DNA of 64,000 nt from Candidatus Paraluminiphilus aquimaris (GTDB lineage Bacteria > Pseudomonadota > Gammaproteobacteria > Pseudomonadales > Halieaceae), in contig NZ_CP036501.1 of NCBI RefSeq assembly GCF_026230195.1, forward strand, positions 1,674,001 to 1,738,000, given 5' to 3'. The translations under genes were made by a program, and so were the position numbers. The notes under the pieces are model-generated. The model did no database searches, was not told where the DNA came from, and saw only the letters and a list, made by a program, of their open reading frames with translations. Shown piece by piece: positions 1-64,000 of this stretch; position 1 is the stretch's first letter; each line of letters begins with the position of its first letter.

Positions 1-867
1 GAGTCGGGAAGAGGCTGTGCACTTTTGACCGGTGCCGCTGTAAGCGCCCACGAATGCGGCGTTGACCGCCACGTCTAGGTCGGCGTCTGCTGCCACAATC
101 AATGCATTCTTAGAGCCCATCTCGAGCTGACATTTAACCAGGTTTGCGGCCGTTGCCTTGGCCACCTCGCGCCCCACTGGAAGCGATCCTGTGAACGATA
201 CTGCGTGTATATTGGGATTGTTGATAATTGCGTCACCCACCGCACCACCGGATCCCATAATGAGGTTGAAGGTGCCTGCGGGCAGAACGGCTTGACGCGA
301 AATAATCTCGGTGAGCGCCCAGGCACTCGCGGGGACGAGGTTAGCCGGCTTAAAAATGACAGCGTTTCCAAAGGCGAGGGCGGGCGCAATTTTCCATACC
401 GCTGTCGCCATCGGGAAATTCCAAGGGCTGATGATGGCGACAACGCCGACCGGCTCGCGGCGAGTGTCGATCTCGATACCGGGTCTGACAGACTCGGCAC
501 GATCGTCGATTTGTCGATGCACCTCGCCGGCAAAATAGTGGAAGAATTGACCCGATCGGTATACCTCCCCTACGCCTTCCGCTCGGGTTTTCCCCTCTTC
601 GCGAGCAAGCAGCTCTCCAAGTTCCCCACTGCGGGCGATGAGCTCGTTACCGATTTCCATCAGTGCGGCGTAGCGCGTCTCAAGTGCAGATTGTCCCCAC
701 TCAATAACGGCTGCGTTAGCCGACGTAATGGCCGCCTCAACTTGCTCGGTGGATGCCTGAGCGTAATGTCCAATCACATCACTGGTATCTGAGGGACTTA
801 CGTTGGTCACTGACGCATTGGTCTCGATCCACTCTCCATTGATATAAAGCTTATGTTGGTCGGTCAT
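1..867 (-). CDS. NAD(P)-dependent aldehyde dehydrogenase, 3' part missing at window edge
   Basis: The first 289 residues of an aldehyde dehydrogenase superfamily enzyme are present, starting at an ATG at 865-867 and running off the left edge with no stop. It would oxidise an aldehyde to a carboxylate in the cytoplasm. Visible motifs are SPWNFP near residue 148, the cofactor-binding FKPAN near 172, the Rossmann FTGSLPVG near 225, the general-base glutamate in LEMGSKN (Glu249), and the nucleophilic cysteine in GQKCTASSR (Cys283). The GQKCTASSR and EMGxKN forms resemble alpha-ketoglutaric semialdehyde dehydrogenases, but the substrate cannot be fixed from half a protein. A terminator-shaped hairpin lies about 100 bases upstream on the same strand, which may be a leader attenuator. 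Confidence 0.93.
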   Translation of the reverse strand, partial: MTDQHKLYINGEWIETNASVTNVSPSDTSDVIGHYAQASTEQVEAAITSANAAVIEWGQSALETRYAALMEIGNELIARSGELGELLAREEGKTRAEGVGEVYRSGQFFHYFAGEVHRQIDDRAESVRPGIEIDTRREPVGVVAIISPWNFPMATAVWKIAPALAFGNAVIFKPANLVPASAWALTEIISRQAVLPAGTFNLIMGSGGAVGDAIINNPNIHAVSFTGSLPVGREVAKATAANLVKCQLEMGSKNALIVAADADLDVAVNAAFVGAYSGTGQKCTASSRL

Positions 868-967
868 TGGCTCGTCCTTGCGTGGGCATATTCAAAACGT
901 AATTGCGTGGTGTTTCGGCTGTGTCGATGGACGACATACTAAAGCCATAAGTGCCAGTAATACATTG

Positions 968-993
968 AAAAAAACACCACCTTGGGGTGGGTG
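968..993 (-). terminator. Terminator-like hairpin in the leader of the aldehyde dehydrogenase
   Basis: On the minus strand a 7-bp stem with one bulged base (arms 986-993 and 975-981, loop 982-985) is followed directly by seven T residues (968-974). The shape is that of an intrinsic terminator, but the only minus-strand gene near it is the aldehyde dehydrogenase that starts 100 bases downstream. No minus-strand gene lies upstream that would need terminating. It may be an attenuator, or it may limit antisense transcription out of truC. Confidence 0.5.
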
Positions 994-1099
994 AAGCGAT
1001 ACACTTAAGTCGCTGATAAAGAGGGCTCAGAAGGGCGGTAGTGTATCGGGCTTCCTCTTTGGAAAAGTGGCAGTTTAAGGGTCCCTGAGCAGATAAATT

Positions 1100-1846
1100 T
1101 TGAGTGATTTTGGATGTAAACTCCGGCTTTGTTACCGCGATAGCGTAATCGTCATTGTCGACAAGCCTGCAGGAATGTTGGTACATCGCAGTGGCATCGA
1201 TGCGGGGGAAACGGTCTTCTTGATGCAGACATTGCGCGACCAGCTAGGACAACATGTTTTTCCCGTACATCGTCTGGATAAACCCACCTCGGGCCTCGTG
1301 ATGTTCGCCCTAAATTCACCGACAGCGCGTGCCTTGTCACAATTATTTGAGCAGGGAGAGGTGCAGAAAATCTACACGGCCTTCGTCCGAGGCCACACAC
1401 CCCAAACCCTAAATATTGATCACCCTCTGCGTGATGAAGTTGATAGCCAAGGACGGAAGACGAAGGAGGGGACAGTTCGGGAGGCAGCGACTGAATTGCG
1501 AACGCTCACTTCGTGGACGGTGCCCGAACCTGTGGATCGATATCCTGAAGCCCGTTACTCACAGGTTGAGCTGAGACCACTGACGGGCCGGTATCGGCAA
1601 TTAAGACGCCACATGAAACATATCTCTCACCCGATTTTGGGTGATGTTAGGTACGGAAAAGGAACACACAACCGCTTTATCCATGAGCGTTTAGGCCTGA
1701 AGCGGTTGTGGCTCCATGCCAACAGCCTGGCATTTCAACATCCGGATACAGGTGAGTTACTGACAGTTGAATCCGACCCGCCAGAGGACTTCAAGGCTAT
1801 GCACACTTGGCTAACTAACGTCGCTGAGGGGCATGATCATGGCTGA
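1100..1846 (+). CDS. truC: tRNA pseudouridine(65) synthase TruC
   Basis: This RluA/TruC-family pseudouridine synthase isomerises U65 in the acceptor stem region of some tRNAs. The 248-residue length is usual for TruC. The catalytic aspartate is in HRLDKPTSG (Asp60), preceded by the DKPAGMLVH substrate-contact motif (21-29). A later segment, RPLTGRYRQLRRH near residue 160, is the family's conserved basic motif. The start is a TTG at 1100, since no ATG or GTG fits before the conserved LCYRDSVIVIVDKP region. It is divergent from the aldehyde dehydrogenase, with a 230-base spacer, and convergent with sdaA. RluA paralogues are the alternative, but the HRLDKPTSG form and the short length favour TruC. 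Confidence 0.9.
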   Translation: MSDFGCKLRLCYRDSVIVIVDKPAGMLVHRSGIDAGETVFLMQTLRDQLGQHVFPVHRLDKPTSGLVMFALNSPTARALSQLFEQGEVQKIYTAFVRGHTPQTLNIDHPLRDEVDSQGRKTKEGTVREAATELRTLTSWTVPEPVDRYPEARYSQVELRPLTGRYRQLRRHMKHISHPILGDVRYGKGTHNRFIHERLGLKRLWLHANSLAFQHPDTGELLTVESDPPEDFKAMHTWLTNVAEGHDHG

Positions 1847-1969
1847 GGGGTTAGGAGTGTACCGAGACGCCACCGAGTGCGGCTGTCGTATGGCAGTACA
1901 AAAGCATTCACTTTCGCGGGGGTAGACAAGTTCCGTGACTAATGCGCGGTGAGGTATGCGCTGGAGCTT

Positions 1970-3370
1970 TCAGCATTCAACCGTCGTAACAGGTATTTTT
2001 AACCCGTGAATAGCGAGGCCGCCGCGAGCGGTCTCTTTGTAGCGACTGTCCATGTCTCTTCCGGTCTCTCTCACTGTTTCGATCACTTGATCCAAAGAGA
2101 CCATAAACTGCCCATCTCCGGCCAGTGCGAGGTCTGATGCCGCGATAGCCTTTACCGCACCCATGCCATTTCGCTCAATGCAGGGTACTTGGACCAAGCC
2201 GCCGATGGGATCGCATGTCAGGCCAAGGCAGTGCTCGACGGCTATTTCTGCTGCGTTTTCGATTTGCTTTGGACTGCCGCCCATAGCAGCAGTCAATCCT
2301 GCAGCCGCCATTGACGCAGCTGCGCCAACCTCGCCCTGACAACCGACCTCAGCGCCTGAAATAGAGGCATTCATCTTAAACAGACCGCCAATGGCTGTCG
2401 CTGTTCGCAAAAAGGTACTGACGTGTCGATCAACGCCTGCGTTATTGAGTTTGTGTTCGTCTAGGTGTGCCCGTAAGACGGCAGGTACGATACCGGCCGC
2501 GCCGTTCGTAGGTGCGGTGACCAGGCGTCCGCCCGCCGCATTTTCTTCATTGACGGCCATAGCGTAGACCATAGCTCGTTGTGCGGCGTTTGCGGGAGCC
2601 TTGTCGCCTTGCGAGTTGTTGAGTAGGCGCTGCCAAAGCGTTGCTGCTCGTCGTTTTACCTTTAAGCCACCCGGTAACTCGCCCTCGCACGCGAGCCCGC
2701 GCTCAATGCAATCGCTCATGACATCCCACAGTTTTGTTGCGATGGGGTCGCGATCAGCGCTCCTTAAACACAAGTGCTCATTACGCGCTTGTAATTCAGC
2801 TATGGTGAGTTGCTCACGGTCACACAGGGCTATCAGCTCGGCCATGGTCTTGTAGGGAAAGGGAGCAGGATCCAGCGTATTTGCCGTGGTAGAAAGCGTT
2901 ACGCCTTGTTCATCCTCCACCATACCACCGCCAACGGAAAAGTACTGCGCGCGGGCCACCTCCGTTGTGTTTTCCCACGCTATGAAGGTCATGCCATTAG
3001 GGTGCCCTGACAGCGGCGTCATATCCCTTAACAGGTCGGTTGAGCCATTAAATTGAATCGAACTACCCGTCAGCGTCGTCAAGTAACCACGGCTTACCGA
3101 TTTTGCCCAGGCAGCCTCAATATCGGGCAGTGTTACCGTCTCGTAGTGATAGCCCATTAGCCCAGCAGTGACTGCGCCGGGTGTGCCGTGACCATCCCCC
3201 GTTGCTGCGAGAGATCCGTGGAGCGTGACTTGGACTTTTAGGGGGATATGGCGCGCGCGACTGTCGATTTTGCTGAGAAAATGCTGGGCTGCGTGCATGG
3301 GGCCCATGGTGTGACTCGACGAGGGCCCGATACCAATTTTGAATATGTCGTTTAAAGCGAAACCCTGCAT
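1970..3370 (-). CDS. sdaA: L-serine ammonia-lyase (single-chain, iron-sulfur)
   Basis: This enzyme deaminates L-serine to pyruvate and ammonia using an oxygen-sensitive [4Fe-4S] cluster rather than PLP. The 466-residue protein has both halves of the single-chain type: an N-terminal beta domain with [11 protein letters not shown] at residues 15-25 and a C-terminal alpha domain. The alpha domain carries the glycine- and cysteine-rich cluster motifs GCQGEVGAA and [14 protein letters not shown]. The start is supported by a good ribosome binding site (AAGGGG, about 8 bases upstream). It stands alone between truC, which is convergent, and the kynurenine genes on the same strand 160 bases upstream. 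No terminator was recognised in the 123 bases downstream. Confidence 0.95.
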
Positions 3371-3530
3371 CTCTCGCCCCTTTCTTTTAGGCCGTCAACC
3401 TATCTGAAAGCGTTGTCCTAAAGTAGCGATTTTCTGCTTTTGGACTAACAACTTTGGGGTATTTCGCCTAGGCCAAATTAAAGGGAATCAAGGGTTCCAT
3501 TGAGCGCTATAAACCCCTCAAACACACGGC

Positions 3531-4733
3531 TCAGGTTACGGTAGCTCGGACTTGATATTCCGGTGCCTCGAAGCGTCTTGTGTCGATAATAGTTTCCAGC
3601 GCCTCGAGCGCCTTGGTTGTATCCGTTTCGGTGTTATAAAGCGGCGAAAATCCGAAACGAATGATATTAGGCGCGCGAAAGTCCACGATGACGCCCGAGT
3701 CAATTAACGCCTGACTGATTGAAAACGCATCGTTCAGTGCGATGCTTACCTGTGAGCCACGCTTCGCGTCAGATCGGGGTGTCAGCAAGTCAACGGACAC
3801 ACTGAAAGAGCGCGCATCCAGTTGTCGAATGAAATCGCCGGTCAAGGTTAGGCTCCGCTGTCGAAGAAGCGAGATTGGCACATTTTCGAAGACCGACAGC
3901 CCTGATCTGACTGCGCTCAAAGCCAGCACACTTTGCGTTCCTGTCAGGAATCGCCGAATGCCATCGGCAGGGCGATAGCCCGATTCAAAATCGAACATGG
4001 CCGCGTGCCCCATCCAGCCTGAGATCGGATTGGCGACCGATTGATGTCGCTTTTGCACGTAGAGGTACCCGGGTGCGCCAGGACCGCCGTTCAAAAATTT
4101 GTAGGTGCACCCAACAGCAAAATCAACATCGGTTGTGACAAGGTCTATGTCGATAACACCCGCGCTGTGTGCCAGGTCCCAAATTACAAGTGAGCCCGCT
4201 TGATGGGCCGCTTCTGTGATCTTTTGCATGTCACGTAAGCTTCCTGTCTTGTAATCGACGTGCGAGAGGATCAGCACGGCAGCGTCATTCAAATTGTCTG
4301 AGGTCATGTCAGAAATCGATAGCGCTCTGATGGCACACCTGTCCTCGCCAAGGAGTCGAGCGATACCGGCGGCGATGTAGTTATCGCTGGGAAATTGCTG
4401 GTCTTCCACACAGACCACGCGGCGCGACGGATTTAATTCCAGGGCGGCGAGCAACGCCTTGTAGAGATTTATGGACAAGTTATCGCAACAGACGACGGTG
4501 TCTTTTTCGGCGCCAATGATGTGCGCTATCTCATCGCCTACAGTGAGAGGGAGCTCAATCCAATTGTGACTGTTCCAGCTTGCTATGAGGTCGGAGCCCC
4601 ATTGCTGCTCAACCGTATTGGCTAAGGCTGCGGGGGTCGTTGTTGGAAGAGCCCCAAGAGAATTGCCATCGAGATAGACCCTGTCCTCGGGTAGGTGAAA
4701 TCGAGAGCGAAGGTGATCAAAAATAGACTCGCT
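3531..4733 (-). CDS. kynU: Kynureninase
   Basis: This PLP enzyme cleaves L-kynurenine to anthranilate and L-alanine in tryptophan catabolism. The 401-residue protein shows the family hallmarks: YLDGNSLGALP near residue 21, WDLAHSAG with the PLP-contacting Asp187, CTYKFLNGGPG with the Schiff-base Lys213, and the GWMGHAAMFDF segment. The reading frame begins with a GTG at 4734-4736, which overlaps the stop of the upstream hydrolase gene (GTGA). The two are therefore translationally coupled, and the coding region runs through base 4736. No tryptophan 2,3-dioxygenase or anthranilate-degrading gene is in the window, so the rest of the pathway must be elsewhere. Confidence 0.95.
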   Translation of the reverse strand, partial: SESIFDHLRSRFHLPEDRVYLDGNSLGALPTTTPAALANTVEQQWGSDLIASWNSHNWIELPLTVGDEIAHIIGAEKDTVVCCDNLSINLYKALLAALELNPSRRVVCVEDQQFPSDNYIAAGIARLLGEDRCAIRALSISDMTSDNLNDAAVLILSHVDYKTGSLRDMQKITEAAHQAGSLVIWDLAHSAGVIDIDLVTTDVDFAVGCTYKFLNGGPGAPGYLYVQKRHQSVANPISGWMGHAAMFDFESGYRPADGIRRFLTGTQSVLALSAVRSGLSVFENVPISLLRQRSLTLTGDFIRQLDARSFSVSVDLLTPRSDAKRGSQVSIALNDAFSISQALIDSGVIVDFRAPNIIRFGFSPLYNTETDTTKALEALETIIDTRRFEAPEYQVRATVT

Positions 4734-5569
4734 CACCGGTCTTTACCGCCGTCGTTCGAGCTCAGTACCTCAATCGCGGATGTAATGCGGCTAAAGGCAC
4801 TGGTTTGCGGATGAATCAAGTCAAAATGACCGGCTCCCGATGCGACCGCAACGTGCGATGGCGCAAAGGGCGCAACTTGCTCGAAACGTACGATGGGATC
4901 CTCCGAGCCGATAATGATTTTAACGGGTACACGAAGTTTTGAGCGTGTCACAGATGCTTCTTGATAGCGTGTGTCCGGTGTGTACGCGTCATCGCCCATT
5001 AATTTTGCCACCATTGATTGGCAGCTTCCTTTCTCTTTCCCGTAAGTCACTAGATCAATAATGGGCGCCAGCGCAACGACGGCACGGATGTTTAACTTAG
5101 GGTCCTCGCTTGCTTTGAGCGCAAGGTGCCCACCGGCGGAATGGCCAATGACCAGTGGGGCGACCCCAGTATTGTGACTTACATAATCGATTGCCCGCTT
5201 AACGTCCGTTAGCGTACCGGGCCAGCCGCCACCGGCATCGCCCACTCGCCGATATTCCGCAGCCCAGACGTCATAGCCTAATTGCGCTAGTGCCTGTGCC
5301 ATGGGGAGAGCGTGATCGACACCGTAAGCATTTGACCAGCAGCCACCATGAAAGACGAGGATGGTTCCTTGTCCCCCATTACTTTGGCTAAAGCGCGTCA
5401 GTGTTTGTTCAGCTGCGTCGCCGTAGGAAACTTGTGTGAAAGGCGCTGTGACTTTTAGGTCGGTAACGTCGGTAAAAGACACGGGTTCCGGTAAGGCGGG
5501 CGTGGCCATTAAGCAGGCGGAAAAGCTCGTGAGCCAGAACAAGGCAATGGAACGGTGAATAAGAGTCAT
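4733..5569 (-). CDS. Alpha/beta hydrolase, probable exported kynurenine formamidase
   Basis: This is a 278-residue alpha/beta hydrolase. The oxyanion-hole motif HGGCW (74-78) matches the HGGxW signature of yeast BNA7-type kynurenine formamidases. The nucleophile elbow is GHSAGG (Ser144), and candidate acid and base residues lie in GSEDP and GAGHFD. It overlaps kynU by 4 bp, so hydrolysis of N-formylkynurenine to kynurenine and formate is the best guess. The first 25 residues are a hydrophobic signal peptide (IALFWLTSFSAC, then MATPA), which would place it in the periplasm or possibly make it a lipoprotein. That is unusual for a pathway normally cytoplasmic. A general esterase/lipase role cannot be excluded. 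Confidence 0.75.
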   Translation of the reverse strand: MTLIHRSIALFWLTSFSACLMATPALPEPVSFTDVTDLKVTAPFTQVSYGDAAEQTLTRFSQSNGGQGTILVFHGGCWSNAYGVDHALPMAQALAQLGYDVWAAEYRRVGDAGGGWPGTLTDVKRAIDYVSHNTGVAPLVIGHSAGGHLALKASEDPKLNIRAVVALAPIIDLVTYGKEKGSCQSMVAKLMGDDAYTPDTRYQEASVTRSKLRVPVKIIIGSEDPIVRFEQVAPFAPSHVAVASGAGHFDLIHPQTSAFSRITSAIEVLSSNDGGKDR

Positions 5570-5640
5570 ACCTCAGTCTAGCTGATTTTTTTAAACCACC
5601 GGAGTAACTGCGACGACATGTTCATTGGGTATTGGCAATT

Positions 5641-6078
5641 TTAGTGTTTGCGGCCGGCTTTAAAGTTGCTCGCGGCCCAGCTCAGTACTCCATAGGCAAT
5701 AGCGAGCAGCAGTACCGCGCCAGCTTCATACATAAGCTTCGTGGGTTCTGAGTCCTTGCTCAGAAGAATGAGTCGGGTAATCCCTGTGATCGCGATTAAG
5801 ACAGGCAGGGTCACCGGTACGCTGTGGGTGGAGTAGTAGGCATAGGCCATGCCAAGGACTTCTAGGTAGATAAATAGCAGCAGTAAGTCCGCGAGGTTTA
5901 TGTCACCGGTTGTCGTAAAGTCCGACAGCTCAAAGCCAACCGCAACAATGGCAAGCCCCCCAATGAGAAGTAGCAAACCTCGCTCGGCAAAGGCAAAGAG
6001 CCCCAGCACTACCTCGTCAAAGCGATCGACAAATTTCGGTGCAACGGGACTCTCTGAAGATTCGTGTTCTGTGCTCAC
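5641..6078 (-). CDS. PsiE-like phosphate-starvation-inducible membrane protein
   Basis: This is a 145-residue inner-membrane protein with four predicted membrane segments (about residues 32-50, 63-80, 86-106 and 115-135) and a short acidic cytoplasmic N-terminus. The IYLEVLGMAYAYY stretch followed by ITGITRLIL matches the PsiE family (PF06146), whose biochemical role is unknown. The start is a GTG at 6078 with AGGA about 9 bases upstream. It stands alone in a spacer, 72 bases upstream of the hydrolase/kynU pair and divergent from the acyl-CoA synthetase. No Pho box was recognised in the 160-base divergent spacer. Confidence 0.75.
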   Translation of the reverse strand: MSTEHESSESPVAPKFVDRFDEVVLGLFAFAERGLLLLIGGLAIVAVGFELSDFTTTGDINLADLLLLFIYLEVLGMAYAYYSTHSVPVTLPVLIAITGITRLILLSKDSEPTKLMYEAGAVLLLAIAYGVLSWAASNFKAGRKH

Positions 6079-6238
6079 AATACGTTTCCTGCAAATGCTT
6101 CGATAGGGTAATTACGATGCAACTCCAGCTCTCGTTTAAATTCCAAGAAAATTTATGATTAGGGACCTATCTGGGAAATGCTTTGATATTGTCTGCACAC
6201 AAAATACGTAAACCAATAAAAATATGAGGTGCGAGCGA

Positions 6239-7780
6239 GTGACAATTTCGTTATGTGAAAGACTTGAGCAGCGGCGCGAGTCGAAGCCCGACGCACTTGC
6301 CTACATTATTGATGGCGTTGAACGAAGCAATCTGAACAGCATCGATCACGTGTTTCGCATTGCCAATGGGTTAATCGCCGCTGGCATAGGAAAGGGCGAT
6401 CGCGTCGCGGTGCTGTCTCGCAATAGCGTCGAATGCGCGGAGGTGATGACAGGTATCCTGTGCGCGGGCGCCAGTATGGTTCCCGTTCCTAATACGGCGA
6501 CGCCAGAAGCTCAGCGCAATATGCTGCTCGACAGTGAGGTGAAGGGTTTGTTCGTGTCAGACCAATACCGCGACGCCGCTCTAACCAACTTTTTAACCTT
6601 GCCGTCAATTAGCAAAGCGCTTCGTTTCGCCCTTGAGACGCCCTGTGAACAGTTTGCGGATTATCATTTGTGGGCAGAGGCATTCTCCAGCGAGTCACCG
6701 GATGTTCACATGGAACTCGATGAGGAATATGACATCCTCTACAGCTCTGGCACCACCGGTATTCCCAAAGGGATTATTCACAGCCATTTAGCGCGTAACT
6801 TATTGATTTCTGGCACACAAAGCATGGCGTTCGATGAGGCTGTTGTGCTGACCAGCACACCACTTTACTCAAACACTACGATCACCACCTGGTGGCCCTC
6901 GGTATGGATGGGAGCGACACAAGTGATCATGCGTAAGTTCAATGCTGAACGTGCTAACGCGCTCATCGCAGAGTACGGCGTTACGCATGCCATGTTGGTG
7001 CCCGTGCAGTATCAGCGTATGTGGGCTGCCGAGAATCACAGGCCCGAAAACTGGCGCAGCGTGCAATGGCTGCTCTCAACCAGTGCACCGCTGTCTGCTG
7101 AGATGAAAAAGAAGATTCTGCGCGACACCCAAGCGCAGCTTCTCGAGTTTTATGGACTCACTGAGGGTGGCGTTGCCACCACGCTTGTGGCGAGAAAGGC
7201 GGCTGAACTGGGCAAGTTGGCGTCGGTTGGCCAAGTGCAGGCAGGCGGGGAGTTGCGCATTCTCGGAGAGGGGGGTGAGCTTCTTGGACCCAATGAGGCG
7301 GGCGAAATTGTGGGGCGTACCGGCATCATGAGCGATGGCTATCTCAATCGTGAGGAGGCCACAAAAGCAATGCACTGGTTTGATGAGGACGGAAGACTGT
7401 TCTATCGCTCGGGTGATGTGGGTTACCTCGACGAGGACGGCTGGTTGTTTTTGAGTGACAGAATCAAGGACATGATTCTCTCAGGTGGTCAGAATATCTA
7501 TGCAACCGATCTCGAGCACGCCTTGAACGCAATGTCGGACGTTATCGAGTCAGCAGTCGTTGCCAAGCCTTCAGAGCAATGGGGCGAGACCCCTTGGGCC
7601 TTCGTCGTGAGACGCGCCGGGTGTGACAAAACCGAGGATGAGATCCGTCTTGAAGCCAACGAAGCCCTGAGCCCTATTCAAGCCATTGCGGGCGTAACGT
7701 TCATGGACGAGTTACCTCGAAGCGACATTGGGAAAATACTGAAACGTCAACTTCGAGATAACTTTAAGGTTACGGCTTAA
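6239..7780 (+). CDS. Class I acyl-CoA synthetase (AMP-forming)
   Basis: This adenylate-forming ligase activates a carboxylic acid to its acyl-CoA. It has the P-loop motif YSSGTTGIPKG, the A5 motif EFYGLTEGG, the A7 motif YRSGDVGYLDEDG, the hinge DRIKDMILSGGQNI, and the C-terminal catalytic lysine in RSDIGKILKRQ. The GTG at 6239 (513 residues) is preferred because GAGGTG sits 7 bases before it; the ATG at 6224 has no ribosome binding site. The chain-length specificity is not deducible; it resembles medium/long-chain or aryl-acid ligases of the FadD/CaiC type. It ends by sharing four bases (TTAA) with the convergent amidohydrolase. Confidence 0.9.
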   Translation: MTISLCERLEQRRESKPDALAYIIDGVERSNLNSIDHVFRIANGLIAAGIGKGDRVAVLSRNSVECAEVMTGILCAGASMVPVPNTATPEAQRNMLLDSEVKGLFVSDQYRDAALTNFLTLPSISKALRFALETPCEQFADYHLWAEAFSSESPDVHMELDEEYDILYSSGTTGIPKGIIHSHLARNLLISGTQSMAFDEAVVLTSTPLYSNTTITTWWPSVWMGATQVIMRKFNAERANALIAEYGVTHAMLVPVQYQRMWAAENHRPENWRSVQWLLSTSAPLSAEMKKKILRDTQAQLLEFYGLTEGGVATTLVARKAAELGKLASVGQVQAGGELRILGEGGELLGPNEAGEIVGRTGIMSDGYLNREEATKAMHWFDEDGRLFYRSGDVGYLDEDGWLFLSDRIKDMILSGGQNIYATDLEHALNAMSDVIESAVVAKPSEQWGETPWAFVVRRAGCDKTEDEIRLEANEALSPIQAIAGVTFMDELPRSDIGKILKRQLRDNFKVTA

Positions 7781-9057
7781 CGCTCTGACACCATGTAGTC
7801 CAGAGTCATTGAAGTTAAGGCCTCGACACCCACTGGAAGCGCTCGCTCGTCAGCGTAAAATCGGGGTGAGTGATTGGGGTGGATAAGGGTAGGGTCGTCT
7901 GGTGCGACGCCCAAAAATAAGAATAATCCCGGCACCTCATTCGCGAAGTAAGAAAAGTCCTCGGCCGTGGTTGTTTGTGTGGCTTCAATGAAACGGTCAC
8001 CGGCAACGATCTCCAATGTCGGTGCCATTTGTCGATAGAGCGTTGGGTCGTTGCGTGTCACGCCATAGCCTTGATCGATAACAATGTCCGCTGTTGCACC
8101 TGCAGCCTCTGCAATATTGGAGGCGGTTCGGCGAATGCGCGTATGGATGTCATTGCGCGTCGCTGCATCAAAGGTTCGAATGGTGCCCTCTAGCTCGACA
8201 GATTCAGGGATGATGTTGTTTCGAACCCCCCCCTCAATGCGTCCAACTGTCACAATGGAAGGTGTGAGTGTGGCATCGAGTTGGCGCGAAACAATGGTCT
8301 GCAGCCCCATAACAACTTGACTGGCTGCAACAATTGGATCGACGCCCGCCCAGGGCACTGCCCCGTGCGTCTGCTTGCCTTTGATCGTGATTTGATGACG
8401 ATCTGAAGAGGCCATCAGCCCGCCTGGGCGTGTTGCGATGGTTCCCGCTGGGAATGGAAAAACATGAAGTCCAAACACGACATCGGGGCGAGGATTCTCA
8501 AAGACACCCTCCATAAGCATCAGCTCTGCACCGCCGATAGAGCCATCTGGCGTGCCTTCCTCCGCTGGCTGGAATATGAATTTAACCGTGCCGGGTAACT
8601 CATCGCCCATACCAGCGAGCACTTCAGCCACGCCCATTAATATGGCCACGTGATTATCGTGCCCACAGGCGTGCATGACGCCCACCTCTCGCCCTTGATA
8701 GACACCCTTGGCTTTCGATGCAAAGGGGAGGTCAACCAATTCTGTTACCGGTAAGGCGTCCATATCGGCACGTAAGGCGACAACGGGTCCGTCACCACCG
8801 CGTAAGGTGCCAACGACGCCAGTGTGCGCCACCTCTGTTTGCACCTCCATACCCAGAGCCCGCAAATGGTCTGCAATGATCTCAGCTGTTCGAAACTCTT
8901 GATTACTCAACTCTGGGTGCTGGTGGAAATCACGACGCCAGGTCACGACCTTGGGCATCACCGCGTCTATTTTTGGTTGAATATCAGCGGGGAGGGCATA
9001 GGAGAATGAACTGTGCAGGCACACCGCAAGACAGAGCAGGGATTTGAGAGTGTTCAT
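7777..9057 (-). CDS. Secreted M20D-family amidohydrolase (aminoacylase-like)
   Basis: This is a metallo-amidohydrolase of the peptidase M20D family (hippurate hydrolase, IAA-amino acid hydrolase, N-acyl amino acid amidohydrolase). The frame is open far upstream, but the real start is the ATG at 9057: it begins a signal peptide (MNTLKSLLCLAVCLHSSFSYA) and avoids overlapping the neighbouring transporter gene. Conserved features of the 426-residue protein are RRDFHQHPELS, RADMDALPV, the metal-binding MHACGHDNHVA (Cys and His), QPAEEG with the catalytic glutamates, and a late HPNHSP motif. It probably releases amino acids from N-acyl or amide conjugates in the periplasm. It ends convergent with the acyl-CoA synthetase. 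Confidence 0.92.
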   Translation of the reverse strand: MNTLKSLLCLAVCLHSSFSYALPADIQPKIDAVMPKVVTWRRDFHQHPELSNQEFRTAEIIADHLRALGMEVQTEVAHTGVVGTLRGGDGPVVALRADMDALPVTELVDLPFASKAKGVYQGREVGVMHACGHDNHVAILMGVAEVLAGMGDELPGTVKFIFQPAEEGTPDGSIGGAELMLMEGVFENPRPDVVFGLHVFPFPAGTIATRPGGLMASSDRHQITIKGKQTHGAVPWAGVDPIVAASQVVMGLQTIVSRQLDATLTPSIVTVGRIEGGVRNNIIPESVELEGTIRTFDAATRNDIHTRIRRTASNIAEAAGATADIVIDQGYGVTRNDPTLYRQMAPTLEIVAGDRFIEATQTTTAEDFSYFANEVPGLFLFLGVAPDDPTLIHPNHSPRFYADERALPVGVEALTSMTLDYMVSER

Positions 9058-9203
9058 GAGTTTCGGTCCTTGCTGTTGAGTTAATTGGGATAACACGCCG
9101 ATATCGTCGCTCGGTAGGCGCAAAAAATCCATCTTTGGGGTCATCATTATCGTCAGTGCCCTCGAGTTTCGTGCGTGAAAAGAGGCGTGCTCAGCACCAC
9201 AAA

Positions 9204-10655
9204 TTAGGCTTCTTGGGCGTTCCCGGCCAGGCCCGCCAGACGATCCGCATGTGCTTGTCGGTCCTCGCGGACCCTCGCAATCAAAACTAAACCAAGCAGC
9301 CACAGCGATGCAGACGCTAATACGGTGTAGGTGCCAACGGTATCGAGTGTCGCCTGAGATACCAAACCAGGCTTTGCGTCCTCGGGCCATGCAGCGAAAC
9401 TCAAAATAAGGCCCGCGGAGAAGGCGCCCACGCCGGCCATGCACTTCTCAGCGAAGGAACGAGCCGCGAGGAGGGTGCCTTCCATGCGCTTCTTGGTTAC
9501 CGCTTCTACTTCCTCAACGGTATCAAACACCATGGAGCCGATGGCTGTGCTCGCAACAATAATGCTGCAAATGGCAGCGAGATGACAAAAGAGTACCGAG
9601 CCGAGTATTACCTTGGACTCGTTGGACGGCAGTAAATCAAAAATGCGAAGCGAAATCAGCGCATTCTCAAGCACCATAGCGCCCGCAAAAAAACCAATAG
9701 CCGTATTTCGTTTTCCAAAAAGGCGCGTGCACATTGGCGCCAGTTTTAGACCCAAAATGGGCGCGATAAACAACGTCATACCGATGGTTAGAATATCGAT
9801 CGGCTCGAATTCCCAGAAATAGCTGTAATAAAAAAGCGTGAGGTTGGTGAAGAGCCCCGATGCGGCCTTACAGACGATGTACGCGACAAACAAGATGCGA
9901 TAATTCCGACTGACATTCAGCGTCATCCAGATATCCTTGAGGATATCGAGCACCACTGACTGTTGAGTCGTCTTTTCCGCTTGCTTCGGTATGTGCAGGT
10001 CAGGAACATGTCGATGCGTTCCGATACCCGTAACGAGAATGGCTATAACCATGACGATGCCACAGGCGATGCCATAAACGACCCAGGTGTCCGGGTTATA
10101 TCGTGCGTCTTCTGTCCCCTTGTAACTGCTGTAAACAACAAACAGCCACAACAAGTTCCACATGACTAAGCCGCCCCACCAGCCAAACCACATACGGAAG
10201 GCAATGAGCGAGCTGCGCTCAACATAATCTTGGGTCAGTTCCGGTCCTAATGCAGTACTGGGTATTTCGTAGAGCGTGATCGTGGTGCGGATCCCAATAC
10301 CCATTAGCAGTAAATACCAAAATAGCCCTTGGTTTGAAATGCCCGCCGGTGGATCCCAAATAAGGAAGAAGGTGAGTGCTACTGGGATGGCTGAGCCGTA
10401 TATGAAGGGATGACGCCGTCCCCAGCGAGAGCGAGTATTGTCCGACAAGTAGCCGATGAGTGGGTCTGAGATGGCATCGAAGATCAACATGATCAGGATG
10501 GCGAGACCAGCTAAATCGGGCGCGAGCCCAAAGACTTGCACGTAAACAAATAGCAGGAAATAGGCGAAGGCGTTGTCTTTAATTCCGTAGGCAATCGAAC
10601 CAAACCCGTAAAGGAATTTGGTGCTAAAGGGGAGTGCCGAACCGCTCGATTTCAT
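9204..10655 (-). CDS. GPH-family (MFS_2) sodium/sugar symporter-like transporter
   Basis: This 12-segment permease of the glycoside-pentoside-hexuronide:cation symporter family has about 483 residues. The N-terminal YGFGSIAYGIKDNAF and the loop 2-3 motif DAISDPLIGYLSDNTRSRWGRR are family signatures. The substrate may be a sugar or an organic acid; marine relatives are often only annotated as MFS transporters. The ATG at 10655 is chosen; an in-frame GTG two codons upstream is also possible, and neither has a strong ribosome binding site. It lies downstream of mcr on the same strand but behind a strong terminator, so it is probably not part of the mcr-pcs transcript. The secreted amidohydrolase follows 146 bases later. 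Confidence 0.88.
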   Translation of the reverse strand: MKSSGSALPFSTKFLYGFGSIAYGIKDNAFAYFLLFVYVQVFGLAPDLAGLAILIMLIFDAISDPLIGYLSDNTRSRWGRRHPFIYGSAIPVALTFFLIWDPPAGISNQGLFWYLLLMGIGIRTTITLYEIPSTALGPELTQDYVERSSLIAFRMWFGWWGGLVMWNLLWLFVVYSSYKGTEDARYNPDTWVVYGIACGIVMVIAILVTGIGTHRHVPDLHIPKQAEKTTQQSVVLDILKDIWMTLNVSRNYRILFVAYIVCKAASGLFTNLTLFYYSYFWEFEPIDILTIGMTLFIAPILGLKLAPMCTRLFGKRNTAIGFFAGAMVLENALISLRIFDLLPSNESKVILGSVLFCHLAAICSIIVASTAIGSMVFDTVEEVEAVTKKRMEGTLLAARSFAEKCMAGVGAFSAGLILSFAAWPEDAKPGLVSQATLDTVGTYTVLASASLWLLGLVLIARVREDRQAHADRLAGLAGNAQEA

Positions 10656-10739
10656 CTGCACTGTCTTTATTCTTAGAGTCCTCTGAGACTACTGACAAAG
10701 TGCGGCGGGTGCAAAGAAATGTGACAGGCAGAAATCGGC

Positions 10740-10769
10740 AAAAAAAAACCGGGGCAGAGCCCCGGTTTT
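10740..10769 (-). terminator. Intrinsic terminator of the pcs-mcr operon
   Basis: A perfect GC-rich stem (10749-10755 with 10759-10765, extended by A/T pairs) with a 3-base loop is followed on the minus strand by nine T residues (10740-10748). It lies 20 bases after the mcr stop codon and separates the operon from the GPH transporter. Confidence 0.9.
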
Positions 10770-10789
10770 GGTGATCACCCTGCCCTGAG

Positions 10790-13700
10790 TTACACCGTAA
10801 CAGCATTTCCTCGGAAGATTTTCGATAGGTAGCGACTTTCCGACGGTGCCGGTGCCGGTACCGAGCACTGCAGAACCGCGTGCACCAACCGAATCATTTC
10901 TTCTTCGAGTTCCTTATCGTTAGAGGGCTCCTCCGTATGAGCCCGGCGCGTAAGCTGTACTTGGTTAATAGCCGGTACGGTAGGAAGTCGCTCGCCCTCA
11001 ACACCCAATGTGACCGTAAAGGCATGGAGAGAGTTTTTAACGAACAGTGCAAGCGCGAACTCCTCACGAGTCGATGCCAACGAGGTTTCAGGCGTAATTA
11101 ATACGATCTGAGAGTTGGGCACCAATGCCGAGGTTCGCGCTACACGGAAGTGATGCGTAAGCTGATCGTGAACAAGCTTTCTGAATTCGTGGTCGCTGAG
11201 GACCCGATCCCATGGCTCATTGGCGTTAGCAGCGAGTGCGTTCAGCGGTAACCGCTCAAACGGGCTGCTTACGACTACATCATAACCACCCTCATTGCGG
11301 AGAATGTCGTCAAGGCTACGCTCCAAGTCATCGCCTATGGCACGACACTCGATGTCGATACCGTTAGGATTATCAACACTGTGTGTCATGGCATTCGCTG
11401 AATCTTCCGACTTTGTGAGAACCCAGAGTTTTTCAACGTTTTGGGCAAGGAAACCGTTGGCTATGTGCGTCAATTCATTCCGCATAGAGTCGCCAATCAA
11501 GACGATGCGCTTGCCCTTTAGTTTCGCAACTTCTGTCTCATTGGGTGGTAACAGCAATTCTCCCTCGGTCACCGACCGGTCGAACTTGAGACCGCCCGAT
11601 GGGTGGAAGGTTTCCCCACTCACAATGTCATCGGCGAGGTGGAAAACGGTCGATAGCCCCACTTGCTCATCCGTTGGCATCTTATGAAGGTGCAGACGAT
11701 TGAGAATGCCGGTTTCGATTTGCTCCGCCTGTTTCGAGGTTTCTGAAAAGTCAAAGAACGGCGCCGGTGCATCGATAAACGTACCGAGGAACTGCTCTCG
11801 TTGTTCGTCGCTCAATATGCCTGCACGAACCAGGCGTGTCATGAGCTTAGACGCAATCCCCGTGTGCATAAGGTACTTCGATGAGTTACCCAAACCACTG
11901 GAGTCCCTAATCTTCAGGACAAGGCGTGCAATAGGCTTAGGCAGCGCGTCGATATCAATACCATCCACTGCATTACTTGCAAGTGACATAACGTCATCAG
12001 CACTGAATCCAGCGGACATCCCAGCTAAAATGGCCTTGTGCACCTCGTTGAGGCGCTTGTTCTCAAGTACCAATCTACCGCGCCGATCAAAGAGTCCGGG
12101 CGCTTCGGCAGAACCTCGCAGACGCGCACCGTCAACGGGGCCGGGTGCGAGGGCATTGATTTGAATCTCCGGACCAAGGTGGCGGGAGAGAATCTCAGCA
12201 AGTACGCGCTGACCTGCTTTAGACACGGCGTAGTCGGCACGATTTGGGTAGGCCACAGCAACGTATTTTTCACCACCGAAGTAGCTCGATACGTTGAGTA
12301 TTGAACCCTTTCCGCCGGCTTTCATTGCGGGGCTGAATTTACGAATAAGCGAGTAGTTGGAAATCAGGTTCGCTTCCATCGTGCGATCCCAATCCGCACG
12401 TGTCATGTCCACTACCATTTCCTCGGCACCTGAGATGCCCGCGTTGTTAATGAGGAAGTCCACATGGCCTAACTCGGCAACCGCGTGGTCATGTAAACGA
12501 TCCAGTGCTTCGGGGTCACCCACATCAATGCCACCGAGAATGGTCACGCGTGTCTCCGGCCGCGGGTAGCCAATGTTGCGCAATTCATCGACGATGTCGT
12601 CGCGCGCCTCAGCTAATTTCCCTTCGCTTCGGGCGCTCAGAAGGACGCGCGCTCCCGCGATCGCAAGGAAGCGACCAAGCTGCAGGCCAATGCCTAAGCT
12701 ACCGCCAGTGATGACGGCGGTTCGGCCCTTGTGAAGCCCGGGCAGCACTCTCGAAATGGAGGACGGCATTGAGCTTTTACCGGTTGAGCGTTTGATGCTC
12801 CGAGGCAACCACAAATTAATCGAATCCATTTTTCGGACCCGGTTTGTGAGTGTTGCCGCCCAATCGGCAGCAAACGTCAGCGCCTCTTCATCTTCGGTAT
12901 CGTAGCGGACCATCTGATTGGGCTGGACTGCCCAAGTGAGATCACCCGCGTTTGCCAGAGTCTCATCTTCATGACGCCAGCCACGAATCAACGCCTCGAC
13001 CGAGGCCCGGATGATCTCGTTCATTAAGTTACCGTGACGATCAGACGGGTTGGTTACGTAGACAATGGCCGGTGGCTCGCCGTCCGTAAACAAGCGATCC
13101 ATGTTGCGCGCGAAGCTTGACGCGAACGCAACGGGTGCGACCACTTCATCGCGAACAAAGTTAGCGACGTCTTCATCGTTGGCCGTGCACAGCGAATACC
13201 CGTACTCGCCATTTGGCTTTTGCGGCAGCAATATGACGCCATCCAGACGTCCGAAATGATCCGACATCAGCTGCATAGAGCGATCAACCGACTCTCTACG
13301 CAGGGGATCTAGGTGTGACAGCTGCACATCATCGAGATTGCGCGACTGCAACAGAGAACGCGCGTGACCAACTGTGGTCAGATTTCTAAAGGCGAGCATG
13401 ACGCGGGCGCCGCTCTGAATCTGGCGCTCTGCAAATGTCACGGCCTCCTGGTAGTCATCGCCGCCCAAAATAAGGACTACTTGACCCGAAAGATCCTCGA
13501 GACGCTTATCCGGCCAAGAAACGAGTTGTGAACGGCTCTGTGCCGGTACCTGCATGCCGTTGGTGACTTCGATGTGGTGCCCTGAGAGCGCTGAGGACTC
13601 ATCTGATGCAAGCCATATAATGCCCGATGCAACGTCGGTCGGCGTGGGGTACTTGTATTCAAGTCCACCGTCCGATGTGCGCGTTGTAATCATAAGGTCC

Positions 13701-14440
13701 CGGAACTCTTTGCCGGTACTGCCGGGCTCGACACCCTGCAGTTCATCCATTCGCGCAAAAACACTTTCAATGCGCTCTGACTCGATGGGACCGGGGAATA
13801 GCGTATTTACGCGAATACCCTGTTTCTCGCCCAGTTCAAGCGCGAGGCCCTTGCCCAGTGCATTGAGGCCGGACTTGGGTACAACGTATGGAATACGCCC
13901 GTAGTAATGTGTTCTTGAGAAGATCGTAGAAACGTTGATGATGCTGCCACCGGCCGACATATGTGGCGCGGCCGCTCGGGCCATGTTCCAGGGTGCGCCC
14001 AAGAGATTCATTGCGGAGTCAAACATCGTTTGATCTGAATCAGCCGCGCGCTTTTCTGCCTCGGTGAAAGGGATATCTCGGAGCGTAAACTTAGGTCCCG
14101 CAGCGCCCGCGTTGTTGACCAATACGTCGATCGGTCCGAAGGCGGCAACGGTTTTTGCAACGATCTGACGGCAGACCTCGGGATCCGCGCAATCACCTGT
14201 CGCGCTGACCATGAAGGTTTCTTCGAAGCCTTCGCCGACCAGATCGCCTATGAAATCATCGAGTTTGCTCTGATCTCGACCGGTTAGCATCACACGTGCG
14301 CCTTCGCGCAGGAGCTGACGGGTGATGTAGCTGCCGATTGAGCCGGCGGCACCCGTCAGGATGATGCATTTGTTGTCGAGTCGACGCCCAGCAATGGACT
14401 GCGTCAGCAAATCCTGGGGAATATCGCTCATATCATTCAT
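10790..14440 (-). CDS. mcr: Bifunctional malonyl-CoA reductase (3-hydroxypropionate forming)
   Basis: This NADPH enzyme reduces malonyl-CoA through malonate semialdehyde to 3-hydroxypropionate. It is 1216 residues; the Chloroflexus enzyme is about 1220. Two tandem short-chain-dehydrogenase halves are visible. The N-terminal half has TGAAGSIG (29-36), NNAG (109-112) and the YxxxK pair YVVPK (Tyr185/Lys189). The C-terminal half has TGGSLGIG near residue 575, NNAGISG, and YAVSK. In the Chloroflexus enzyme the C-terminal half makes the semialdehyde and the N-terminal half reduces it. The ATG at 14440 is chosen: AGGAG lies 8 bases upstream and it overlaps the pcs stop (ATGA). The frame stays open upstream into pcs but that extension is not protein-like. 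A strong terminator follows. Identification rests on length, architecture and the partner gene. Confidence 0.93.
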   Translation of the reverse strand: MNDMSDIPQDLLTQSIAGRRLDNKCIILTGAAGSIGSYITRQLLREGARVMLTGRDQSKLDDFIGDLVGEGFEETFMVSATGDCADPEVCRQIVAKTVAAFGPIDVLVNNAGAAGPKFTLRDIPFTEAEKRAADSDQTMFDSAMNLLGAPWNMARAAAPHMSAGGSIINVSTIFSRTHYYGRIPYVVPKSGLNALGKGLALELGEKQGIRVNTLFPGPIESERIESVFARMDELQGVEPGSTGKEFRDLMITTRTSDGGLEYKYPTPTDVASGIIWLASDESSALSGHHIEVTNGMQVPAQSRSQLVSWPDKRLEDLSGQVVLILGGDDYQEAVTFAERQIQSGARVMLAFRNLTTVGHARSLLQSRNLDDVQLSHLDPLRRESVDRSMQLMSDHFGRLDGVILLPQKPNGEYGYSLCTANDEDVANFVRDEVVAPVAFASSFARNMDRLFTDGEPPAIVYVTNPSDRHGNLMNEIIRASVEALIRGWRHEDETLANAGDLTWAVQPNQMVRYDTEDEEALTFAADWAATLTNRVRKMDSINLWLPRSIKRSTGKSSMPSSISRVLPGLHKGRTAVITGGSLGIGLQLGRFLAIAGARVLLSARSEGKLAEARDDIVDELRNIGYPRPETRVTILGGIDVGDPEALDRLHDHAVAELGHVDFLINNAGISGAEEMVVDMTRADWDRTMEANLISNYSLIRKFSPAMKAGGKGSILNVSSYFGGEKYVAVAYPNRADYAVSKAGQRVLAEILSRHLGPEIQINALAPGPVDGARLRGSAEAPGLFDRRGRLVLENKRLNEVHKAILAGMSAGFSADDVMSLASNAVDGIDIDALPKPIARLVLKIRDSSGLGNSSKYLMHTGIASKLMTRLVRAGILSDEQREQFLGTFIDAPAPFFDFSETSKQAEQIETGILNRLHLHKMPTDEQVGLSTVFHLADDIVSGETFHPSGGLKFDRSVTEGELLLPPNETEVAKLKGKRIVLIGDSMRNELTHIANGFLAQNVEKLWVLTKSEDSANAMTHSVDNPNGIDIECRAIGDDLERSLDDILRNEGGYDVVVSSPFERLPLNALAANANEPWDRVLSDHEFRKLVHDQLTHHFRVARTSALVPNSQIVLITPETSLASTREEFALALFVKNSLHAFTVTLGVEGERLPTVPAINQVQLTRRAHTEEPSNDKELEEEMIRLVHAVLQCSVPAPAPSESRYLSKIFRGNAVTV

Positions 14441-17400
14441 CGAAGTGCTCCTGCTGATCCTGTTTCTACTTTTGTGAGTGTTTCGCCCCGCTCCATAGCG
14501 TCGCGGATTGCCCAAGCGCGATACAGCTCGTCTCGGGACTTTAGGTTGGTACGAGGTAATGCATGCATGGCGACATAGTTCGCACCCGCATGACGGTTTT
14601 CCCACATGGCCTGGTGCGCTTCAGGCACGCCTTCCATCGGGATAATGGTTGGCGGCAAGACGCTGATGTGACCTGCGGCGATTCGCTCTTGCATCTCTGC
14701 AAATTCACGGGCCGTATTAAGGTGCGTTCCGCGTATCTCCGCAGTGGGCATCAGAATGCGGCGTTGGCGCATCCAGACTTGCGGAGCATAAAAACTAAAG
14801 CGTGCGCCTTTAAGGTCCTCTGAGTAGACAATTTTGCCGACATTGGGTTTGACTAAAGAGGTCGCTAACGCGAGGCCATCGCGACCTGCTCGCTCGAATA
14901 CAACGTCTGGTAGTCCGCGCTTGTCCAATGTATTGCGAAGTAGTGGGGCGATGGCTGAGCCAATTGGCTTGAGCGTGCGATCTGAAAAGGCACGGACCGA
15001 TTCCTTAAATGCGGCCGACTCCGTGAACGGGTTGGGCATTTTTTGGAAGGGACCGGGTGGGTCAAATTCATCACCGAGTCGACGCTCGATCTCTTCGAGA
15101 CTGACCACTCCTTTCATTTGAGCGCCGAAGCCAAGGGACGTAACGAACTCGCGCTGTGAGACCGTGTCGACCAGTACCGCCACTTGTGCACCGCGCTGGC
15201 ACCCAACCTCGATCGCTTCGATCGCGACGGGGTCAACAATACCGTCCTCGGCACCGGGGCCGTAGACCACGAGTAACGACTGACCTGCTCGCAGTCCCGC
15301 TTTCGAGAATTGTGAGGCGGGGGTGGAGGCCCCGGCCTTGCCCATAAAGGTAAAGCGATAGCCCGATGAGGCGCCATAAAAGGTGAGCACACCATTTTCT
15401 CCAAGCAACTGGAATGAACGTGGGAATGCGGTTTCACCTGCGTGTGAGACAGAGTAATCAATCTGCCCACCGACTTTCTTTTCAGCCTCGGCAACAAACG
15501 CTTCGCCTGCCGCCTCCCAAGCGTCCCATTCTTTGGGGTCATCGGGTACGGCCGTGAAAATATCGGACCAACGGCTGTCTTTTCGGTTGATGGCGTGACC
15601 ACCCACGGCTTCGACACGTTCGCCTCGGTTTTCACTAGAAACCATACCCAGCGCACCACAGCTGGAGGAAAGCGCACTGCGCAAGCAGTCATAACCCGTA
15701 CCTGTGGAGGCTCCCTCGACAAATAGACGTTTACCGGGTTCGATAGCCAGCGTGTTGTACAGAGCACGATGAATCGTGCCCATGGTTAACCCATAGGATC
15801 CCGCTTCCTCGATACTGATTCCCGGCAGTTTGGCGTGGAGCTGCGGTCCTTGTACCGTCAAGAATTGAGCGTGGCTGCCATCGTTGCGTTCGTAGCCCTG
15901 AATTCGGAAGTCCGCCGCCATGGGGTCAAGCCCCTGATCGGGCGCCATAAGCTCGCTCTGCCCTGAGTAAATGGTGACGATGTCGCCGACTGACAAACGG
16001 CCTTCGCGGACCAAGTCTTGCCCGAGCTGAGCGACAATACCGACACCACCCGAACCGGTTACCTGCACGTCGGCATCGCGCGCATCAAAGGGTGATACAG
16101 GAATGCCGGTGATTGCCCAAATGTCGTTGAAATTCATCTCTGAAGCGAGAATGTAGACCAAGGCTTCGTTGGCGCTGGGTAAGGGAGTTGGCAACACTAA
16201 CTCTTTCTCAGCAACCTCAGGGTCGCCGTGAAGAGGACTGCCGTCTTCATGCGATCGCATGACACCGTAGCCCAATTGGTATTGAGGAATGGGCGTAATG
16301 CCGGGGAAAAAACTGGCGCCCATGGGTAACAGTTTGCCCTCATCGATCAGTGCTGCGCGTTCATCCTGAGACGCATCGGGCTGCACTGCTTTAGGTTTGG
16401 GCGGTAGCGGTGCGCTACGCTTTTCAAGGAAAGCGGAGATACCCTCAGGGCCACACTCGGGGTCACAAACACCCTTAGCGAAAAGCTCAGCCTCGCGACG
16501 CAAGCCGGCAGCTTGTCCGTCACGCGCGCCGGTCAGCATCGCATCGATGATGAACTCGACGGGTTTTGTACGCCCACTATTGCGAATTTGCTCGAGTGCC
16601 CCAGCAACGCCGGAGTGGGTCGTCAGCGACTCGTCGATTGCAAGAGCCTGCTCTCGTTGATCCTTAAGTTTCTTCCTGCGCGCCATTGATACTTTTAGGG
16701 CATCACCACCTGAAAAGTGGTCCCTGAGCGCTGCCATCGCAGCTTCAACCGTGGACAGGCCCTCAGTGGTCACAATGTCGTCGATCAGCCCGATTTCAAG
16801 CGCTTTTTCGGCATCAATCGTGCGACCATCGAGCATCATGCGCAACGCTTCTGCGGCACCGTCTACACCCTGTGCGTCAAAAAGCTTCCGGGTTAAACGC
16901 TGTGTGCCGCCATACCCCGGTAACAGATTCAAATTGATCTCAGGCTGTCCGAACTCCGCGTGTTGCGCGGCAATGACGTGCGAGCAAGCAAGAACAAGCT
17001 CGTTACCACCACCAAGGGCAGGGCCATTAACGGCGGCGATAATGGGGATATCGAGGTTTTCTAACGTGGCAAAGGCGGTTTGCGCGGCGTTAGGAAGGGT
17101 TTGAGCAGATTCTAAATCACCCTTTTCACCGATCTTTAGGAGCTCCTTCACGTCAGCACCTGCAACGAAGGTGTTGCGTGCGCCCGTTACCACCATGGCT
17201 GACAAATCGTCTTGGTGGGCAAGCTGCGTTAGCGCCGTGTGCAACTCGTCGAGTGTGCGCTCGCTTAAGGCATTGACCGGTGGACTGCTAATGACCACAA
17301 GGGCCACCAGGCGACCGGGCGCAATTTCGTGCGTTTCCACGCGGAGATATCGCCAGGTCTGCACGACGCGACGCGCCTCGGTTAAGCGGCCGAAGTCCTT

Positions 17401-19848
17401 CCACTGCGTGACAGCGGTGCGGATTTCATCGACCGATTCGGGGTTCTTCAGTGTCGAAATGTCACCCAGCGGCTGATCCAGCAGAATCGAGCGCAATGTC
17501 CGGCGCATGTATTTTCCAGATCGCGTTTCGGGGAAGGCTGAAACCACCAAGAAGTCAGATGGGACTGCCGTCGCACCCTTTTCGGATCGGACTAACGACT
17601 GAAGTCGCGCCAGATCGTCATCGGATAGCTTTCGCCCGGCTGCAGCAACCAAAAACGCTACTGGCGTTTCGCCTTTTTCATCGTGAGGGGCGCCAACGAC
17701 AACCACGTTGCCCACTGGCGAGTCCTCTCGCAGCGTCTTGTCTCTGAGGATGGCCCCTTCGATTTCCTCGGTGCCGATGCGATGCCCCGATACGTTGATA
17801 ACGTCGTCAGAGCGACCATGGAGTGTGAAGGCGCCGTCGTCGTGCTGACGTGCGTAGTCGCCCTGCGTATAAGTAAGTTCACCACCCCATCGATTGAAAT
17901 ATACCTCTGTGAAGCGGTCGATATCGCCACGCCAGCTGTTCTCGAATAAATTGTCGGCATCGCCCCACAGCGTTCTTGCCAGATAGGGGTAGGGCTGTGT
18001 GATAACGAGCTCTCCTTTTTCTCCGGACTCGGCTGTACGCCATTGGGTTACCGTACCGTCCTGAGCGGTTTCCTCTGCAACGCGTACCTCCGCCTGCACC
18101 CAGGGAAGTGGCCATGTTTTTGCATCAGCAGAGAGCGGCTTGTATCCGCCCCAAGGGCAGCTGAAGACAATGCCACCATGCTCGGTTGCCCAGTAGGAGT
18201 TGATGTAGTGCTTGCAAATATTGTCCATCGCAAACTGCTGAACAGCGGGGGAGACCGGTTCCGCACAGAATGTCCCGACACGCAGCGACGACATGTCAAA
18301 GTCAGCCATTTCTCGCGCACTTGCGGGGTCTGTCATTACCGCTTTGAGGAAGGTTGATCCCGCCTTGAACAGCGTTACTTTGTACCGTTCGATAATCGAG
18401 GAGAATCGACCTGCATGCGGAAACAGGGGTGAGCCCTCTGCGATAACCGTGGTCATACCCTGAACCAGCGGTGCGGCAATAAGATAGCTCTGACCTGTAA
18501 TCCAGCCGGGGTCGCCAATGACGTAAAGGGTGTCATCCTCGGTAGCGCTGAAGACGGTTCGCATCGTGTGGCTCACACCACTGAGCCAACTGCCGTGTGT
18601 GTGCACGACACCCTTGGGCTTGCCCGTAGAGCCTGACGTGTAAATGATAAAGAGGGGGAAGTTGGAATCAACACTCTCTACCGGAAGCACGGCGTTAAGC
18701 TTGGCCCACAACTCCGCGGCACTATCACCTGAAAGATCGGTAAAGGAAGAGAGACCCAAATGCCCAGCAATCCTTGCCTTCGCTGTATCGACCAGGTCGT
18801 TTGACCACTTATCCCGAGCATGCTCCACGATCTCTTGCCCGGTGTAGTCGACCACTATCACGTTGTCGATGTCGTGCTTTGCGTCGGCAAGCTGGCGTGC
18901 AACAGCCGTTCGCAGTTCCGCCGTCATCTCGGCGGGCAGTGCATTTTGCTTAGCTATCGAAGCACCAAGCTCACGCATCAAGTCCGAACGTTCTAGGGTG
19001 ATTTCTCCTGCCAACGCCTCGTGAACATCGTTGTAGAGGGTTTCTGCTAAGGCACCCAGATCGTAGGTTGCCAAAACGGTTTGCAAGGTTTGTAACGCTG
19101 TCTCCCTCGGAATGTAGTTATCGAGCGCGGGGTCGGTATACGTACCCTTGTAAGCGACAACCTCGGCGTTTCTGTAACCACCGTCAGCGGTAATCACTAA
19201 CTTAGCGCCTGCGTCGTGGATGCGGTCGGAGAGCGTTTTGGCGGAGAATCCGCCAAACACGGGCGTATAGACTACCCCCATGCGTTGGGCTGCGAGCATG
19301 TAAAAGACCTGCTCGGGAATATTGGGTAGGTTAAAGGCGATGCGATCGCCTTTCGAAAGCCCCAAGTCTTTCAGAACTTGCATCCGCGCCACGACTTCTT
19401 CAAAAAGGACGCGGTAACTGAAGTGCTGCTCGGTAACCGGTCCGCCACGACCCTCGTTCTTCGATGGATCCCAGCGATCACCTTCAAAGATAATAGCCGT
19501 CTTGTCAGCGCGGCCCTGTAGCAAGTGACGATCGACTAAGTTAAAGCACGCGTTTGTTTGTCCACCCGTAAACCATCGGTAGTAGGGCGCCGCAGATTGG
19601 TCCAGCACGGAGGACCAAGGGGTCCAGTCCTCATCGTCCAATGCCACATTTTCACCGCGAGAATCCCAGCCCACCCAGCCGCTATCGCCGGTGCGAGCAA
19701 GCCATGCACCGCTGGAGGCGTTCTGCCAGTGAATCTCTCTCGAAGCGACTTCCGCATGAAACTGATCGGCATCGTTCTGTATGTGGTTTCTAAGCGCATC
19801 CTCATCGGACTGTGACGGTAAAACGCCCCAGGTACGGTCATCGCTCAT
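14437..19848 (-). CDS. pcs: Propionyl-CoA synthase (trifunctional)
   Basis: This 1803-residue fusion would convert 3-hydroxypropionate to propionyl-CoA using ATP, CoA and NADPH in one enclosed reaction chamber. Domain 1 (about 90-800) is an acyl-CoA synthetase: the P-loop IIYTSGSTGKPKG starts near residue 401, with YWATEHGG near 552, and the C-terminal lysine in TRSGKYMRR is Lys779. Domain 2 (about 840-1090) is an enoyl-CoA hydratase: ALGGGNELVLAC carries one catalytic Glu (about 950) and QPEINLNLLPGYGG the second (about 970). Domain 3 (about 1180-1700) is a zinc-free medium-chain reductase resembling crotonyl-CoA carboxylase/reductase, with NFNDIWAITGIPVSPF and EGASTGTG. Length and order match the Chloroflexus and Erythrobacter enzymes. 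GAGGGAG precedes the ATG. It is the first gene of the operon with mcr. Confidence 0.95.
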   Translation of the reverse strand: MSDDRTWGVLPSQSDEDALRNHIQNDADQFHAEVASREIHWQNASSGAWLARTGDSGWVGWDSRGENVALDDEDWTPWSSVLDQSAAPYYRWFTGGQTNACFNLVDRHLLQGRADKTAIIFEGDRWDPSKNEGRGGPVTEQHFSYRVLFEEVVARMQVLKDLGLSKGDRIAFNLPNIPEQVFYMLAAQRMGVVYTPVFGGFSAKTLSDRIHDAGAKLVITADGGYRNAEVVAYKGTYTDPALDNYIPRETALQTLQTVLATYDLGALAETLYNDVHEALAGEITLERSDLMRELGASIAKQNALPAEMTAELRTAVARQLADAKHDIDNVIVVDYTGQEIVEHARDKWSNDLVDTAKARIAGHLGLSSFTDLSGDSAAELWAKLNAVLPVESVDSNFPLFIIYTSGSTGKPKGVVHTHGSWLSGVSHTMRTVFSATEDDTLYVIGDPGWITGQSYLIAAPLVQGMTTVIAEGSPLFPHAGRFSSIIERYKVTLFKAGSTFLKAVMTDPASAREMADFDMSSLRVGTFCAEPVSPAVQQFAMDNICKHYINSYWATEHGGIVFSCPWGGYKPLSADAKTWPLPWVQAEVRVAEETAQDGTVTQWRTAESGEKGELVITQPYPYLARTLWGDADNLFENSWRGDIDRFTEVYFNRWGGELTYTQGDYARQHDDGAFTLHGRSDDVINVSGHRIGTEEIEGAILRDKTLREDSPVGNVVVVGAPHDEKGETPVAFLVAAAGRKLSDDDLARLQSLVRSEKGATAVPSDFLVVSAFPETRSGKYMRRTLRSILLDQPLGDISTLKNPESVDEIRTAVTQWKDFGRLTEARRVVQTWRYLRVETHEIAPGRLVALVVISSPPVNALSERTLDELHTALTQLAHQDDLSAMVVTGARNTFVAGADVKELLKIGEKGDLESAQTLPNAAQTAFATLENLDIPIIAAVNGPALGGGNELVLACSHVIAAQHAEFGQPEINLNLLPGYGGTQRLTRKLFDAQGVDGAAEALRMMLDGRTIDAEKALEIGLIDDIVTTEGLSTVEAAMAALRDHFSGGDALKVSMARRKKLKDQREQALAIDESLTTHSGVAGALEQIRNSGRTKPVEFIIDAMLTGARDGQAAGLRREAELFAKGVCDPECGPEGISAFLEKRSAPLPPKPKAVQPDASQDERAALIDEGKLLPMGASFFPGITPIPQYQLGYGVMRSHEDGSPLHGDPEVAEKELVLPTPLPSANEALVYILASEMNFNDIWAITGIPVSPFDARDADVQVTGSGGVGIVAQLGQDLVREGRLSVGDIVTIYSGQSELMAPDQGLDPMAADFRIQGYERNDGSHAQFLTVQGPQLHAKLPGISIEEAGSYGLTMGTIHRALYNTLAIEPGKRLFVEGASTGTGYDCLRSALSSSCGALGMVSSENRGERVEAVGGHAINRKDSRWSDIFTAVPDDPKEWDAWEAAGEAFVAEAEKKVGGQIDYSVSHAGETAFPRSFQLLGENGVLTFYGASSGYRFTFMGKAGASTPASQFSKAGLRAGQSLLVVYGPGAEDGIVDPVAIEAIEVGCQRGAQVAVLVDTVSQREFVTSLGFGAQMKGVVSLEEIERRLGDEFDPPGPFQKMPNPFTESAAFKESVRAFSDRTLKPIGSAIAPLLRNTLDKRGLPDVVFERAGRDGLALATSLVKPNVGKIVYSEDLKGARFSFYAPQVWMRQRRILMPTAEIRGTHLNTAREFAEMQERIAAGHISVLPPTIIPMEGVPEAHQAMWENRHAGANYVAMHALPRTNLKSRDELYRAWAIRDAMERGETLTKVETGSAGALR

Positions 19849-19893
19849 GCTTTTCTCCCTCTCGAAAAATCGTTGACGGAGGAGGCCGATTCA

Positions 19894-19905
19894 GCAGACG
19901 TCTGC
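19894..19905. promoter_or_regulatory. 12-bp perfect palindrome upstream of pcs, possible operator
   Basis: GCAGACGTCTGC is a perfect 12-base palindrome, 46 bases upstream of the pcs start, in the 209-base spacer between pcs and the threonine dehydratase gene. It is positioned as a repressor or activator site for the pcs-mcr operon. No regulator gene is adjacent, and no confident promoter elements were identified. Confidence 0.3.
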
Positions 19906-20057
19906 AACGAATGCGACTTGCATCCAGAGCACACCTGCCAACAAGCACCGGAAGCCCGGTTCTCCCCACCGCTTGATTACGCCCAAGGTACGTGAGGAGG
20001 TAGTCGGTAGATCACCGGAATTGGTAATTTGTCACATGGTAAATACTGAGTATTGAG

Positions 20058-21050
20058 CTACCCAAACTGAAGCGCTTGCTGAAAAACGCGCTCATCAACG
20101 TTCCCACCGGAAGCCACCACGACGAGCTCCTGGTCGTCTGGCAACGTAGCCGGGTCGAGCGCGGCCGCTAGAGCGACAGCGCCACCGGGCTCTATTACCA
20201 ATTTGAGCGTATCGAAGGCTACTTTCATGGCATTCAAAACGGCCATGTCACTGACGGCAAAGCCAGGCCCAGCGTAACGCTTGAGCACGGGGAAGGTGAG
20301 CTCCCCCGGGGTTGGCGTTACGATAGCGTCACAAATCGATCCTTGCTCAGTGGCATTCGTAACGCGCTCGCCTAAACTCAGTGATCGAGCGGTATCGTCA
20401 AAGCCCTCAGGCTCTACCGTATGGAGCGTTATGTCTTTGGCCAATGAATGGAGCGCCGTTGCCAGTCCAGCACTGAGGCCGCCGCCACCGCAACAACAGA
20501 GCAAGGAGCTTGCCTTGGCACCTGCATCCCTCAGTTGGTCGACGAGCTCAAGTCCGATACTCCCTTGGCCCGCGATGACATGCGGGTCGTCGTAGGGTTT
20601 TATCAGATGTAGCCCTTCCTGTGTTGCGAGCTGTGTGCCAATCGCCTCTCGACTCTCAACGCCGCGCTTATAGCGGACGACCCGGGCGCCATAAGCCTCG
20701 GTATTGGCGACCTTATTTGCCGGGGCGTCGTGAGGCATGATGATCGTAGCCCGAGCCCCCCATATTTTTGCAGCAAGCGCGACGCCTTGAGCATGGTTGC
20801 CTGAGGAATAGGCGACGACACCTCGTTCAAGCACTTCGCTTGAGAGTGCACTGACGGCGGAACATGCCCCTCTGAATTTGAAGCTACCGGTCACCTGAAG
20901 CGGCTCAGCTTTGAGCCAAAGTCTTCTCCCAGCGATAGCATCTAGCCGCGGCGAATTGAGCAGTGGGGTTTTTACGATATGGCTCTCAATGCGCTGATAC
21001 GCGTCTTGAATTTCCTTCAGGGTAACGGTCACGGTGTGTCCTCTGGGCAT
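20058..21050 (-). CDS. Threonine/serine dehydratase-like PLP enzyme
   Basis: This fold-type II PLP enzyme is related to catabolic threonine ammonia-lyase (TdcB) and eukaryotic-type serine racemase. The 330-residue single-domain protein has the PLP lysine in GSFKFRGA (near residue 57), the SSGNHAQGVA substrate loop, and a glycine-rich phosphate loop CCCGGGGLSAG. It lacks the regulatory ACT-like domain of biosynthetic IlvA. It probably converts threonine to 2-oxobutyrate, or serine to pyruvate. It is transcribed toward pcs with a 209-base gap, so co-transcription is possible but unproven. Threonine-derived 2-oxobutyrate can yield propionyl-CoA, the product of Pcs; this link is inference. Confidence 0.85.
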   Translation of the reverse strand: MPRGHTVTVTLKEIQDAYQRIESHIVKTPLLNSPRLDAIAGRRLWLKAEPLQVTGSFKFRGACSAVSALSSEVLERGVVAYSSGNHAQGVALAAKIWGARATIIMPHDAPANKVANTEAYGARVVRYKRGVESREAIGTQLATQEGLHLIKPYDDPHVIAGQGSIGLELVDQLRDAGAKASSLLCCCGGGGLSAGLATALHSLAKDITLHTVEPEGFDDTARSLSLGERVTNATEQGSICDAIVTPTPGELTFPVLKRYAGPGFAVSDMAVLNAMKVAFDTLKLVIEPGGAVALAAALDPATLPDDQELVVVASGGNVDERVFQQALQFG

Positions 21051-21103
21051 GGAGTGCGAAATGTTTATTGTGTTTTCGCCACGCCAAAATTGATCCGGTT
21101 GGC

Positions 21104-21562
21104 ATGAAATTTCGAAGTAAGACTAATACATACGGTGGGGCGCGTGCAGTGTTGGATTATGTGCAGCACGACGGGGGAAGAGAGGATGCCGGATTTCGGG
21201 GCAGGTCAGACTGTGTCGTGCGGGCCATCTGCTTGATTACGGGCGACGCTTACACCGATGTTCGACAGGACTTGTCGTACCTTCAGAAAAAGATGACAGG
21301 CGGTCTTTATCCCTCGATCTCCGATGGTGTGATGACACCGGTCCACTATTTATATCTAACCAGTAAAGGCTGGGAGCTTACGCTTACAAAAAGTGCCTAT
21401 CTCCCTGACATTCCTCGCGACGGACACCACATCGCCGTTATCCCACGTCATGTGATGGCGGTGAGAGAGGGCGCTGTCTGGGATGCCTGGGATTCGCGGT
21501 TTAGTCGTCGCACAAAGAGCGGCTATCCCCGCTTGCTTGGCTATTACACCCCGCCAGTTTGA
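21104..21562 (+). CDS. Uncharacterised protein with a Cys-His-Asp arrangement
   Basis: I do not recognise a named family with certainty. The 152-residue protein has the motif SDCVVRAICLITG (Cys37 followed by a helix) and a C-terminal RHVMAVREG with a WDAWDS motif (His116, Asp127 or Asp130). This order is that of papain-like or C39-like cysteine peptidase folds, and similar DCVVRA plus WDxWDS proteins occur scattered in bacteria and phages. It has no signal peptide. The ATG at 21104 is preferred over the in-frame TTG at 21068, because the upstream 12 residues are not conserved-looking. It is divergent from the threonine dehydratase and convergent with the YcgN-like gene. Confidence 0.7.
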   Translation: MKFRSKTNTYGGARAVLDYVQHDGGREDAGFRGRSDCVVRAICLITGDAYTDVRQDLSYLQKKMTGGLYPSISDGVMTPVHYLYLTSKGWELTLTKSAYLPDIPRDGHHIAVIPRHVMAVREGAVWDAWDSRFSRRTKSGYPRLLGYYTPPV

Positions 21563-21577
21563 GACTGACTATCGGGG

Positions 21578-22027
21578 TCAGGCATCAATCCAGCGGACGA
21601 TGTAATCCTCTAGCGCATCGAGGTCGACCTCAGACTCCGATACTACTTTTCCTCTTATGCCACGCGGATCTTTCCTCACCGACGAAACGTGGCCGCTGAT
21701 AAGCGGGTGCCATAGTGGGAGTTCTTTGTTCTCGGATCGCAGCCTGTATGCGCAGGAGGCGGGCAACCACTTCATCTGATCAGGCGTCATCTTGCCTACG
21801 TCCATACAGTCAGGCACGCGGTTAAACCGCTCGCGATAGTCGCCGCATCGGCCACTTTTGACATCGAGTAGGTGGCAGGCCACTCGCGTGTAAAACACCT
21901 CTTCGGTGTCCTCATCCTGCAGTTTGTGCAGGCAACACTTTCCACAACCGTCGCAGAGCATTTCCCACTCTTGCTGGCTTAGCTCAGAGAGCGGTGTCTT
22001 ATTCCAGTAATTAGCATCTTGCGACAT
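21578..22027 (-). CDS. YcgN/UPF0260-family cysteine-cluster protein
   Basis: This 149-residue protein belongs to the YcgN/YkgJ family of putative metal-cluster proteins. The motif CDGCGKCCLHKL holds the first cysteine group; further conserved cysteines occur in the RVACHLLD, GRCGDYRERF, PDCM and ASCAYRL segments. The family is widespread in proteobacteria and its function is unknown; the cysteine spacing suggests zinc or iron-sulfur binding. The ATG at 22027 is chosen over a start five codons upstream, because MSQDANYWNKTPL matches the usual N-terminus. It lies 47 bases downstream of the dehydrogenase/GFA fusion on the same strand and may be in one transcript with it. Confidence 0.88.
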   Translation of the reverse strand: MSQDANYWNKTPLSELSQQEWEMLCDGCGKCCLHKLQDEDTEEVFYTRVACHLLDVKSGRCGDYRERFNRVPDCMDVGKMTPDQMKWLPASCAYRLRSENKELPLWHPLISGHVSSVRKDPRGIRGKVVSESEVDLDALEDYIVRWIDA

Positions 22028-22074
22028 GGCTAACTTTCCCAAATTATCCGCTTAGCTTGGCCGGGCACATTGCG

Positions 22075-23376
22075 TCATTGCCCTTCCTTGGAAAGGTGTG
22101 CCAACGAGCCTGCATTTTTCTCCCAATTGCGGCCATCGAAGGGCGTGTCGTAAATGGCGTCGATGGTCTCGGGTTTAATACATCGCGCGTTGACGCTCAC
22201 CCCGTCCGGATTGGACCGTGGGATATAGAAAGACTTAACGCCACACCGGCTACAGAAGTAATGCTTCGCCATACCGCTGCCGAAGGTATACAGGGATAGC
22301 AATTCCTCGCCCCGAGTCAGTGTAAAGCGGCTTTCCGGAACTAGCAGGTGCTGATAGTGATTGATCTCGCAAATACTGCAGTTGCAGGTATGAGTCACCA
22401 GCACTGCGGGCGCCTCAACTGTCCACTCAACGCTGCCACAGTGACATCCTCCTGTGTGCGTTACACGTGGACCGGCCTCAGCCGCCTCTACTTTTTGGCG
22501 CCTGATGCGAATCTGTTCAATCAGACCGGAGGTGTCCCATCGACCGCCACCATTCACTTGCACATCCGCATACTGCTCATCGACCAGTGTGGCGATGGGT
22601 AAGTGCAGACCCAATCGGTCGGCAACATCGAGCGCAAACCCTAAGTCTTTTCGCATCCAATCGATGGCGAAGCCAAAATTGTATTCTCGCTTTGCAATCG
22701 TCGCAGCCCGATTCGTCAACTGCCATGATTGCGCCGCACCGCCTTGTATCGCCCTCGTTACCTCGTCTATGTCGAGGCCTGCACATTCAGCAAAGTGGAG
22801 TGCCTCCGATAGGCCACCCAAAATACCGGCGATAGCAAGTTGGTTTACCATCTTTGTTGTCTGGCCACTTCCCACACCGCCCATGAGCTGAGCATGCTTT
22901 GTGTAACAGCCCATGACCGGTTCCACTTGATCAAACGCTGCACTGTCTCCGCCCACCATTGTCGTCAGGACACCGTTCTCCGCGCCCGCTTGTCCGCCGG
23001 ATACAGGGGCGTCCAAAAAGTGAACCCCAATGGCGTCGCAGGCATCGTGCATCTCTAATGCAAGTTCTTTCGATGTCGTGGTGTGATCTACCAGCAGTGC
23101 GCCTTGCGTCATCGTGGACAAAACACCTTCAGACTCAGACGTGACCGCACGAACGTCGCTATCATTGCCTACGCACAGAAAGACAACGCTTGCACCGACG
23201 GCCGCTTCTGCGGGGGTTGGTGCGGAGGATCCACCAAATTCGTCGACCCAGGCGAACGATTTAGTCTCGGTGCGGTTGTAGACGCATACGTCTAAACCAT
23301 GACGCTGTAAGTGGCCAGCCATGGGATAGCCCATGGCGCCAAGGCCGATAAAGGCAACGCGTTGTTGACTCGACAT
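22075..23376 (-). CDS. Beta-hydroxyacid dehydrogenase fused to a GFA zinc domain
   Basis: This 433-residue two-domain protein begins with a complete 3-hydroxyisobutyrate dehydrogenase-type enzyme (about 1-295). It has the NAD(P) motif GLGAMGYPMA (11-20), the substrate motif DAPVSGGQAG (122-131) and the catalytic lysine in GQTTKMVNQ (Lys175). A GFA/CENP-V-like zinc domain (about 305-420) follows, with GGCHCG (Cys311, Cys313), CNCSIC (Cys331, 333, 336) and CSRC (Cys375, 378). Both halves have intact key residues and the frame is continuous. The dehydrogenase half could act on 3-hydroxypropionate, 3-hydroxyisobutyrate or a tartronate-type substrate. The GFA half may bind glutathione or a thiol adduct. 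The ATG at 23376 replaces a further upstream start that lacks conserved sequence. Such fusions are unusual. Confidence 0.9.
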   Translation of the reverse strand: MSSQQRVAFIGLGAMGYPMAGHLQRHGLDVCVYNRTETKSFAWVDEFGGSSAPTPAEAAVGASVVFLCVGNDSDVRAVTSESEGVLSTMTQGALLVDHTTTSKELALEMHDACDAIGVHFLDAPVSGGQAGAENGVLTTMVGGDSAAFDQVEPVMGCYTKHAQLMGGVGSGQTTKMVNQLAIAGILGGLSEALHFAECAGLDIDEVTRAIQGGAAQSWQLTNRAATIAKREYNFGFAIDWMRKDLGFALDVADRLGLHLPIATLVDEQYADVQVNGGGRWDTSGLIEQIRIRRQKVEAAEAGPRVTHTGGCHCGSVEWTVEAPAVLVTHTCNCSICEINHYQHLLVPESRFTLTRGEELLSLYTFGSGMAKHYFCSRCGVKSFYIPRSNPDGVSVNARCIKPETIDAIYDTPFDGRNWEKNAGSLAHLSKEGQ

Positions 23377-23428
23377 GGGAGGGGTTCCTGATGCAAGGTT
23401 TAGACACAATTTCCGGAGTTAGTTGACC

Positions 23429-25210
23429 ATGAAAACAGTGATAAGGCGATCTTTCGCCGCGTTATCGACCATGATTTTAGCGCTCAATGTGAGCGCCCAG
23501 GATTTGGGTCCAGGTGCACGGCCCGTTGGCGAGAATTGGTCTCGAAGCCCCGTGATGGCGACCAACGGGATGGCGGCGACGGCTCAACCCCTGGCGTCTT
23601 TGATTGCAATAGATGTACTCAAGGCAGGAGGCTCTGCTGTTGATGCAGCCATAGCGGCAAACGCGGCTTTAGGATTGATGGAACCCACCGGTAATGGCAT
23701 TGGAGGTGATCTGTTTGCCATCGTCTGGGACCCAGAATCCAAGCAACTCTATGGTTACAACGGCTCAGGTCGCTCCCCTAAAGGCCGGTCTTATGCGCAA
23801 CTTACAGCCGCAATTGCGAAGATGAAGGCCTCAGGTAAGCTCCCCGAGGACTACGTAGGTATACCGTCGCACGGCTCTCTTTCCGTGACAGTGCCGGGTA
23901 CGGTGGACGGATGGTTTGCGCTGCATAAGCGTTGGGGGCAGTTGCCAATGAGCACCGTTCTTCGAGATCCCATTAAGTATGCCAATGAGGGTTTTCCATT
24001 ATCGCCAGTTATTGCCGCAGGCTTTGAGGCCAATCGTCGTCGCTTCGAGACCGTGGCGCCGATGGTGGAGGAACGCGACAATGCGACGAACACCTACTTC
24101 AAAGGCGGTGTAGCGCCCAAGGCCGGAGAAATCTTCCGCAACCCTGACTTAGCCAAATCGCTGGAGGCCATCGCTAAGGGCGGGCGAGACGCGTTTTACA
24201 GTGGACCTATCGCGCAAAAAATGGCGGCTTATTTTGAAAAAATCGATGCCGATTTGACCCTGGCCGACTTCGAAAGTCACGAGGGCGAATGGGTCGAACC
24301 AAGGGGCGTCGATTACCATGGATACACACTTTTTGAGCTGCCGCCCAATGGTCAGGGATTCGCCGCATTGATGATGCTCAATATCCTCAAGCAAATTGAT
24401 TTGCGTGAGTTTGAGCGTGGCTCGACTGAAATGTTTCATTACATGGTGGAGGCCAAACGTCTGGCCTTTGAGGCTATGGCGGGTACGTTCGCAGACCCTG
24501 ACTTCGCACAGGTGCCAATTGATCAGCTCCTAAGCGATGGATTTGCAAAGCGTCAGTTCGATCGCATTGCACAAGATAGGGTGATATCACCGTCTCAGCT
24601 GGCCGTTGAACTAGAAGGTGAGGGTGATACGACCTACCTCACGGTCGTCGATGGAGACGGCATGATGGTATCGCTCATTCAGTCTAATTACCGCGGTATG
24701 GGGAGTGGGCTCGTTCCGACAGGGCTCGGATTCATGTTGCAAGACCGTGGCGAGTTGTTTTCCTTAGAGGCGGGACACCCCAACGTTTATGCCCCGGGCA
24801 AGCGTCCGTTTCACACCATTATTCCTGCCTTCCTTTTCAAGGACGGAAAGCCTTTTATGAGTTACGGGCTCATGGGAGGGGGAATGCAGCCGCAGGGGCA
24901 TGTCCAAGTGCTCGTGAATATTGCAGATTTTGGAATGAACCTGCAGGAGGCGGGTGACGCAGCGAGATTTCTCCACGATGGCGGCTCGAGCCCCGATGAG
25001 GGTAAGGACACTGACTACGGAACTTTATTTGTCGAGCCGGGTGTACCCGAAGGTACGGTAAAAGCGCTGCGCGCATTAGGACACAGAGTTGAAGTGGACG
25101 ACACGGCGGGTAAGTTTGGTGGCTACCAGGCGATTAGCCGAAATGTGCAGACAGGCGTGTTAACGGGGGCTACGGAAATGCGTAAGGATGGAACGGTTGT
25201 TGGCTACTGA
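23429..25210 (+). CDS. ggt: Periplasmic gamma-glutamyltransferase
   Basis: This N-terminal-nucleophile hydrolase transfers or hydrolyses the gamma-glutamyl group of glutathione and related peptides in the periplasm. The roughly 593-residue precursor has a signal peptide (MKTVIRRSFAALSTMILALNVSA shape, cleaved after about residue 23). It also has the conserved NGIGGDLFAIV segment (about 89-99) and the autoprocessing site at TTYLTVVD, where Thr401 would become the catalytic N-terminus of the small subunit. Downstream GMGSG and PNVYAPGKRPFHTIIP match the family. The ATG at 23429 is chosen over the TTG two codons earlier. It is divergent from the dehydrogenase/GFA gene; both may bear on glutathione chemistry. 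Its 3' end overlaps the next gene by 23 bases. Confidence 0.94.
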   Translation: MKTVIRRSFAALSTMILALNVSAQDLGPGARPVGENWSRSPVMATNGMAATAQPLASLIAIDVLKAGGSAVDAAIAANAALGLMEPTGNGIGGDLFAIVWDPESKQLYGYNGSGRSPKGRSYAQLTAAIAKMKASGKLPEDYVGIPSHGSLSVTVPGTVDGWFALHKRWGQLPMSTVLRDPIKYANEGFPLSPVIAAGFEANRRRFETVAPMVEERDNATNTYFKGGVAPKAGEIFRNPDLAKSLEAIAKGGRDAFYSGPIAQKMAAYFEKIDADLTLADFESHEGEWVEPRGVDYHGYTLFELPPNGQGFAALMMLNILKQIDLREFERGSTEMFHYMVEAKRLAFEAMAGTFADPDFAQVPIDQLLSDGFAKRQFDRIAQDRVISPSQLAVELEGEGDTTYLTVVDGDGMMVSLIQSNYRGMGSGLVPTGLGFMLQDRGELFSLEAGHPNVYAPGKRPFHTIIPAFLFKDGKPFMSYGLMGGGMQPQGHVQVLVNIADFGMNLQEAGDAARFLHDGGSSPDEGKDTDYGTLFVEPGVPEGTVKALRALGHRVEVDDTAGKFGGYQAISRNVQTGVLTGATEMRKDGTVVGY

Positions 25211-25922
25211 CACGCGACCACTTGCCGTCGTGGTCGGAAGTGGTGGGGCCATTGCTCGATCACTCCTAGCACGGTGGTGTGAGTCAGGTCTCTACGACGT
25301 GGTTGCTGTGGGTCGGTCTCACTGCGATATTCAGGGTGTGCACTCGCTCACCACGGATTACTCAGAGGCATCACTCGCTGAGGTTACTGCCGCCGTCTCA
25401 GCACTGGGGTCAAACATTGAGCGCTTGGTTGTCACAAACGGCGTGTTGTCGGGTGAGGATTTCAGTCCTGAGCGCAAAGTGGGCGATCTAACGACGACAT
25501 CCTGGCAGCATGTTATGACTGTAAACGCACTGACTCCCATGCTGATCCTCTCGGCACTGTGGTCGCTTATGCGCTCGTCGACCCAGCCGCGTGTCGCGGT
25601 TTTGACTGCGCGCGTCGGCAGCTTGTCGGACAACGAGTTGGGTGGGTGGTATAGCTACCGCGCCAGTAAAGCGGCACTCAATATGATGCTTAAATGTGCT
25701 GCCATTGAAGTGAGGCGAATCAACAAGAATGCCAAATTGATCGCTTATCATCCGGGCACGGTAGATTCTCCGCTGTCGAAGCCTTTTCAGCGATCTGTAC
25801 CTGAGGGGAAACTATTTTCCCCTGAATTTTCAGCCGAGCAACTCGACAATTTGATGACTAGCGCGGTGCCGGACGGCACGCTTTCTTACTTAGATTGGGC
25901 GGGGCAAGCCATAGACTGGTAG
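25188..25922 (+). CDS. Short-chain dehydrogenase/reductase
   Basis: This 244-residue SDR has a Rossmann motif in the variant form VGSGGAIARSL (about 16-26), NxV in VNALTP, and the active-site Tyr and Lys in YSYRASKAAL. The segment GGWYSYRASKAALNMM resembles the CsgA/YeeL-like SDR group of proteobacteria with unknown substrate. The ATG at 25188 lies inside ggt, giving a 23-base overlap in another frame; a start a few codons later (TTG) cannot be excluded. The overlap suggests translational coupling with ggt. It is convergent with folE. Confidence 0.85.
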   Translation: MERLLATDTRPLAVVVGSGGAIARSLLARWCESGLYDVVAVGRSHCDIQGVHSLTTDYSEASLAEVTAAVSALGSNIERLVVTNGVLSGEDFSPERKVGDLTTTSWQHVMTVNALTPMLILSALWSLMRSSTQPRVAVLTARVGSLSDNELGGWYSYRASKAALNMMLKCAAIEVRRINKNAKLIAYHPGTVDSPLSKPFQRSVPEGKLFSPEFSAEQLDNLMTSAVPDGTLSYLDWAGQAIDW

Positions 25923-25952
25923 CCCGCCAACGCAAGGTTCGGACGTTTACGC

Positions 25953-26636
25953 CTACGACAAAAATTCAGCGCGCGATGCTGGATCCGTTTTGAATACACC
26001 ACCAAGTGACGTTGTTCGCGTTGTCGAGTTGCCATCTTTCACGCCACGCGCTTTCACGCAGTAGTGGACCGCGTTCATTGTTACAGCGACATTATCCGTC
26101 CCCAGAAGGGTCTGCAATGCCACAAGAATTTGCTGGGTGAGGCGCTCTTGGACCTGTGGGCGCTGCGCGAAGAACCGGACTAAACGGTTGATTTTCGAGA
26201 GCCCGATAACTTTTTCGTTTGGAATGTAAGCGACTTTCGCAGAGCCATCGATCGTCACGAAATGGTGCTCGCAGGTGCTTGTTAGATCTATTTTATCGAC
26301 GCAGATCATTTCCTCGACATCCATTTTGTTGTCGATCACAGTGATCTTTGGGAATTGCGAGTAGTCGAGACCCGAAAAAATCTCGTCGACATACATCTTC
26401 GCGATACGATGCGGTGTTTCTTCGAGGCTGTCGTCCGTCAGGTCCAATCCCAAGGTATCCATGATCGTCTCGAACGATTCGCGGATGCGGTCGTATTTTT
26501 GATCGCGTGATAGATTATTCACCACCATCGGTGTTTCTAAACCACGCTCAAGGAGTGCTCCGCGCACAGCGATGGCCTCTTCAGAGAGCGAACCGGGCAG
26601 CTTAGTGGTCTTTGCTTTAGTTTGAACTTGATGCAT
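25953..26636 (-). CDS. folE: GTP cyclohydrolase I
   Basis: The enzyme converts GTP to 7,8-dihydroneopterin triphosphate, the first step of folate/tetrahydropterin synthesis. The 227-residue protein carries the zinc ligands in CEHHF (Cys122, His125) and HYCVKARG (Cys193), with the catalytic HH pair and the GLSKINRLV motif. It is of the longer bacterial type with about 40 extra N-terminal residues. It is divergent from the SYLF protein gene across a 123-base spacer that contains a 10-base direct repeat. Confidence 0.95.
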
Positions 26637-26759
26637 CGTCCGTTGTCCTTAGAATTAGGTGTAAACTTGTTACGGCAGTGTTTTGGGCGCGGATGCCATC
26701 TCCAAGCCGTTAAATAGAGTTTGTTCTCATTTGTAGATGTTTTGCATAGGTGTAAAGGT

Positions 26760-27329
26760 ATGTTGACACGTTTTTCATGGTTTTTCGCGGTCGTCGCGCT
26801 AATTTCGTCGCCAGCAATGGCGGCGGGTAAGAATGAATTGGCGCTTCAAGCGTTTAGAGATGCGGGTGCGGGGTCGTACATCGATGCATCCTATGGGTAC
26901 GCGGTTTTCCCCAGCATCGGTAAAGCGGGCTTAATCGTCGGCGGCGCACACGGCAAAGGCGCTGTGTACCGTGAGGGGACGGTCATCGGTAATTCCACAA
27001 TGACGCAAGTCAGCTTAGGCCTTCAGTTTGGTGGGCAGGTCTATAAGCAGATTATCTTCTTTGAGGATGCCCGTTCGATGCGAGAATTTACGTCTGGTGA
27101 GTTTGAATTTAACGGCCAGGCTGCTGCTGTCGCGCTTAATTCAGGTGCTTCAGCTGCCATCAGCACGGGTGGTGGTGGCCGCGTGTCAGTGACAGCCGCC
27201 AATGGGGAGAGCGCAGAGGTCGACAGTGCCGGGTTTGTCGACGGCATGGCGGTCTTCACGCTCTCGCAGGGCGGCTTTATGGTCGAAGTTTCGATCGGTG
27301 GACAAAAGTTTAGCTACGACCCGCTTTAA
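26760..27329 (+). CDS. Exported SYLF/Ysc84-domain protein
   Basis: This 189-residue protein has an N-terminal signal peptide (MLTRFSWFFAVVALISSPAMA) followed by a SYLF domain, also called Ysc84 domain. The typical elements are YGYAVFPSIGKAGLIVGGAHGKG (positions about 46-68), FGGQVYKQIIFFED and a glycine-rich beta core. Eukaryotic SYLF domains bind phosphoinositide-rich membranes; the bacterial role is not established. The ATG at 26760 places the signal peptide at the N-terminus; the earlier TTG at 26721 adds a non-signal leader. Its stop lies one base from the stop of the convergent gene. Confidence 0.85.
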   Translation: MLTRFSWFFAVVALISSPAMAAGKNELALQAFRDAGAGSYIDASYGYAVFPSIGKAGLIVGGAHGKGAVYREGTVIGNSTMTQVSLGLQFGGQVYKQIIFFEDARSMREFTSGEFEFNGQAAAVALNSGASAAISTGGGGRVSVTAANGESAEVDSAGFVDGMAVFTLSQGGFMVEVSIGGQKFSYDPL

Positions 27330-27330
27330 T

Positions 27331-28542
27331 TCAGGGCGAAACGTCCTCGAAGGTGATGTCCACATCGGCGAGTCGATTCACTAGATGATTGCCAAGCGCA
27401 GAGGCGGGTGTCCAAATCCCGCCTTCGACGTCGAGATCATCAAATGCCAGCGATAATCCTGCCTGTGCGAGCATTCGCGATGTCGCACCGTAACCGGGAT
27501 CACGCTTACCCTTTACACAAATCCGAACGTCTTTCTCACTGTCTGTGGGGTGGTGTGCGTGGACAAAAAATTCAAAAAATCCATTCTCTTGCTCTGATAC
27601 AGAGGGGCCTTCTCCCGGTTGCGGCAGTCGCTTGCTAATCAGGCGTCGAAGCGGAGGGATTGCTAAGGCGGTCATTCCGATTGACATACCGCCCGCCATT
27701 AATAGGCCAGAGCGTCGATTATCAACAAGAAGTGATTCGTCATAAGAAAAGTCAGCACCGTAAACAAGGCTGGCAAGCGCGTTGGAGCGTCTGACGACCT
27801 TGCTGTTAATGGCGGCCATCACAAACGGACCTGTCCAGCTCTCAAAGTGATCGTCCCAACGTACACCGCGTTGATCGGGACCGTCCGAGCCAGGGCTAAG
27901 TTCCGACGGGTAGAGACCGTAGGGGTCATTTAGCACCTTTCGAGCAATCGGATCGCTAACGGCTTGCTCGACAGCGAGCAACATGCTCGCGACAGTGCCA
28001 CCGCTTACCGCGCCTTTGGATTTACCCATTCGCCCACTCACCTTGGTTGCGAATAGCCCATGCTTGTTCATCATGCTCTGCTGCGCAACGAAAACGCCTA
28101 GATCGGAGGGGATACTGTCGAACCCGCAGCAGTGAATCAGGCGCGCACCTGTCTCCTCGGCAAGCGGGCTCACGCGCTCAAAAATTGACGCCATCCACTG
28201 GGGCTCGCCCGTAAGGTCGCAGTAGTGTGTGCCTTCGGCGGCGCAGGCTTCGACCAGCGGCGTCCCGAAACGCGCGTAAGGACCCACGGTGCTGATGACA
28301 ACTCGGGTAGATGTCACGAGGCGCCGCATATCATCCGGACTTTCGCTGTCAGCGACGATCGTCTCGAGATCTGGAGCGTTGATCCTGTCTTTCAATAAAT
28401 CAAGTTTACTCTGCGACCGTCCAGCAATGGCCCAGGAGAGGCCAGATTGCGTTTGATGGAGATACTCTGCTACGAGTGCGCCGGTAAACCCTGTAGCGCC
28501 GTAGATAACCAGATCAAAACTTCTGTCTAAGGTGTCGTTCAT
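27331..28542 (-). CDS. Saccharopine dehydrogenase-like NADP-binding oxidoreductase
   Basis: This 403-residue protein belongs to the saccharopine dehydrogenase-like/trans-acting enoyl reductase family (Rv2449c-like). It has the nucleotide-binding motif YGATGFTGALVAEYL near residue 16 and the AGRSQSKL strand-helix that follows. The TVGPYARFG motif, the THYCDLTGE segment and CCGFDSIPSDLG are also family hallmarks. Actinobacterial relatives act in lipid synthesis, but the bacterial substrates are mostly unknown. The ATG at 28542 has GGGGG about 8 bases upstream and is preferred over starts further upstream. It is divergent from the RND operon. Confidence 0.85.
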   Translation of the reverse strand: MNDTLDRSFDLVIYGATGFTGALVAEYLHQTQSGLSWAIAGRSQSKLDLLKDRINAPDLETIVADSESPDDMRRLVTSTRVVISTVGPYARFGTPLVEACAAEGTHYCDLTGEPQWMASIFERVSPLAEETGARLIHCCGFDSIPSDLGVFVAQQSMMNKHGLFATKVSGRMGKSKGAVSGGTVASMLLAVEQAVSDPIARKVLNDPYGLYPSELSPGSDGPDQRGVRWDDHFESWTGPFVMAAINSKVVRRSNALASLVYGADFSYDESLLVDNRRSGLLMAGGMSIGMTALAIPPLRRLISKRLPQPGEGPSVSEQENGFFEFFVHAHHPTDSEKDVRICVKGKRDPGYGATSRMLAQAGLSLAFDDLDVEGGIWTPASALGNHLVNRLADVDITFEDVSP

Positions 28543-28666
28543 AATGCCCCCGTGCTGATTGTTCATAGTGTAACAGTGTGACGAAAAATGGCGGGTATTA
28601 ATCACGTTGCACGCGAGGGGTGTGATAGCCTAACGGCCTTGCAAATCCGTCCTAAACAGGGGGTTG

Positions 28667-29848
28667 ATGGTGGTCTTGTTGTTAAAGCGGTTGGTTGGCC
28701 CAGTGATTGTTCTGTTGCTAACACTGCTCCTGGTAAAGGTACTCATCGAAAATGCGCCTCAGCCTGAGGTCGGTGAGCCGGAAACCGTAAGAATCGGGGT
28801 TTATACCCAGCCTGCGAAACGAACAGGTGCTTCCGCCGAAGTGACGGTATACGGTGAAGTGAGACCCAGAGTACAGATCGACGTCATCAGCGAAGTCGCT
28901 GGTCGTATTACGGCAGTGTCTCCCAAGTTTGCAGAGGGCGGCAGTGTCCTGGCGGGTGAGCCCCTTATTACTATCGAGCAACGTGACTACAATGTTGCGC
29001 TGTCTGAGGCGAAAGCGCGTTTAGCCGCGCGTGAGTTAGAGCTAGCCCAAGCGCTAGCCGATGCAGACGTGGCTAAAAAGCAGTTGGCAGCAGAACCATC
29101 CCCGTCCGATTTAGCGCTTAAGAAGCCACAGATCGCCCAGGCGCGAGCGGCTTTGGAGGCTGCTGAAATAGGCCTTGAGCGCGCAGAATCAGACTTGCAA
29201 AGAACACGTGTCACGCTGCCTTTTGATGCGCGAATCATTGAGACCGCGGTCGATGAAGGGCAGTACCTCGGGCTCGGGCGAACAATTGCATCGGTCTTCT
29301 CAACAGACGTAGCCGAGGTTCGATTGCCTTTAACGGACGCTGACATTGCCGCGCTGGGCGTGCCCATTGGTTACGAGGCCGATGACGATGAGGGTTTGCG
29401 CGTCAGACTCTCAGCCGATGTTGCGGGGGCTGCAAGGAGATGGCAGGGAAGACTTGTGAGGCTCGACGCATCGCTTGATCCGCGCACGAGAACCACCTTT
29501 GGCACTGTGGAGGTGAAAAATCCATTTGCCCCAACCGATGGCGCGATGCCTATGGTGCCGGGACTGTTTGTAGCCGCTTTGATCGAGGGTCGATCGCTGT
29601 CCGATGTATTGGCCATTCCAGCCGCAGGTCTCCGCGCTGGTGGACGCGTGTTTATTATGAACGACGAGAGTCTGTTGGAAGTCCGGAGTGTCCAAGTTGC
29701 TCACGCAACAAACGAGGTGGCCTATTTGAGTGGCGGTATCGTCGAGGGTGACCGAGTAATTGTCTCACCTATTCGTAACCCTGTTCCCGGTATGGCCTTG
29801 AAGGCTATTCAGGACGCTGCTGACCCCGTACAGCTGAGCGCGGGGTAA
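28667..29848 (+). CDS. RND efflux periplasmic adaptor subunit
   Basis: This membrane fusion protein of the HlyD/AcrA family links an inner-membrane RND pump to an outer-membrane channel. The 393-residue protein has one N-terminal membrane anchor (about 5-22) and no lipobox cysteine. A biotinyl-lipoyl-like half motif follows (VAGRITAVSPKFAEGG), then a long alpha-helical hairpin (about 110-185) rich in Ala, Glu and Lys, and a beta-barrel domain. The ATG at 28667 is preceded by AGGGGG. The permease gene follows after 3 bases; no outer-membrane factor gene is in the operon, so it probably uses a shared TolC-like channel. Confidence 0.92.
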   Translation: MVVLLLKRLVGPVIVLLLTLLLVKVLIENAPQPEVGEPETVRIGVYTQPAKRTGASAEVTVYGEVRPRVQIDVISEVAGRITAVSPKFAEGGSVLAGEPLITIEQRDYNVALSEAKARLAARELELAQALADADVAKKQLAAEPSPSDLALKKPQIAQARAALEAAEIGLERAESDLQRTRVTLPFDARIIETAVDEGQYLGLGRTIASVFSTDVAEVRLPLTDADIAALGVPIGYEADDDEGLRVRLSADVAGAARRWQGRLVRLDASLDPRTRTTFGTVEVKNPFAPTDGAMPMVPGLFVAALIEGRSLSDVLAIPAAGLRAGGRVFIMNDESLLEVRSVQVAHATNEVAYLSGGIVEGDRVIVSPIRNPVPGMALKAIQDAADPVQLSAG

Positions 29849-29851
29849 GTT

Positions 29852-32800
29852 ATGAACGGAGTCATCGCGTGGTGGGTAAGAAACGCAGTTGCCGCTAACC
29901 TTCTGATGGTCTTCATTTTTGTTTCGGGTCTCATCGCGTGGGGCACGATAGAAAAAGAAGTTCAGCCGATTGTTAAACTCCCTTTAGTTCAAATATCGCT
30001 TACTTGGCCTGGGGCGTCGCCCAAGGAAATTGAACAGCAGGTGGTTCAGCGGGTTGAAGCCGCGGTCAAGAACTTAGACAACGTTCGTCGTTACAACTCG
30101 AGTGCGCGTGAAGGCTTTGGCAGTGTCCGGCTCGAGGCGGTGCCCCGTGCAGACATGACGAAGTTTAAGGAAGATGTGCGCGACGCTGTCGACGCCATCA
30201 CCTCCTTTCCGAGAGATTTAGAGCCCCCGCGAATTCGCTTATTGGAGTGGAAGGAGACGATCCATTACTTAACGGTAATGGGGAATGTGGGCGAGCGAGA
30301 ACTGGGTCGACTCGCAGAGGAGTTGCGTGATGAGTTACTGGGTCTTAGCCATGTAAGCGATGTTGATATCAGTGGATCGCGCAACGAGGAAGTCACCATA
30401 GAAGTGTCCGAAGAGGCCCTTCAGCGTTATCAGCTCAGTTTTGCCGAGGTCTCCACCGCGATCCGCGCCTCGTCTATCAATCTGTCGTCAGGTGACGTGA
30501 AGACACCCACAGGTCGTGTCCAGTTAAGAGCCGAGAATCTGGCGGATAGTCAGACCGACTTTGAAGATATTGTCATCCGCGAACTACCTTCTGGTGCGCA
30601 ATTGAGGCTGGGCGATGTAGCAACCGTGATCGATGGCTTTGAGGACTTTGATATCACGGCATCAACCGATGGCGTTCCCGCGGTGATGCTCCAGATCGAG
30701 CCCTCGGACCGCCTATTTATTACCAAGACCTCCAAGCAGGTTAATGACTGGATTGAAGCGAAGCGACCTGACCTGCCCCAGGGTATCGAGATTATGAGTT
30801 TGGCCGATATGGCCGACGCCTACGACTCCCGTATGTCACTCATTTTCGACGCAGCGTGGATGGGGCTTTTACTGGTAATGGCTATTTTGCTGCTGACGCT
30901 TCGTTTCACCGTGGCGCTTTGGGTGACAGTGGGCATTGCCATCTCCTTCGTGGGCGCGTTCATATTCCTACCGGCGGCTGATGTGTCGATCAATTTCTTA
31001 TCGACCTTCGCATTCCTGTTGGTTCTTGGGATCGTGGTTGACGATGCGATCGTGGTTGGCGAGAGCATTCACCACCACAGGGAAGATTTGGGTTTGCCCG
31101 CCGAGGAAGCGGCTATTCGTGGTGCGAGTGCCGTCTCAAGGCCCGTGATCTTCGCAGTGCTAACCACGGTCGTCGCCTTTGCACCGTGGGCGTTTCTTAC
31201 AGGTCCACAAAGTGAGTTTTTGCGTCATTTGTCGGCCGTCATTGCATTTGCCTTGGCGTTTTCCCTCATCGAAGCTTTTTTCATTTTGCCCGCGCACCTT
31301 CGCAAGCTGCCCGCGCGGCAGGAGGAGTCAAAAGGCTTTGGGTTACAGCGCAAAATTGCCGGTGGCATTACGTCATTTGCTGCCAATACCTATGCACCGC
31401 TGCTAGAGCGGATACTCAAGATTCGATATACCGTAAGCGCTATTTTCCTCTCGGGGTTTGTCGTCGCGTTGACGCTCGCCTACACAGGCTGGGTTAAGTT
31501 TTATTTTTTCCCGCAGTTAGAGAGTGAGACCTTGGTGGTCAATGTTGGGTTGCCAACGGGGGTCCCCTTCGAGCGCACTGAGACGGTTATGGCGCAACTT
31601 AACCGAACCAGTGAGGCCTTAAAAGACAACTACCCGGTCATCGGCTCGTTCACCTTTGCTTATGAAAATGAATTAGAGCAGTACATCCAGCTACCGCCAC
31701 CCGACGAGAGTAGCGTCTCGATGCGCGATGTGGCGGAGTCGTATCTAGAAACCATGGGAGAGATTCCTGACGCCGAGAATATCAATGTCCAGTACACCGC
31801 GAACCAAGGAGAGGCGATTCTCACCTTCGTTCTTGCTCACTCAAGCGAAGAGCGTTTAAAAGCGGCGGCGTCAGACCTGAGGAATTACTTGATCACCTTT
31901 AAAGATGTGTTCTTCGTAAGAGATAACCAGCGTGGTGAGATCGATGAACTCAATATTCAGTTGAAGCCCGGCGCCCAGACTTTGGGTGTCTCTTTGGCGG
32001 ACGTGTCTCGGCAAATCCGGCAGTCTTATTACGGTGAGGAGGTGCAACGACTTCCACGCCAGTACGGCGACGTGCGGGTTATGTTGCGTTACCCAGAGGC
32101 CGCGAGAGAGTCACTGAACTCCCTCCGTGAACTTAACGTCCGGACCGACGATGGTCGGCTGGTGCCTCTGGCAACCGTTGCGGATATTGAGGTGCGTAAG
32201 GCATCGCAACAAATTGTACGTCGTGATGGTCAGCGTATTTTTGAGGTGTATGCCGTTGTGACACCGGACACGATGACCGACATTAACGATACCGTCCGCG
32301 ACGAGTTTATGCCTGAGCTGCAGTCGAAGTATCCAGCGCTGGAAATAATCAAAGGTGGCTGGGAAGAGCAACAGGCTGAATTTTTGGCGGAAGTTACGCG
32401 CTTGTTTACCCTGGCTATGCTGACAATTTATGCGTTGCTTGCGGTGGCGTTCAGGTCTTATTCACTTCCAGTCATCATCATGTCAGCGATTCCTTTTGCG
32501 TACATGGGCGCTGTTTTTGGTCATCAAATGCTGGGGATCCCGCTCGATATGTTCTCGTTCTTTGGGATGGGCGCTGCAGCGGGTGTGGTGGTCAACGACA
32601 ATTTGGTTCTCATTGATTACATTCTCAAGCGAGAAGAGCAGGGCGATGACCGCTTCACGGCAATTATCAATGCGGCGAAGAACCGATTTAGGCCCATTCT
32701 CTTGACGACGTTGACGACCTTTGTCGGTTTATTCCCCATCATTATAGAAACGTCACAGGCGGCGGCATTCCTAAAGCCATCGGTTATTTCACTCGCGTTT

Positions 32801-32932
32801 GGTGTCTTCTTTGCGTTCTTTGTGAGCCTGATTCTCGTCCCAGCGCTTTACTTGATCGGGGATGACTGGGGGAGAGCCAAGCGAGTGCTGTCCGGATTTT
32901 TCCCTCGGCTACCACGTCAGGACTCGGCATAA
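29852..32932 (+). CDS. RND-family efflux permease
   Basis: This 1026-residue inner-membrane resistance-nodulation-division transporter exports substrates using the proton gradient. It has the internal duplication and 12 membrane segments of the AcrB/MdtB class. The proton-relay acidic pair is in LGIVVDDAIVVGE in the fourth segment. The second half has GAAAGVVVNDNLVLID, where the usual Asp-rich motif of heavy-metal pumps is absent, placing it with hydrophobic/amphiphilic efflux pumps. The N-terminus MNGVIAWWVRNAVAANLLM is typical of this AcrB subgroup. Substrates are not predictable. It forms an operon with the adaptor gene. Confidence 0.93.
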   Translation: MNGVIAWWVRNAVAANLLMVFIFVSGLIAWGTIEKEVQPIVKLPLVQISLTWPGASPKEIEQQVVQRVEAAVKNLDNVRRYNSSAREGFGSVRLEAVPRADMTKFKEDVRDAVDAITSFPRDLEPPRIRLLEWKETIHYLTVMGNVGERELGRLAEELRDELLGLSHVSDVDISGSRNEEVTIEVSEEALQRYQLSFAEVSTAIRASSINLSSGDVKTPTGRVQLRAENLADSQTDFEDIVIRELPSGAQLRLGDVATVIDGFEDFDITASTDGVPAVMLQIEPSDRLFITKTSKQVNDWIEAKRPDLPQGIEIMSLADMADAYDSRMSLIFDAAWMGLLLVMAILLLTLRFTVALWVTVGIAISFVGAFIFLPAADVSINFLSTFAFLLVLGIVVDDAIVVGESIHHHREDLGLPAEEAAIRGASAVSRPVIFAVLTTVVAFAPWAFLTGPQSEFLRHLSAVIAFALAFSLIEAFFILPAHLRKLPARQEESKGFGLQRKIAGGITSFAANTYAPLLERILKIRYTVSAIFLSGFVVALTLAYTGWVKFYFFPQLESETLVVNVGLPTGVPFERTETVMAQLNRTSEALKDNYPVIGSFTFAYENELEQYIQLPPPDESSVSMRDVAESYLETMGEIPDAENINVQYTANQGEAILTFVLAHSSEERLKAAASDLRNYLITFKDVFFVRDNQRGEIDELNIQLKPGAQTLGVSLADVSRQIRQSYYGEEVQRLPRQYGDVRVMLRYPEAARESLNSLRELNVRTDDGRLVPLATVADIEVRKASQQIVRRDGQRIFEVYAVVTPDTMTDINDTVRDEFMPELQSKYPALEIIKGGWEEQQAEFLAEVTRLFTLAMLTIYALLAVAFRSYSLPVIIMSAIPFAYMGAVFGHQMLGIPLDMFSFFGMGAAAGVVVNDNLVLIDYILKREEQGDDRFTAIINAAKNRFRPILLTTLTTFVGLFPIIIETSQAAAFLKPSVISLAFGVFFAFFVSLILVPALYLIGDDWGRAKRVLSGFFPRLPRQDSA

Positions 32933-33059
32933 GCTGGGCACCTCGCAAAGCGCAAGACGACGCATTGAATCTCCAAGACGCCGATCTTTTCAGGGGAGTC
33001 GTTGCATAAGCAGCATCCCCTCCGCCCAAGGTTAACCTAGCCTTTTGCCCCGCTTGCTG

Positions 33060-33076
33060 GGCGCGTAAAACGCGCC
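33060..33076. other. GC-rich hairpin between convergent genes
   Basis: A perfect 7-bp stem with a 3-base loop (arms 33060-33066 and 33070-33076) lies between the convergent RND permease and peptide transporter genes. It lacks a T-tract on either side, so it is at best a weak or factor-assisted terminator. Confidence 0.3.
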
Positions 33077-33114
33077 TGACATTGAATATTGGCTGAAGAG
33101 CGTAGGTCTAACTG

Positions 33115-34659
33115 TCAATGCACATCGCGCATCATTCGACGCACCAATGGCGATATTGCCACAACCACAAGCCCCACGCCTACGCCGTAGAGAAGCAGTT
33201 CGGTAAAGAGTGCGGTGAACCCGTCTAAACCCAGTCGTCCGTCGCCTGGTCCATCGATACTTGAGAAGAAAATAGCGAGTTCAGAAGCAAGGTAAGAGCC
33301 GTATGCACTGGCGAGGAACCAAGCGCCCATCATTACGCCAACATAGCGAGCAATGGATAGCTTGGTGACGGCAGACAGCCCAATTGGGCTCAGGCAGAGT
33401 TCAGCAGAGGTGTGGAGAAAATAGGCCAGTACCAACCACCAAGCAGAGACCAATCCCGCTGCGTTGGGGTTGTTCAGTCCAATGAGAAGGGCGCCAAAGC
33501 CAAGGCCAACCTGAATGATGCCGAAGCCAAATTTTGCAGGCGTTGAGGGTTCTATATTATTCGACAGCAACGCAGGCCACATCAGCGCAAACAAGGGCGA
33601 GAGCAGGATAATAAAAATCGCGTTTGCGGAGCCGAACTGCGCGGCAGTGAGTTCGGCGCCGAAGAGCGTTAAATCGGTTGCCCTGTCTGCAAACAAGGTC
33701 ATCGACCCGCCAGACTGCTCAAACATCGACCAAAAAACGGTGCTGATTACGATAAGGAAAAATAACGCGCTCATTTTTCCCCGTTCCTCGGCATCGCATT
33801 GCGTCACTAAAAGCCAGATAAACCAGGCGAGAAAGAGGGCGGCGACAATCGGTAGCATCAGGCCCACACCACTCGGGCTCTGTAAAATGACCCAGACGAC
33901 CAAGACGGACAAGAGGCTGTACAAAACGATAGCCCGTTCTACATTGAGCAAACCTAGGGCCGCCGGTGCGGGTTGTTTCAGTACTTCAGGGTCGTTTGGA
34001 TCACCGTGCCCCTCTAACCAGTCCTGTCCGAGAGAGAAAATAACGAGGCCAATCAGCATGCCGATACCGGCCGCACCGAAGCCGTAGGCCCAGCCATAGG
34101 CACTCGCGAGCCAGCCACACAGTAATGATGCACTGGCCGCACCGATATTGATGCCCATGTAGAAGATGGTGAAGCCGCCATCCCGCCTAGGGTCGTTCTC
34201 ACCGTAAAGGCGACCAACAACGGTCGATATATTGGGCTTGAGCAGGCCGACACCGACGACAATGAGTGCTAGAGCAAAATAGAAAACACGGATTGCCTGA
34301 TCGTCACGCATTATTTCACCGGCGGCTGTTTGCGTGGCGGGGATTCCCTCAAATGCCATGGCGCAGTGACCCAGCACAAGTAGGATGCCACCTAATTTAA
34401 CCGCCTTGGTTTGCCCCAAATAACGGTCCGAAATCACGCCTCCCAGCAGGGGCATTGCGTATACCAAGGCGGCATACGACCCCAGTATTCTCAGCGCTTC
34501 GCCGTCAGTGAAGAGGTGGTGCTGGACCAGGAACAGTACGAGTAAGTACTTCATTCCATAAAAAGAAAATCGCTCCCACATTTCTGTGGCAAAGCATACA
34601 AAAAGCCCTCGCGGGTGGCCAAACCACTGCGGGCCGGCGGGTAGGGTCTGTGATGTCAT
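33115..34659 (-). CDS. POT/PTR-family proton-dependent oligopeptide transporter
   Basis: This 514-residue inner-membrane symporter imports di- and tripeptides with protons. The family signatures are FATEMWERFSFYGMK in the first membrane segment (ExxERFxYY type), GGVISDRYLGQTKAV, and FYMGINIGA in the fifth segment. The ATG at 34659 is preferred because AAGG lies 6 bases before it; an ATG two codons upstream sits directly against that AAGG. It is monocistronic, with its 3' end convergent with the RND operon. Peptide uptake fits with the several exported peptidases in this window. Confidence 0.93.
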   Translation of the reverse strand: MTSQTLPAGPQWFGHPRGLFVCFATEMWERFSFYGMKYLLVLFLVQHHLFTDGEALRILGSYAALVYAMPLLGGVISDRYLGQTKAVKLGGILLVLGHCAMAFEGIPATQTAAGEIMRDDQAIRVFYFALALIVVGVGLLKPNISTVVGRLYGENDPRRDGGFTIFYMGINIGAASASLLCGWLASAYGWAYGFGAAGIGMLIGLVIFSLGQDWLEGHGDPNDPEVLKQPAPAALGLLNVERAIVLYSLLSVLVVWVILQSPSGVGLMLPIVAALFLAWFIWLLVTQCDAEERGKMSALFFLIVISTVFWSMFEQSGGSMTLFADRATDLTLFGAELTAAQFGSANAIFIILLSPLFALMWPALLSNNIEPSTPAKFGFGIIQVGLGFGALLIGLNNPNAAGLVSAWWLVLAYFLHTSAELCLSPIGLSAVTKLSIARYVGVMMGAWFLASAYGSYLASELAIFFSSIDGPGDGRLGLDGFTALFTELLLYGVGVGLVVVAISPLVRRMMRDVH

Positions 34660-34729
34660 GATCATCCTTATTCTTGGTTATAAACCCACGCGCAACGCTC
34701 TGCACTTTAGGTAGGTTGGGTGGCACACA

Positions 34730-35716
34730 TTAAGCGGCCATTGCGGCGGTTGCTCCCAGTAGCGCATCACGCATGTCATCAGGATCGCGGATTCGTTTGA
34801 CTTGTGCAAACAGCGCTGCGGCCTGCGGATAGCAGTGTTGAAGGTAGACCAGCCATTGTTTCAGCGGGTTGATGGCATATTTGCGCTGATAGAGCGCCCC
34901 ATTAGCCTCGAAAAAATCGATAAGAAGCTGGCTGACTTCGGGCCAGGTCATCGGTTCAATGGGGTCTCCATTGCAGTGGGCATGGACGGCTCTCGCGAGA
35001 TCGGGCCTGCAAAGCGCCCCTCTTGCCAGCATGAAGGCATTGCAGCCGCTTTGCTCTTTACAGTCAAACAGGTCGCTAGGCGTCCAAATTTCGCCGTTGG
35101 CAATGATCGGAATATCCAGCGGGTTAACGATGTCTTGAAGGCGTTGCCAATGTGCTGGGGGACGATACGCTTGGACTTTTGTCCTGGCGTGCACGGTCAA
35201 TTCGTCAATTCCGCTCAGCAGCGCTTGCTCAGCGATCTCCTCAAATCGGGTGTCCGAGTCAAAGCCAAGGCGTACTTTCGCCGTCACAGGAATCGCTGCT
35301 GGCGTGGCGTCTCTGACCGCTGCGCAAATTTCATACACGGCCTTGGGCGTCCTGAGTAGGGTGGCGCCCCCGCGAGACTTATTAACCGTCTTCGCAGGGC
35401 AGCCGAAGTTAAGATCGATTCCCGGCGCACCCAGTTCGGCAGCCACTGCGGCGTTCGCAGCCATTAAGACGGGATCTGAACCCAGCAATTGAACGTACAC
35501 TGGAGTACCGGCCGCTGTTCGTCCTCCCTGTTTGAGTTCGGGGCAGAGCCGATAATAAACTTTGGGTGGGAGTACCGTACTGGAAACGCGAACAAATTCT
35601 GTGACACATCGCTCGTATCCACCGATGCGTGTCAGCATGTCTCGCATCACGGATTCCATAACCCCTTCCATGGGTGCGAGCAGAATGCGCGGAGGGTCGA
35701 TGACTAATTTGCTCAT
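34730..35716 (-). CDS. dusC: tRNA-dihydrouridine(16) synthase DusC
   Basis: This flavoenzyme reduces a uridine of the tRNA D-loop to dihydrouridine. The 328-residue protein has the N-terminal LAPMEGVMESVMRDML motif of DusC, VQLLGSDP, the active-site cysteine in NFGCPAKTVNKSRGG, and the FMN phosphate loop region around HARTKVQ and ANGEIW. PMEGV at the start and the ARGALCRPDL segment favour DusC over DusA or DusB. The ATG at 35716 has a GGA-type ribosome binding site 6 bases upstream; an ATG three codons before it has none. It is divergent from accA. Confidence 0.9.
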   Translation of the reverse strand: MSKLVIDPPRILLAPMEGVMESVMRDMLTRIGGYERCVTEFVRVSSTVLPPKVYYRLCPELKQGGRTAAGTPVYVQLLGSDPVLMAANAAVAAELGAPGIDLNFGCPAKTVNKSRGGATLLRTPKAVYEICAAVRDATPAAIPVTAKVRLGFDSDTRFEEIAEQALLSGIDELTVHARTKVQAYRPPAHWQRLQDIVNPLDIPIIANGEIWTPSDLFDCKEQSGCNAFMLARGALCRPDLARAVHAHCNGDPIEPMTWPEVSQLLIDFFEANGALYQRKYAINPLKQWLVYLQHCYPQAAALFAQVKRIRDPDDMRDALLGATAAMAA

Positions 35717-35832
35717 AAGTTCCATAAAATTTCGGTATTTCGTAGCGTAAATCTTACAGATGACGCCATCGTTCTACGTTTGTAGACTGTAGACCGTCGC
35801 AATATTAGCCGTTTGTAACAGGGCAAGTCACA

Positions 35833-36783
35833 ATGAATCCCAATTATTTGGATTTCGAGCAGCCAATCGCTGAGCTCGAAATGAAAATCGAAGAGCTCAA
35901 AACCGTCGTTGATGATTCCGAAATCAATATCAGCGATGAAATAGATCGACTCAAAGCTAAAAGTCACAAGCTGACTCAGTCAATCTATCGAGATTTGAGT
36001 GCCTGGGATATTGTCCGCGTTGCGCGCCACCCGCTTAGGCCCTACTCGCTGGACTACATTCCCTTGGTTTTTGAGGACTTTGACGAGTTGCACGGTGATC
36101 GGCATTTTGGCGATGACAAAGCGATTGTGGGTGGCGTTGCCCGCTTGAATGGCCGCCCAGTAATGGTGATCGGTCAGGAGAAGGGCAGAGGGGTTAAGGA
36201 TAAAGTCCACCGCAATTTTGGTATGCCAAAGCCTGAGGGGTACCGAAAAGCCCTGAGACTGATGGAGATGGCTGAGCGGTTCAATATGCCAGTTGTCACC
36301 CTAATCGATACGCCGGGAGCTTATCCGGGAATCGATTCCGAGGAGCGCGGCATTTCCGAGGCTATTGCTCAGAACCTGGCCGTCATGTCGCGTCTGCGGA
36401 CTCCGATCATTTGTGTTGTTATTGGCGAGGGTTCCTCAGGCGGTGCCCTAGGTATCGGCGTGGGTGATCATCTCGCCATGCTGCAGTACTCAACGTATTT
36501 CGTTATTTCACCCGAGGGCTGCGCCAATATCATTTGGAAGAGTAGCGAGTTTGCCCCACAGGCGGCAGAGGCGATGGGGGTTACCTCGTCCACGTTGCAA
36601 GAGCTGGGGATCGTCGATACGACCATTGAGGAGCCCATGGGCGGTGCTCACCGAGATGTTGATGAAATGGCGCGGCGCATCAAAGAGCATGTATCAGGTC
36701 AACTGGATCGTCTTTGCAGTACGGATACAGATGAGCTTGTCGAGGCGCGCTATCAGCGGCTGATGGCCTACGGTAGTCACTAA
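35833..36783 (+). CDS. accA: Acetyl-CoA carboxylase carboxyltransferase subunit alpha
   Basis: AccA together with AccD transfers the carboxyl group from carboxybiotin to acetyl-CoA, giving malonyl-CoA for fatty acid synthesis. The 316-residue protein is full length and has [31 protein letters not shown] and the oxyanion-type [12 protein letters not shown] segment. The N-terminal coiled coil (about 10-50) is normal. It starts the conserved run accA-tilS-pyrG-kdsA-eno and stops four bases before tilS. Its product malonyl-CoA is also the substrate of the Mcr encoded 21 kb away; the two loci are separately transcribed. Confidence 0.97.
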
Positions 36784-36787
36784 TTCC

Positions 36788-38086
36788 ATGCCTACGCCGT
36801 TGCTCGAGGCCCTAGAAGAGCATTCGGCGGCCCTTCGCTCCGCTACGCGAGTTTATGTCGGATTCTCAGGTGGTATCGACAGCCACTGCCTATTGCATGC
36901 TTTAACGACCTTCAGTCAAAACGAGCCGCTTCCACCGGTTACGGCTATTCACGTCAATCATGGTCTTCATGCTGACGCCGACGCATGGGAAATGCAGTGC
37001 CGGAAAATAGCCGGTGAATTAGGCGTCGATATTGTCATCGAGCGTGTTGGGGTTAAATCCAAGCCCTCGTTAGAGGCTCAGGCGAGGGCGGCGCGTTATC
37101 AGATTTTTCAAAAATACCTGACTGAGAATGCGCTCTTATTGCTAGCGCATCATTTGGATGATCACGTTGAAACCGTGCTGTTCAGGCTGATTCGCGGGGC
37201 AGGCTCTACAGGGCTCAGCGGTATCCCCAAAACTCGTCAAGTGGGAGCTGGGAGCCTATTAAGGCCGTTTTTGGGCGTTCACCGCTCAGAGATCGAGGCT
37301 TATGCGTCTGAGCTGGGCCTACAGAGCATCCATGACTCCAGTAATGACGACCTCGCTCTCGACAGAAACTTTTTGCGCCACCAAGTGTTACCAATGATCG
37401 AGGCGCGCTGGCCAGGTTATCGCTCAGGTATCTCTCGTACCGCACAGATCATGGGTTCAATTGATGATGCATCGACAGACGCCTGGTATCAGTGTCCCTT
37501 TGGCTGTCCAAGCTTGGATATTGATTTTCGTGAAGCGGAAACATTGCATGCGGCCGTTCACGCGAAACTCAAGGTCATGGGCCTCGACTTGCCAGCCTTC
37601 GATGCACTAAGAGAGTTGTCTCGGCAATGTCTAACCGCTGGACGAGACAAAACACCAACCTTGTATACCGATGCCTATGCGCTTAGTTGTTGGCGAGGCA
37701 GACTGCAAATTTTACCGGCGACCATTGCGCCATGCGAACCGGAAGAGGTCGTGGTAGGTCGGGTTATCTCACGCGCTTGGGGCAGCTTATCTTGGGTCGC
37801 TGCCAACACCGGTCTTCCCGAGGGCTCGCGGGTTTCACTCCGCCCGATAGACGAGGGAGAGCGGGTCAGATTTCCCGGAAGACCGAGTCGGCCTATCCGC
37901 CATGGCATGCAAGAAATGGGTATAGCACCTTATTGGCGTGCCAGCGTGCCCACGATATGCGTCAATGCGGAGGTGGTGGCAGTCGCCGGTTTAGGCTGCA
38001 CCGAACAAGGCGCGCACATTTTCAATGAGAATTCAGAGGGATTAGTACCGATCTGGACCCCGCCAAAAATCCGCATTGGAAATTGA
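36788..38086 (+). CDS. tilS: tRNA(Ile)-lysidine synthetase
   Basis: TilS attaches lysine to the wobble cytidine of tRNA(Ile) with a CAU anticodon so that it reads AUA. The 432-residue protein has the PP-loop ATPase motif FSGGIDS (27-32 region), HVNHGLHADAD, ARAARY and HHLDDHVETVLFRL, all standard for TilS. The C-terminal tRNA-binding domain is complete (ending near RGRLQIL then the FPGRPSRP and GLVPIW region). It begins 4 bases after accA. Confidence 0.95.
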   Translation: MPTPLLEALEEHSAALRSATRVYVGFSGGIDSHCLLHALTTFSQNEPLPPVTAIHVNHGLHADADAWEMQCRKIAGELGVDIVIERVGVKSKPSLEAQARAARYQIFQKYLTENALLLLAHHLDDHVETVLFRLIRGAGSTGLSGIPKTRQVGAGSLLRPFLGVHRSEIEAYASELGLQSIHDSSNDDLALDRNFLRHQVLPMIEARWPGYRSGISRTAQIMGSIDDASTDAWYQCPFGCPSLDIDFREAETLHAAVHAKLKVMGLDLPAFDALRELSRQCLTAGRDKTPTLYTDAYALSCWRGRLQILPATIAPCEPEEVVVGRVISRAWGSLSWVAANTGLPEGSRVSLRPIDEGERVRFPGRPSRPIRHGMQEMGIAPYWRASVPTICVNAEVVAVAGLGCTEQGAHIFNENSEGLVPIWTPPKIRIGN

Positions 38087-38108
38087 GCCAGCCTGCACTC
38101 TTTGGTAA

Positions 38109-40663
<2,555 letters not shown>

Positions 40664-40678
40664 TACCCTTTGGAGTAA

Positions 40679-41974
<1,296 letters not shown>

Positions 41975-42271
41975 GTGCCACGCGCCTTGCTACTTGTGCT
42001 GCTGGGGCTCTTAGCCCTCCTGCAGTATCAGTTGTGGTTGGGTGACGGTGGTATTAGTGAGCGTCGATCGCTTGAATCTCAAGTGGCGAGTGACAGCAAA
42101 GAGAACCAGAGTCTTAGGCAGAGGAATGAGGCGTTGGCGGATCGCGTCATTGAGCTTCAGGAAGGCGATGAAATGCTAGAGGCGGTCGCTCGGGAGGACC
42201 TTGGTTTGGTGCGAGAAGGAGAAGAATTTATCCTCTTCGTTGACGATAAGAGCGGAGAGAAATCGCCGTGA
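41975..42271 (+). CDS. ftsB: Cell division protein FtsB
   Basis: FtsB is a small bitopic inner-membrane protein that joins FtsL and FtsQ in the divisome. The 98-residue protein has one N-terminal membrane span (about 4-20, LLLVLLGLLALLQYQLW) and a periplasmic coiled coil (about 30-70). The C-terminal AREDLGLVREGEEFILF is typical. The GTG start is the first codon after the eno stop. It overlaps ispD by 4 bases (GTGA). Confidence 0.92.
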   Translation: MPRALLLVLLGLLALLQYQLWLGDGGISERRSLESQVASDSKENQSLRQRNEALADRVIELQEGDEMLEAVAREDLGLVREGEEFILFVDDKSGEKSP

Positions 42272-42975
42272 GTAGTGTATGGGCTGTTGTTCCGGCTGCG
42301 GGAAGCGGGCGACGGATGGCGGCTGAGGTGCCCAAGCAGTATCTCAAACTTAATGGCGTGCCGATCCTTGAGCACACGCTTCGCGCCTTGCTAGCCTGCC
42401 CCGATATCAGGGGTGTTATGGTCGTTCTCGACCCCAGCGATCGTCGTGCAGACGCCATTCCCAGTCTCTCCGATCCACGCGTATCAACTGCAGCGGGCGG
42501 GGCAGAGAGAGCGGATTCCGTGTTGGCGGGGTTGCAAGCGGTTTCTCTGGAGGCGAGTGAGCAGGACTGGGTTCTTGTTCATGACGCAGCACGACCCTGC
42601 GTATCAGTCGCGCTATTGCACTCGCTTATCACCGCTTGCGTGTCGGAGAACGTCGGGGCTGTAATGGCTCAAGCATCGGTCGATACGCTGAAACGTATTT
42701 CCGATGATAATCGAGTGGTTGAAACACTCGATCGGAAAGCGATCTGGCGTGCACAAACCCCGCAGATGTTTAAACTTGGCGAGCTCAGCGCTGCTCTGTC
42801 AGAGGCATTGGCGAATGACATAGCGATAACCGATGAGTCGATGGCAATGGAGCGAGCCGGTTACCCGGTCTCTATACTTGAAGGGCCGTCAACCAATATC
42901 AAAGTAACCCTGCCTGCTGATCTTGAGTTTGCGGAGATTATCCTTCGTCGATTAAACGAGGAGTCAAAGGTATGA
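42268..42975 (+). CDS. ispD: 2-C-methyl-D-erythritol 4-phosphate cytidylyltransferase
   Basis: IspD couples MEP to CTP in the non-mevalonate isoprenoid pathway. The 235-residue protein has the CTP-binding glycine/arginine motif PAAGSGRRM with [29 protein letters not shown], and TPQMFK. The start is a GTG overlapping ftsB by four bases; its 3' end overlaps ispF by four bases (ATGA). The presence of MEP-pathway genes matters for interpreting the HMG-CoA reductase at the right edge. Confidence 0.95.
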
Positions 42976-43466
42976 GTCTTAGCATGAGGATTGGGCATGG
43001 ATACGATGTCCATGCGTTTGGCGAAGGCGATTTCATTGTCCTAGGCGGTGTTAAGATCCCGCACTCGGCAGGGCTCTTAGCCCATTCTGACGGCGACGTT
43101 GTACTCCATGCATTAAGCGATGCACTGCTCGGTGCACTGGCATTGGGCGATATTGGCCATCACTTCCCCGATGATGACCCGGCGCTGAAAGGTGTCGACA
43201 GTCGTATTTTGTTACGTCGCGTTGTGGCGCAAATGGGAGACCGGGGATATGAGATCGGCAACGTTGACATCACGATTGTTGCGCAGAGACCTAAGCTTGC
43301 TGACCATATTGCGGCGATGCGCATGAATATCGCGTCAGACTTAAAAACGGATGATTCGAACTGCAATGTCAAAGCAACAACCACCGAAAAGCTGGGGTTT
43401 GCAGGGCGAGAGGAGGGCATCGCGGTTCATGCGGTAGCTCTAATAAAAGAGACCGAGCGCACGTGA
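42972..43466 (+). CDS. ispF: 2-C-methyl-D-erythritol 2,4-cyclodiphosphate synthase
   Basis: IspF cyclises CDP-ME 2-phosphate to MEcPP. The 164-residue protein has the zinc motif [32 protein letters not shown] and the CTEKLGF-type motif as [10 protein letters not shown]. It is translationally coupled to ispD and to pcm by 4-base overlaps. In many gammaproteobacteria truD and surE lie between ispF and pcm; here ispF and pcm overlap directly. Confidence 0.95.
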
Positions 43467-44119
43467 CAGATATTCGCGGTATCGGCATGACCTCACAGCG
43501 CACCCGTATGCGATTAATTGATCGACTGCGCAGTCAGGGTATTTCAGATGAAAGCGTTCTTGATGCGATGGGGGAGACCCCCCGGCACCTTTTCGTCGAT
43601 GAGGCACTGGCACACCGCGCTTACGAGGACACGGCACTGCCTATCGGTTTTAATCAGACGTTAAGCCAGCCGTATATCGTGGCGAGAATGACGGAGCTTG
43701 CGTTGCAAAACGGCAAGCCCAAAAGGGTGCTCGAGTTGGGCACGGGATCGGGCTACCAAAGTGCGGTTTTAGCGCGTGTCGCGTTGGAGGTGTTCTCCAT
43801 TGAGCGGATCAAGCCGCTTCTCGATAAGGCCCGCCAGAGACTGAGGGCCTTAAAGGCGAGAAATGTGCGCTGTAAACACGGTGACGGCTTCGAGGGATGG
43901 GCCGAATTTGCGCCTTTTGATGTCATTCTTGGCGCTGCGGCACCGGAGACGCTTCCTGAAAATTTGCTAAGCCAGCTCGCGCCAGGGGGTGTCTTATTGT
44001 TACCCGTCGGCGGCAGTTCGCAAAAACTGATTCAGGTGACGCTTACAGACGATGGATTCGAGCAAACGGTCGTTGAGGATGTATTTTTTGTTCCGATGCT
44101 GGAGGGGGTTCAACGATGA
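43463..44119 (+). CDS. pcm: Protein-L-isoaspartate O-methyltransferase
   Basis: Pcm repairs age-damaged proteins by methylating L-isoaspartyl residues with S-adenosylmethionine. The 218-residue protein has the family motif [25 protein letters not shown] region (residues about 30-55), the SAM-binding [16 protein letters not shown], and the post-II motif [13 protein letters not shown]. The GTG start overlaps ispF by four bases. The next gene, a DUF368 transporter, overlaps by four bases. Confidence 0.95.
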
Positions 44120-45045
44120 AGCTCTCGGGACTTGGCGTCTATTTGCGCGGCATTGCCATGGGTGCGGCCGACCTTGTGCCCGGTGTGTCAGGTGGCACCG
44201 TCGCGCTCATCACAGGAATTTATGGGCGTCTTATTTCCGCTATTGCAAGTGTTGGAATCGATATGCTTTCACTGGTGCTGCGGGGGAGAATAGCTGAAGC
44301 ATACAAAGCGATCGACGGTAACTTCTTGCTCTTATTGGCAGCAGGTATCGGAACGGCCATCGTCGGTTTTGCCGCTATATTGAACTGGCTGTTACTGCAC
44401 TACCCGTTGCCTTTGTGGGCTACATTTTCTGGCCTCGTGTTGGCAAGCGCGCTGTCGCTCGTTAAGCAAAACTACCGCTCGTGGAGCCTTAGAGATTGGT
44501 CTTTCTTTACCATTGGTGTCGCCGTCGCGGTATCTGTGGGTTTAACCCAAGCCATTCAAATGCCCTTAACGCCCCTGGGTATATTCTTTGCCGGAAGTAT
44601 CGCGATCAGTGCCATGATTTTACCCGGTATATCGGGGAGCTTTTTGCTGTTATTGATGGGTGTGTATCAACCCATTATTGCCGCCGTCGTTAATCTAGAG
44701 CTCGTCACACTCGCGCTCTTCGCGCTGGGTTGTGGTGTGGGACTGATATTCTTTTCAAAGCTACTACATCGTCTGCTAGCGGTAGCTGAAAAAGCCACCA
44801 TGGCAACCCTATTCGGCTTCTTACTGGGTTCACTGGTTATCTTATGGCCGTGGCAAATCACAGTGAGCAGCGTCGTTGACCGCCACGGAGATATAAGAGC
44901 CGTGCAGACACTTCCCGTGAGTCCCACCTATTATGCACAGCAGGTAGGGGACTCGATGTTGCTAATGTGTATTGGTGGCTTCATCGTCGGTGTAGTTGCG
45001 GTACGGTTACTCATGTCCTTATCTGAGAACCAAAGGGCGGATTGA
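44116..45045 (+). CDS. DUF368/PopT-family polyprenyl-phosphate translocase
   Basis: This 309-residue polytopic inner-membrane protein with about eight hydrophobic segments belongs to DUF368 (PF04018). The family signature is [18 protein letters not shown] near residue 10, echoed as [15 protein letters not shown] near 175: an inverted-repeat pair of PGVSG-type re-entrant motifs. Family members (PopT) were recently shown in other bacteria to return undecaprenyl phosphate to the cytoplasmic face, supporting cell-wall synthesis. It is coupled by 4-base overlaps to pcm and to nlpD; the latter encodes a cell-wall hydrolase activator, so an envelope role fits. Confidence 0.88.
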
Positions 45046-45980
45046 GGGTCACTGGCGCCATGCGTTACTCCCAGCACATCTCGATGCTCCTGTTACTGAC
45101 CTTATTGGTCGGTTGCGCCGGAACCGCACCGCGTGATCTAAAACCGTGGGAGGCGAATCAGGATGCCGCCTCAAGCCGCGCCTCCTCCAGTGGTGCAAAA
45201 TCGCTGAAACCGGAATACGGTCCAAAGCTCTCTGTTGGGGAGCCTTACACCGTCAAACGTGGCGATACGCTCTATGCCATCGCATTTAGACTCGGAATTG
45301 ACTTTCGCCAGTTGGCTGCGCGAAATGGCATCAAGTCACCGTATACCATCAGTGTTGGACAAGTCTTAGCAACATCAGAACCCGTCGTCGTGGCTTCTGG
45401 CCAGTCCAGAGCGCGGGGAAGCGCTTCAGCGCAATCCAACAGCGGCACTCAGTCCTCTAAGCCTAAGTCTAAGAGCTCGACCTCAAAAGGGACTGCCACA
45501 AAGGCGGTGTCAAAACCGGCCTCAGCGGCTACGCCCAAAACCAAATCGGTTGCAAGAACTGCGTCAAAACCGCAAAAAAAATCAGCTTCAAAGTCGGTTG
45601 AACCAAGCCGACCTGTGTCACGCTGGCGCTGGCCTTCTCGGGGAAAGGTTATTCGAACGTTCGCAGCCAACGTTCATAAGGGTATTGATATCGCGGGTAA
45701 GCGGGGAGACCCCGTGACAAGCGCTGCCGCCGGCAAGGTTGTCTATGCCGGCGCAGGTGTTACAGGGTATGGATCGCTCATCATCGTAAAACATAACGAC
45801 ACGTATTTAAGCGCGTACGGACACAATGAACGCTTATTGGTGTCTGAGGGAAGTGTAGTGAACGCCGGACAGCAAATCGCCACGATGGGTAGTAGCGGCA
45901 CAAATTCGGTAAAGCTCCATTTCGAGCTTCGCAGGCAGGGTAAGCCCGTGGACCCGTTAACACTGCTGCCTAAGCGTTGA
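45042..45980 (+). CDS. nlpD: NlpD-like murein hydrolase activator lipoprotein
   Basis: NlpD activates the septal amidase AmiC. The 312-residue precursor has a lipoprotein signal ending in LLVGC. A LysM domain (YTVKRGDTLYAIAFRLG, about 70-115) follows, then a Ser/Lys/Thr-rich linker (about 125-190) and a C-terminal LytM/M23 domain. The M23 metal site is degenerate: HKGID keeps two ligands but the final HxH is KLH, as expected for a non-catalytic NlpD activator. The TTG at 45042 overlaps the preceding stop and has AAAGGGCGG upstream; an ATG at 45060 is an alternative. In related genomes rpoS follows directly; here nothing does. Confidence 0.92.
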   Translation: MRVTGAMRYSQHISMLLLLTLLVGCAGTAPRDLKPWEANQDAASSRASSSGAKSLKPEYGPKLSVGEPYTVKRGDTLYAIAFRLGIDFRQLAARNGIKSPYTISVGQVLATSEPVVVASGQSRARGSASAQSNSGTQSSKPKSKSSTSKGTATKAVSKPASAATPKTKSVARTASKPQKKSASKSVEPSRPVSRWRWPSRGKVIRTFAANVHKGIDIAGKRGDPVTSAAAGKVVYAGAGVTGYGSLIIVKHNDTYLSAYGHNERLLVSEGSVVNAGQQIATMGSSGTNSVKLHFELRRQGKPVDPLTLLPKR

Positions 45981-46203
45981 GTTTTCAGCACATTGCCTGA
46001 ATGGAATGGACTCAGTCTTTTTGACAGTCAGCCAGTTAGACTGCCCCTGCAGCATCACACGCTCACATCGCACCGAAGATGAATGCCCTTGGGTGAGGAC
46101 TGCGCGTCAGGCGAAAGCTACCACCGAATAAACGAGCGGCACTGGTGGAGAAAATCAGGCCTCCGCGCATAGGGAGACAACAAGGTCGTTGCGGTGTCGG
46201 TGT
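45981..46203. other. Non-coding spacer in the usual rpoS position
   Basis: This 223-base spacer separates nlpD from the convergent fdxA gene. No reading frame or sigma-factor-like remnant is visible on either strand, and no clear terminator was recognised. In pseudomonad-type gene order it is where rpoS is found. Confidence 0.6.
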
Positions 46204-46527
46204 CTAGCGTTCGAGTAATGCCAGCTTGCCGGGTTTGCCTTCCCATTCGGCGGCATCGGCAGGCGCGTCTTTCTTTTCAGTGATGTTCGGCCAAACCTCA
46301 GCTAGCTCAGCATTGAGCTCAAGGAAGTTCTCTTGATCGGCGGGTAGTTCATCTTCCGAGAAGATCGCGTCAATAGGGCATTCAGGCTCACAAAGAGCGC
46401 AGTCAATACACTCATCCGGATGAATGACGAGAAAGTTAGGTCCCTCGTAAAAACAGTCTACCGGGCACACTTCTACGCAATCAGTGTGCTTACATTTAAT
46501 GCAATCTTCGCCAACGACGAATGTCAT
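46204..46527 (-). CDS. fdxA: Seven-iron ferredoxin FdxA
   Basis: This small electron carrier holds one [3Fe-4S] and one [4Fe-4S] cluster. The 107-residue protein has [17 protein letters not shown] near the N-terminus and [12 protein letters not shown] at about residues 40-50. A C-terminal extension is typical of Azotobacter-type FdxA. It sits next to mutS, as in pseudomonads, 67 bases from it on the same strand. Confidence 0.95.
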
Positions 46528-46594
46528 AATACTTCCCCCAATACCCGCTTTTTTACGTAATTTAGTGCGGTGAGTGTCAAAATAATAAGTCGAT

Positions 46595-49159
46595 CTAAGT
46601 GTCTAGTAAAGTTTTCAGCATATAAAGCGCGTCAAGCGCTTCTTTTGGTGTCATTTGATCTGGATCAATATCGGATAACACATCAAGAGCGGGGCTTTTA
46701 TGCACCGGTGCGACGAACAGATCTGCTTGTCCGCCCGTGGTTTCACCGGGCGAAAGAACCTGTTGATTTTCCAGCTCCGCAAGTTTTTGCCGCGCGTGCA
46801 GCAGTACGCCATTTGGCACACCTGCTAGTTTAGCAACTTCTAACCCAAAACTGCGATTCGCCGGTCCCTCTTGAATATGGTGCATGAACACAACGTGGTC
46901 CTCGTGCTCTGTAGCATCCAGATGCACATTCGCCATGGCGACGTAGTCATCGGGTAGTGCGGTGAGCTCGAAGTAGTGTGTCGCAAAAAAGGTAAGAGCG
47001 CGAACTCGCTCGGCCAGTGCGACGGCGGCCGCCCAAGCAATGCTCAGCCCATCGAAGGTGCTTGTGCCGCGACCGACCTCGTCCATAAGCACCAGGCTGC
47101 GATCTGTCGCATTGTGAAGAATGTTCGCCGTCTCGGTCATTTCAACCATAAACGTCGAGAGGCCACTGGCGAGATCGTCGGACGACCCAATTCGGGTAAA
47201 GATGCGGTCGACTAACGATAGGGTGGCGCTTTGTGCAGGCACGAATGCACCGCAGTGGGCCAGCAAGGTAATCAGCGCATTTTGCCGCATGTAGGTCGAC
47301 TTACCGCCCATGTTGGGGCCCGTTATCAATAACATTCGCCGAGCATCATTGAGCAAGGTGTTGTTGGCGATAAACGGCCTGTCACTGACTTGCTCAACGA
47401 CCGGATGACGACCGCCCGTAATATCGAGTTGCACCGCGTCACTAAAGGTTGGCCTATTCAGCGTCAGCGCATCTGCACGCTCGGCAAAGCAAGCGAGTAC
47501 GTCGAGGTCGCACAAAGCGTTGGACGTTTTTTGGAGAGCGAGAAGGTCATCTGCGACGCGCTCGACAAGCGCATCGTAGAGGTGTTTCTCCCGAGCGAGT
47601 GCTCGACTGCGGCTCGATAGTGCTTTGTCCTCAAACAGCTTCAGTTCAGGCGTTATGAAGCGCTCGACGTTTTTAAGTGTCTGGCGACGCTGGTAGGTAT
47701 CGGGTGCGAGATCAGACTGTTGGCGACTAATCTCAATGTAATAACCGTGGACCCGGTTATAGCCGACCTTGAGTGTGGAAAGCCCCGTAGCCTCTCGCTC
47801 TCTGCGCTCGATATCAACGAGGTATTCACCGGCGTTCTCGCTGATACCGCGCAACTCATCTAGCTCCTCATCATAGCCCTGAGCGAGCACACCACCATCG
47901 CGAATGACCACGGGGGGGGCCTCCACTAGCGCTTTGCTCAGCAGCTCACAAAGAGCAGGATAATCACTGATATCCGCTACGAGCGCATTCAGCCGCTCAG
48001 AGCCTGCTGGAACGGCTGATACCAAGGTGGGCAGTGCCCATAAGCTGTCGCGCAGGCGTGTTAGATCCCGCGGGCGAGCAGAGCGAAGCGCCACCCGCGC
48101 GAGAATGCGCTCCATATCGGCAATAGGCTTGAGTTGCTGGCGTATTGCCTCGTAGCCATAGTTACTTTTGAGCTGCTCTACGGCGTCAAGACGCGCTTCT
48201 AACTCTTCGCGCAGGCGAACGGGACGATGCAACCACCTTTTAAGGTGGCGTGTACCCATTGCCGTTACCGTGGCGTTGTAGACCGAAAAGAGTGTGTTGT
48301 CCTCATTGCCGTGGATATTTTTATCAATTTCAAGGTTACGACGTGTCGCCGCGTCCAACACCACGGCTTCGCTTTGGCGCTCGTGGCGAATTGCGGCCAA
48401 GTGAGGCAGTTCGTTGCGCTGAGTATCTTTTACGTAGTCCAGCAAAGCGCCAGCCGCTGAAATGGCCAGCACCAAGTCTTCACAACCAAAACCGCTTAAA
48501 TCACGGGTCTGAAACTGCTGGTTGAGCGCACGTCGAGCGGCTTCCTCGTCAAACTGCCACGCTGCGAGCCGACGGATTGCCACATGATCACCCAGCGAGG
48601 GTAGGGTCGCATCTTCGGACACCAGTACCTCGGCAGGAGCGAGCCGCTGCAGCTCTGCGGCGAGCGCTTCTTCTCCCGACATTTCCGAGACCAAAAAACG
48701 GCCACTGCTCACGTCCATCCACGCGACACCGCAGTCCATTTGCTGTCTGAAGACGGAGACAATCAGTGAGTCGCCACTGGCATCGAGTAACGACTCATCG
48801 GTCAAGGTCCCGGGGGTGACGATTCGAACAACTTTTCGCTCTACGGGGCCTTTTGACTCAGCGGGGTCGCCGATTTGCTCAGCGATAGCGACCGAGAAAC
48901 CGGCTCTGACTAATCGGGCAAGGTAACTCTCCGCTGCGTGAAACGGCACACCCGCCATTGGGATCGGTTCCCCTGCTGACTTTCCACGAGATGTCAGCGT
49001 GATATCCAATACCGGCGCAGCTATCTCAGCGTCCTTATAGAAGAGCTCGTAAAAGTCACCCATCCTGTAAAACAGGAGTTCATCAGGATGCGCCGCTTTG
49101 ATGGCCAAAAACTGACGCATCATCGGTGTGTGTTGGCTTGTGTCGGGTGATGAGGACAT
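46595..49159 (-). CDS. mutS: DNA mismatch repair protein MutS
   Basis: MutS recognises mismatches and short loops and starts methyl-directed repair. The 854-residue protein is full length, with the mismatch-binding motif [15 protein letters not shown] near residue 29, where the Phe-x-Glu (FYE) is intact. The ATPase has [14 protein letters not shown] (Walker A, near residue 615), [16 protein letters not shown] (Walker B) and FATHYFELT. The start is an ATG at 49159. No cinA gene accompanies recA nearby as it does in pseudomonads. Confidence 0.97.
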
Positions 49160-49349
49160 GGATGCCTATAGGCTAAAAATTCAAAGCGAGAGGATAGGTC
49201 AAAAGGCGCTCGCTTTAAATCCCGTCAAGCAATATCGGTGGGGTTTCTTGCACGCTGGTGGGTTCAAAAATCTCAGGCCTGGGCGGATCTGGTTATCTTG
49301 TTCGTTTACCGTTATTGTCGCTGAAATTACAGTCACCCTGGGGTAGGTC

Positions 49350-50639
49350 ATGCTTAAAAGAAGCCTATTTATCTGCGGTATTTTCGTCGCACCTTTCACA
49401 TCAGCTGCAACCATTATTCACGCCGGACACCTGTTCGATACCGAGAGCGGCAAGTTGCTTGAGAAGCAATCTGTGATTATCGAATCTGGGCGTGTTACGT
49501 CGGTGCAATCGGGTTTTATTGAATCCCAGGGCAACGAGGTGATCGACCTTAGCGCGTCCTATGTGTCTCCTGGATTCATGGACATGCATGTGCATCTAGA
49601 CGGCGAGCTCAACCCGCCCGCAAGTTACTCGGAAGAATTTTTCATGAATTCGGCTGATATTGCATTGCGCTCGAGCGTTTTCGCTAAGCGAACTTTGGAT
49701 GCAGGGTTTACAACGGTGCGCGATTTGGGTGCGGGCGATATCCAAGCGATCTTTGCATTAAGAGATGCGATTGCAAAAGGGCTCGTTGACGGTCCGCGCA
49801 TTTTTGCCGCGGGTAAGGCCATGGCCACCACGGGAGGCCATGCTGACCCGACTAATGGCATACGCGCGGATTTGCGTGGTGACCCCGGCCCCAAGCAGGG
49901 CGTTATCAATGGCCCTGACGACGCCTATAAAGCAGTGCGTCAGCGCTATAAGGACGGGAGCGATGTCGTAAAGTTGACCGTGACCGGCGGTGTGCTCTCG
50001 TTAGCAAAGAGCGGTGATAACCCACAATTCACGGACGAGGAATTGCAGGCGGTTGTCAGCGCCGCGAAAGACTATGATTTTGTCGTGGCAGTTCACGCCC
50101 ATGGCGCGACGGGTATGAAACGAGCGATTCGAGCCGGCGTCGACTCTGTAGAGCACGGCACGTACATGGACGAGGAAGCAATGCGTCTTATGCGTAAGCA
50201 GGGCACTTGGTACGTCCCTACAATTTCGGCCGGAAAATGGGTGGGTGATCTGGCCGAGCTCGATGACAAGCTTCCAGCTGTCGTCAGGCCCAAAGCTGCA
50301 GCCATTGGCCCTTTGATTCAGGACACCTTCGGCGAGGCCTATAAAGCCGGTGTGAAAATAGCCTTTGGTACCGACGCGGGTGTCTCTCCACACGGTTCAA
50401 ACGGGAGAGAGTTTCGCTTCATGGCAGAAGCGGGTATGCCGGTCATGGAAACCATTCAGGCGGCGACTGTTAACGCCGCGAAGCTTCTTAGGGTAGAGGA
50501 CGAGCTGGGACAGATCGCTCCCGGTTTTCATGCTGATATCGTGGCATTTGATAGTAACCCTCTCGAAGACGTGGGGGTGTTGGAGCGTCCCAGTTTTGTA
50601 ATGAAGGCGGGCTCAGTATTCCGGAATGACGGCGCATGA
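49350..50639 (+). CDS. Exported amidohydrolase (Xaa-Pro/Xaa-Arg dipeptidase-like)
   Basis: This is a metal-dependent amidohydrolase of the TIM-barrel superfamily, 429 residues, with a signal peptide ([20 protein letters not shown]). The metal site is complete: MHVH (His80, His82), the carboxylated lysine in [10 protein letters not shown], the histidines in VHAHG and VEHG, and the aspartate in FGTDAG. It resembles secreted dipeptidases that release the C-terminal residue from N-acyl or Xaa-Pro dipeptides, but imidazolonepropionase-like activity is possible. It overlaps the isoaspartyl peptidase gene by four bases (ATGA), so the two are probably co-expressed. Confidence 0.88.
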
Positions 50640-51625
50640 GGGGCCGGCTATTTTTTTTACTGCTGACGTTCTTCACCTCGCCCATAAGCGCTGAAGAGCC
50701 GCCCGTTGCGATAGCACTGCACGGCGGTGCGGGGACGATCGAGCGCGCGCGAATGACACCAGAGCAGGCAATGGCGTATTCCCGCTTCTTAGACGAGGCG
50801 ATTGTTGAGGGACATCGCCAGCTGAAAGCGGGCGCGGTGGGCCTTGATGTTGTTGTGAATATTATCCAGCGCATGGAGGACTCTCCGCTCTTCAATGCAG
50901 GGCGTGGTGCGGTCTACACATGGGAGGGGCATCATGAGCTCGATGCATCGATCATGCATGGCGCTGAGTTGGATGCGGGAGCCGTTGCGGGCGTGACGAC
51001 CGTTAAGTCTCCGATCGCCCTTGCGCGCGCTGTCATGGAGCGGTCTCCTCATGTCATGTTGGCATCTCGCGGTGCTGAACAGTTTGCTGCGGAACAAGGG
51101 TTTGAAGGGGTGCCAGAGGACTACTTTGACACCGAGCGTCGCCAAAAGGCGCTTGAGGCCTACAAGCGGGCACGGCAGGCGGGCCTGTCGCCCAAACCCG
51201 ATTACAAGTTTGGAACGGTTGGCGTTGCCGTCCTTGACACTATGGGTAACTTGGTTGCTGGTACCTCCACCGGTGGTATGACAGGCAAACGTTGGGGGCG
51301 CATTGGTGACGCCCCTGTGATCGGCGCAGGTACCTATGCAAATAACGCCTCCTGTGCGGTTTCTGCAACGGGTCATGGTGAGTACTTTATTCGACATACG
51401 GTAGCTCGCGACGTGTGCGCGCGGATGGAGCTTGCCGGTGAATCCTTGAGCCAAGCCGCTGACGAGGTGGTCAATAAAACGCTCGTCAAGGCGGGTGGGG
51501 ACGGGGGAATTATCGCCGTCGACGCCAAAGGGAATGTGGCGCTCACCTTTAATACACCGGGTATGTACCGCGCCAGCATCAATGCGTCGGGAGAGAAGGT
51601 GGTGGGTATTTTTGGCGATGATTGA
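50636..51625 (+). CDS. Exported isoaspartyl peptidase/L-asparaginase
   Basis: This N-terminal-nucleophile hydrolase releases aspartate from beta-aspartyl dipeptides and may hydrolyse L-asparagine. The 329-residue precursor has a signal peptide ([19 protein letters not shown]), [12 protein letters not shown] near residue 29, and the autocleavage site GTVGVAVLD with Thr194 as nucleophile. The downstream [12 protein letters not shown] and SATGHGE motifs are family-specific. It is translationally coupled to the upstream dipeptidase-like gene. A hairpin with a T-run follows about 65 bases after its stop. Confidence 0.9.
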
Positions 51626-51691
51626 CCGCACGCTGGCCTAAATAGGGTTCGCTTCCAAATCAATTTCCCCCTCTCGCTGCTGTGTGCAGCG

Positions 51692-51741
51692 CATTGTCTG
51701 TCGCCTTTGACGACAGGTGTTAGGCAATGATGTTTTTTTTT
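51692..51741 (+). terminator. Possible terminator after the peptidase operon
   Basis: An inner stem (51698-51703 with 51711-51716, 7-base loop) lies within an outer stem (51692-51696 with 51725-51729) separated by an asymmetric internal loop. Nine T residues follow at 51733-51741. The structure ends the amidohydrolase/isoaspartyl peptidase operon before recA. Confidence 0.5.
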
Positions 51742-51784
51742 CTTCGTTTACCTCTAAACTCGTTTGCATTCAGGAAATAAAACA

Positions 51785-51800
51785 CTGATTATATATACAG
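51785..51800. promoter_or_regulatory. LexA (SOS) box of recA
   Basis: CTGATTATATATACAG matches the gammaproteobacterial LexA box CTG-N10-CAG with an AT-alternating centre. It lies 43 bases before the recA start and overlaps a plausible promoter (TTGCAT at 51764-51769 with GATTAT at 51787-51792, spacing 17). RecA is therefore very likely SOS-regulated. Confidence 0.85.
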
Positions 51801-51842
51801 TATTCGTTAAGCGGCATCGAAGTGTGCCAAAGGGAGAAACTC

Positions 51843-52886
51843 ATGGATCCTAATAAGCAAAAAGCGTTGGACGCAGCACTGGCCCAAATTGAGCGTCAGT
51901 TTGGTAAAGGTACAGTCATGCGCATGGGTGACTACGAGCAGGTGGCGATTCCCGCCATCTCAACCGGCTCGTTGGGTTTGGATATTGCGCTCGGTATCGG
52001 CGGTCTTCCCCGAGGCCGAATTGTTGAGGTCTACGGCCCAGAGTCCTCGGGAAAAACAACCTTAACCCTACAAGTCATTGCCGAAGCGCAAAAGCTTGGG
52101 GGTACGGCGGCCTTTGTTGACGCGGAGCACGCGCTCGATCCGCAGTACGCAGAGAAGTTAGGCGTGCAAATGGACGATCTCATCATGTCTCAGCCTGATA
52201 CCGGCGAGCAGGCCCTGGAGGTCGCTGAAATGCTGGTGCGCTCGGGTGCTGTTGATGTCCTAGTGGTTGACTCAGTTGCCGCGCTAACTCCAAAGGCTGA
52301 AATTGAAGGCGACATGGGTGATTCGCATGTGGGTCTGCAAGCTCGCCTGTTAAGTCAGGCTATGCGTAAGTTAACGGGAGCGATTAAGCAGACAAATTGC
52401 CTCGTGATCTTTATTAACCAGATTCGCATGAAAATTGGTGTGATGTTCGGCAGTCCAGAGACAACGACCGGGGGTAACGCGCTTAAGTTCTATTCATCGG
52501 TACGTCTCGATATTCGCCGCATTGGCGCCATTAAAGATGGCGATGAAATTGTAGGGAACGAGACGCGGGTAAAGGTGGTCAAGAACAAGGTGTCGCCACC
52601 CTTTAAGCAAGCTGAGTTCCAGATCATGTACGGCGCCGGCATTTATCATATGGGTGAGGTGCTCGACTGGGGCGTAAAGCTGAACCTGGTCGACAAATCG
52701 GGTGCGTGGTATGCCTACAAGGGCGACAAGATTGGTCAAGGAAAGGCGAACGCAGCGAAGTTCCTCGATGAGAACCCCGCCATTGCCTCTGAGATCGAAG
52801 GCGAAATTCGGCGTCAGACTATGAATATCCCCTCTGATGAGTCCGATGCACCTGCTGAGCAGACCGAAGAAGTGACCGCCGAGTAA
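51843..52886 (+). CDS. recA: DNA recombinase RecA
   Basis: RecA forms filaments on single-stranded DNA, drives homologous strand exchange and triggers LexA self-cleavage. The 347-residue protein has Walker [11 protein letters not shown] (65-74), the [13 protein letters not shown] segment, [12 protein letters not shown] (the L2 DNA-binding loop region) and GGNALKFY. The C-terminal acidic tail is present. The ATG at 51843 follows GGGAGAAAC; an upstream GTG would add seven residues. A LexA box lies just upstream and recX follows 8 bases later. Confidence 0.98.
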
Positions 52887-52894
52887 GCACCGAC

Positions 52895-53377
52895 GTGGAA
52901 GTAAAACCGTCGGATGTACGCCTTGCGGGTATGGACTTACTCGCGAGGCGAGAACACTCCTCCCAAGAGATCATTACCAAGCTTAAAAAACGGTTTGGTA
53001 AACGCTTAGAGAGTGATGTCGTCATCCACGATGCAGTGGACCAGCTGACTCGTGAGGGGTTGCTGAGTGATCAGCGTTACGCGGCGTCGATGGCTCGCCA
53101 ATTGGTAAATCGCGGCGCAGGCCCCTCCAAAGTCGCTTACGAGTTGCGTCAGAAGGGCTGTGATCCTGATGCGGCACTCGTTGATGCGTTTCCAGACGGG
53201 GTTGACTGGTTTGCCGCGGCGGAGGACGTTTACGACCGCAAGTTTGGTGCAAAGCCAATGCCTGAAGAATGGGAGCTTAAGCAAAAGGAGCGCGCCAAGC
53301 GTGGGCGTTTCATGAGCTCACGCGGGTTCGCGCCGTCGCACTTCATGCATCTTCTTGAAGCCACGTCTGACGAGTGA
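52895..53377 (+). CDS. recX: RecA regulatory protein RecX
   Basis: RecX caps RecA filaments and limits their extension. The 160-residue protein has the RecX three-helix repeats: AGMDLLARREHSSQEIITKLKKRF (about 9-32), then VVIHDAVDQLTREGLLSDQRYAASMARQ. A third unit follows near AYELRQKGCDPD. The start is GTG at 52895, 8 bases after recA; co-transcription with recA is expected. Confidence 0.93.
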   Translation: MEVKPSDVRLAGMDLLARREHSSQEIITKLKKRFGKRLESDVVIHDAVDQLTREGLLSDQRYAASMARQLVNRGAGPSKVAYELRQKGCDPDAALVDAFPDGVDWFAAAEDVYDRKFGAKPMPEEWELKQKERAKRGRFMSSRGFAPSHFMHLLEATSDE

Positions 53378-53449
53378 GTTAGTTGCAACTAGACAGAACG
53401 GGTTGAACTCGTGCTGGTGTCTTGCCACCGAAGACTTAGAGGTCCGCAG

Positions 53450-54289
53450 CTACGGTAGGTCTCCAAGTAGCGCACCGCGCAGTTCGCGCGCTTTTTGTTG
53501 AACAAGCTCCGCGTTGTCGGGCCCCATGCGAAGCACTTGCTTCTGGAGTGGGGTGAGCGACTCCAACTCAGGGTCTTTGTACGCCCAGTTCGCTTCGTCG
53601 CGCACCAGCTCGGCGTTTTCGGGCAGGGTGGGCGTTGCCAAAATATGTGTGGTCGCAGCAAGTGCGGCGCCGCCAATATCAAAGTCGTTGACACCCATGC
53701 GCGACAGAGCCGTTGTAGCCAATGACTCATAGTCATTGAACACCGCCATGATGGCAGCGACATCTAGGCTATTGACCCAGTTAGCAAAGCCGTCGTAACG
53801 GGTGAAGCCGGTAGGGTTCATCGTCACTCGCACGCCATCTTCCAACGTCGGGAATACGCTCGCCGGTTTTCCTACGGGTAAAAGCTTATACGGCACCTCG
53901 CCACGACGCAGGGCATCGACGATGGCGACACTGCGTTCAACAACGTAATCGCCCGCGACAAACTGCTTGAGTGCTTTGCCGCCATTAAGAGTGTCGATGA
54001 CCTCTCGCGCAAAGCTGTCTGCAGTCTCCTCTGTTACCGCAGGTGGGGGTGGGGGTGGGGGTGCAACAGGCTCGGGAACGAAAGCGGGGACAGATTCTGG
54101 CTCTGGCTCTACTTCCACGACGACGGGCTCTGCAATTTCAACCGGCTGAATGACCGTAAAGTCTTCCATTGGTTGCGACTCGCCGTAATCCCCGGTCGCC
54201 AAAACAAACACCAGTGTGGCGAGAATCAGGGCGAAGATGATCCCTAAGATGACTGGTTGAACTTTCGCGTCTGGCTGCTCATCTGACAT
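53450..54289 (-). CDS. DUF3014 membrane-anchored protein
   Basis: This 279-residue protein has one N-terminal membrane span (about 12-31, VILGIIFALILATLVFVLATG), an acidic/proline linker with seven consecutive prolines near residue 78, and a C-terminal periplasmic DUF3014 domain. Segments such as FVAGDYVVERSVAIVDALRRGEVPY and LTPLQKQVLRMGPDNAELVQ mark the domain. The function is unknown. Its start has GGGGG about 8 bases upstream. It is convergent with recX. Confidence 0.85.
   Translation of the reverse strand: MSDEQPDAKVQPVILGIIFALILATLVFVLATGDYGESQPMEDFTVIQPVEIAEPVVVEVEPEPESVPAFVPEPVAPPPPPPPAVTEETADSFAREVIDTLNGGKALKQFVAGDYVVERSVAIVDALRRGEVPYKLLPVGKPASVFPTLEDGVRVTMNPTGFTRYDGFANWVNSLDVAAIMAVFNDYESLATTALSRMGVNDFDIGGAALAATTHILATPTLPENAELVRDEANWAYKDPELESLTPLQKQVLRMGPDNAELVQQKARELRGALLGDLP
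54042..54063 (+). repeat. Short G-rich tandem tract within the DUF3014 gene
   Basis: On the plus strand a GG is followed by three runs of five G, each separated by one T. On the coding strand this gives the seven-proline run of the DUF3014 linker. The tract could adopt a two-tetrad G-quadruplex, and the polyproline would make translation dependent on elongation factor P. Confidence 0.6.
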
Positions 54290-54377
54290 TGGTTTACCCC
54301 CGGTTGTTTTTTATAGACAAGAGGGTACCCAAGAAAGTTCATTGGATCGATATGGTCCGGCAACTTAAACCCACGTT

Positions 54378-55013
54378 TTACAGTAGTTCAGGTGGTCTAT
54401 CTGCCTTGGCGTACGCATATCGTTGCCCTGGAGCCACCTCATGATAGGCGTCCAGTCCCACTGCCGCCACGAGACCCAGTGTGTGCAGGTCTACCGAGCC
54501 GTCGTCTCGAAGTGCGTCGTCGCTGAATTGAACACTCTCGACGCCACCTATGATTAGATGCGTCCCATTAATATCCAGAGGTTGGTGTTCTGCTAGTTTG
54601 AGACCGATCTGCAGCGGTGACTCCGCCACAAAAGGTGCTTTGATGGGCATCTGCCAGCTGGGCTCAAAACCACAGGCTTCAAACTCTGACTGTTCACGTG
54701 GGAATCGCGCTGATGTGTGATGCCCGCGCTGAGTCATCTCGGGTGTCAACGCGTTGAATGTGTACCATCCCGTATCAAGAATATTTTCGAGTGTATGACG
54801 TTCAGTGCCCTCAGGTGCGGGCCGGATGATCATGCCGAGAAGGGCAGGGACTGCGCCGACATGAAAACACGAGTTGATGGCTGAAAGGTTTGTGTGGCCT
54901 TTCGTATCCGCGGTTCCGGCTAGCACAACTGGTTTGTAGCCAGGAAGGCTGTTGATTAACGCCGCGCGGTACCGCCGGGGTAGCGCCTCAATCTCACGTT
55001 TTCCGAGAATCAT
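54378..55013 (-). CDS. Flavin reductase-like FMN-binding split-barrel protein
   Basis: This 211-residue protein has the split-barrel fold of flavin reductases/flavoredoxins. Features are the N-terminal segment PVVLAGTADTKGHTNLSAINS (residues about 28-48) followed by PALLGMIIRPAPEGTERHTLENI, typical of the FMN-phosphate binding region. It may supply reduced flavin to a partner or be an orphan oxidoreductase. The ATG at 55013 overlaps the DUF393 gene stop by four bases (ATGA), so it is coupled to that thiol-oxidoreductase-like gene. Confidence 0.82.
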   Translation of the reverse strand: MILGKREIEALPRRYRAALINSLPGYKPVVLAGTADTKGHTNLSAINSCFHVGAVPALLGMIIRPAPEGTERHTLENILDTGWYTFNALTPEMTQRGHHTSARFPREQSEFEACGFEPSWQMPIKAPFVAESPLQIGLKLAEHQPLDINGTHLIIGGVESVQFSDDALRDDGSVDLHTLGLVAAVGLDAYHEVAPGQRYAYAKADRPPELL

Positions 55014-55417
55014 TTTGCGGCCTGATTTTCTGTACTCGTCGCAGGGCGTTGGCGTTCTCCGTAGAGCCCCTCATAACGACGTTGTGCCCAGAAGGCATAG
55101 ACCGGATCGACAATGTTTCGAATAACGGGCCAGCGTAGCCATGCCCACAGTGCACCAAATCGGGTGTGCTGCCAGGCCGCAACGTTCGCGTCGGCCCCGA
55201 CTACCCACTTGTCACCTCGTTTGAGGTGTAAGTTCAAGAGTAGGTCTTCTTTACTTGGCATACCCTCAGACACCTCAATCCCGTGAATATCAACGAGAGC
55301 GAGGCTGTCTCGCTTCAGTTTTGCCAGATGTTTCATCTCGCGTGCGCACAAGGGGCAAGCGCCGTCGTAATAAAGGGTTTCCTGCTCGGTGTTGCATGAC
55401 TCAGTGTCAGATTGCAT
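55010..55417 (-). CDS. DCC-family (DUF393) thiol-disulfide oxidoreductase-like protein
   Basis: This 135-residue cytoplasmic protein has YYDGACPLCAREMKHL, giving a CxxC pair at Cys21 and Cys24, characteristic of the DCC family (PF04134). The family is thioredoxin-like in sequence but its partners are unknown. It sits upstream of the flavin reductase-like gene with a 4-base overlap, suggesting a joint redox role. No membrane segment is present, in contrast to longer family members. Confidence 0.87.
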   Translation of the reverse strand: MQSDTESCNTEQETLYYDGACPLCAREMKHLAKLKRDSLALVDIHGIEVSEGMPSKEDLLLNLHLKRGDKWVVGADANVAAWQHTRFGALWAWLRWPVIRNIVDPVYAFWAQRRYEGLYGERQRPATSTENQAAK

Positions 55418-55495
55418 AGCAAGGCTCTCGATGTCCGCAGACCTGTGTACAGGCCGCGAACTGTAAAGGCTCGCAACGCAAAGGGGGAGAACTGC

Positions 55496-56041
55496 TCAGG
55501 TCTCGTCCACCTCTGACGTCACCAGATCGGACAGTAAGCGTTTTATGCTCTCTGCAAGTTTGAGCTCATCACCGCGCTTAAAACCAATGTGAATCTCTCT
55601 GACACGACCCTGTCCGTCGAGTAAGTATCCAGAGGGCATACCATCAACGGCGAAGGTGCGTGCAATATCGCCCTCTGTATCGATGACGACAGGGTAGTCA
55701 ACAGAGTAGCGCTTAAGAAAATCCCAGGCGTCCTCCTCGACTACGTCAATACTAATAGCAAGGAACTGCACGGGATCATCGGCAAACTGCGAATTCAGTG
55801 CATTTAATGCCGGCAGAGAGAGACGGCACGGCCCGCACCAGGACGCCCAGAAATCCACGTACGTGATCTTTCCACGGAAGTCCGACATCGACAAATTGCC
55901 CTTCGCATTTTGAATGGCCGGTAGGGTCCAATCTGGCGCTGGAATAGGGGGGTTCACTGTTACAACGGAGTTGCCACCTGCGCCGTAAGTTGCCACGGGC
56001 GAAGTTAGAAGTATGCCTAGCAGTAAAGCACGTAATTTCAT
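55496..56041 (-). CDS. Exported TlpA-like thiol:disulfide oxidoreductase
   Basis: This 181-residue periplasmic thioredoxin-fold protein has a signal peptide (MKLRALLLGILLTSPVATYGA) and the active site FWASWCGPCRLSLPAL with Cys69 and Cys72. The residues DGMPSGYLLD include the cis-proline loop (MPS). TlpA/ResA-type proteins reduce periplasmic disulfides, for example in cytochrome c maturation. It precedes the DUF393/flavin reductase pair on the same strand by 79 bases. Confidence 0.9.
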   Translation of the reverse strand: MKLRALLLGILLTSPVATYGAGGNSVVTVNPPIPAPDWTLPAIQNAKGNLSMSDFRGKITYVDFWASWCGPCRLSLPALNALNSQFADDPVQFLAISIDVVEEDAWDFLKRYSVDYPVVIDTEGDIARTFAVDGMPSGYLLDGQGRVREIHIGFKRGDELKLAESIKRLLSDLVTSEVDET

Positions 56042-56347
56042 TCAATAAGACTCGCTGTTTTTACTATCTACGTTACTAGGGACGGACTCGTTCAGCATTT
56101 TAACTTCTTACGCAAAGAACCGAGCTCGGGGGCTGAATCCGATTGTAGCGAAGTACTTAGGTTTCTTTGTCCAAGTCGTGTATTTGGCTTCGTCTGCGAC
56201 CGTGCGATGTGTTTAAGCCCCGAGAGATTTAATGTCGCACTAAAAGAGAAATCAATGACAGTTCAGTGCAAAGTCGCTAATTTAAGCATTGAGAGTATGA
56301 AGAACACTTACGTGAGTGCCACCGTATATTGCGCCGAGGGGGAGGTA
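56042..56347. other. Divergent intergenic region before pilE
   Basis: This 306-base region between the TlpA-like gene (minus) and pilE (plus) is AT-richer than its surroundings. A reading frame in phase with pilE extends upstream from a GTG near 56207 but looks non-coding. No confident sigma70 or sigma54 promoter, hairpin or repeat was identified. It probably holds the pilE promoter and a long leader. Confidence 0.5.
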
Positions 56348-56788
56348 ATGGCTTTTAAAAAAAGTCGCCAGCATGGCATGACGCTTTTGGAGCTTATGAT
56401 CGTAGTGGCCATCATTGGTATCTTGGCGACTATCGCCATTCCGTCTTTTAACGATCAGGTTATGAAGTCACGCAGGGCTGAGGCCAGAAATGCATTGTTT
56501 GACGGTCAGTTGAAGCAGGCAGAATACTTTGCAAATAATTTCATGTATGGCTGGCGAGCCCAGATTGGCGCAGATGAATTCACCGCAAACAACTATTACC
56601 GTATTACCGTCAGGAAGCCCGATGGTGAAGACTTCACTACAGGTTTTGAAATGCGCGCGACACCGGTGAGCGGTGAAGGGCAAGAAAACGACGCTCCATG
56701 CACTGGTAGTAGCAGTCCTCTGTATTTTTGTGTTGATGAAACGGGGGTTATCAGCACTGGGGATTGTGCTCCACAGTCTTGTTGGTGA
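56348..56788 (+). CDS. pilE: Type IV pilin PilE
   Basis: This major- or PilE-type pilin precursor has 146 residues. The prepilin leader MAFKKSRQHG is followed by the mature N-terminus MTLLELMIVVAIIGILATIAIPSF, with the cleavage after Gly10 and Glu at mature position 5. The hydrophobic helix is followed by a beta-rich head and two C-terminal Cys pairs (APC...FC, DC...SC) that may form the disulfide-bonded D-region. The ATG at 56348 has a perfect GGAGG 7 bases upstream. It lies near the divergent minor pilin operon. Confidence 0.92.
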   Translation: MAFKKSRQHGMTLLELMIVVAIIGILATIAIPSFNDQVMKSRRAEARNALFDGQLKQAEYFANNFMYGWRAQIGADEFTANNYYRITVRKPDGEDFTTGFEMRATPVSGEGQENDAPCTGSSSPLYFCVDETGVISTGDCAPQSCW

Positions 56789-56861
56789 TTACCAGTGCTT
56801 TACTTGCCTTATTCGTGGTGTTCGCTTGTAGTTGGGTTCGTTTGAGTCACTGGGGGAGCAT

Positions 56862-57629
56862 ATGCTTACTTTTGAAGTAAACGAGTATTTATTGCCAAAA
56901 AAGCTGTTCTGGTATTTGTGGTTTGTTTGCTGTGGATTAGTCGTGTGCGATTCCGTATTCACATTTCACGACGTCACGGGCTACTACGTTTTCTATCGTG
57001 TTTTCGATATGACAAGAGAGGAGAGCATCCCTAATTGGTATGCCTCAATTCTTCTATTCTGCATTTCACTCACCTGTGCTCTTACATACGCGATTCAAAG
57101 ATATCGCGTTGAGAGACATGTCGCAGCGCCGTGGTTGTTTTTTAGCGCCTTTTTCATCTTTTTGTCGATGGATGATGGCGCAAAAATTCATGAGCGTCTG
57201 GGCAGTTTTTTTAGGGAACTTACGGAGGAGAGCAGTGGTATGTTCACAGTTTTCCAACCCCTGCTGGAGGGCGCATCTACTTACTCTTGGCAAGTCTTTG
57301 TATTGCCAGTCTTCCTCTTCTGCGCCTTTTTTATATTGTTATGGGGATTCAACAATATCTCGGTACCTGAAACACACCGATACATGATCTTGGGCGGATT
57401 CTTCATAGCAATTGCTTTGGGATTAGACTACTTCGAGGGTCTTGTCGATAACGAGGTGATTGATCTAGATGGAAGGGCTCTGTCTGTAGACGCCATAGAG
57501 CATTACCAGCGCGTCTTAGAAGAGTTTTTAGAAATAACAGGTTTTCTTTGTATCCTTCGCGGACTGTGGATACACCTATTGAGCTTGGAATCTCAAATAA
57601 GCCTGTCAGTACGTGAGGTTGGGAATTAG
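56862..57629 (+). CDS. Uncharacterised integral membrane protein
   Basis: This 255-residue protein has about six membrane segments (near 18-35, 60-80, 92-108, 140-163, 175-193 and 220-240). Conserved-looking polar residues sit in or next to segments: FLSMDDGAKIHERLG (about 105-119), ALGLDYFEGLVDNE (about 192-205) and EHYQRVLEEFLEITGF (about 217-232). Repeated Asp/Glu/His in a membrane setting suggests a buried metal or proton site, but I recognise no named family. The ATG at 56862 has GGGGGAG 5 bases upstream. It lies between pilE and the minor pilin operon, without overlap with either. Confidence 0.85.
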   Translation: MLTFEVNEYLLPKKLFWYLWFVCCGLVVCDSVFTFHDVTGYYVFYRVFDMTREESIPNWYASILLFCISLTCALTYAIQRYRVERHVAAPWLFFSAFFIFLSMDDGAKIHERLGSFFRELTEESSGMFTVFQPLLEGASTYSWQVFVLPVFLFCAFFILLWGFNNISVPETHRYMILGGFFIAIALGLDYFEGLVDNEVIDLDGRALSVDAIEHYQRVLEEFLEITGFLCILRGLWIHLLSLESQISLSVREVGN

Positions 57630-57674
57630 GTTTGATCATACGATTTCATACAGGCGTGCCTGCCGCGCATTTTC

Positions 57675-57905
57675 ATGGCGCCGCCTAATTCATGGAACAT
57701 TGATCACTGGGCTAAGGAAAGCAAACCAATATCCCGCGAAGCGATATGCACCGCAGTAAATGCAAGGGGACTTTATCGGTTGGTAGACACACCGGCGCGC
57801 CCACTGTCCAATCCGTTTGCTCCCACGCGATTTGAGTATAGATCGCCGATTAGGGTCGATGTTTCAAAACAACTTGATCGATACGAATACTTGCCCACAA
57901 CCTAG
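57675..57905 (+). CDS. Possible small ORF, unsupported
   Basis: A 76-codon frame with an ATG at 57675 fills the gap between the membrane protein and the convergent minor pilin gene, ending four bases inside the latter. It has no clear ribosome binding site, signal peptide or recognised motif. It may be chance. Confidence 0.2.
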   Translation: MAPPNSWNIDHWAKESKPISREAICTAVNARGLYRLVDTPARPLSNPFAPTRFEYRSPIRVDVSKQLDRYEYLPTT

Positions 57906-58885
57906 CTATTGCTATTACTACTGCTACTACTACTGCTACTACTGCTACTGCTATTGCTACTACTTCCGTTGCAGCTTTTACTGCTTATGCCGCCACTACT
58001 TCTGCTGTTACTGCTACCACTATTTTTATCCCATGAAGGGCCTCTTGTGCACAAGCTCGCGTCGTTTGTCAGCTGGATATAAAATTTTTGTTTGTAGTCA
58101 CTCGCAGTAAGATTAAACGTGACTGAACACATCCCGGAGCTAGCGGTACCATTGCCCGTGCAGTACATATTAGTGGGGTTCAAAGTAACGACAGAGGATG
58201 TGTCCTGAGATATTTTGTCGCGTTTACACTTCGCTTTCGAGGCTCCGCTCTTTGACCGTTCAAAATCGCAAAAAGATGTCGATATCGTGGCTACGAATTG
58301 CCCGTCGTTGGGGCAGGTCATGTCGGTCCCATAGATTTTTATCTCAGCATTTTTCCCCTTGCTACCCCATGACTTACTTTTGCTACTCCCAACGAAGGGT
58401 AGCGTCGTGCACGCGGGAATTGAGTCGTCGGTGCCCATGAACACTGACAGGGCCTCATGATCCCCCGCAATGGCCGTCTTTAAGGCGATCTTGTTAGTGC
58501 CATCCATAATGGCGTAGTCACCACTAGTCTTGATAGATAATTTTGTTCCGTCCTGTTCATAGGTCGCTTTTAATGCCGCTAGTTTTTCCTTATCTGCATC
58601 AAGAAGTCGCTGACGATCTATAGTACGGCCGGCATCATTATTTGCATTCGCAAGATTGAAGTTCTCCCCATCGGCATATACGTCATGTCTAGCCTTCTCT
58701 ATTGACGAGACATTTTCCGATAGCATTGCGACCCTGGCGTCTCCTTTCGCTTTTGACTTGATCGTGTCTGAAGCCACGGTCAGACCCGTAACGACGACGA
58801 CGGAAAGGGCTGCGGAGGCAAAGACCGTTTCGATCAAACTCATGCCTCTGACGTACTTCAAATACCGCTTCATGTGTTTACTCAT
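57902..58885 (-). CDS. PilV-like minor pilin with polyserine tail
   Basis: This 327-residue prepilin-like protein has a leader ending at Gly14, then MSLIETVFASAALSVVVV with Glu at mature position 5, resembling PilV. It is much longer than typical PilV (about 150-200 residues). The head has several cysteines, and the C-terminus is low-complexity Ser/Asn: from about residue 285 it is Ser-rich, ending in a run of 12 serines broken by Asn. It is the last gene of a four-gene operon, 14 bases after pilX. Its function as a tip or priming pilin is inference. The serine tail is encoded by a trinucleotide repeat. Confidence 0.82.
   Translation of the reverse strand: MSKHMKRYLKYVRGMSLIETVFASAALSVVVVTGLTVASDTIKSKAKGDARVAMLSENVSSIEKARHDVYADGENFNLANANNDAGRTIDRQRLLDADKEKLAALKATYEQDGTKLSIKTSGDYAIMDGTNKIALKTAIAGDHEALSVFMGTDDSIPACTTLPFVGSSKSKSWGSKGKNAEIKIYGTDMTCPNDGQFVATISTSFCDFERSKSGASKAKCKRDKISQDTSSVVTLNPTNMYCTGNGTASSGMCSVTFNLTASDYKQKFYIQLTNDASLCTRGPSWDKNSGSSNSRSSGGISSKSCNGSSSNSSSSSSSSSSSSNSNS
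57905..57964 (-). repeat. Trinucleotide microsatellite encoding polyserine
   Basis: About 20 consecutive codons of AGT/AGC with a few AAT, read on the minus strand, form a near-perfect triplet repeat immediately before the stop of the PilV-like gene. Length changes by slippage would keep the frame and vary the tail length. Confidence 0.85.
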
Positions 58886-58899
58886 TCAGTTTTCTCCAG

Positions 58900-59526
58900 T
58901 TAAGGGAGGGCACACGGTGCTAGTCGATCACTCCAAGTGGCCGGCAACAGGTATACAGTGTTCGAGCTATCCACTTCGACGCTTACTATTTGCGAGACGG
59001 TAGCGGAGGCTACACGATAGGCAGCGCTAGCGTAAATTCTGTAAAGATATCGCGTTTCACTACCTACTGTGTTGGCCCCTAGTGGTTTAGCTCGGTAACT
59101 TGCAGTTGCTTCAAGGTCCGTATCAATTTCCACGTTATCAAGCATTACCTCGAAACAGTTTGAGGTAGCGTCAAGACCACTTCGGGTTTCCATCTCCGTT
59201 ATCGAGTCTTGTAGCGCCACCTCTGCAGCATAGAGCGAAGTTGTGAGAGCTTGTGAGTAGCCCGCCGAGCGGAAGTTGTCCACCGTGGCGACGATCATGC
59301 TTCGTGTGGCAAAGAGCGATAATATCGCGAGTATGCTAACGACTGCTGTTGTAACGTAACCCGAAGAACAGCCGTTTGCAGCGTCTTTACTACCCAAGCG
59401 TCTAGTCGCTTTTGTTGCTACTCTTCTGCAAAAATAATGAGCATACGTTCGAGAGGGAGCTTTCGGCACCGTTATGGAATCGCGGCTTTGCAAGTCGCTT
59501 TTAATGGATGAATCTGGGTTTATCAT
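58900..59526 (-). CDS. PilX-like minor pilin
   Basis: This 208-residue protein has a single hydrophobic N-terminal-type helix at about 56-80 (GYVTTAVVSILAILSLFATRS), followed by a segment (ALTTSLYAAEVALQDSIT) typical of PilX/GspK-family helices. The likely prepilin cleavage is after Gly56, but no Glu occupies mature position 5, as is common in the PilX/GspK type. A leader of about 56 residues is unusually long; a later in-frame start cannot be excluded. It overlaps the pilW-like gene by four bases (ATGA). Confidence 0.72.
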   Translation of the reverse strand: MINPDSSIKSDLQSRDSITVPKAPSRTYAHYFCRRVATKATRRLGSKDAANGCSSGYVTTAVVSILAILSLFATRSMIVATVDNFRSAGYSQALTTSLYAAEVALQDSITEMETRSGLDATSNCFEVMLDNVEIDTDLEATASYRAKPLGANTVGSETRYLYRIYASAAYRVASATVSQIVSVEVDSSNTVYLLPATWSDRLAPCALP

Positions 59527-60281
59527 GGCGTTGCCCCCGTCAAAAGAGGGTTGCGGGGTGTCACCAAAATTTCGCTGAAATAGGCCGACGTGGTGTCATC
59601 ACACACTACCGCATCAGAACCAGGTGGAAGCGCGCATAGCTCTAGTTGCCATAGTTGTTCGATTAGGCAGTTGTTTGCCCTGCTTGAGTTGTAACACTCT
59701 GCTTCGGTCAACGCCGACAGTGTCGGAGAATCTGCATTTACGAAGGCGTCGTTACCGTCTTTGGTAACTTTGAGTGACTGAAACTCTAAAATGTCAGACA
59801 CAGTGAGGTCGGACCAGGTTCCACTGTCACAAGCCACACTAACTCCTCGGCTGGTTTGCACAATATCACTCTGAATTCTAAAGCCGTATTGATAGTAGAC
59901 CTCGTTTATATCTGAGGGATCTGAGCCTGTAGCCGTTCCGATCTCGAGAATAACGCAATTAAGTGATGTGTTTGGAAAGACAGCAGCGGCATAAGCTTCC
60001 GCTGTGGGGGCTGATGTATTGTTGTAACCGCCAGTCGTCGTCAGGTGAGTCGTAACGTTCGACAGTGAGCCCAGATAGCCAGATTCCCTGATCGCAGAAC
60101 TGATCACATACTCGGTTTTTGTGAATTGCTCCGTTCTAAGCGCACTATTTTGCGCGTTTATGGTTGTCCGGTAGGTGATTGTGTAATGCGTGGCTGCGGC
60201 AAGGACAATAAAACTACTCACCGCTAACGACACCATTAGCTCCGTGAGACCCACGCCTTTTTGCACTGCCGCTATCAACAT
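59523..60281 (-). CDS. PilW-like minor pilin
   Basis: This 252-residue prepilin has the leader MLIAAVQKG and mature N-terminus VGLTELMVSLAVSSFIVLAAA, with Glu at mature position 5. The head contains paired cysteines near the end (ECYNSSRANNC, LCALPPG, VCDD). Position and length match PilW/ComB-type minor pilins, which help prime pilus assembly. It overlaps fimT by seven bases and pilX by four. Confidence 0.82.
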   Translation of the reverse strand: MLIAAVQKGVGLTELMVSLAVSSFIVLAAATHYTITYRTTINAQNSALRTEQFTKTEYVISSAIRESGYLGSLSNVTTHLTTTGGYNNTSAPTAEAYAAAVFPNTSLNCVILEIGTATGSDPSDINEVYYQYGFRIQSDIVQTSRGVSVACDSGTWSDLTVSDILEFQSLKVTKDGNDAFVNADSPTLSALTEAECYNSSRANNCLIEQLWQLELCALPPGSDAVVCDDTTSAYFSEILVTPRNPLLTGATP

Positions 60282-60778
60282 GAGGCACTCGAATCTAGAG
60301 TTCCGACATTCCAGATACCCGTGGTGCTGTGGCTAATAGTGACCTTTCCCGCTGAATTACAAAACGCAATGCTGCCTGCTGTAGAGTCTGAGAATTGCCG
60401 CAGGTTATCCTGTGACATAGACATCTCCGCCGGACTGAAAGTAGTCGACAGCTCAATCCCGTCAGCAAAATCCGCATAGCTTCTCGTTAGGTCATTTGTT
60501 CCGTCAGCCCCAAGATCTTTATCGACTGACCATTGATTTCCTGTTGTAAACGAGATCGTTGCAGTACCCGTGGCGCCAGTTGCGAGGACATCCCTCTGAG
60601 CTTGTCTGAGATCGGTGACAACAGTTTCAACAACAAGACGTAGGCGAGCTTGCGCAATAGAGCTCGTAAAGGATGGGATCGCGATGCTTGCTAGAATCGC
60701 TATGATGGCAACCACTACCATGAGCTCGAGTAGCGTAAACCCTTGCTGGTTTATTTCCTCTAAAGCATCTCTCGTCAT
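60275..60778 (-). CDS. fimT: FimT/GspH-type minor pilin
   Basis: This 167-residue minor pilin has the leader MTRDALEEINQQG and mature N-terminus FTLLELMVVVAIIAILASIAIPSF, with Glu at mature position 5. A GspH/FimT-type head follows (TDLRQAQRDVLATGATGTATI). The ATG at 60778 is used; an upstream TTG has no ribosome binding site. It starts the minor pilin operon and overlaps pilW. No pilY1 gene is in the window. Confidence 0.85.
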   Translation of the reverse strand: MTRDALEEINQQGFTLLELMVVVAIIAILASIAIPSFTSSIAQARLRLVVETVVTDLRQAQRDVLATGATGTATISFTTGNQWSVDKDLGADGTNDLTRSYADFADGIELSTTFSPAEMSMSQDNLRQFSDSTAGSIAFCNSAGKVTISHSTTGIWNVGTLDSSASC

Positions 60779-60906
60779 GATTGTGTGCGCTGATAAAAGA
60801 TGTATAGAGTGTGTCTGTTTGCGCCATAGAAGCAAATAAACCGTGTCAAAAATGTGACGTTTGTAATGGTTTTGGATATTAAATGAACGTTTTTAGGTGA
60901 GATGGC

Positions 60907-63054
60907 TCACCGCTTTTTGCTTCGTACACTGATCATTTGATTAAAGGCTTCACTGGCCCTGTCATGCGCAGGTTTTATGTAAGGGGCGGTTTTTACATGG
61001 TCATAGTGGTGCCGCATGGCCGGGTTCGCCTCAAAAATAACAAGTTTTCCGTCAGGGCCGACAGCGAAGTCGACGCCGCAAAAGTCGAGGCCAATGTCAC
61101 TGAGAAAGGCGAGTAATGCGCTGTAGTGGGTGGCGCCAAGGTAGGCAGCGAGGTCATTAAGGCAGCTTGCCTCGTCTTCCTGCATCCACGTTTGTTCACT
61201 CATGATCTTCAAGCGATCACCACGGCGACCGACCTCCCAATGCTTTGCGCGCAGTAGGTGGACAGGATAGAGGTCCCCATCGATGTAAAAGCCCCTAATT
61301 TTGTGAAATACACCCTGTTCGTTAGCAACGTTAATAAATTCGGTCACGTAAAGGTCTCTCATCGAGGAGAGTCCCTCCAGCGACTCGCGCAGCGCCGTGT
61401 CAGTGTCGCACTTGCTTAATGTCGAGCCCGTGTGTGTTCCGACCGATCGAACTAGAAGTGGGAACGTCAATTCCGACTTGATCTGTTTGACCAGCTTGGC
61501 TACGTCAAAGAGGGCCGATCCGAGATAGCGATTTGTCCTCCCGGATCTGAGGTGGGGCGATGCGTTGGCAAGCTTGGCTATATTGTCGCGGGTGCTGCGA
61601 CGCAGCGCAGCGGGTTCATTGATCACCCGGGTCACGCCGTGATTGGCGATGAAACCTTCAAGCCCTAAAAGCGCGTTAGGTGAGGCGTCAACGTCACTGA
61701 TCGCGTTAAATAAGACGTCAAAACGCGGCAAGTTTGCACCACTGAATGCGAGGTTGGCCGCATTACCAAGCGTTATGTGGAAACGCGCTTTATCGATCCA
61801 GTACTTAGTCGATATTTGACCGCCCACCAGCCGTGTTTTTATCGCGCCGTCATCTGCGAATCGAAACTTAACTTTTGTTCCCTCAAAGGCTCGAACCTTT
61901 AACACCACAGGTTTGAGGGATTCGCGACCCGCCTTCAAAAAAGGTCGAGCGGCGGCAGCATTCTCTAGCAAGGCCGCGGCTTTAGCGTCCTCATTACCGC
62001 GAGTGGCGAGCGCACTGAGAAAGTAGGGTACGTCGAAACCCGGGTCTGGTTTTTGGGCCATTAGCTGTAGCAATGATTGAGCTTTGGTGAACTGTTTAGC
62101 CCTTAATGCTTTCCTGACGTCTGTCATCGATGATTCGGGCGTTAACGACTCAGTGCTTGAAGCTACTGAACTGGGTGTTGTTAAGGCATCAAAGCTGACT
62201 CTCTCATCGCTGCGTAAAATACGCGCCTGGGTTTTGCGCCCCTGTTCCTCAAGACGAGACGCGCCCTGGATCACTCTTTGTCGGATGTGTTCTGTCGGCA
62301 GCCCATCCGCATTCAGGGCGCGATGGCATGAGGTGAAGTCAGTTCTTAATCGATAGCGGATCATCAGACGATCGCTGTCTTCTGCCAAGGCAGTGCGACC
62401 GTGAAGCACTTTGCAATTATTGATTAACAGTGTTTCACCCTTTTGGAGTCGAAACGAGCGGTGCGCCGAGAGGTGAGTGATTGCCGCATCGAGAGCCGAC
62501 AAGGCGGTTATTTGCTGCGCTGACAATGAGGCACCGAGTTCCAGACTTCGGTCCAACTGTTTCCGGTAGTAGCTGATGCGAGTTTCGTCGCTAGCAGACC
62601 CTGTCTCTAGAATCGGTTTTGGGTGCCTACCCATTGGCCAGATAGGCTGTCGTAGGAGTTCGGCTGTCTCGCTATCGAGTAAAGGTAGCAGCTCATCGAT
62701 GACCACCATCTGTGTTTCACCCCCGGATTCATCGGGGCGTGACATGCCAAAGATGACAATAGAGTGTGGATTCTTTTGTTGACTGGAGTCGGTGTGGGGC
62801 TCGAGCGCGATGGTAGTCCGGCTGTAACGTGTAACGGCGTCTTCGACCGAGGAGGCTTTTGGGTTGACGGTAACCCTAGTGGCACCGAGCCGGGAGGGCA
62901 GCTCCCCGCTGATTGAACCGATGCACTCCAACGCGAAAGCAATGGCACTCGCCTCTTGCCACGACGCATGACCCTTTGTGGGGGGCATGACCATGTAATA
63001 GGGGAAGGTCGTAAGCGCCTCGAGTATTTCTCGTGATTTTGCGAGAACATCCAT
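60907..63054 (-). CDS. 2-oxoglutarate oxygenase/ATP-grasp fusion protein
   Basis: This 715-residue cytoplasmic protein joins two catalytic folds. Residues about 30-245 form a TauD/TfdA-like Fe(II)/2-oxoglutarate oxygenase: the iron triad would be His87 and Asp89 (EPHTDSS) and His218 (KVLHGRTA), with the 2-oxoglutarate Arg near 233 (MIRYRLR). Residues about 300-390 are helical and repeat-like. Residues about 430-690 form an ATP-grasp domain with a P-loop-like RSVGTHTGSTLSK near 538 and the metal/ATP motif GVDFAVGPDGKLVIFEANP near 660-678. Such a protein could both hydroxylate or desaturate and ligate a small molecule or peptide. I do not recognise a characterised family with this order. It is flanked by the HMG-CoA reductase and the pilin operon. 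Confidence 0.8.
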   Translation of the reverse strand: MDVLAKSREILEALTTFPYYMVMPPTKGHASWQEASAIAFALECIGSISGELPSRLGATRVTVNPKASSVEDAVTRYSRTTIALEPHTDSSQQKNPHSIVIFGMSRPDESGGETQMVVIDELLPLLDSETAELLRQPIWPMGRHPKPILETGSASDETRISYYRKQLDRSLELGASLSAQQITALSALDAAITHLSAHRSFRLQKGETLLINNCKVLHGRTALAEDSDRLMIRYRLRTDFTSCHRALNADGLPTEHIRQRVIQGASRLEEQGRKTQARILRSDERVSFDALTTPSSVASSTESLTPESSMTDVRKALRAKQFTKAQSLLQLMAQKPDPGFDVPYFLSALATRGNEDAKAAALLENAAAARPFLKAGRESLKPVVLKVRAFEGTKVKFRFADDGAIKTRLVGGQISTKYWIDKARFHITLGNAANLAFSGANLPRFDVLFNAISDVDASPNALLGLEGFIANHGVTRVINEPAALRRSTRDNIAKLANASPHLRSGRTNRYLGSALFDVAKLVKQIKSELTFPLLVRSVGTHTGSTLSKCDTDTALRESLEGLSSMRDLYVTEFINVANEQGVFHKIRGFYIDGDLYPVHLLRAKHWEVGRRGDRLKIMSEQTWMQEDEASCLNDLAAYLGATHYSALLAFLSDIGLDFCGVDFAVGPDGKLVIFEANPAMRHHYDHVKTAPYIKPAHDRASEAFNQMISVRSKKR

Positions 63055-63171
63055 TTCCGTAGCCTAGCTCAGGGCACAGGTGATTAGTACAGCTTGTTTG
63101 GAAGCAACGGCAACTTTTTTTGGGGACCACAAAGAGAGACGGACCACATAGCGAGACATACCCATAGCCAC

Positions 63172-63201
63172 AAAAAAGCCGGCGTCTTGCGAGGCCGGCT
63201 T
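63172..63201 (-). terminator. Intrinsic terminator of the HMG-CoA reductase gene
   Basis: An 8-bp GC-rich stem (63176-63183 with 63194-63201) with a 10-base loop is followed on the minus strand by a T-run (63172-63177). It lies about 20 bases after the stop of the reductase gene and separates it from the oxygenase/ATP-grasp gene. Confidence 0.85.
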
Positions 63202-63219
63202 AGCGAGCAGTTCTGCGAC

Positions 63220-64000
63220 TTAGCGATTTCTACCCAGACGCTCGTGCGCATCAACCCATTCGTTGGTCCGCGTTGCTTTATCGACCCGGGTTGCGGCAGC
63301 GAGTGAGAGCTCGCCTGCGACCACAAGACCCGCCGCGATTTCACAGAGCTTCAATGCACGATCTTTACCAAAGCAATCCATCATCTCAAGGCACTCACGT
63401 TGCGTCGGCAAATTCGTCCCGCCGCCATAGCTCGCCATAATGATCGAGGGAAGGGTAATGGAGAAGTAATGATCGCCTTCACGCGTCATGCGCTGATACA
63501 CAGTGCACTGGTTGGACTCTCCGATGTTAGCGAGGTCCTGTCCGGTTGCGGCGTACAGTGCGGCCAAACCGTTTGCAGGGTGGCTTGCGTTATTAGAGCT
63601 TGAGGTCGTTAGCGCGGACAACGTAGTGATTTGATAGCCGTATTGCATCTGCTCCGGCGTGATACGGAGGTTGTCCATCAGGACCTTACGAGGAATGGTA
63701 ACCTCGGCAGTCACACGACGGCCTCGCCCCTTGAGCATATTGACGGCTGAGGTTTTCTTTTCTGTGTCCCAGTTGCCCGAGAGCATGTAGTTCTTGAGTG
63801 CGCCCGGGTAGTTCTTACGAATCCACTCACACGCAAAGAACGTCGCTCGGCTGGTCATATTTTGACCTGCAGCATCGCCAGTAGAGTAATCAAACCGGCA
63901 GGCCACGAAGTTGTGAGTATGGTAGTTCTCAAGTTCTAAGAGCTTACCCACTGACGTCGTGCTCTCTGCCTGCTCCTTTATGACCTCGAAGTTGGCTCGA
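63220..64000 (-). CDS. Class I hydroxymethylglutaryl-CoA reductase, 5' end missing
   Basis: The C-terminal 259 residues of an HMG-CoA reductase; the frame stays open to the right edge, so the start is outside the window. The reading frame contains AESTTSVGKLLELE, then FDYSTGDAAGQNMTSRAT and EKKTSAVNMLKGRGRRVTAEV (which carries the catalytic lysine). ATGQDLANIGES carries the catalytic aspartate, GGGTNLPTQRECLEMM follows, and the C-terminal His is in DAHERLGRNR. The match is closest to the class I (archaeal/eukaryotic-type) enzymes. The enzyme makes mevalonate from HMG-CoA with NADPH, or runs in reverse. The same genome carries MEP-pathway genes ispD and ispF. Confidence 0.92.
   Translation of the reverse strand, partial: RANFEVIKEQAESTTSVGKLLELENYHTHNFVACRFDYSTGDAAGQNMTSRATFFACEWIRKNYPGALKNYMLSGNWDTEKKTSAVNMLKGRGRRVTAEVTIPRKVLMDNLRITPEQMQYGYQITTLSALTTSSSNNASHPANGLAALYAATGQDLANIGESNQCTVYQRMTREGDHYFSITLPSIIMASYGGGTNLPTQRECLEMMDCFGKDRALKLCEIAAGLVVAGELSLAAATRVDKATRTNEWVDAHERLGRNR

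Follow-up and report, generated by a model that had tools for sequence, protein, structure and literature searches.

The stretch of DNA analysed here (the window) comprises 64,000 nucleotides from Candidatus Paraluminiphilus aquimaris, a Luminiphilus-type member of the Halieaceae that possesses a pufLM-type Photo_RC pair. Its minus strand carries a pcs-mcr unit at 10790-19848 in which both genes are full-length (Table 1); as judged from identity and intact motifs, they encode Pcs and Mcr, and both proteins are predicted to be catalytically active. Residues 17-1790 of Pcs align with 6eqo_A (1855.7 bits, E=0), which we take to be the Erythrobacter PCS, the structure record itself saying acetyl-CoA synthetase. 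ACS_N, AMP-binding, AMP-binding_C, ECH and zinc-dehydrogenase domains place ligase, hydratase and reductase in a single chain of about 1800 residues. The TSGSTGKPKG motif is intact, as are K779, E950 and E970, which are invariant across the 8 rows of A1 and presumably act as the ligase lysine (K779) and the hydratase glutamates (E950, E970) do in the ACS and ECH families. The listed mcr reading frame begins at 14605, and the ATG at 14440 yields a protein of 1216 residues which matches 8hi4_A (1015.9 bits) and 8hjw_A (948.9 bits) over its full length and consists of two tandem SDR halves, with YxxxK at 185 and 737. The Pcs stop codon TGA (14437-14439) and the Mcr start codon ATG (14438-14440) share bases as ATGA, and mcr is followed by a terminator-like hairpin of 11 pairs, whose stem exceeds all others that the scan found, and by a run of T's. 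A first-pass annotation had described a complete operon with a 4-base overlap, its own terminator and intact active-site motifs, all of which was borne out, and its caution about function still holds.

Table 1. Features of the pcs-mcr locus and a related gene, in window coordinates.
Feature	Position	Strand	Basis
Intrinsic terminator-like hairpin 3' of mcr	10745..10769	-	hairpin scan
mcr, bifunctional malonyl-CoA reductase, 1216 aa	10790..14440	-	ATG at 14440; structure match, motifs
ATGA overlap, pcs stop/mcr start	14437..14440	-	sequence; translational coupling predicted
pcs, trifunctional propionyl-CoA synthase, 1803 aa	14437..19848	-	domains, structure match, motifs
Ribosome-binding-site-like GAGGGAG 5' of the pcs ATG	19855..19861	-	GAGGGAG or close in 10 own-clade rows
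TGATCT-N16-CGTA, ECF11 (RpoE/ChrR)-type promoter match	19989..20014	-	motif scan; function predicted
Probable accA (acetyl-CoA carboxylase alpha subunit; malonyl-CoA supply)	35833..36783	+	PF01039 match; housekeeping, outside operon

The statement that the window holds no other gene of the 3-hydroxypropionate bicycle needs amendment for one open reading frame, which contains a PF01039 carboxyltransferase match at window 36118-36561 (genome 1710118-1710561) and is probably accA, a housekeeping gene. Also located in the window are a 3-hydroxyisobutyrate-dehydrogenase-like gene (22075-23409) and an acyl-CoA ligase gene without a predicted substrate (6224-7780), which is kept nearby in the own subclade. 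The window is devoid of tRNA and tmRNA genes, which rules out an integration site of this kind. Similarly, a riboswitch in the pcs leader was ruled out, as the window has no Rfam match at the gathering threshold; the sole match in the leader is to a snoRNA at chance level (E 3.3), and the leader folds no better than shuffled sequences (z 0.33).

Pcs and Mcr belong, according to sequence-based trees that agree on the main split, to a deep clade (clade A) apart from the enzymes of Chloroflexota and Erythrobacter. Placed against the characterised Mcr and Pcs, as the first-pass annotation had proposed, the two proteins give a mixed picture: both are clear homologues, yet they fall within a clade for which we know of no characterised member. 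In all 39 named clade-A loci with both genes, two of them (L115 and L159) with broken frames, mcr lies downstream of pcs on the same strand, and the 4-nt overlap is present in 29 of the 39. A separate clade, comprising Azospirillum, G025 and others, has Pcs and no Mcr in the examined locus (8/8 rows); within clade A, Mcr is missing from the 6.4 kb downstream of pcs at locus L158, and the phototroph G012 has Pcs and no Mcr match. The neighbour genes of the window are not shared beyond the own subclade, and the insertion sites and leaders of pcs-mcr differ between clades.

Lying 166 nt ahead of the pcs ATG, which implies a long leader, the promoter match reads TGATCT where the RpoE/ChrR consensus in the available passages of PMC5507510 (TGATCC-N16-CGTA) has TGATCC; sites of this type are likewise reported for Shewanella in the accessible part of PMC4336711. 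A loose form of the motif, T[GA]ATC[CT]-N16-[CT]GTA, is present upstream of pcs in 34 of 38 Halieaceae-type loci, the strict form in 28 of the 38, and neither in 40 other loci (0/9 other clade A, 0/31 outside the clade), 8 of 86 loci with less than 150 nt upstream having been left out. Chromatocurvus halotolerans (locus L136) lacks the motif. The nine other clade-A loci, without the motif, were set apart by record title; since the Pcs tree places L158, one of the nine, within Halieaceae, the count could also be given as 34/39, or 34/47 for the whole clade. Alignments that included many of these loci served to define the motif; the matches at L134 and L083, the latter with an unsure start position, had not been seen beforehand. 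The strict form gave 5 further matches in 3.07 million strand-bases, or 0.0008 per 500-nt region. An enumeration of 4-mer/gap/4-mer dyads in the 38 loci ranked TGAT-18-CGTA and GATC-17-CGTA first (28 each), and both were joint first (10 each) in 19 thinned loci. As insertion sites and leaders differ between the clades, simple copying of flanking sequence does not account for the motif they share. Most likely, transcription of pcs-mcr starts from a promoter of an ECF11-type (RpoE/ChrR) sigma factor, the identity of which and its induction we infer from the motif, and the position of the pair behind a singlet-oxygen-type promoter match points to a possible tie between light and CO2 uptake along this route.

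Evidence against this reading comes from the own genome: strict sites number 3 in about 1.29 Mb, which is near chance (0.17 per 64 kb) with no excess. In stretches amounting to 47% of the genome, searches by regular expression revealed neither an rpoE-chrR pair nor a photolyase, an expected core ECF11 target, and the one ECF sigma factor there looks like an ordinary RpoE/AlgU. Control by PpsR was dismissed, as 10 own-clade upstream regions contain no TGT-N12-ACA site. A site of the promoter motif at ppsR is not a general feature, occurring only in the own genome and in G059 and being absent from 8 other ppsR upstream regions examined. The site at accD is conserved in G059 at 30/30 nt; it lies inside trpA, and with the genomic count at chance level it is no more than a lead.

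Across the family, Mcr was found in 47 of 140 genomes, 39 of which also contain Photo_RC. Among the 78 high-quality genomes, Photo_RC is present in 19/19 with Mcr and in 6/59 without; the co-occurrence has a Fisher p of 2.6e-13, with genomes counted as independent and kinship ignored. Conversely, 14 of 53 Photo_RC genomes have no Mcr match. Eight of the 47 Mcr genomes are without a Photo_RC match, six of them forming three sister pairs, and the four whose upstream regions were scanned all keep the strict promoter motif, indicating that its tie to phototrophy is not a strict one.

Of the 3-hydroxypropionate bicycle, the own genome harbors the half that leads from acetyl-CoA to succinyl-CoA and not the whole. 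Acc (its biotin carboxylase subunit left aside), Mcr, Pcs, Pcc, epimerase and Mcm were all found, and the conversion of propionyl-CoA to succinyl-CoA is covered by a full chromosomal operon, a single run of genes for a PCC carboxyltransferase (569 aa), a biotin carboxylase/BCCP (924 aa), an epimerase-like protein (136 aa), methylmalonyl-CoA mutase (715 aa) and MeaB (324 aa). PF19315 (MC_hydratase), the family of mesaconyl-CoA (beta-methylmalyl-CoA) hydratase, has 0 matches in the genome, the control having matched in 3/14. A search with HpcH_HpaI yielded no convincing malyl-CoA/citramalyl-CoA lyase in the genome; the sole protein, of 288 aa, is a weak 46-bit match that, in our reading, adjoins a MurJ-like flippase. 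Searches for mesaconyl-CoA C1-C4 and succinyl-CoA:malate CoA transferases found three class III CoA transferases as unassigned candidates. With the hydratase absent and no convincing lyase, only half of the bicycle is present; thus, of the complete 3-hydroxypropionate route announced by the first-pass annotation the first half stands, and of the genes it had suggested seeking genome-wide, those for propionyl-CoA carboxylase, methylmalonyl-CoA mutase and pufLM were recovered. RuBisCO has no match in the own genome (matches occur in 3/140 family genomes), which rules out a Calvin cycle there. An AceA-like isocitrate lyase is present, and PF00463 matches 128/140 family genomes; judged by this lyase, pcs-mcr is no stand-in for an absent glyoxylate shunt, nor is its route needed as the sole anaplerotic path.

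Taken together, we consider light-coupled CO2 co-assimilation with use of reductant, induced by photo-oxidative stress, to be the best reading and a reasonably probable one, in which catalysis, flux, sigma identity and induction are as we infer them from the genes. Mcr and Pcs would convert malonyl-CoA via 3-hydroxypropionate to propionyl-CoA, at a cost of 3 NADPH and one ATP (to AMP), as known for these enzymes. With acetyl-CoA carboxylase before and propionyl-CoA carboxylase, epimerase and mutase after, acetyl-CoA and two bicarbonates would give succinyl-CoA. In an aerobic anoxygenic phototroph, such a route, which would not be the closed autotrophic bicycle, could refill C4 acids without loss of carbon while spending light-derived ATP and excess reductant, and transcription of pcs-mcr would rise with singlet oxygen, and hence when light, bacteriochlorophyll and oxygen coincide. 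Available passages of PMC10674011 describe 3-hydroxypropionate genes that rise by day in the aerobic anoxygenic phototroph Porphyrobacter; 'ChrR' and 'sigma' do not appear in its main text. It might further be speculated, although we regard this as rather doubtful, that Halieaceae pcs-mcr is an effector of the response to photo-oxidative stress: an RpoE/ChrR-type sigma factor, freed by singlet oxygen from illuminated bacteriochlorophyll, would turn on a CO2-consuming path from acetyl-CoA to succinyl-CoA without iron-sulfur enzymes, which would drain excess NADPH and sustain C4 acids when damage hits the routes that rely on aconitase (TCA cycle, glyoxylate shunt). If so, CO2 incorporation would belong to the stress response and not to autotrophy.

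Other roles have to be weighed against co-assimilation. The first-pass annotation had also offered conversion of external 3-hydroxypropionate; CO2 co-assimilation and use of reductant in a phototroph are better supported by pufLM, the propionyl-CoA to succinyl-CoA operon and the ECF11-type match. Consumption or detoxification of 3-hydroxypropionate or acrylate supplied from outside the cell, for instance from DMSP, in which Pcs would do the work and Mcr would be reversed or incidental, would be in line with the occurrence of Pcs without Mcr in the separate clade, at L158 and in G012, and with the 3-hydroxyisobutyrate-dehydrogenase-like gene near the operon. This role needs Pcs but no overlapping Mcr, whereas mcr follows pcs in every named clade-A locus with both, mostly with the overlap, the trees agree on the main split, and the scan of 10 neighbouring ORFs linked none of them by name to DMSP or acrylate; we thus consider it unlikely. 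That the pair feeds propionyl-CoA or methylmalonyl-CoA into lipids (odd-chain or methyl-branched acids) or a storage polymer (PHA), gaining little CO2 overall, appears distinctly improbable. Propionyl-CoA is the direct product of the route, furan-fatty-acid genes are among the ECF11 core regulons in the accessible part of PMC6852236, and the acyl-CoA ligase gene stays nearby in the own subclade; yet the genome has the full operon leading on to succinyl-CoA, none of the same 10 ORFs was named as a PHA gene, and the neighbours of the operon are not shared outside the subclade.

A full 3-hydroxypropionate/4-hydroxybutyrate (HP/HB) cycle, in which succinyl-CoA would pass via 4-hydroxybutyrate to two acetyl-CoA and allow photoautotrophy, was claimed, by GapSeq inference, for eight Luminiphilus MAGs in the available passages of PMC9802188, which also place Mcr in Luminiphilus. 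That work and ours share the genus and an Mcr-based path from acetyl-CoA to succinyl-CoA; here, fused Pcs accounts for the steps from 3-hydroxypropionate to propionyl-CoA, and in contrast to a closed cycle the return half is documented by one enzyme. The own genome encodes this 4-hydroxybutyryl-CoA dehydratase (509 aa), a true one by score, with 727 bits to 6vjr_A, 557 bits to 1u8v_A and no more than 143 bits to HpaB monooxygenases. It shares CFQRC and HRxSYVCK with 6vjr_A, and the residues at what we take to be the cluster-ligand positions are present. However, its gene is isolated, adjoining those for a monooxygenase and an acyl-CoA carboxylase subunit, and the family, PF03241, also occurs in genera without an Mcr match (g2, g9, g10, g16, g19, g20). 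Other Luminiphilus have a lower-scoring PF03241 protein, which in G058, the one member checked, retains two of the four ligand positions; the HP/HB cycle is therefore unlikely to be what pcs-mcr serves across the genus, and we judge it quite unlikely overall.

For Mcr and Pcs of marine aerobic phototrophs, the roles put forward are autotrophy, co-assimilation, a reductant sink and the use of 3-hydroxypropionate, and the conserved ECF11-type match makes the question of their role testable. If co-assimilation under such control is correct, signals of light damage would switch CO2 incorporation in coastal photoheterotrophs, which bears on light-dependent carbon yield; the separate clade also is a fresh source of Mcr and Pcs enzymes. 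New here are the deep Pcs/Mcr clade, the ECF11-type motif at Halieaceae pcs and the co-occurrence of Mcr with the reaction centre. As weak evidence, the open-access literature yielded no report joining propionyl-CoA synthase with Congregibacter or malonyl-CoA reductase and propionyl-CoA synthase with HTCC2080, and none of the matches listed had ChrR and Luminiphilus together. In its accessible part, PMC10949492 describes strain KRV36 as lacking RpoE-ChrR; it mentions both ChrR and Congregibacter, the second of them in its reference list.

Compared to the bicycle of Chloroflexus and Roseiflexus, the window encodes the same two fused multidomain enzymes with the same motifs, at 49-51% identity for Pcs and 44% for Mcr (rows L150 and L169). 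Unlike there, the genes form one overlapping operon of a separate clade, in a genome without mesaconyl-CoA hydratase or a convincing malyl-CoA lyase. Erythrobacter and Porphyrobacter, to which we assign the structures of PCS (6eqo) and Mcr (6k8s-6k8w), are likewise aerobic anoxygenic phototrophs with adjacent pcs and mcr and an incomplete bicycle. In contrast, the Sphingomonadales rows fall into the other clade (49-51% identity for Pcs, 40-42% for Mcr), and the ECF11-type motif is absent from the 31 clade-B loci tested (the Erythrobacter/Porphyrobacter clade). The RpoE/ChrR (ECF11) regulon, for which the accessible parts of published descriptions name no CO2-incorporating enzyme as a member, resembles the window locus in its promoter elements and 16-nt spacing.

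The pcs-mcr unit lies where the first-pass annotation had placed it, and what had been said of its architecture was borne out: the Pcs stop and the Mcr start share the bases ATGA, a terminator-like hairpin closes the unit, and the catalytic motifs of both proteins are intact. The GC contents of pcs (56%) and mcr (55%) are near that of the window (54%). The pair itself is already known in the genus Luminiphilus.

Positions of the pcs-mcr unit and its upstream motif in the window, and of the dehydratase gene elsewhere in the same genome
Feature	Position	Strand	Remarks
pcs	14437-19848	-	1803 aa; nearly full-length match to 6eqo_A
mcr	10790-14440	-	1216 aa from the ATG overlapping the Pcs stop; full-length matches to 8hi4_A and 8hjw_A
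terminator-like hairpin	10745-10769	-	downstream of mcr
motif upstream of pcs	19989-20014	-	TGATCT-N16-CGTA
predicted 4-hydroxybutyryl-CoA dehydratase	L180:8908-10437 (own genome about 348.9-350.4 kb)		assigned by score and motif

Trees of 58 Pcs and 41 Mcr sequences, built by a quick method, concur in one deep, fully supported split; in both, some rows drew warnings for long branches or unusual composition. Clade A comprises Halieaceae, Woeseiaceae and single MAGs labelled Pseudomonadales, Myxococcales, Longimicrobiales, Lysobacterales or only proteobacterium, and clade B Chloroflexota, Sphingomonadales/Erythrobacter, Rhodopila/Phenylobacterium, Gemmatimonas and others; the matched structures derive from organisms of clade-B kinds. 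The nearest Pcs proteins among named relatives belong to Luminiphilus and other Halieaceae MAGs (best 80 of 183 relative-encoding stretches). Mcr lies downstream of Pcs in all 39 named clade-A loci holding both genes, 29 of them with the 4-nt overlap; the remaining 10 show either a broken frame or a longest ORF that starts further upstream. Two clade-A loci, L158 and L076, have room after pcs, yet no Mcr. The latter is from a phototrophic one-contig Halieaceae genome (G012) that encodes Pcs and has a near-consensus promoter (TGATCC-N16-TGTAAT); the genome search gave no Mcr match in G012, and this looks like a loss of Mcr. Inside clade B, a Pcs set of Azospirillum and others (L163, L166, L171, L162, L164, L160, L170 and L074, including a Halieaceae, G025) is devoid of Mcr within the examined locus in 8/8 rows and has perhaps a role in 3-hydroxypropionate or acrylate use.

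The genes neighbouring the unit in the window are common only to its own subclade, and in another Luminiphilus subclade pcs-mcr lies, by reading, downstream of recN- and smpB-like genes; thus, the unit has been relocated. In L105, of this smpB-linked subclade, a tmRNA gene follows further downstream. In L105 (8150-8333) and seven relatives, some 45 nt of the pcs leader are nearly invariant, CTCTGGGGATGACTCTGTC..CTTC.GG.ATGCCGTATCGCC; there is no Rfam match, the fold z is -1.8 and covariation is weak.

Upstream regions of pcs that are otherwise barely alignable have T(G/A)ATC(C/T)-N16-(C/T)GTA in common. The motif occurs in 34 of 38 Halieaceae-type loci at loose and 28 of 38 at strict stringency (L108, L111, L116 and L136 are without it), and in none of the nine other clade-A and 31 clade-B loci, the remaining eight of 86 being excluded for too short an upstream sequence; clade A was divided by record title, and L158, among the nine, nests with Halieaceae in the Pcs tree. 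Among 19 loci sharing <10% of 10-mers, 15 carry the loose and 10 the strict form, against a background of five strict matches per 3.07 million strand-bases. One background match, in L162, lies by reading 60 nt upstream of a photolyase gene; photolyase is a core target of the RpoE/ChrR regulon. Because the motif was first spotted by eye in these same loci, all dyads were then enumerated independently of it. TGAT-18-CGTA and GATC-17-CGTA topped the full set; in the thinned set they shared the top rank (10/19) with ATGA-14-TGGG, a dyad that coincides with the beginning of the pcs coding sequence in the window. The consensus published for a singlet-oxygen-induced RpoE/ChrR-like sigma factor is TGATCCnnnnnnnnnnnnnnnnCGTAnnnn (PMC5507510), and Shewanella RpoE2 sites share this form (PMC4336711).

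Within the own genome, three strict matches in 1.29 Mb are no more than chance, and a regular-expression search of 47% of the genome revealed neither rpoE-chrR nor photolyase; we therefore infer the sigma factor for pcs-mcr from the promoter alone. One further site (L193:16348, minus strand; genome position 1451348; TGATCC-N16-CGTATT) precedes a PpsR-like gene by 152 nt, is kept with spacer changes in the relative G059, and is absent from eight other ppsR regions. Another (L192:8923, plus strand; TGATCT-N16-CGTAAA), 94 nt upstream of accD within the trpA end and identical in G059, may be a chance match.

The window covers positions 1674001-1738000 of a genome with a single contig (2.72 Mb, 98.7% complete). 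In this genome, propionyl-CoA carboxylase (569 + 924 aa) and methylmalonyl-CoA mutase are encoded in a five-gene run with a glyoxalase-fold epimerase and MeaB; the carboxylase subunits match only related NCBIfam names below cut-off, and propionyl-CoA is suggested as substrate by the neighbouring genes. Photosystem genes are likewise present: a pufL/pufM pair, an operon of a PAS-PAS-Fis (PpsR-like) regulator, a BchG-like UbiA prenyltransferase, PUCC and a geranylgeranyl-reductase-like protein, and close to it a BLUF protein and BchF. Isocitrate lyase is encoded. The genome search found neither RuBisCO nor, among the mesaconyl-CoA enzymes, the hydratase, and the sole HpcH/HpaI protein (288 aa) is a weak match that by reading adjoins a MurJ-like flippase. 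Given the carboxylase-epimerase-mutase run, the absent hydratase and the weak lyase match, conversion of acetyl-CoA and two bicarbonates to succinyl-CoA is encoded, and the glyoxylate-fixing half of the bicycle is incomplete. RuBisCO-family matches occur in L092 (G007) and L093 (G082), two of three positive genomes among the 140 of the family; G007 (60% complete) also has the reaction-centre pair, and its strong match lies in a 492-aa open frame. Elsewhere in the window, the first third of a 715-aa protein (60907-63054) is a TauD-like dioxygenase domain, the protein's sole Pfam match; three neighbouring ORFs (56832-57629, 57902-58885 and 58900-59526) match nothing in Pfam.

Across the family, Mcr was matched in 47 and the reaction-centre profile in 53 of 140 genomes, 39 of the former having both. 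Among the 78 high-quality genomes, reaction-centre genes occur in 19/19 with Mcr versus 6/59 without (Fisher p 2.6e-13, genomes counted as independent despite their relatedness). Fourteen reaction-centre genomes without an Mcr match and eight Mcr genomes without reaction-centre genes count against strict coupling. Assembly gaps may lie behind some of these eight absences (completeness 54-87%); others are probably real, and six of the eight form three sister pairs on the Pcs tree, where G106 was assigned its row because a named locus shares its contig number and match.

According to PMC9802188, the whole 3-hydroxypropionate/4-hydroxybutyrate cycle is encoded in eight Luminiphilus MAGs. PF03241 matches 54/140 family genomes, and the protein of the own genome is, judged by score and motif, a true 4-hydroxybutyryl-CoA dehydratase/vinylacetyl-CoA isomerase. 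In this aerobic phototroph its gene adjoins a pentalenolactone-synthase-like monooxygenase and an acyl-CoA carboxylase subunit, a layout similar in G059 (L186). The enzyme does not track pcs-mcr, because the G058 paralogue is without two of four ligand positions (C to Y and C to A as read from the alignment) and PF03241 also matches in six genera without an Mcr match. The G058 paralogue adjoins a CitE/RipC-like lyase, and three other Luminiphilus loci (L182-L184) have, from the look of their ORFs, the same kind of neighbourhood. Besides the CitE/RipC-type lyase, the cluster around this kind of paralogue (L187:1222-17347, where the two missing cluster ligands were checked, and L182-L184) holds ORFs that by look resemble MaoC, acyl-CoA dehydrogenase, class III CoA transferase and hydantoinase.

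With moderate confidence, we favor a light-coupled role of pcs-mcr; we hold a stress-response reading with lower confidence. Bacteriochlorophyll, light and oxygen together generate singlet oxygen at the very time when ATP and reductant are abundant, and a promoter sensing singlet oxygen would switch on a pathway consuming both. The path from acetyl-CoA to succinyl-CoA consumes two bicarbonates and three NADPH per acetyl-CoA. To our knowledge, none of its enzymes has an iron-sulfur cluster, whereas aconitase, required by both the TCA cycle and the glyoxylate shunt, is an iron-sulfur enzyme; this might be why pcs-mcr is kept despite isocitrate lyase. In the literature searched, we found no precedent for the conserved ECF11-type (RpoE/ChrR singlet-oxygen class) promoter match, the deep separate clade or the family-wide link with reaction-centre genes. 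The light-coupled proposal agrees with PMC10674011, in which 3HP genes of Porphyrobacter are induced by day, although the Sphingomonadales loci tested are without the ECF11-type motif.
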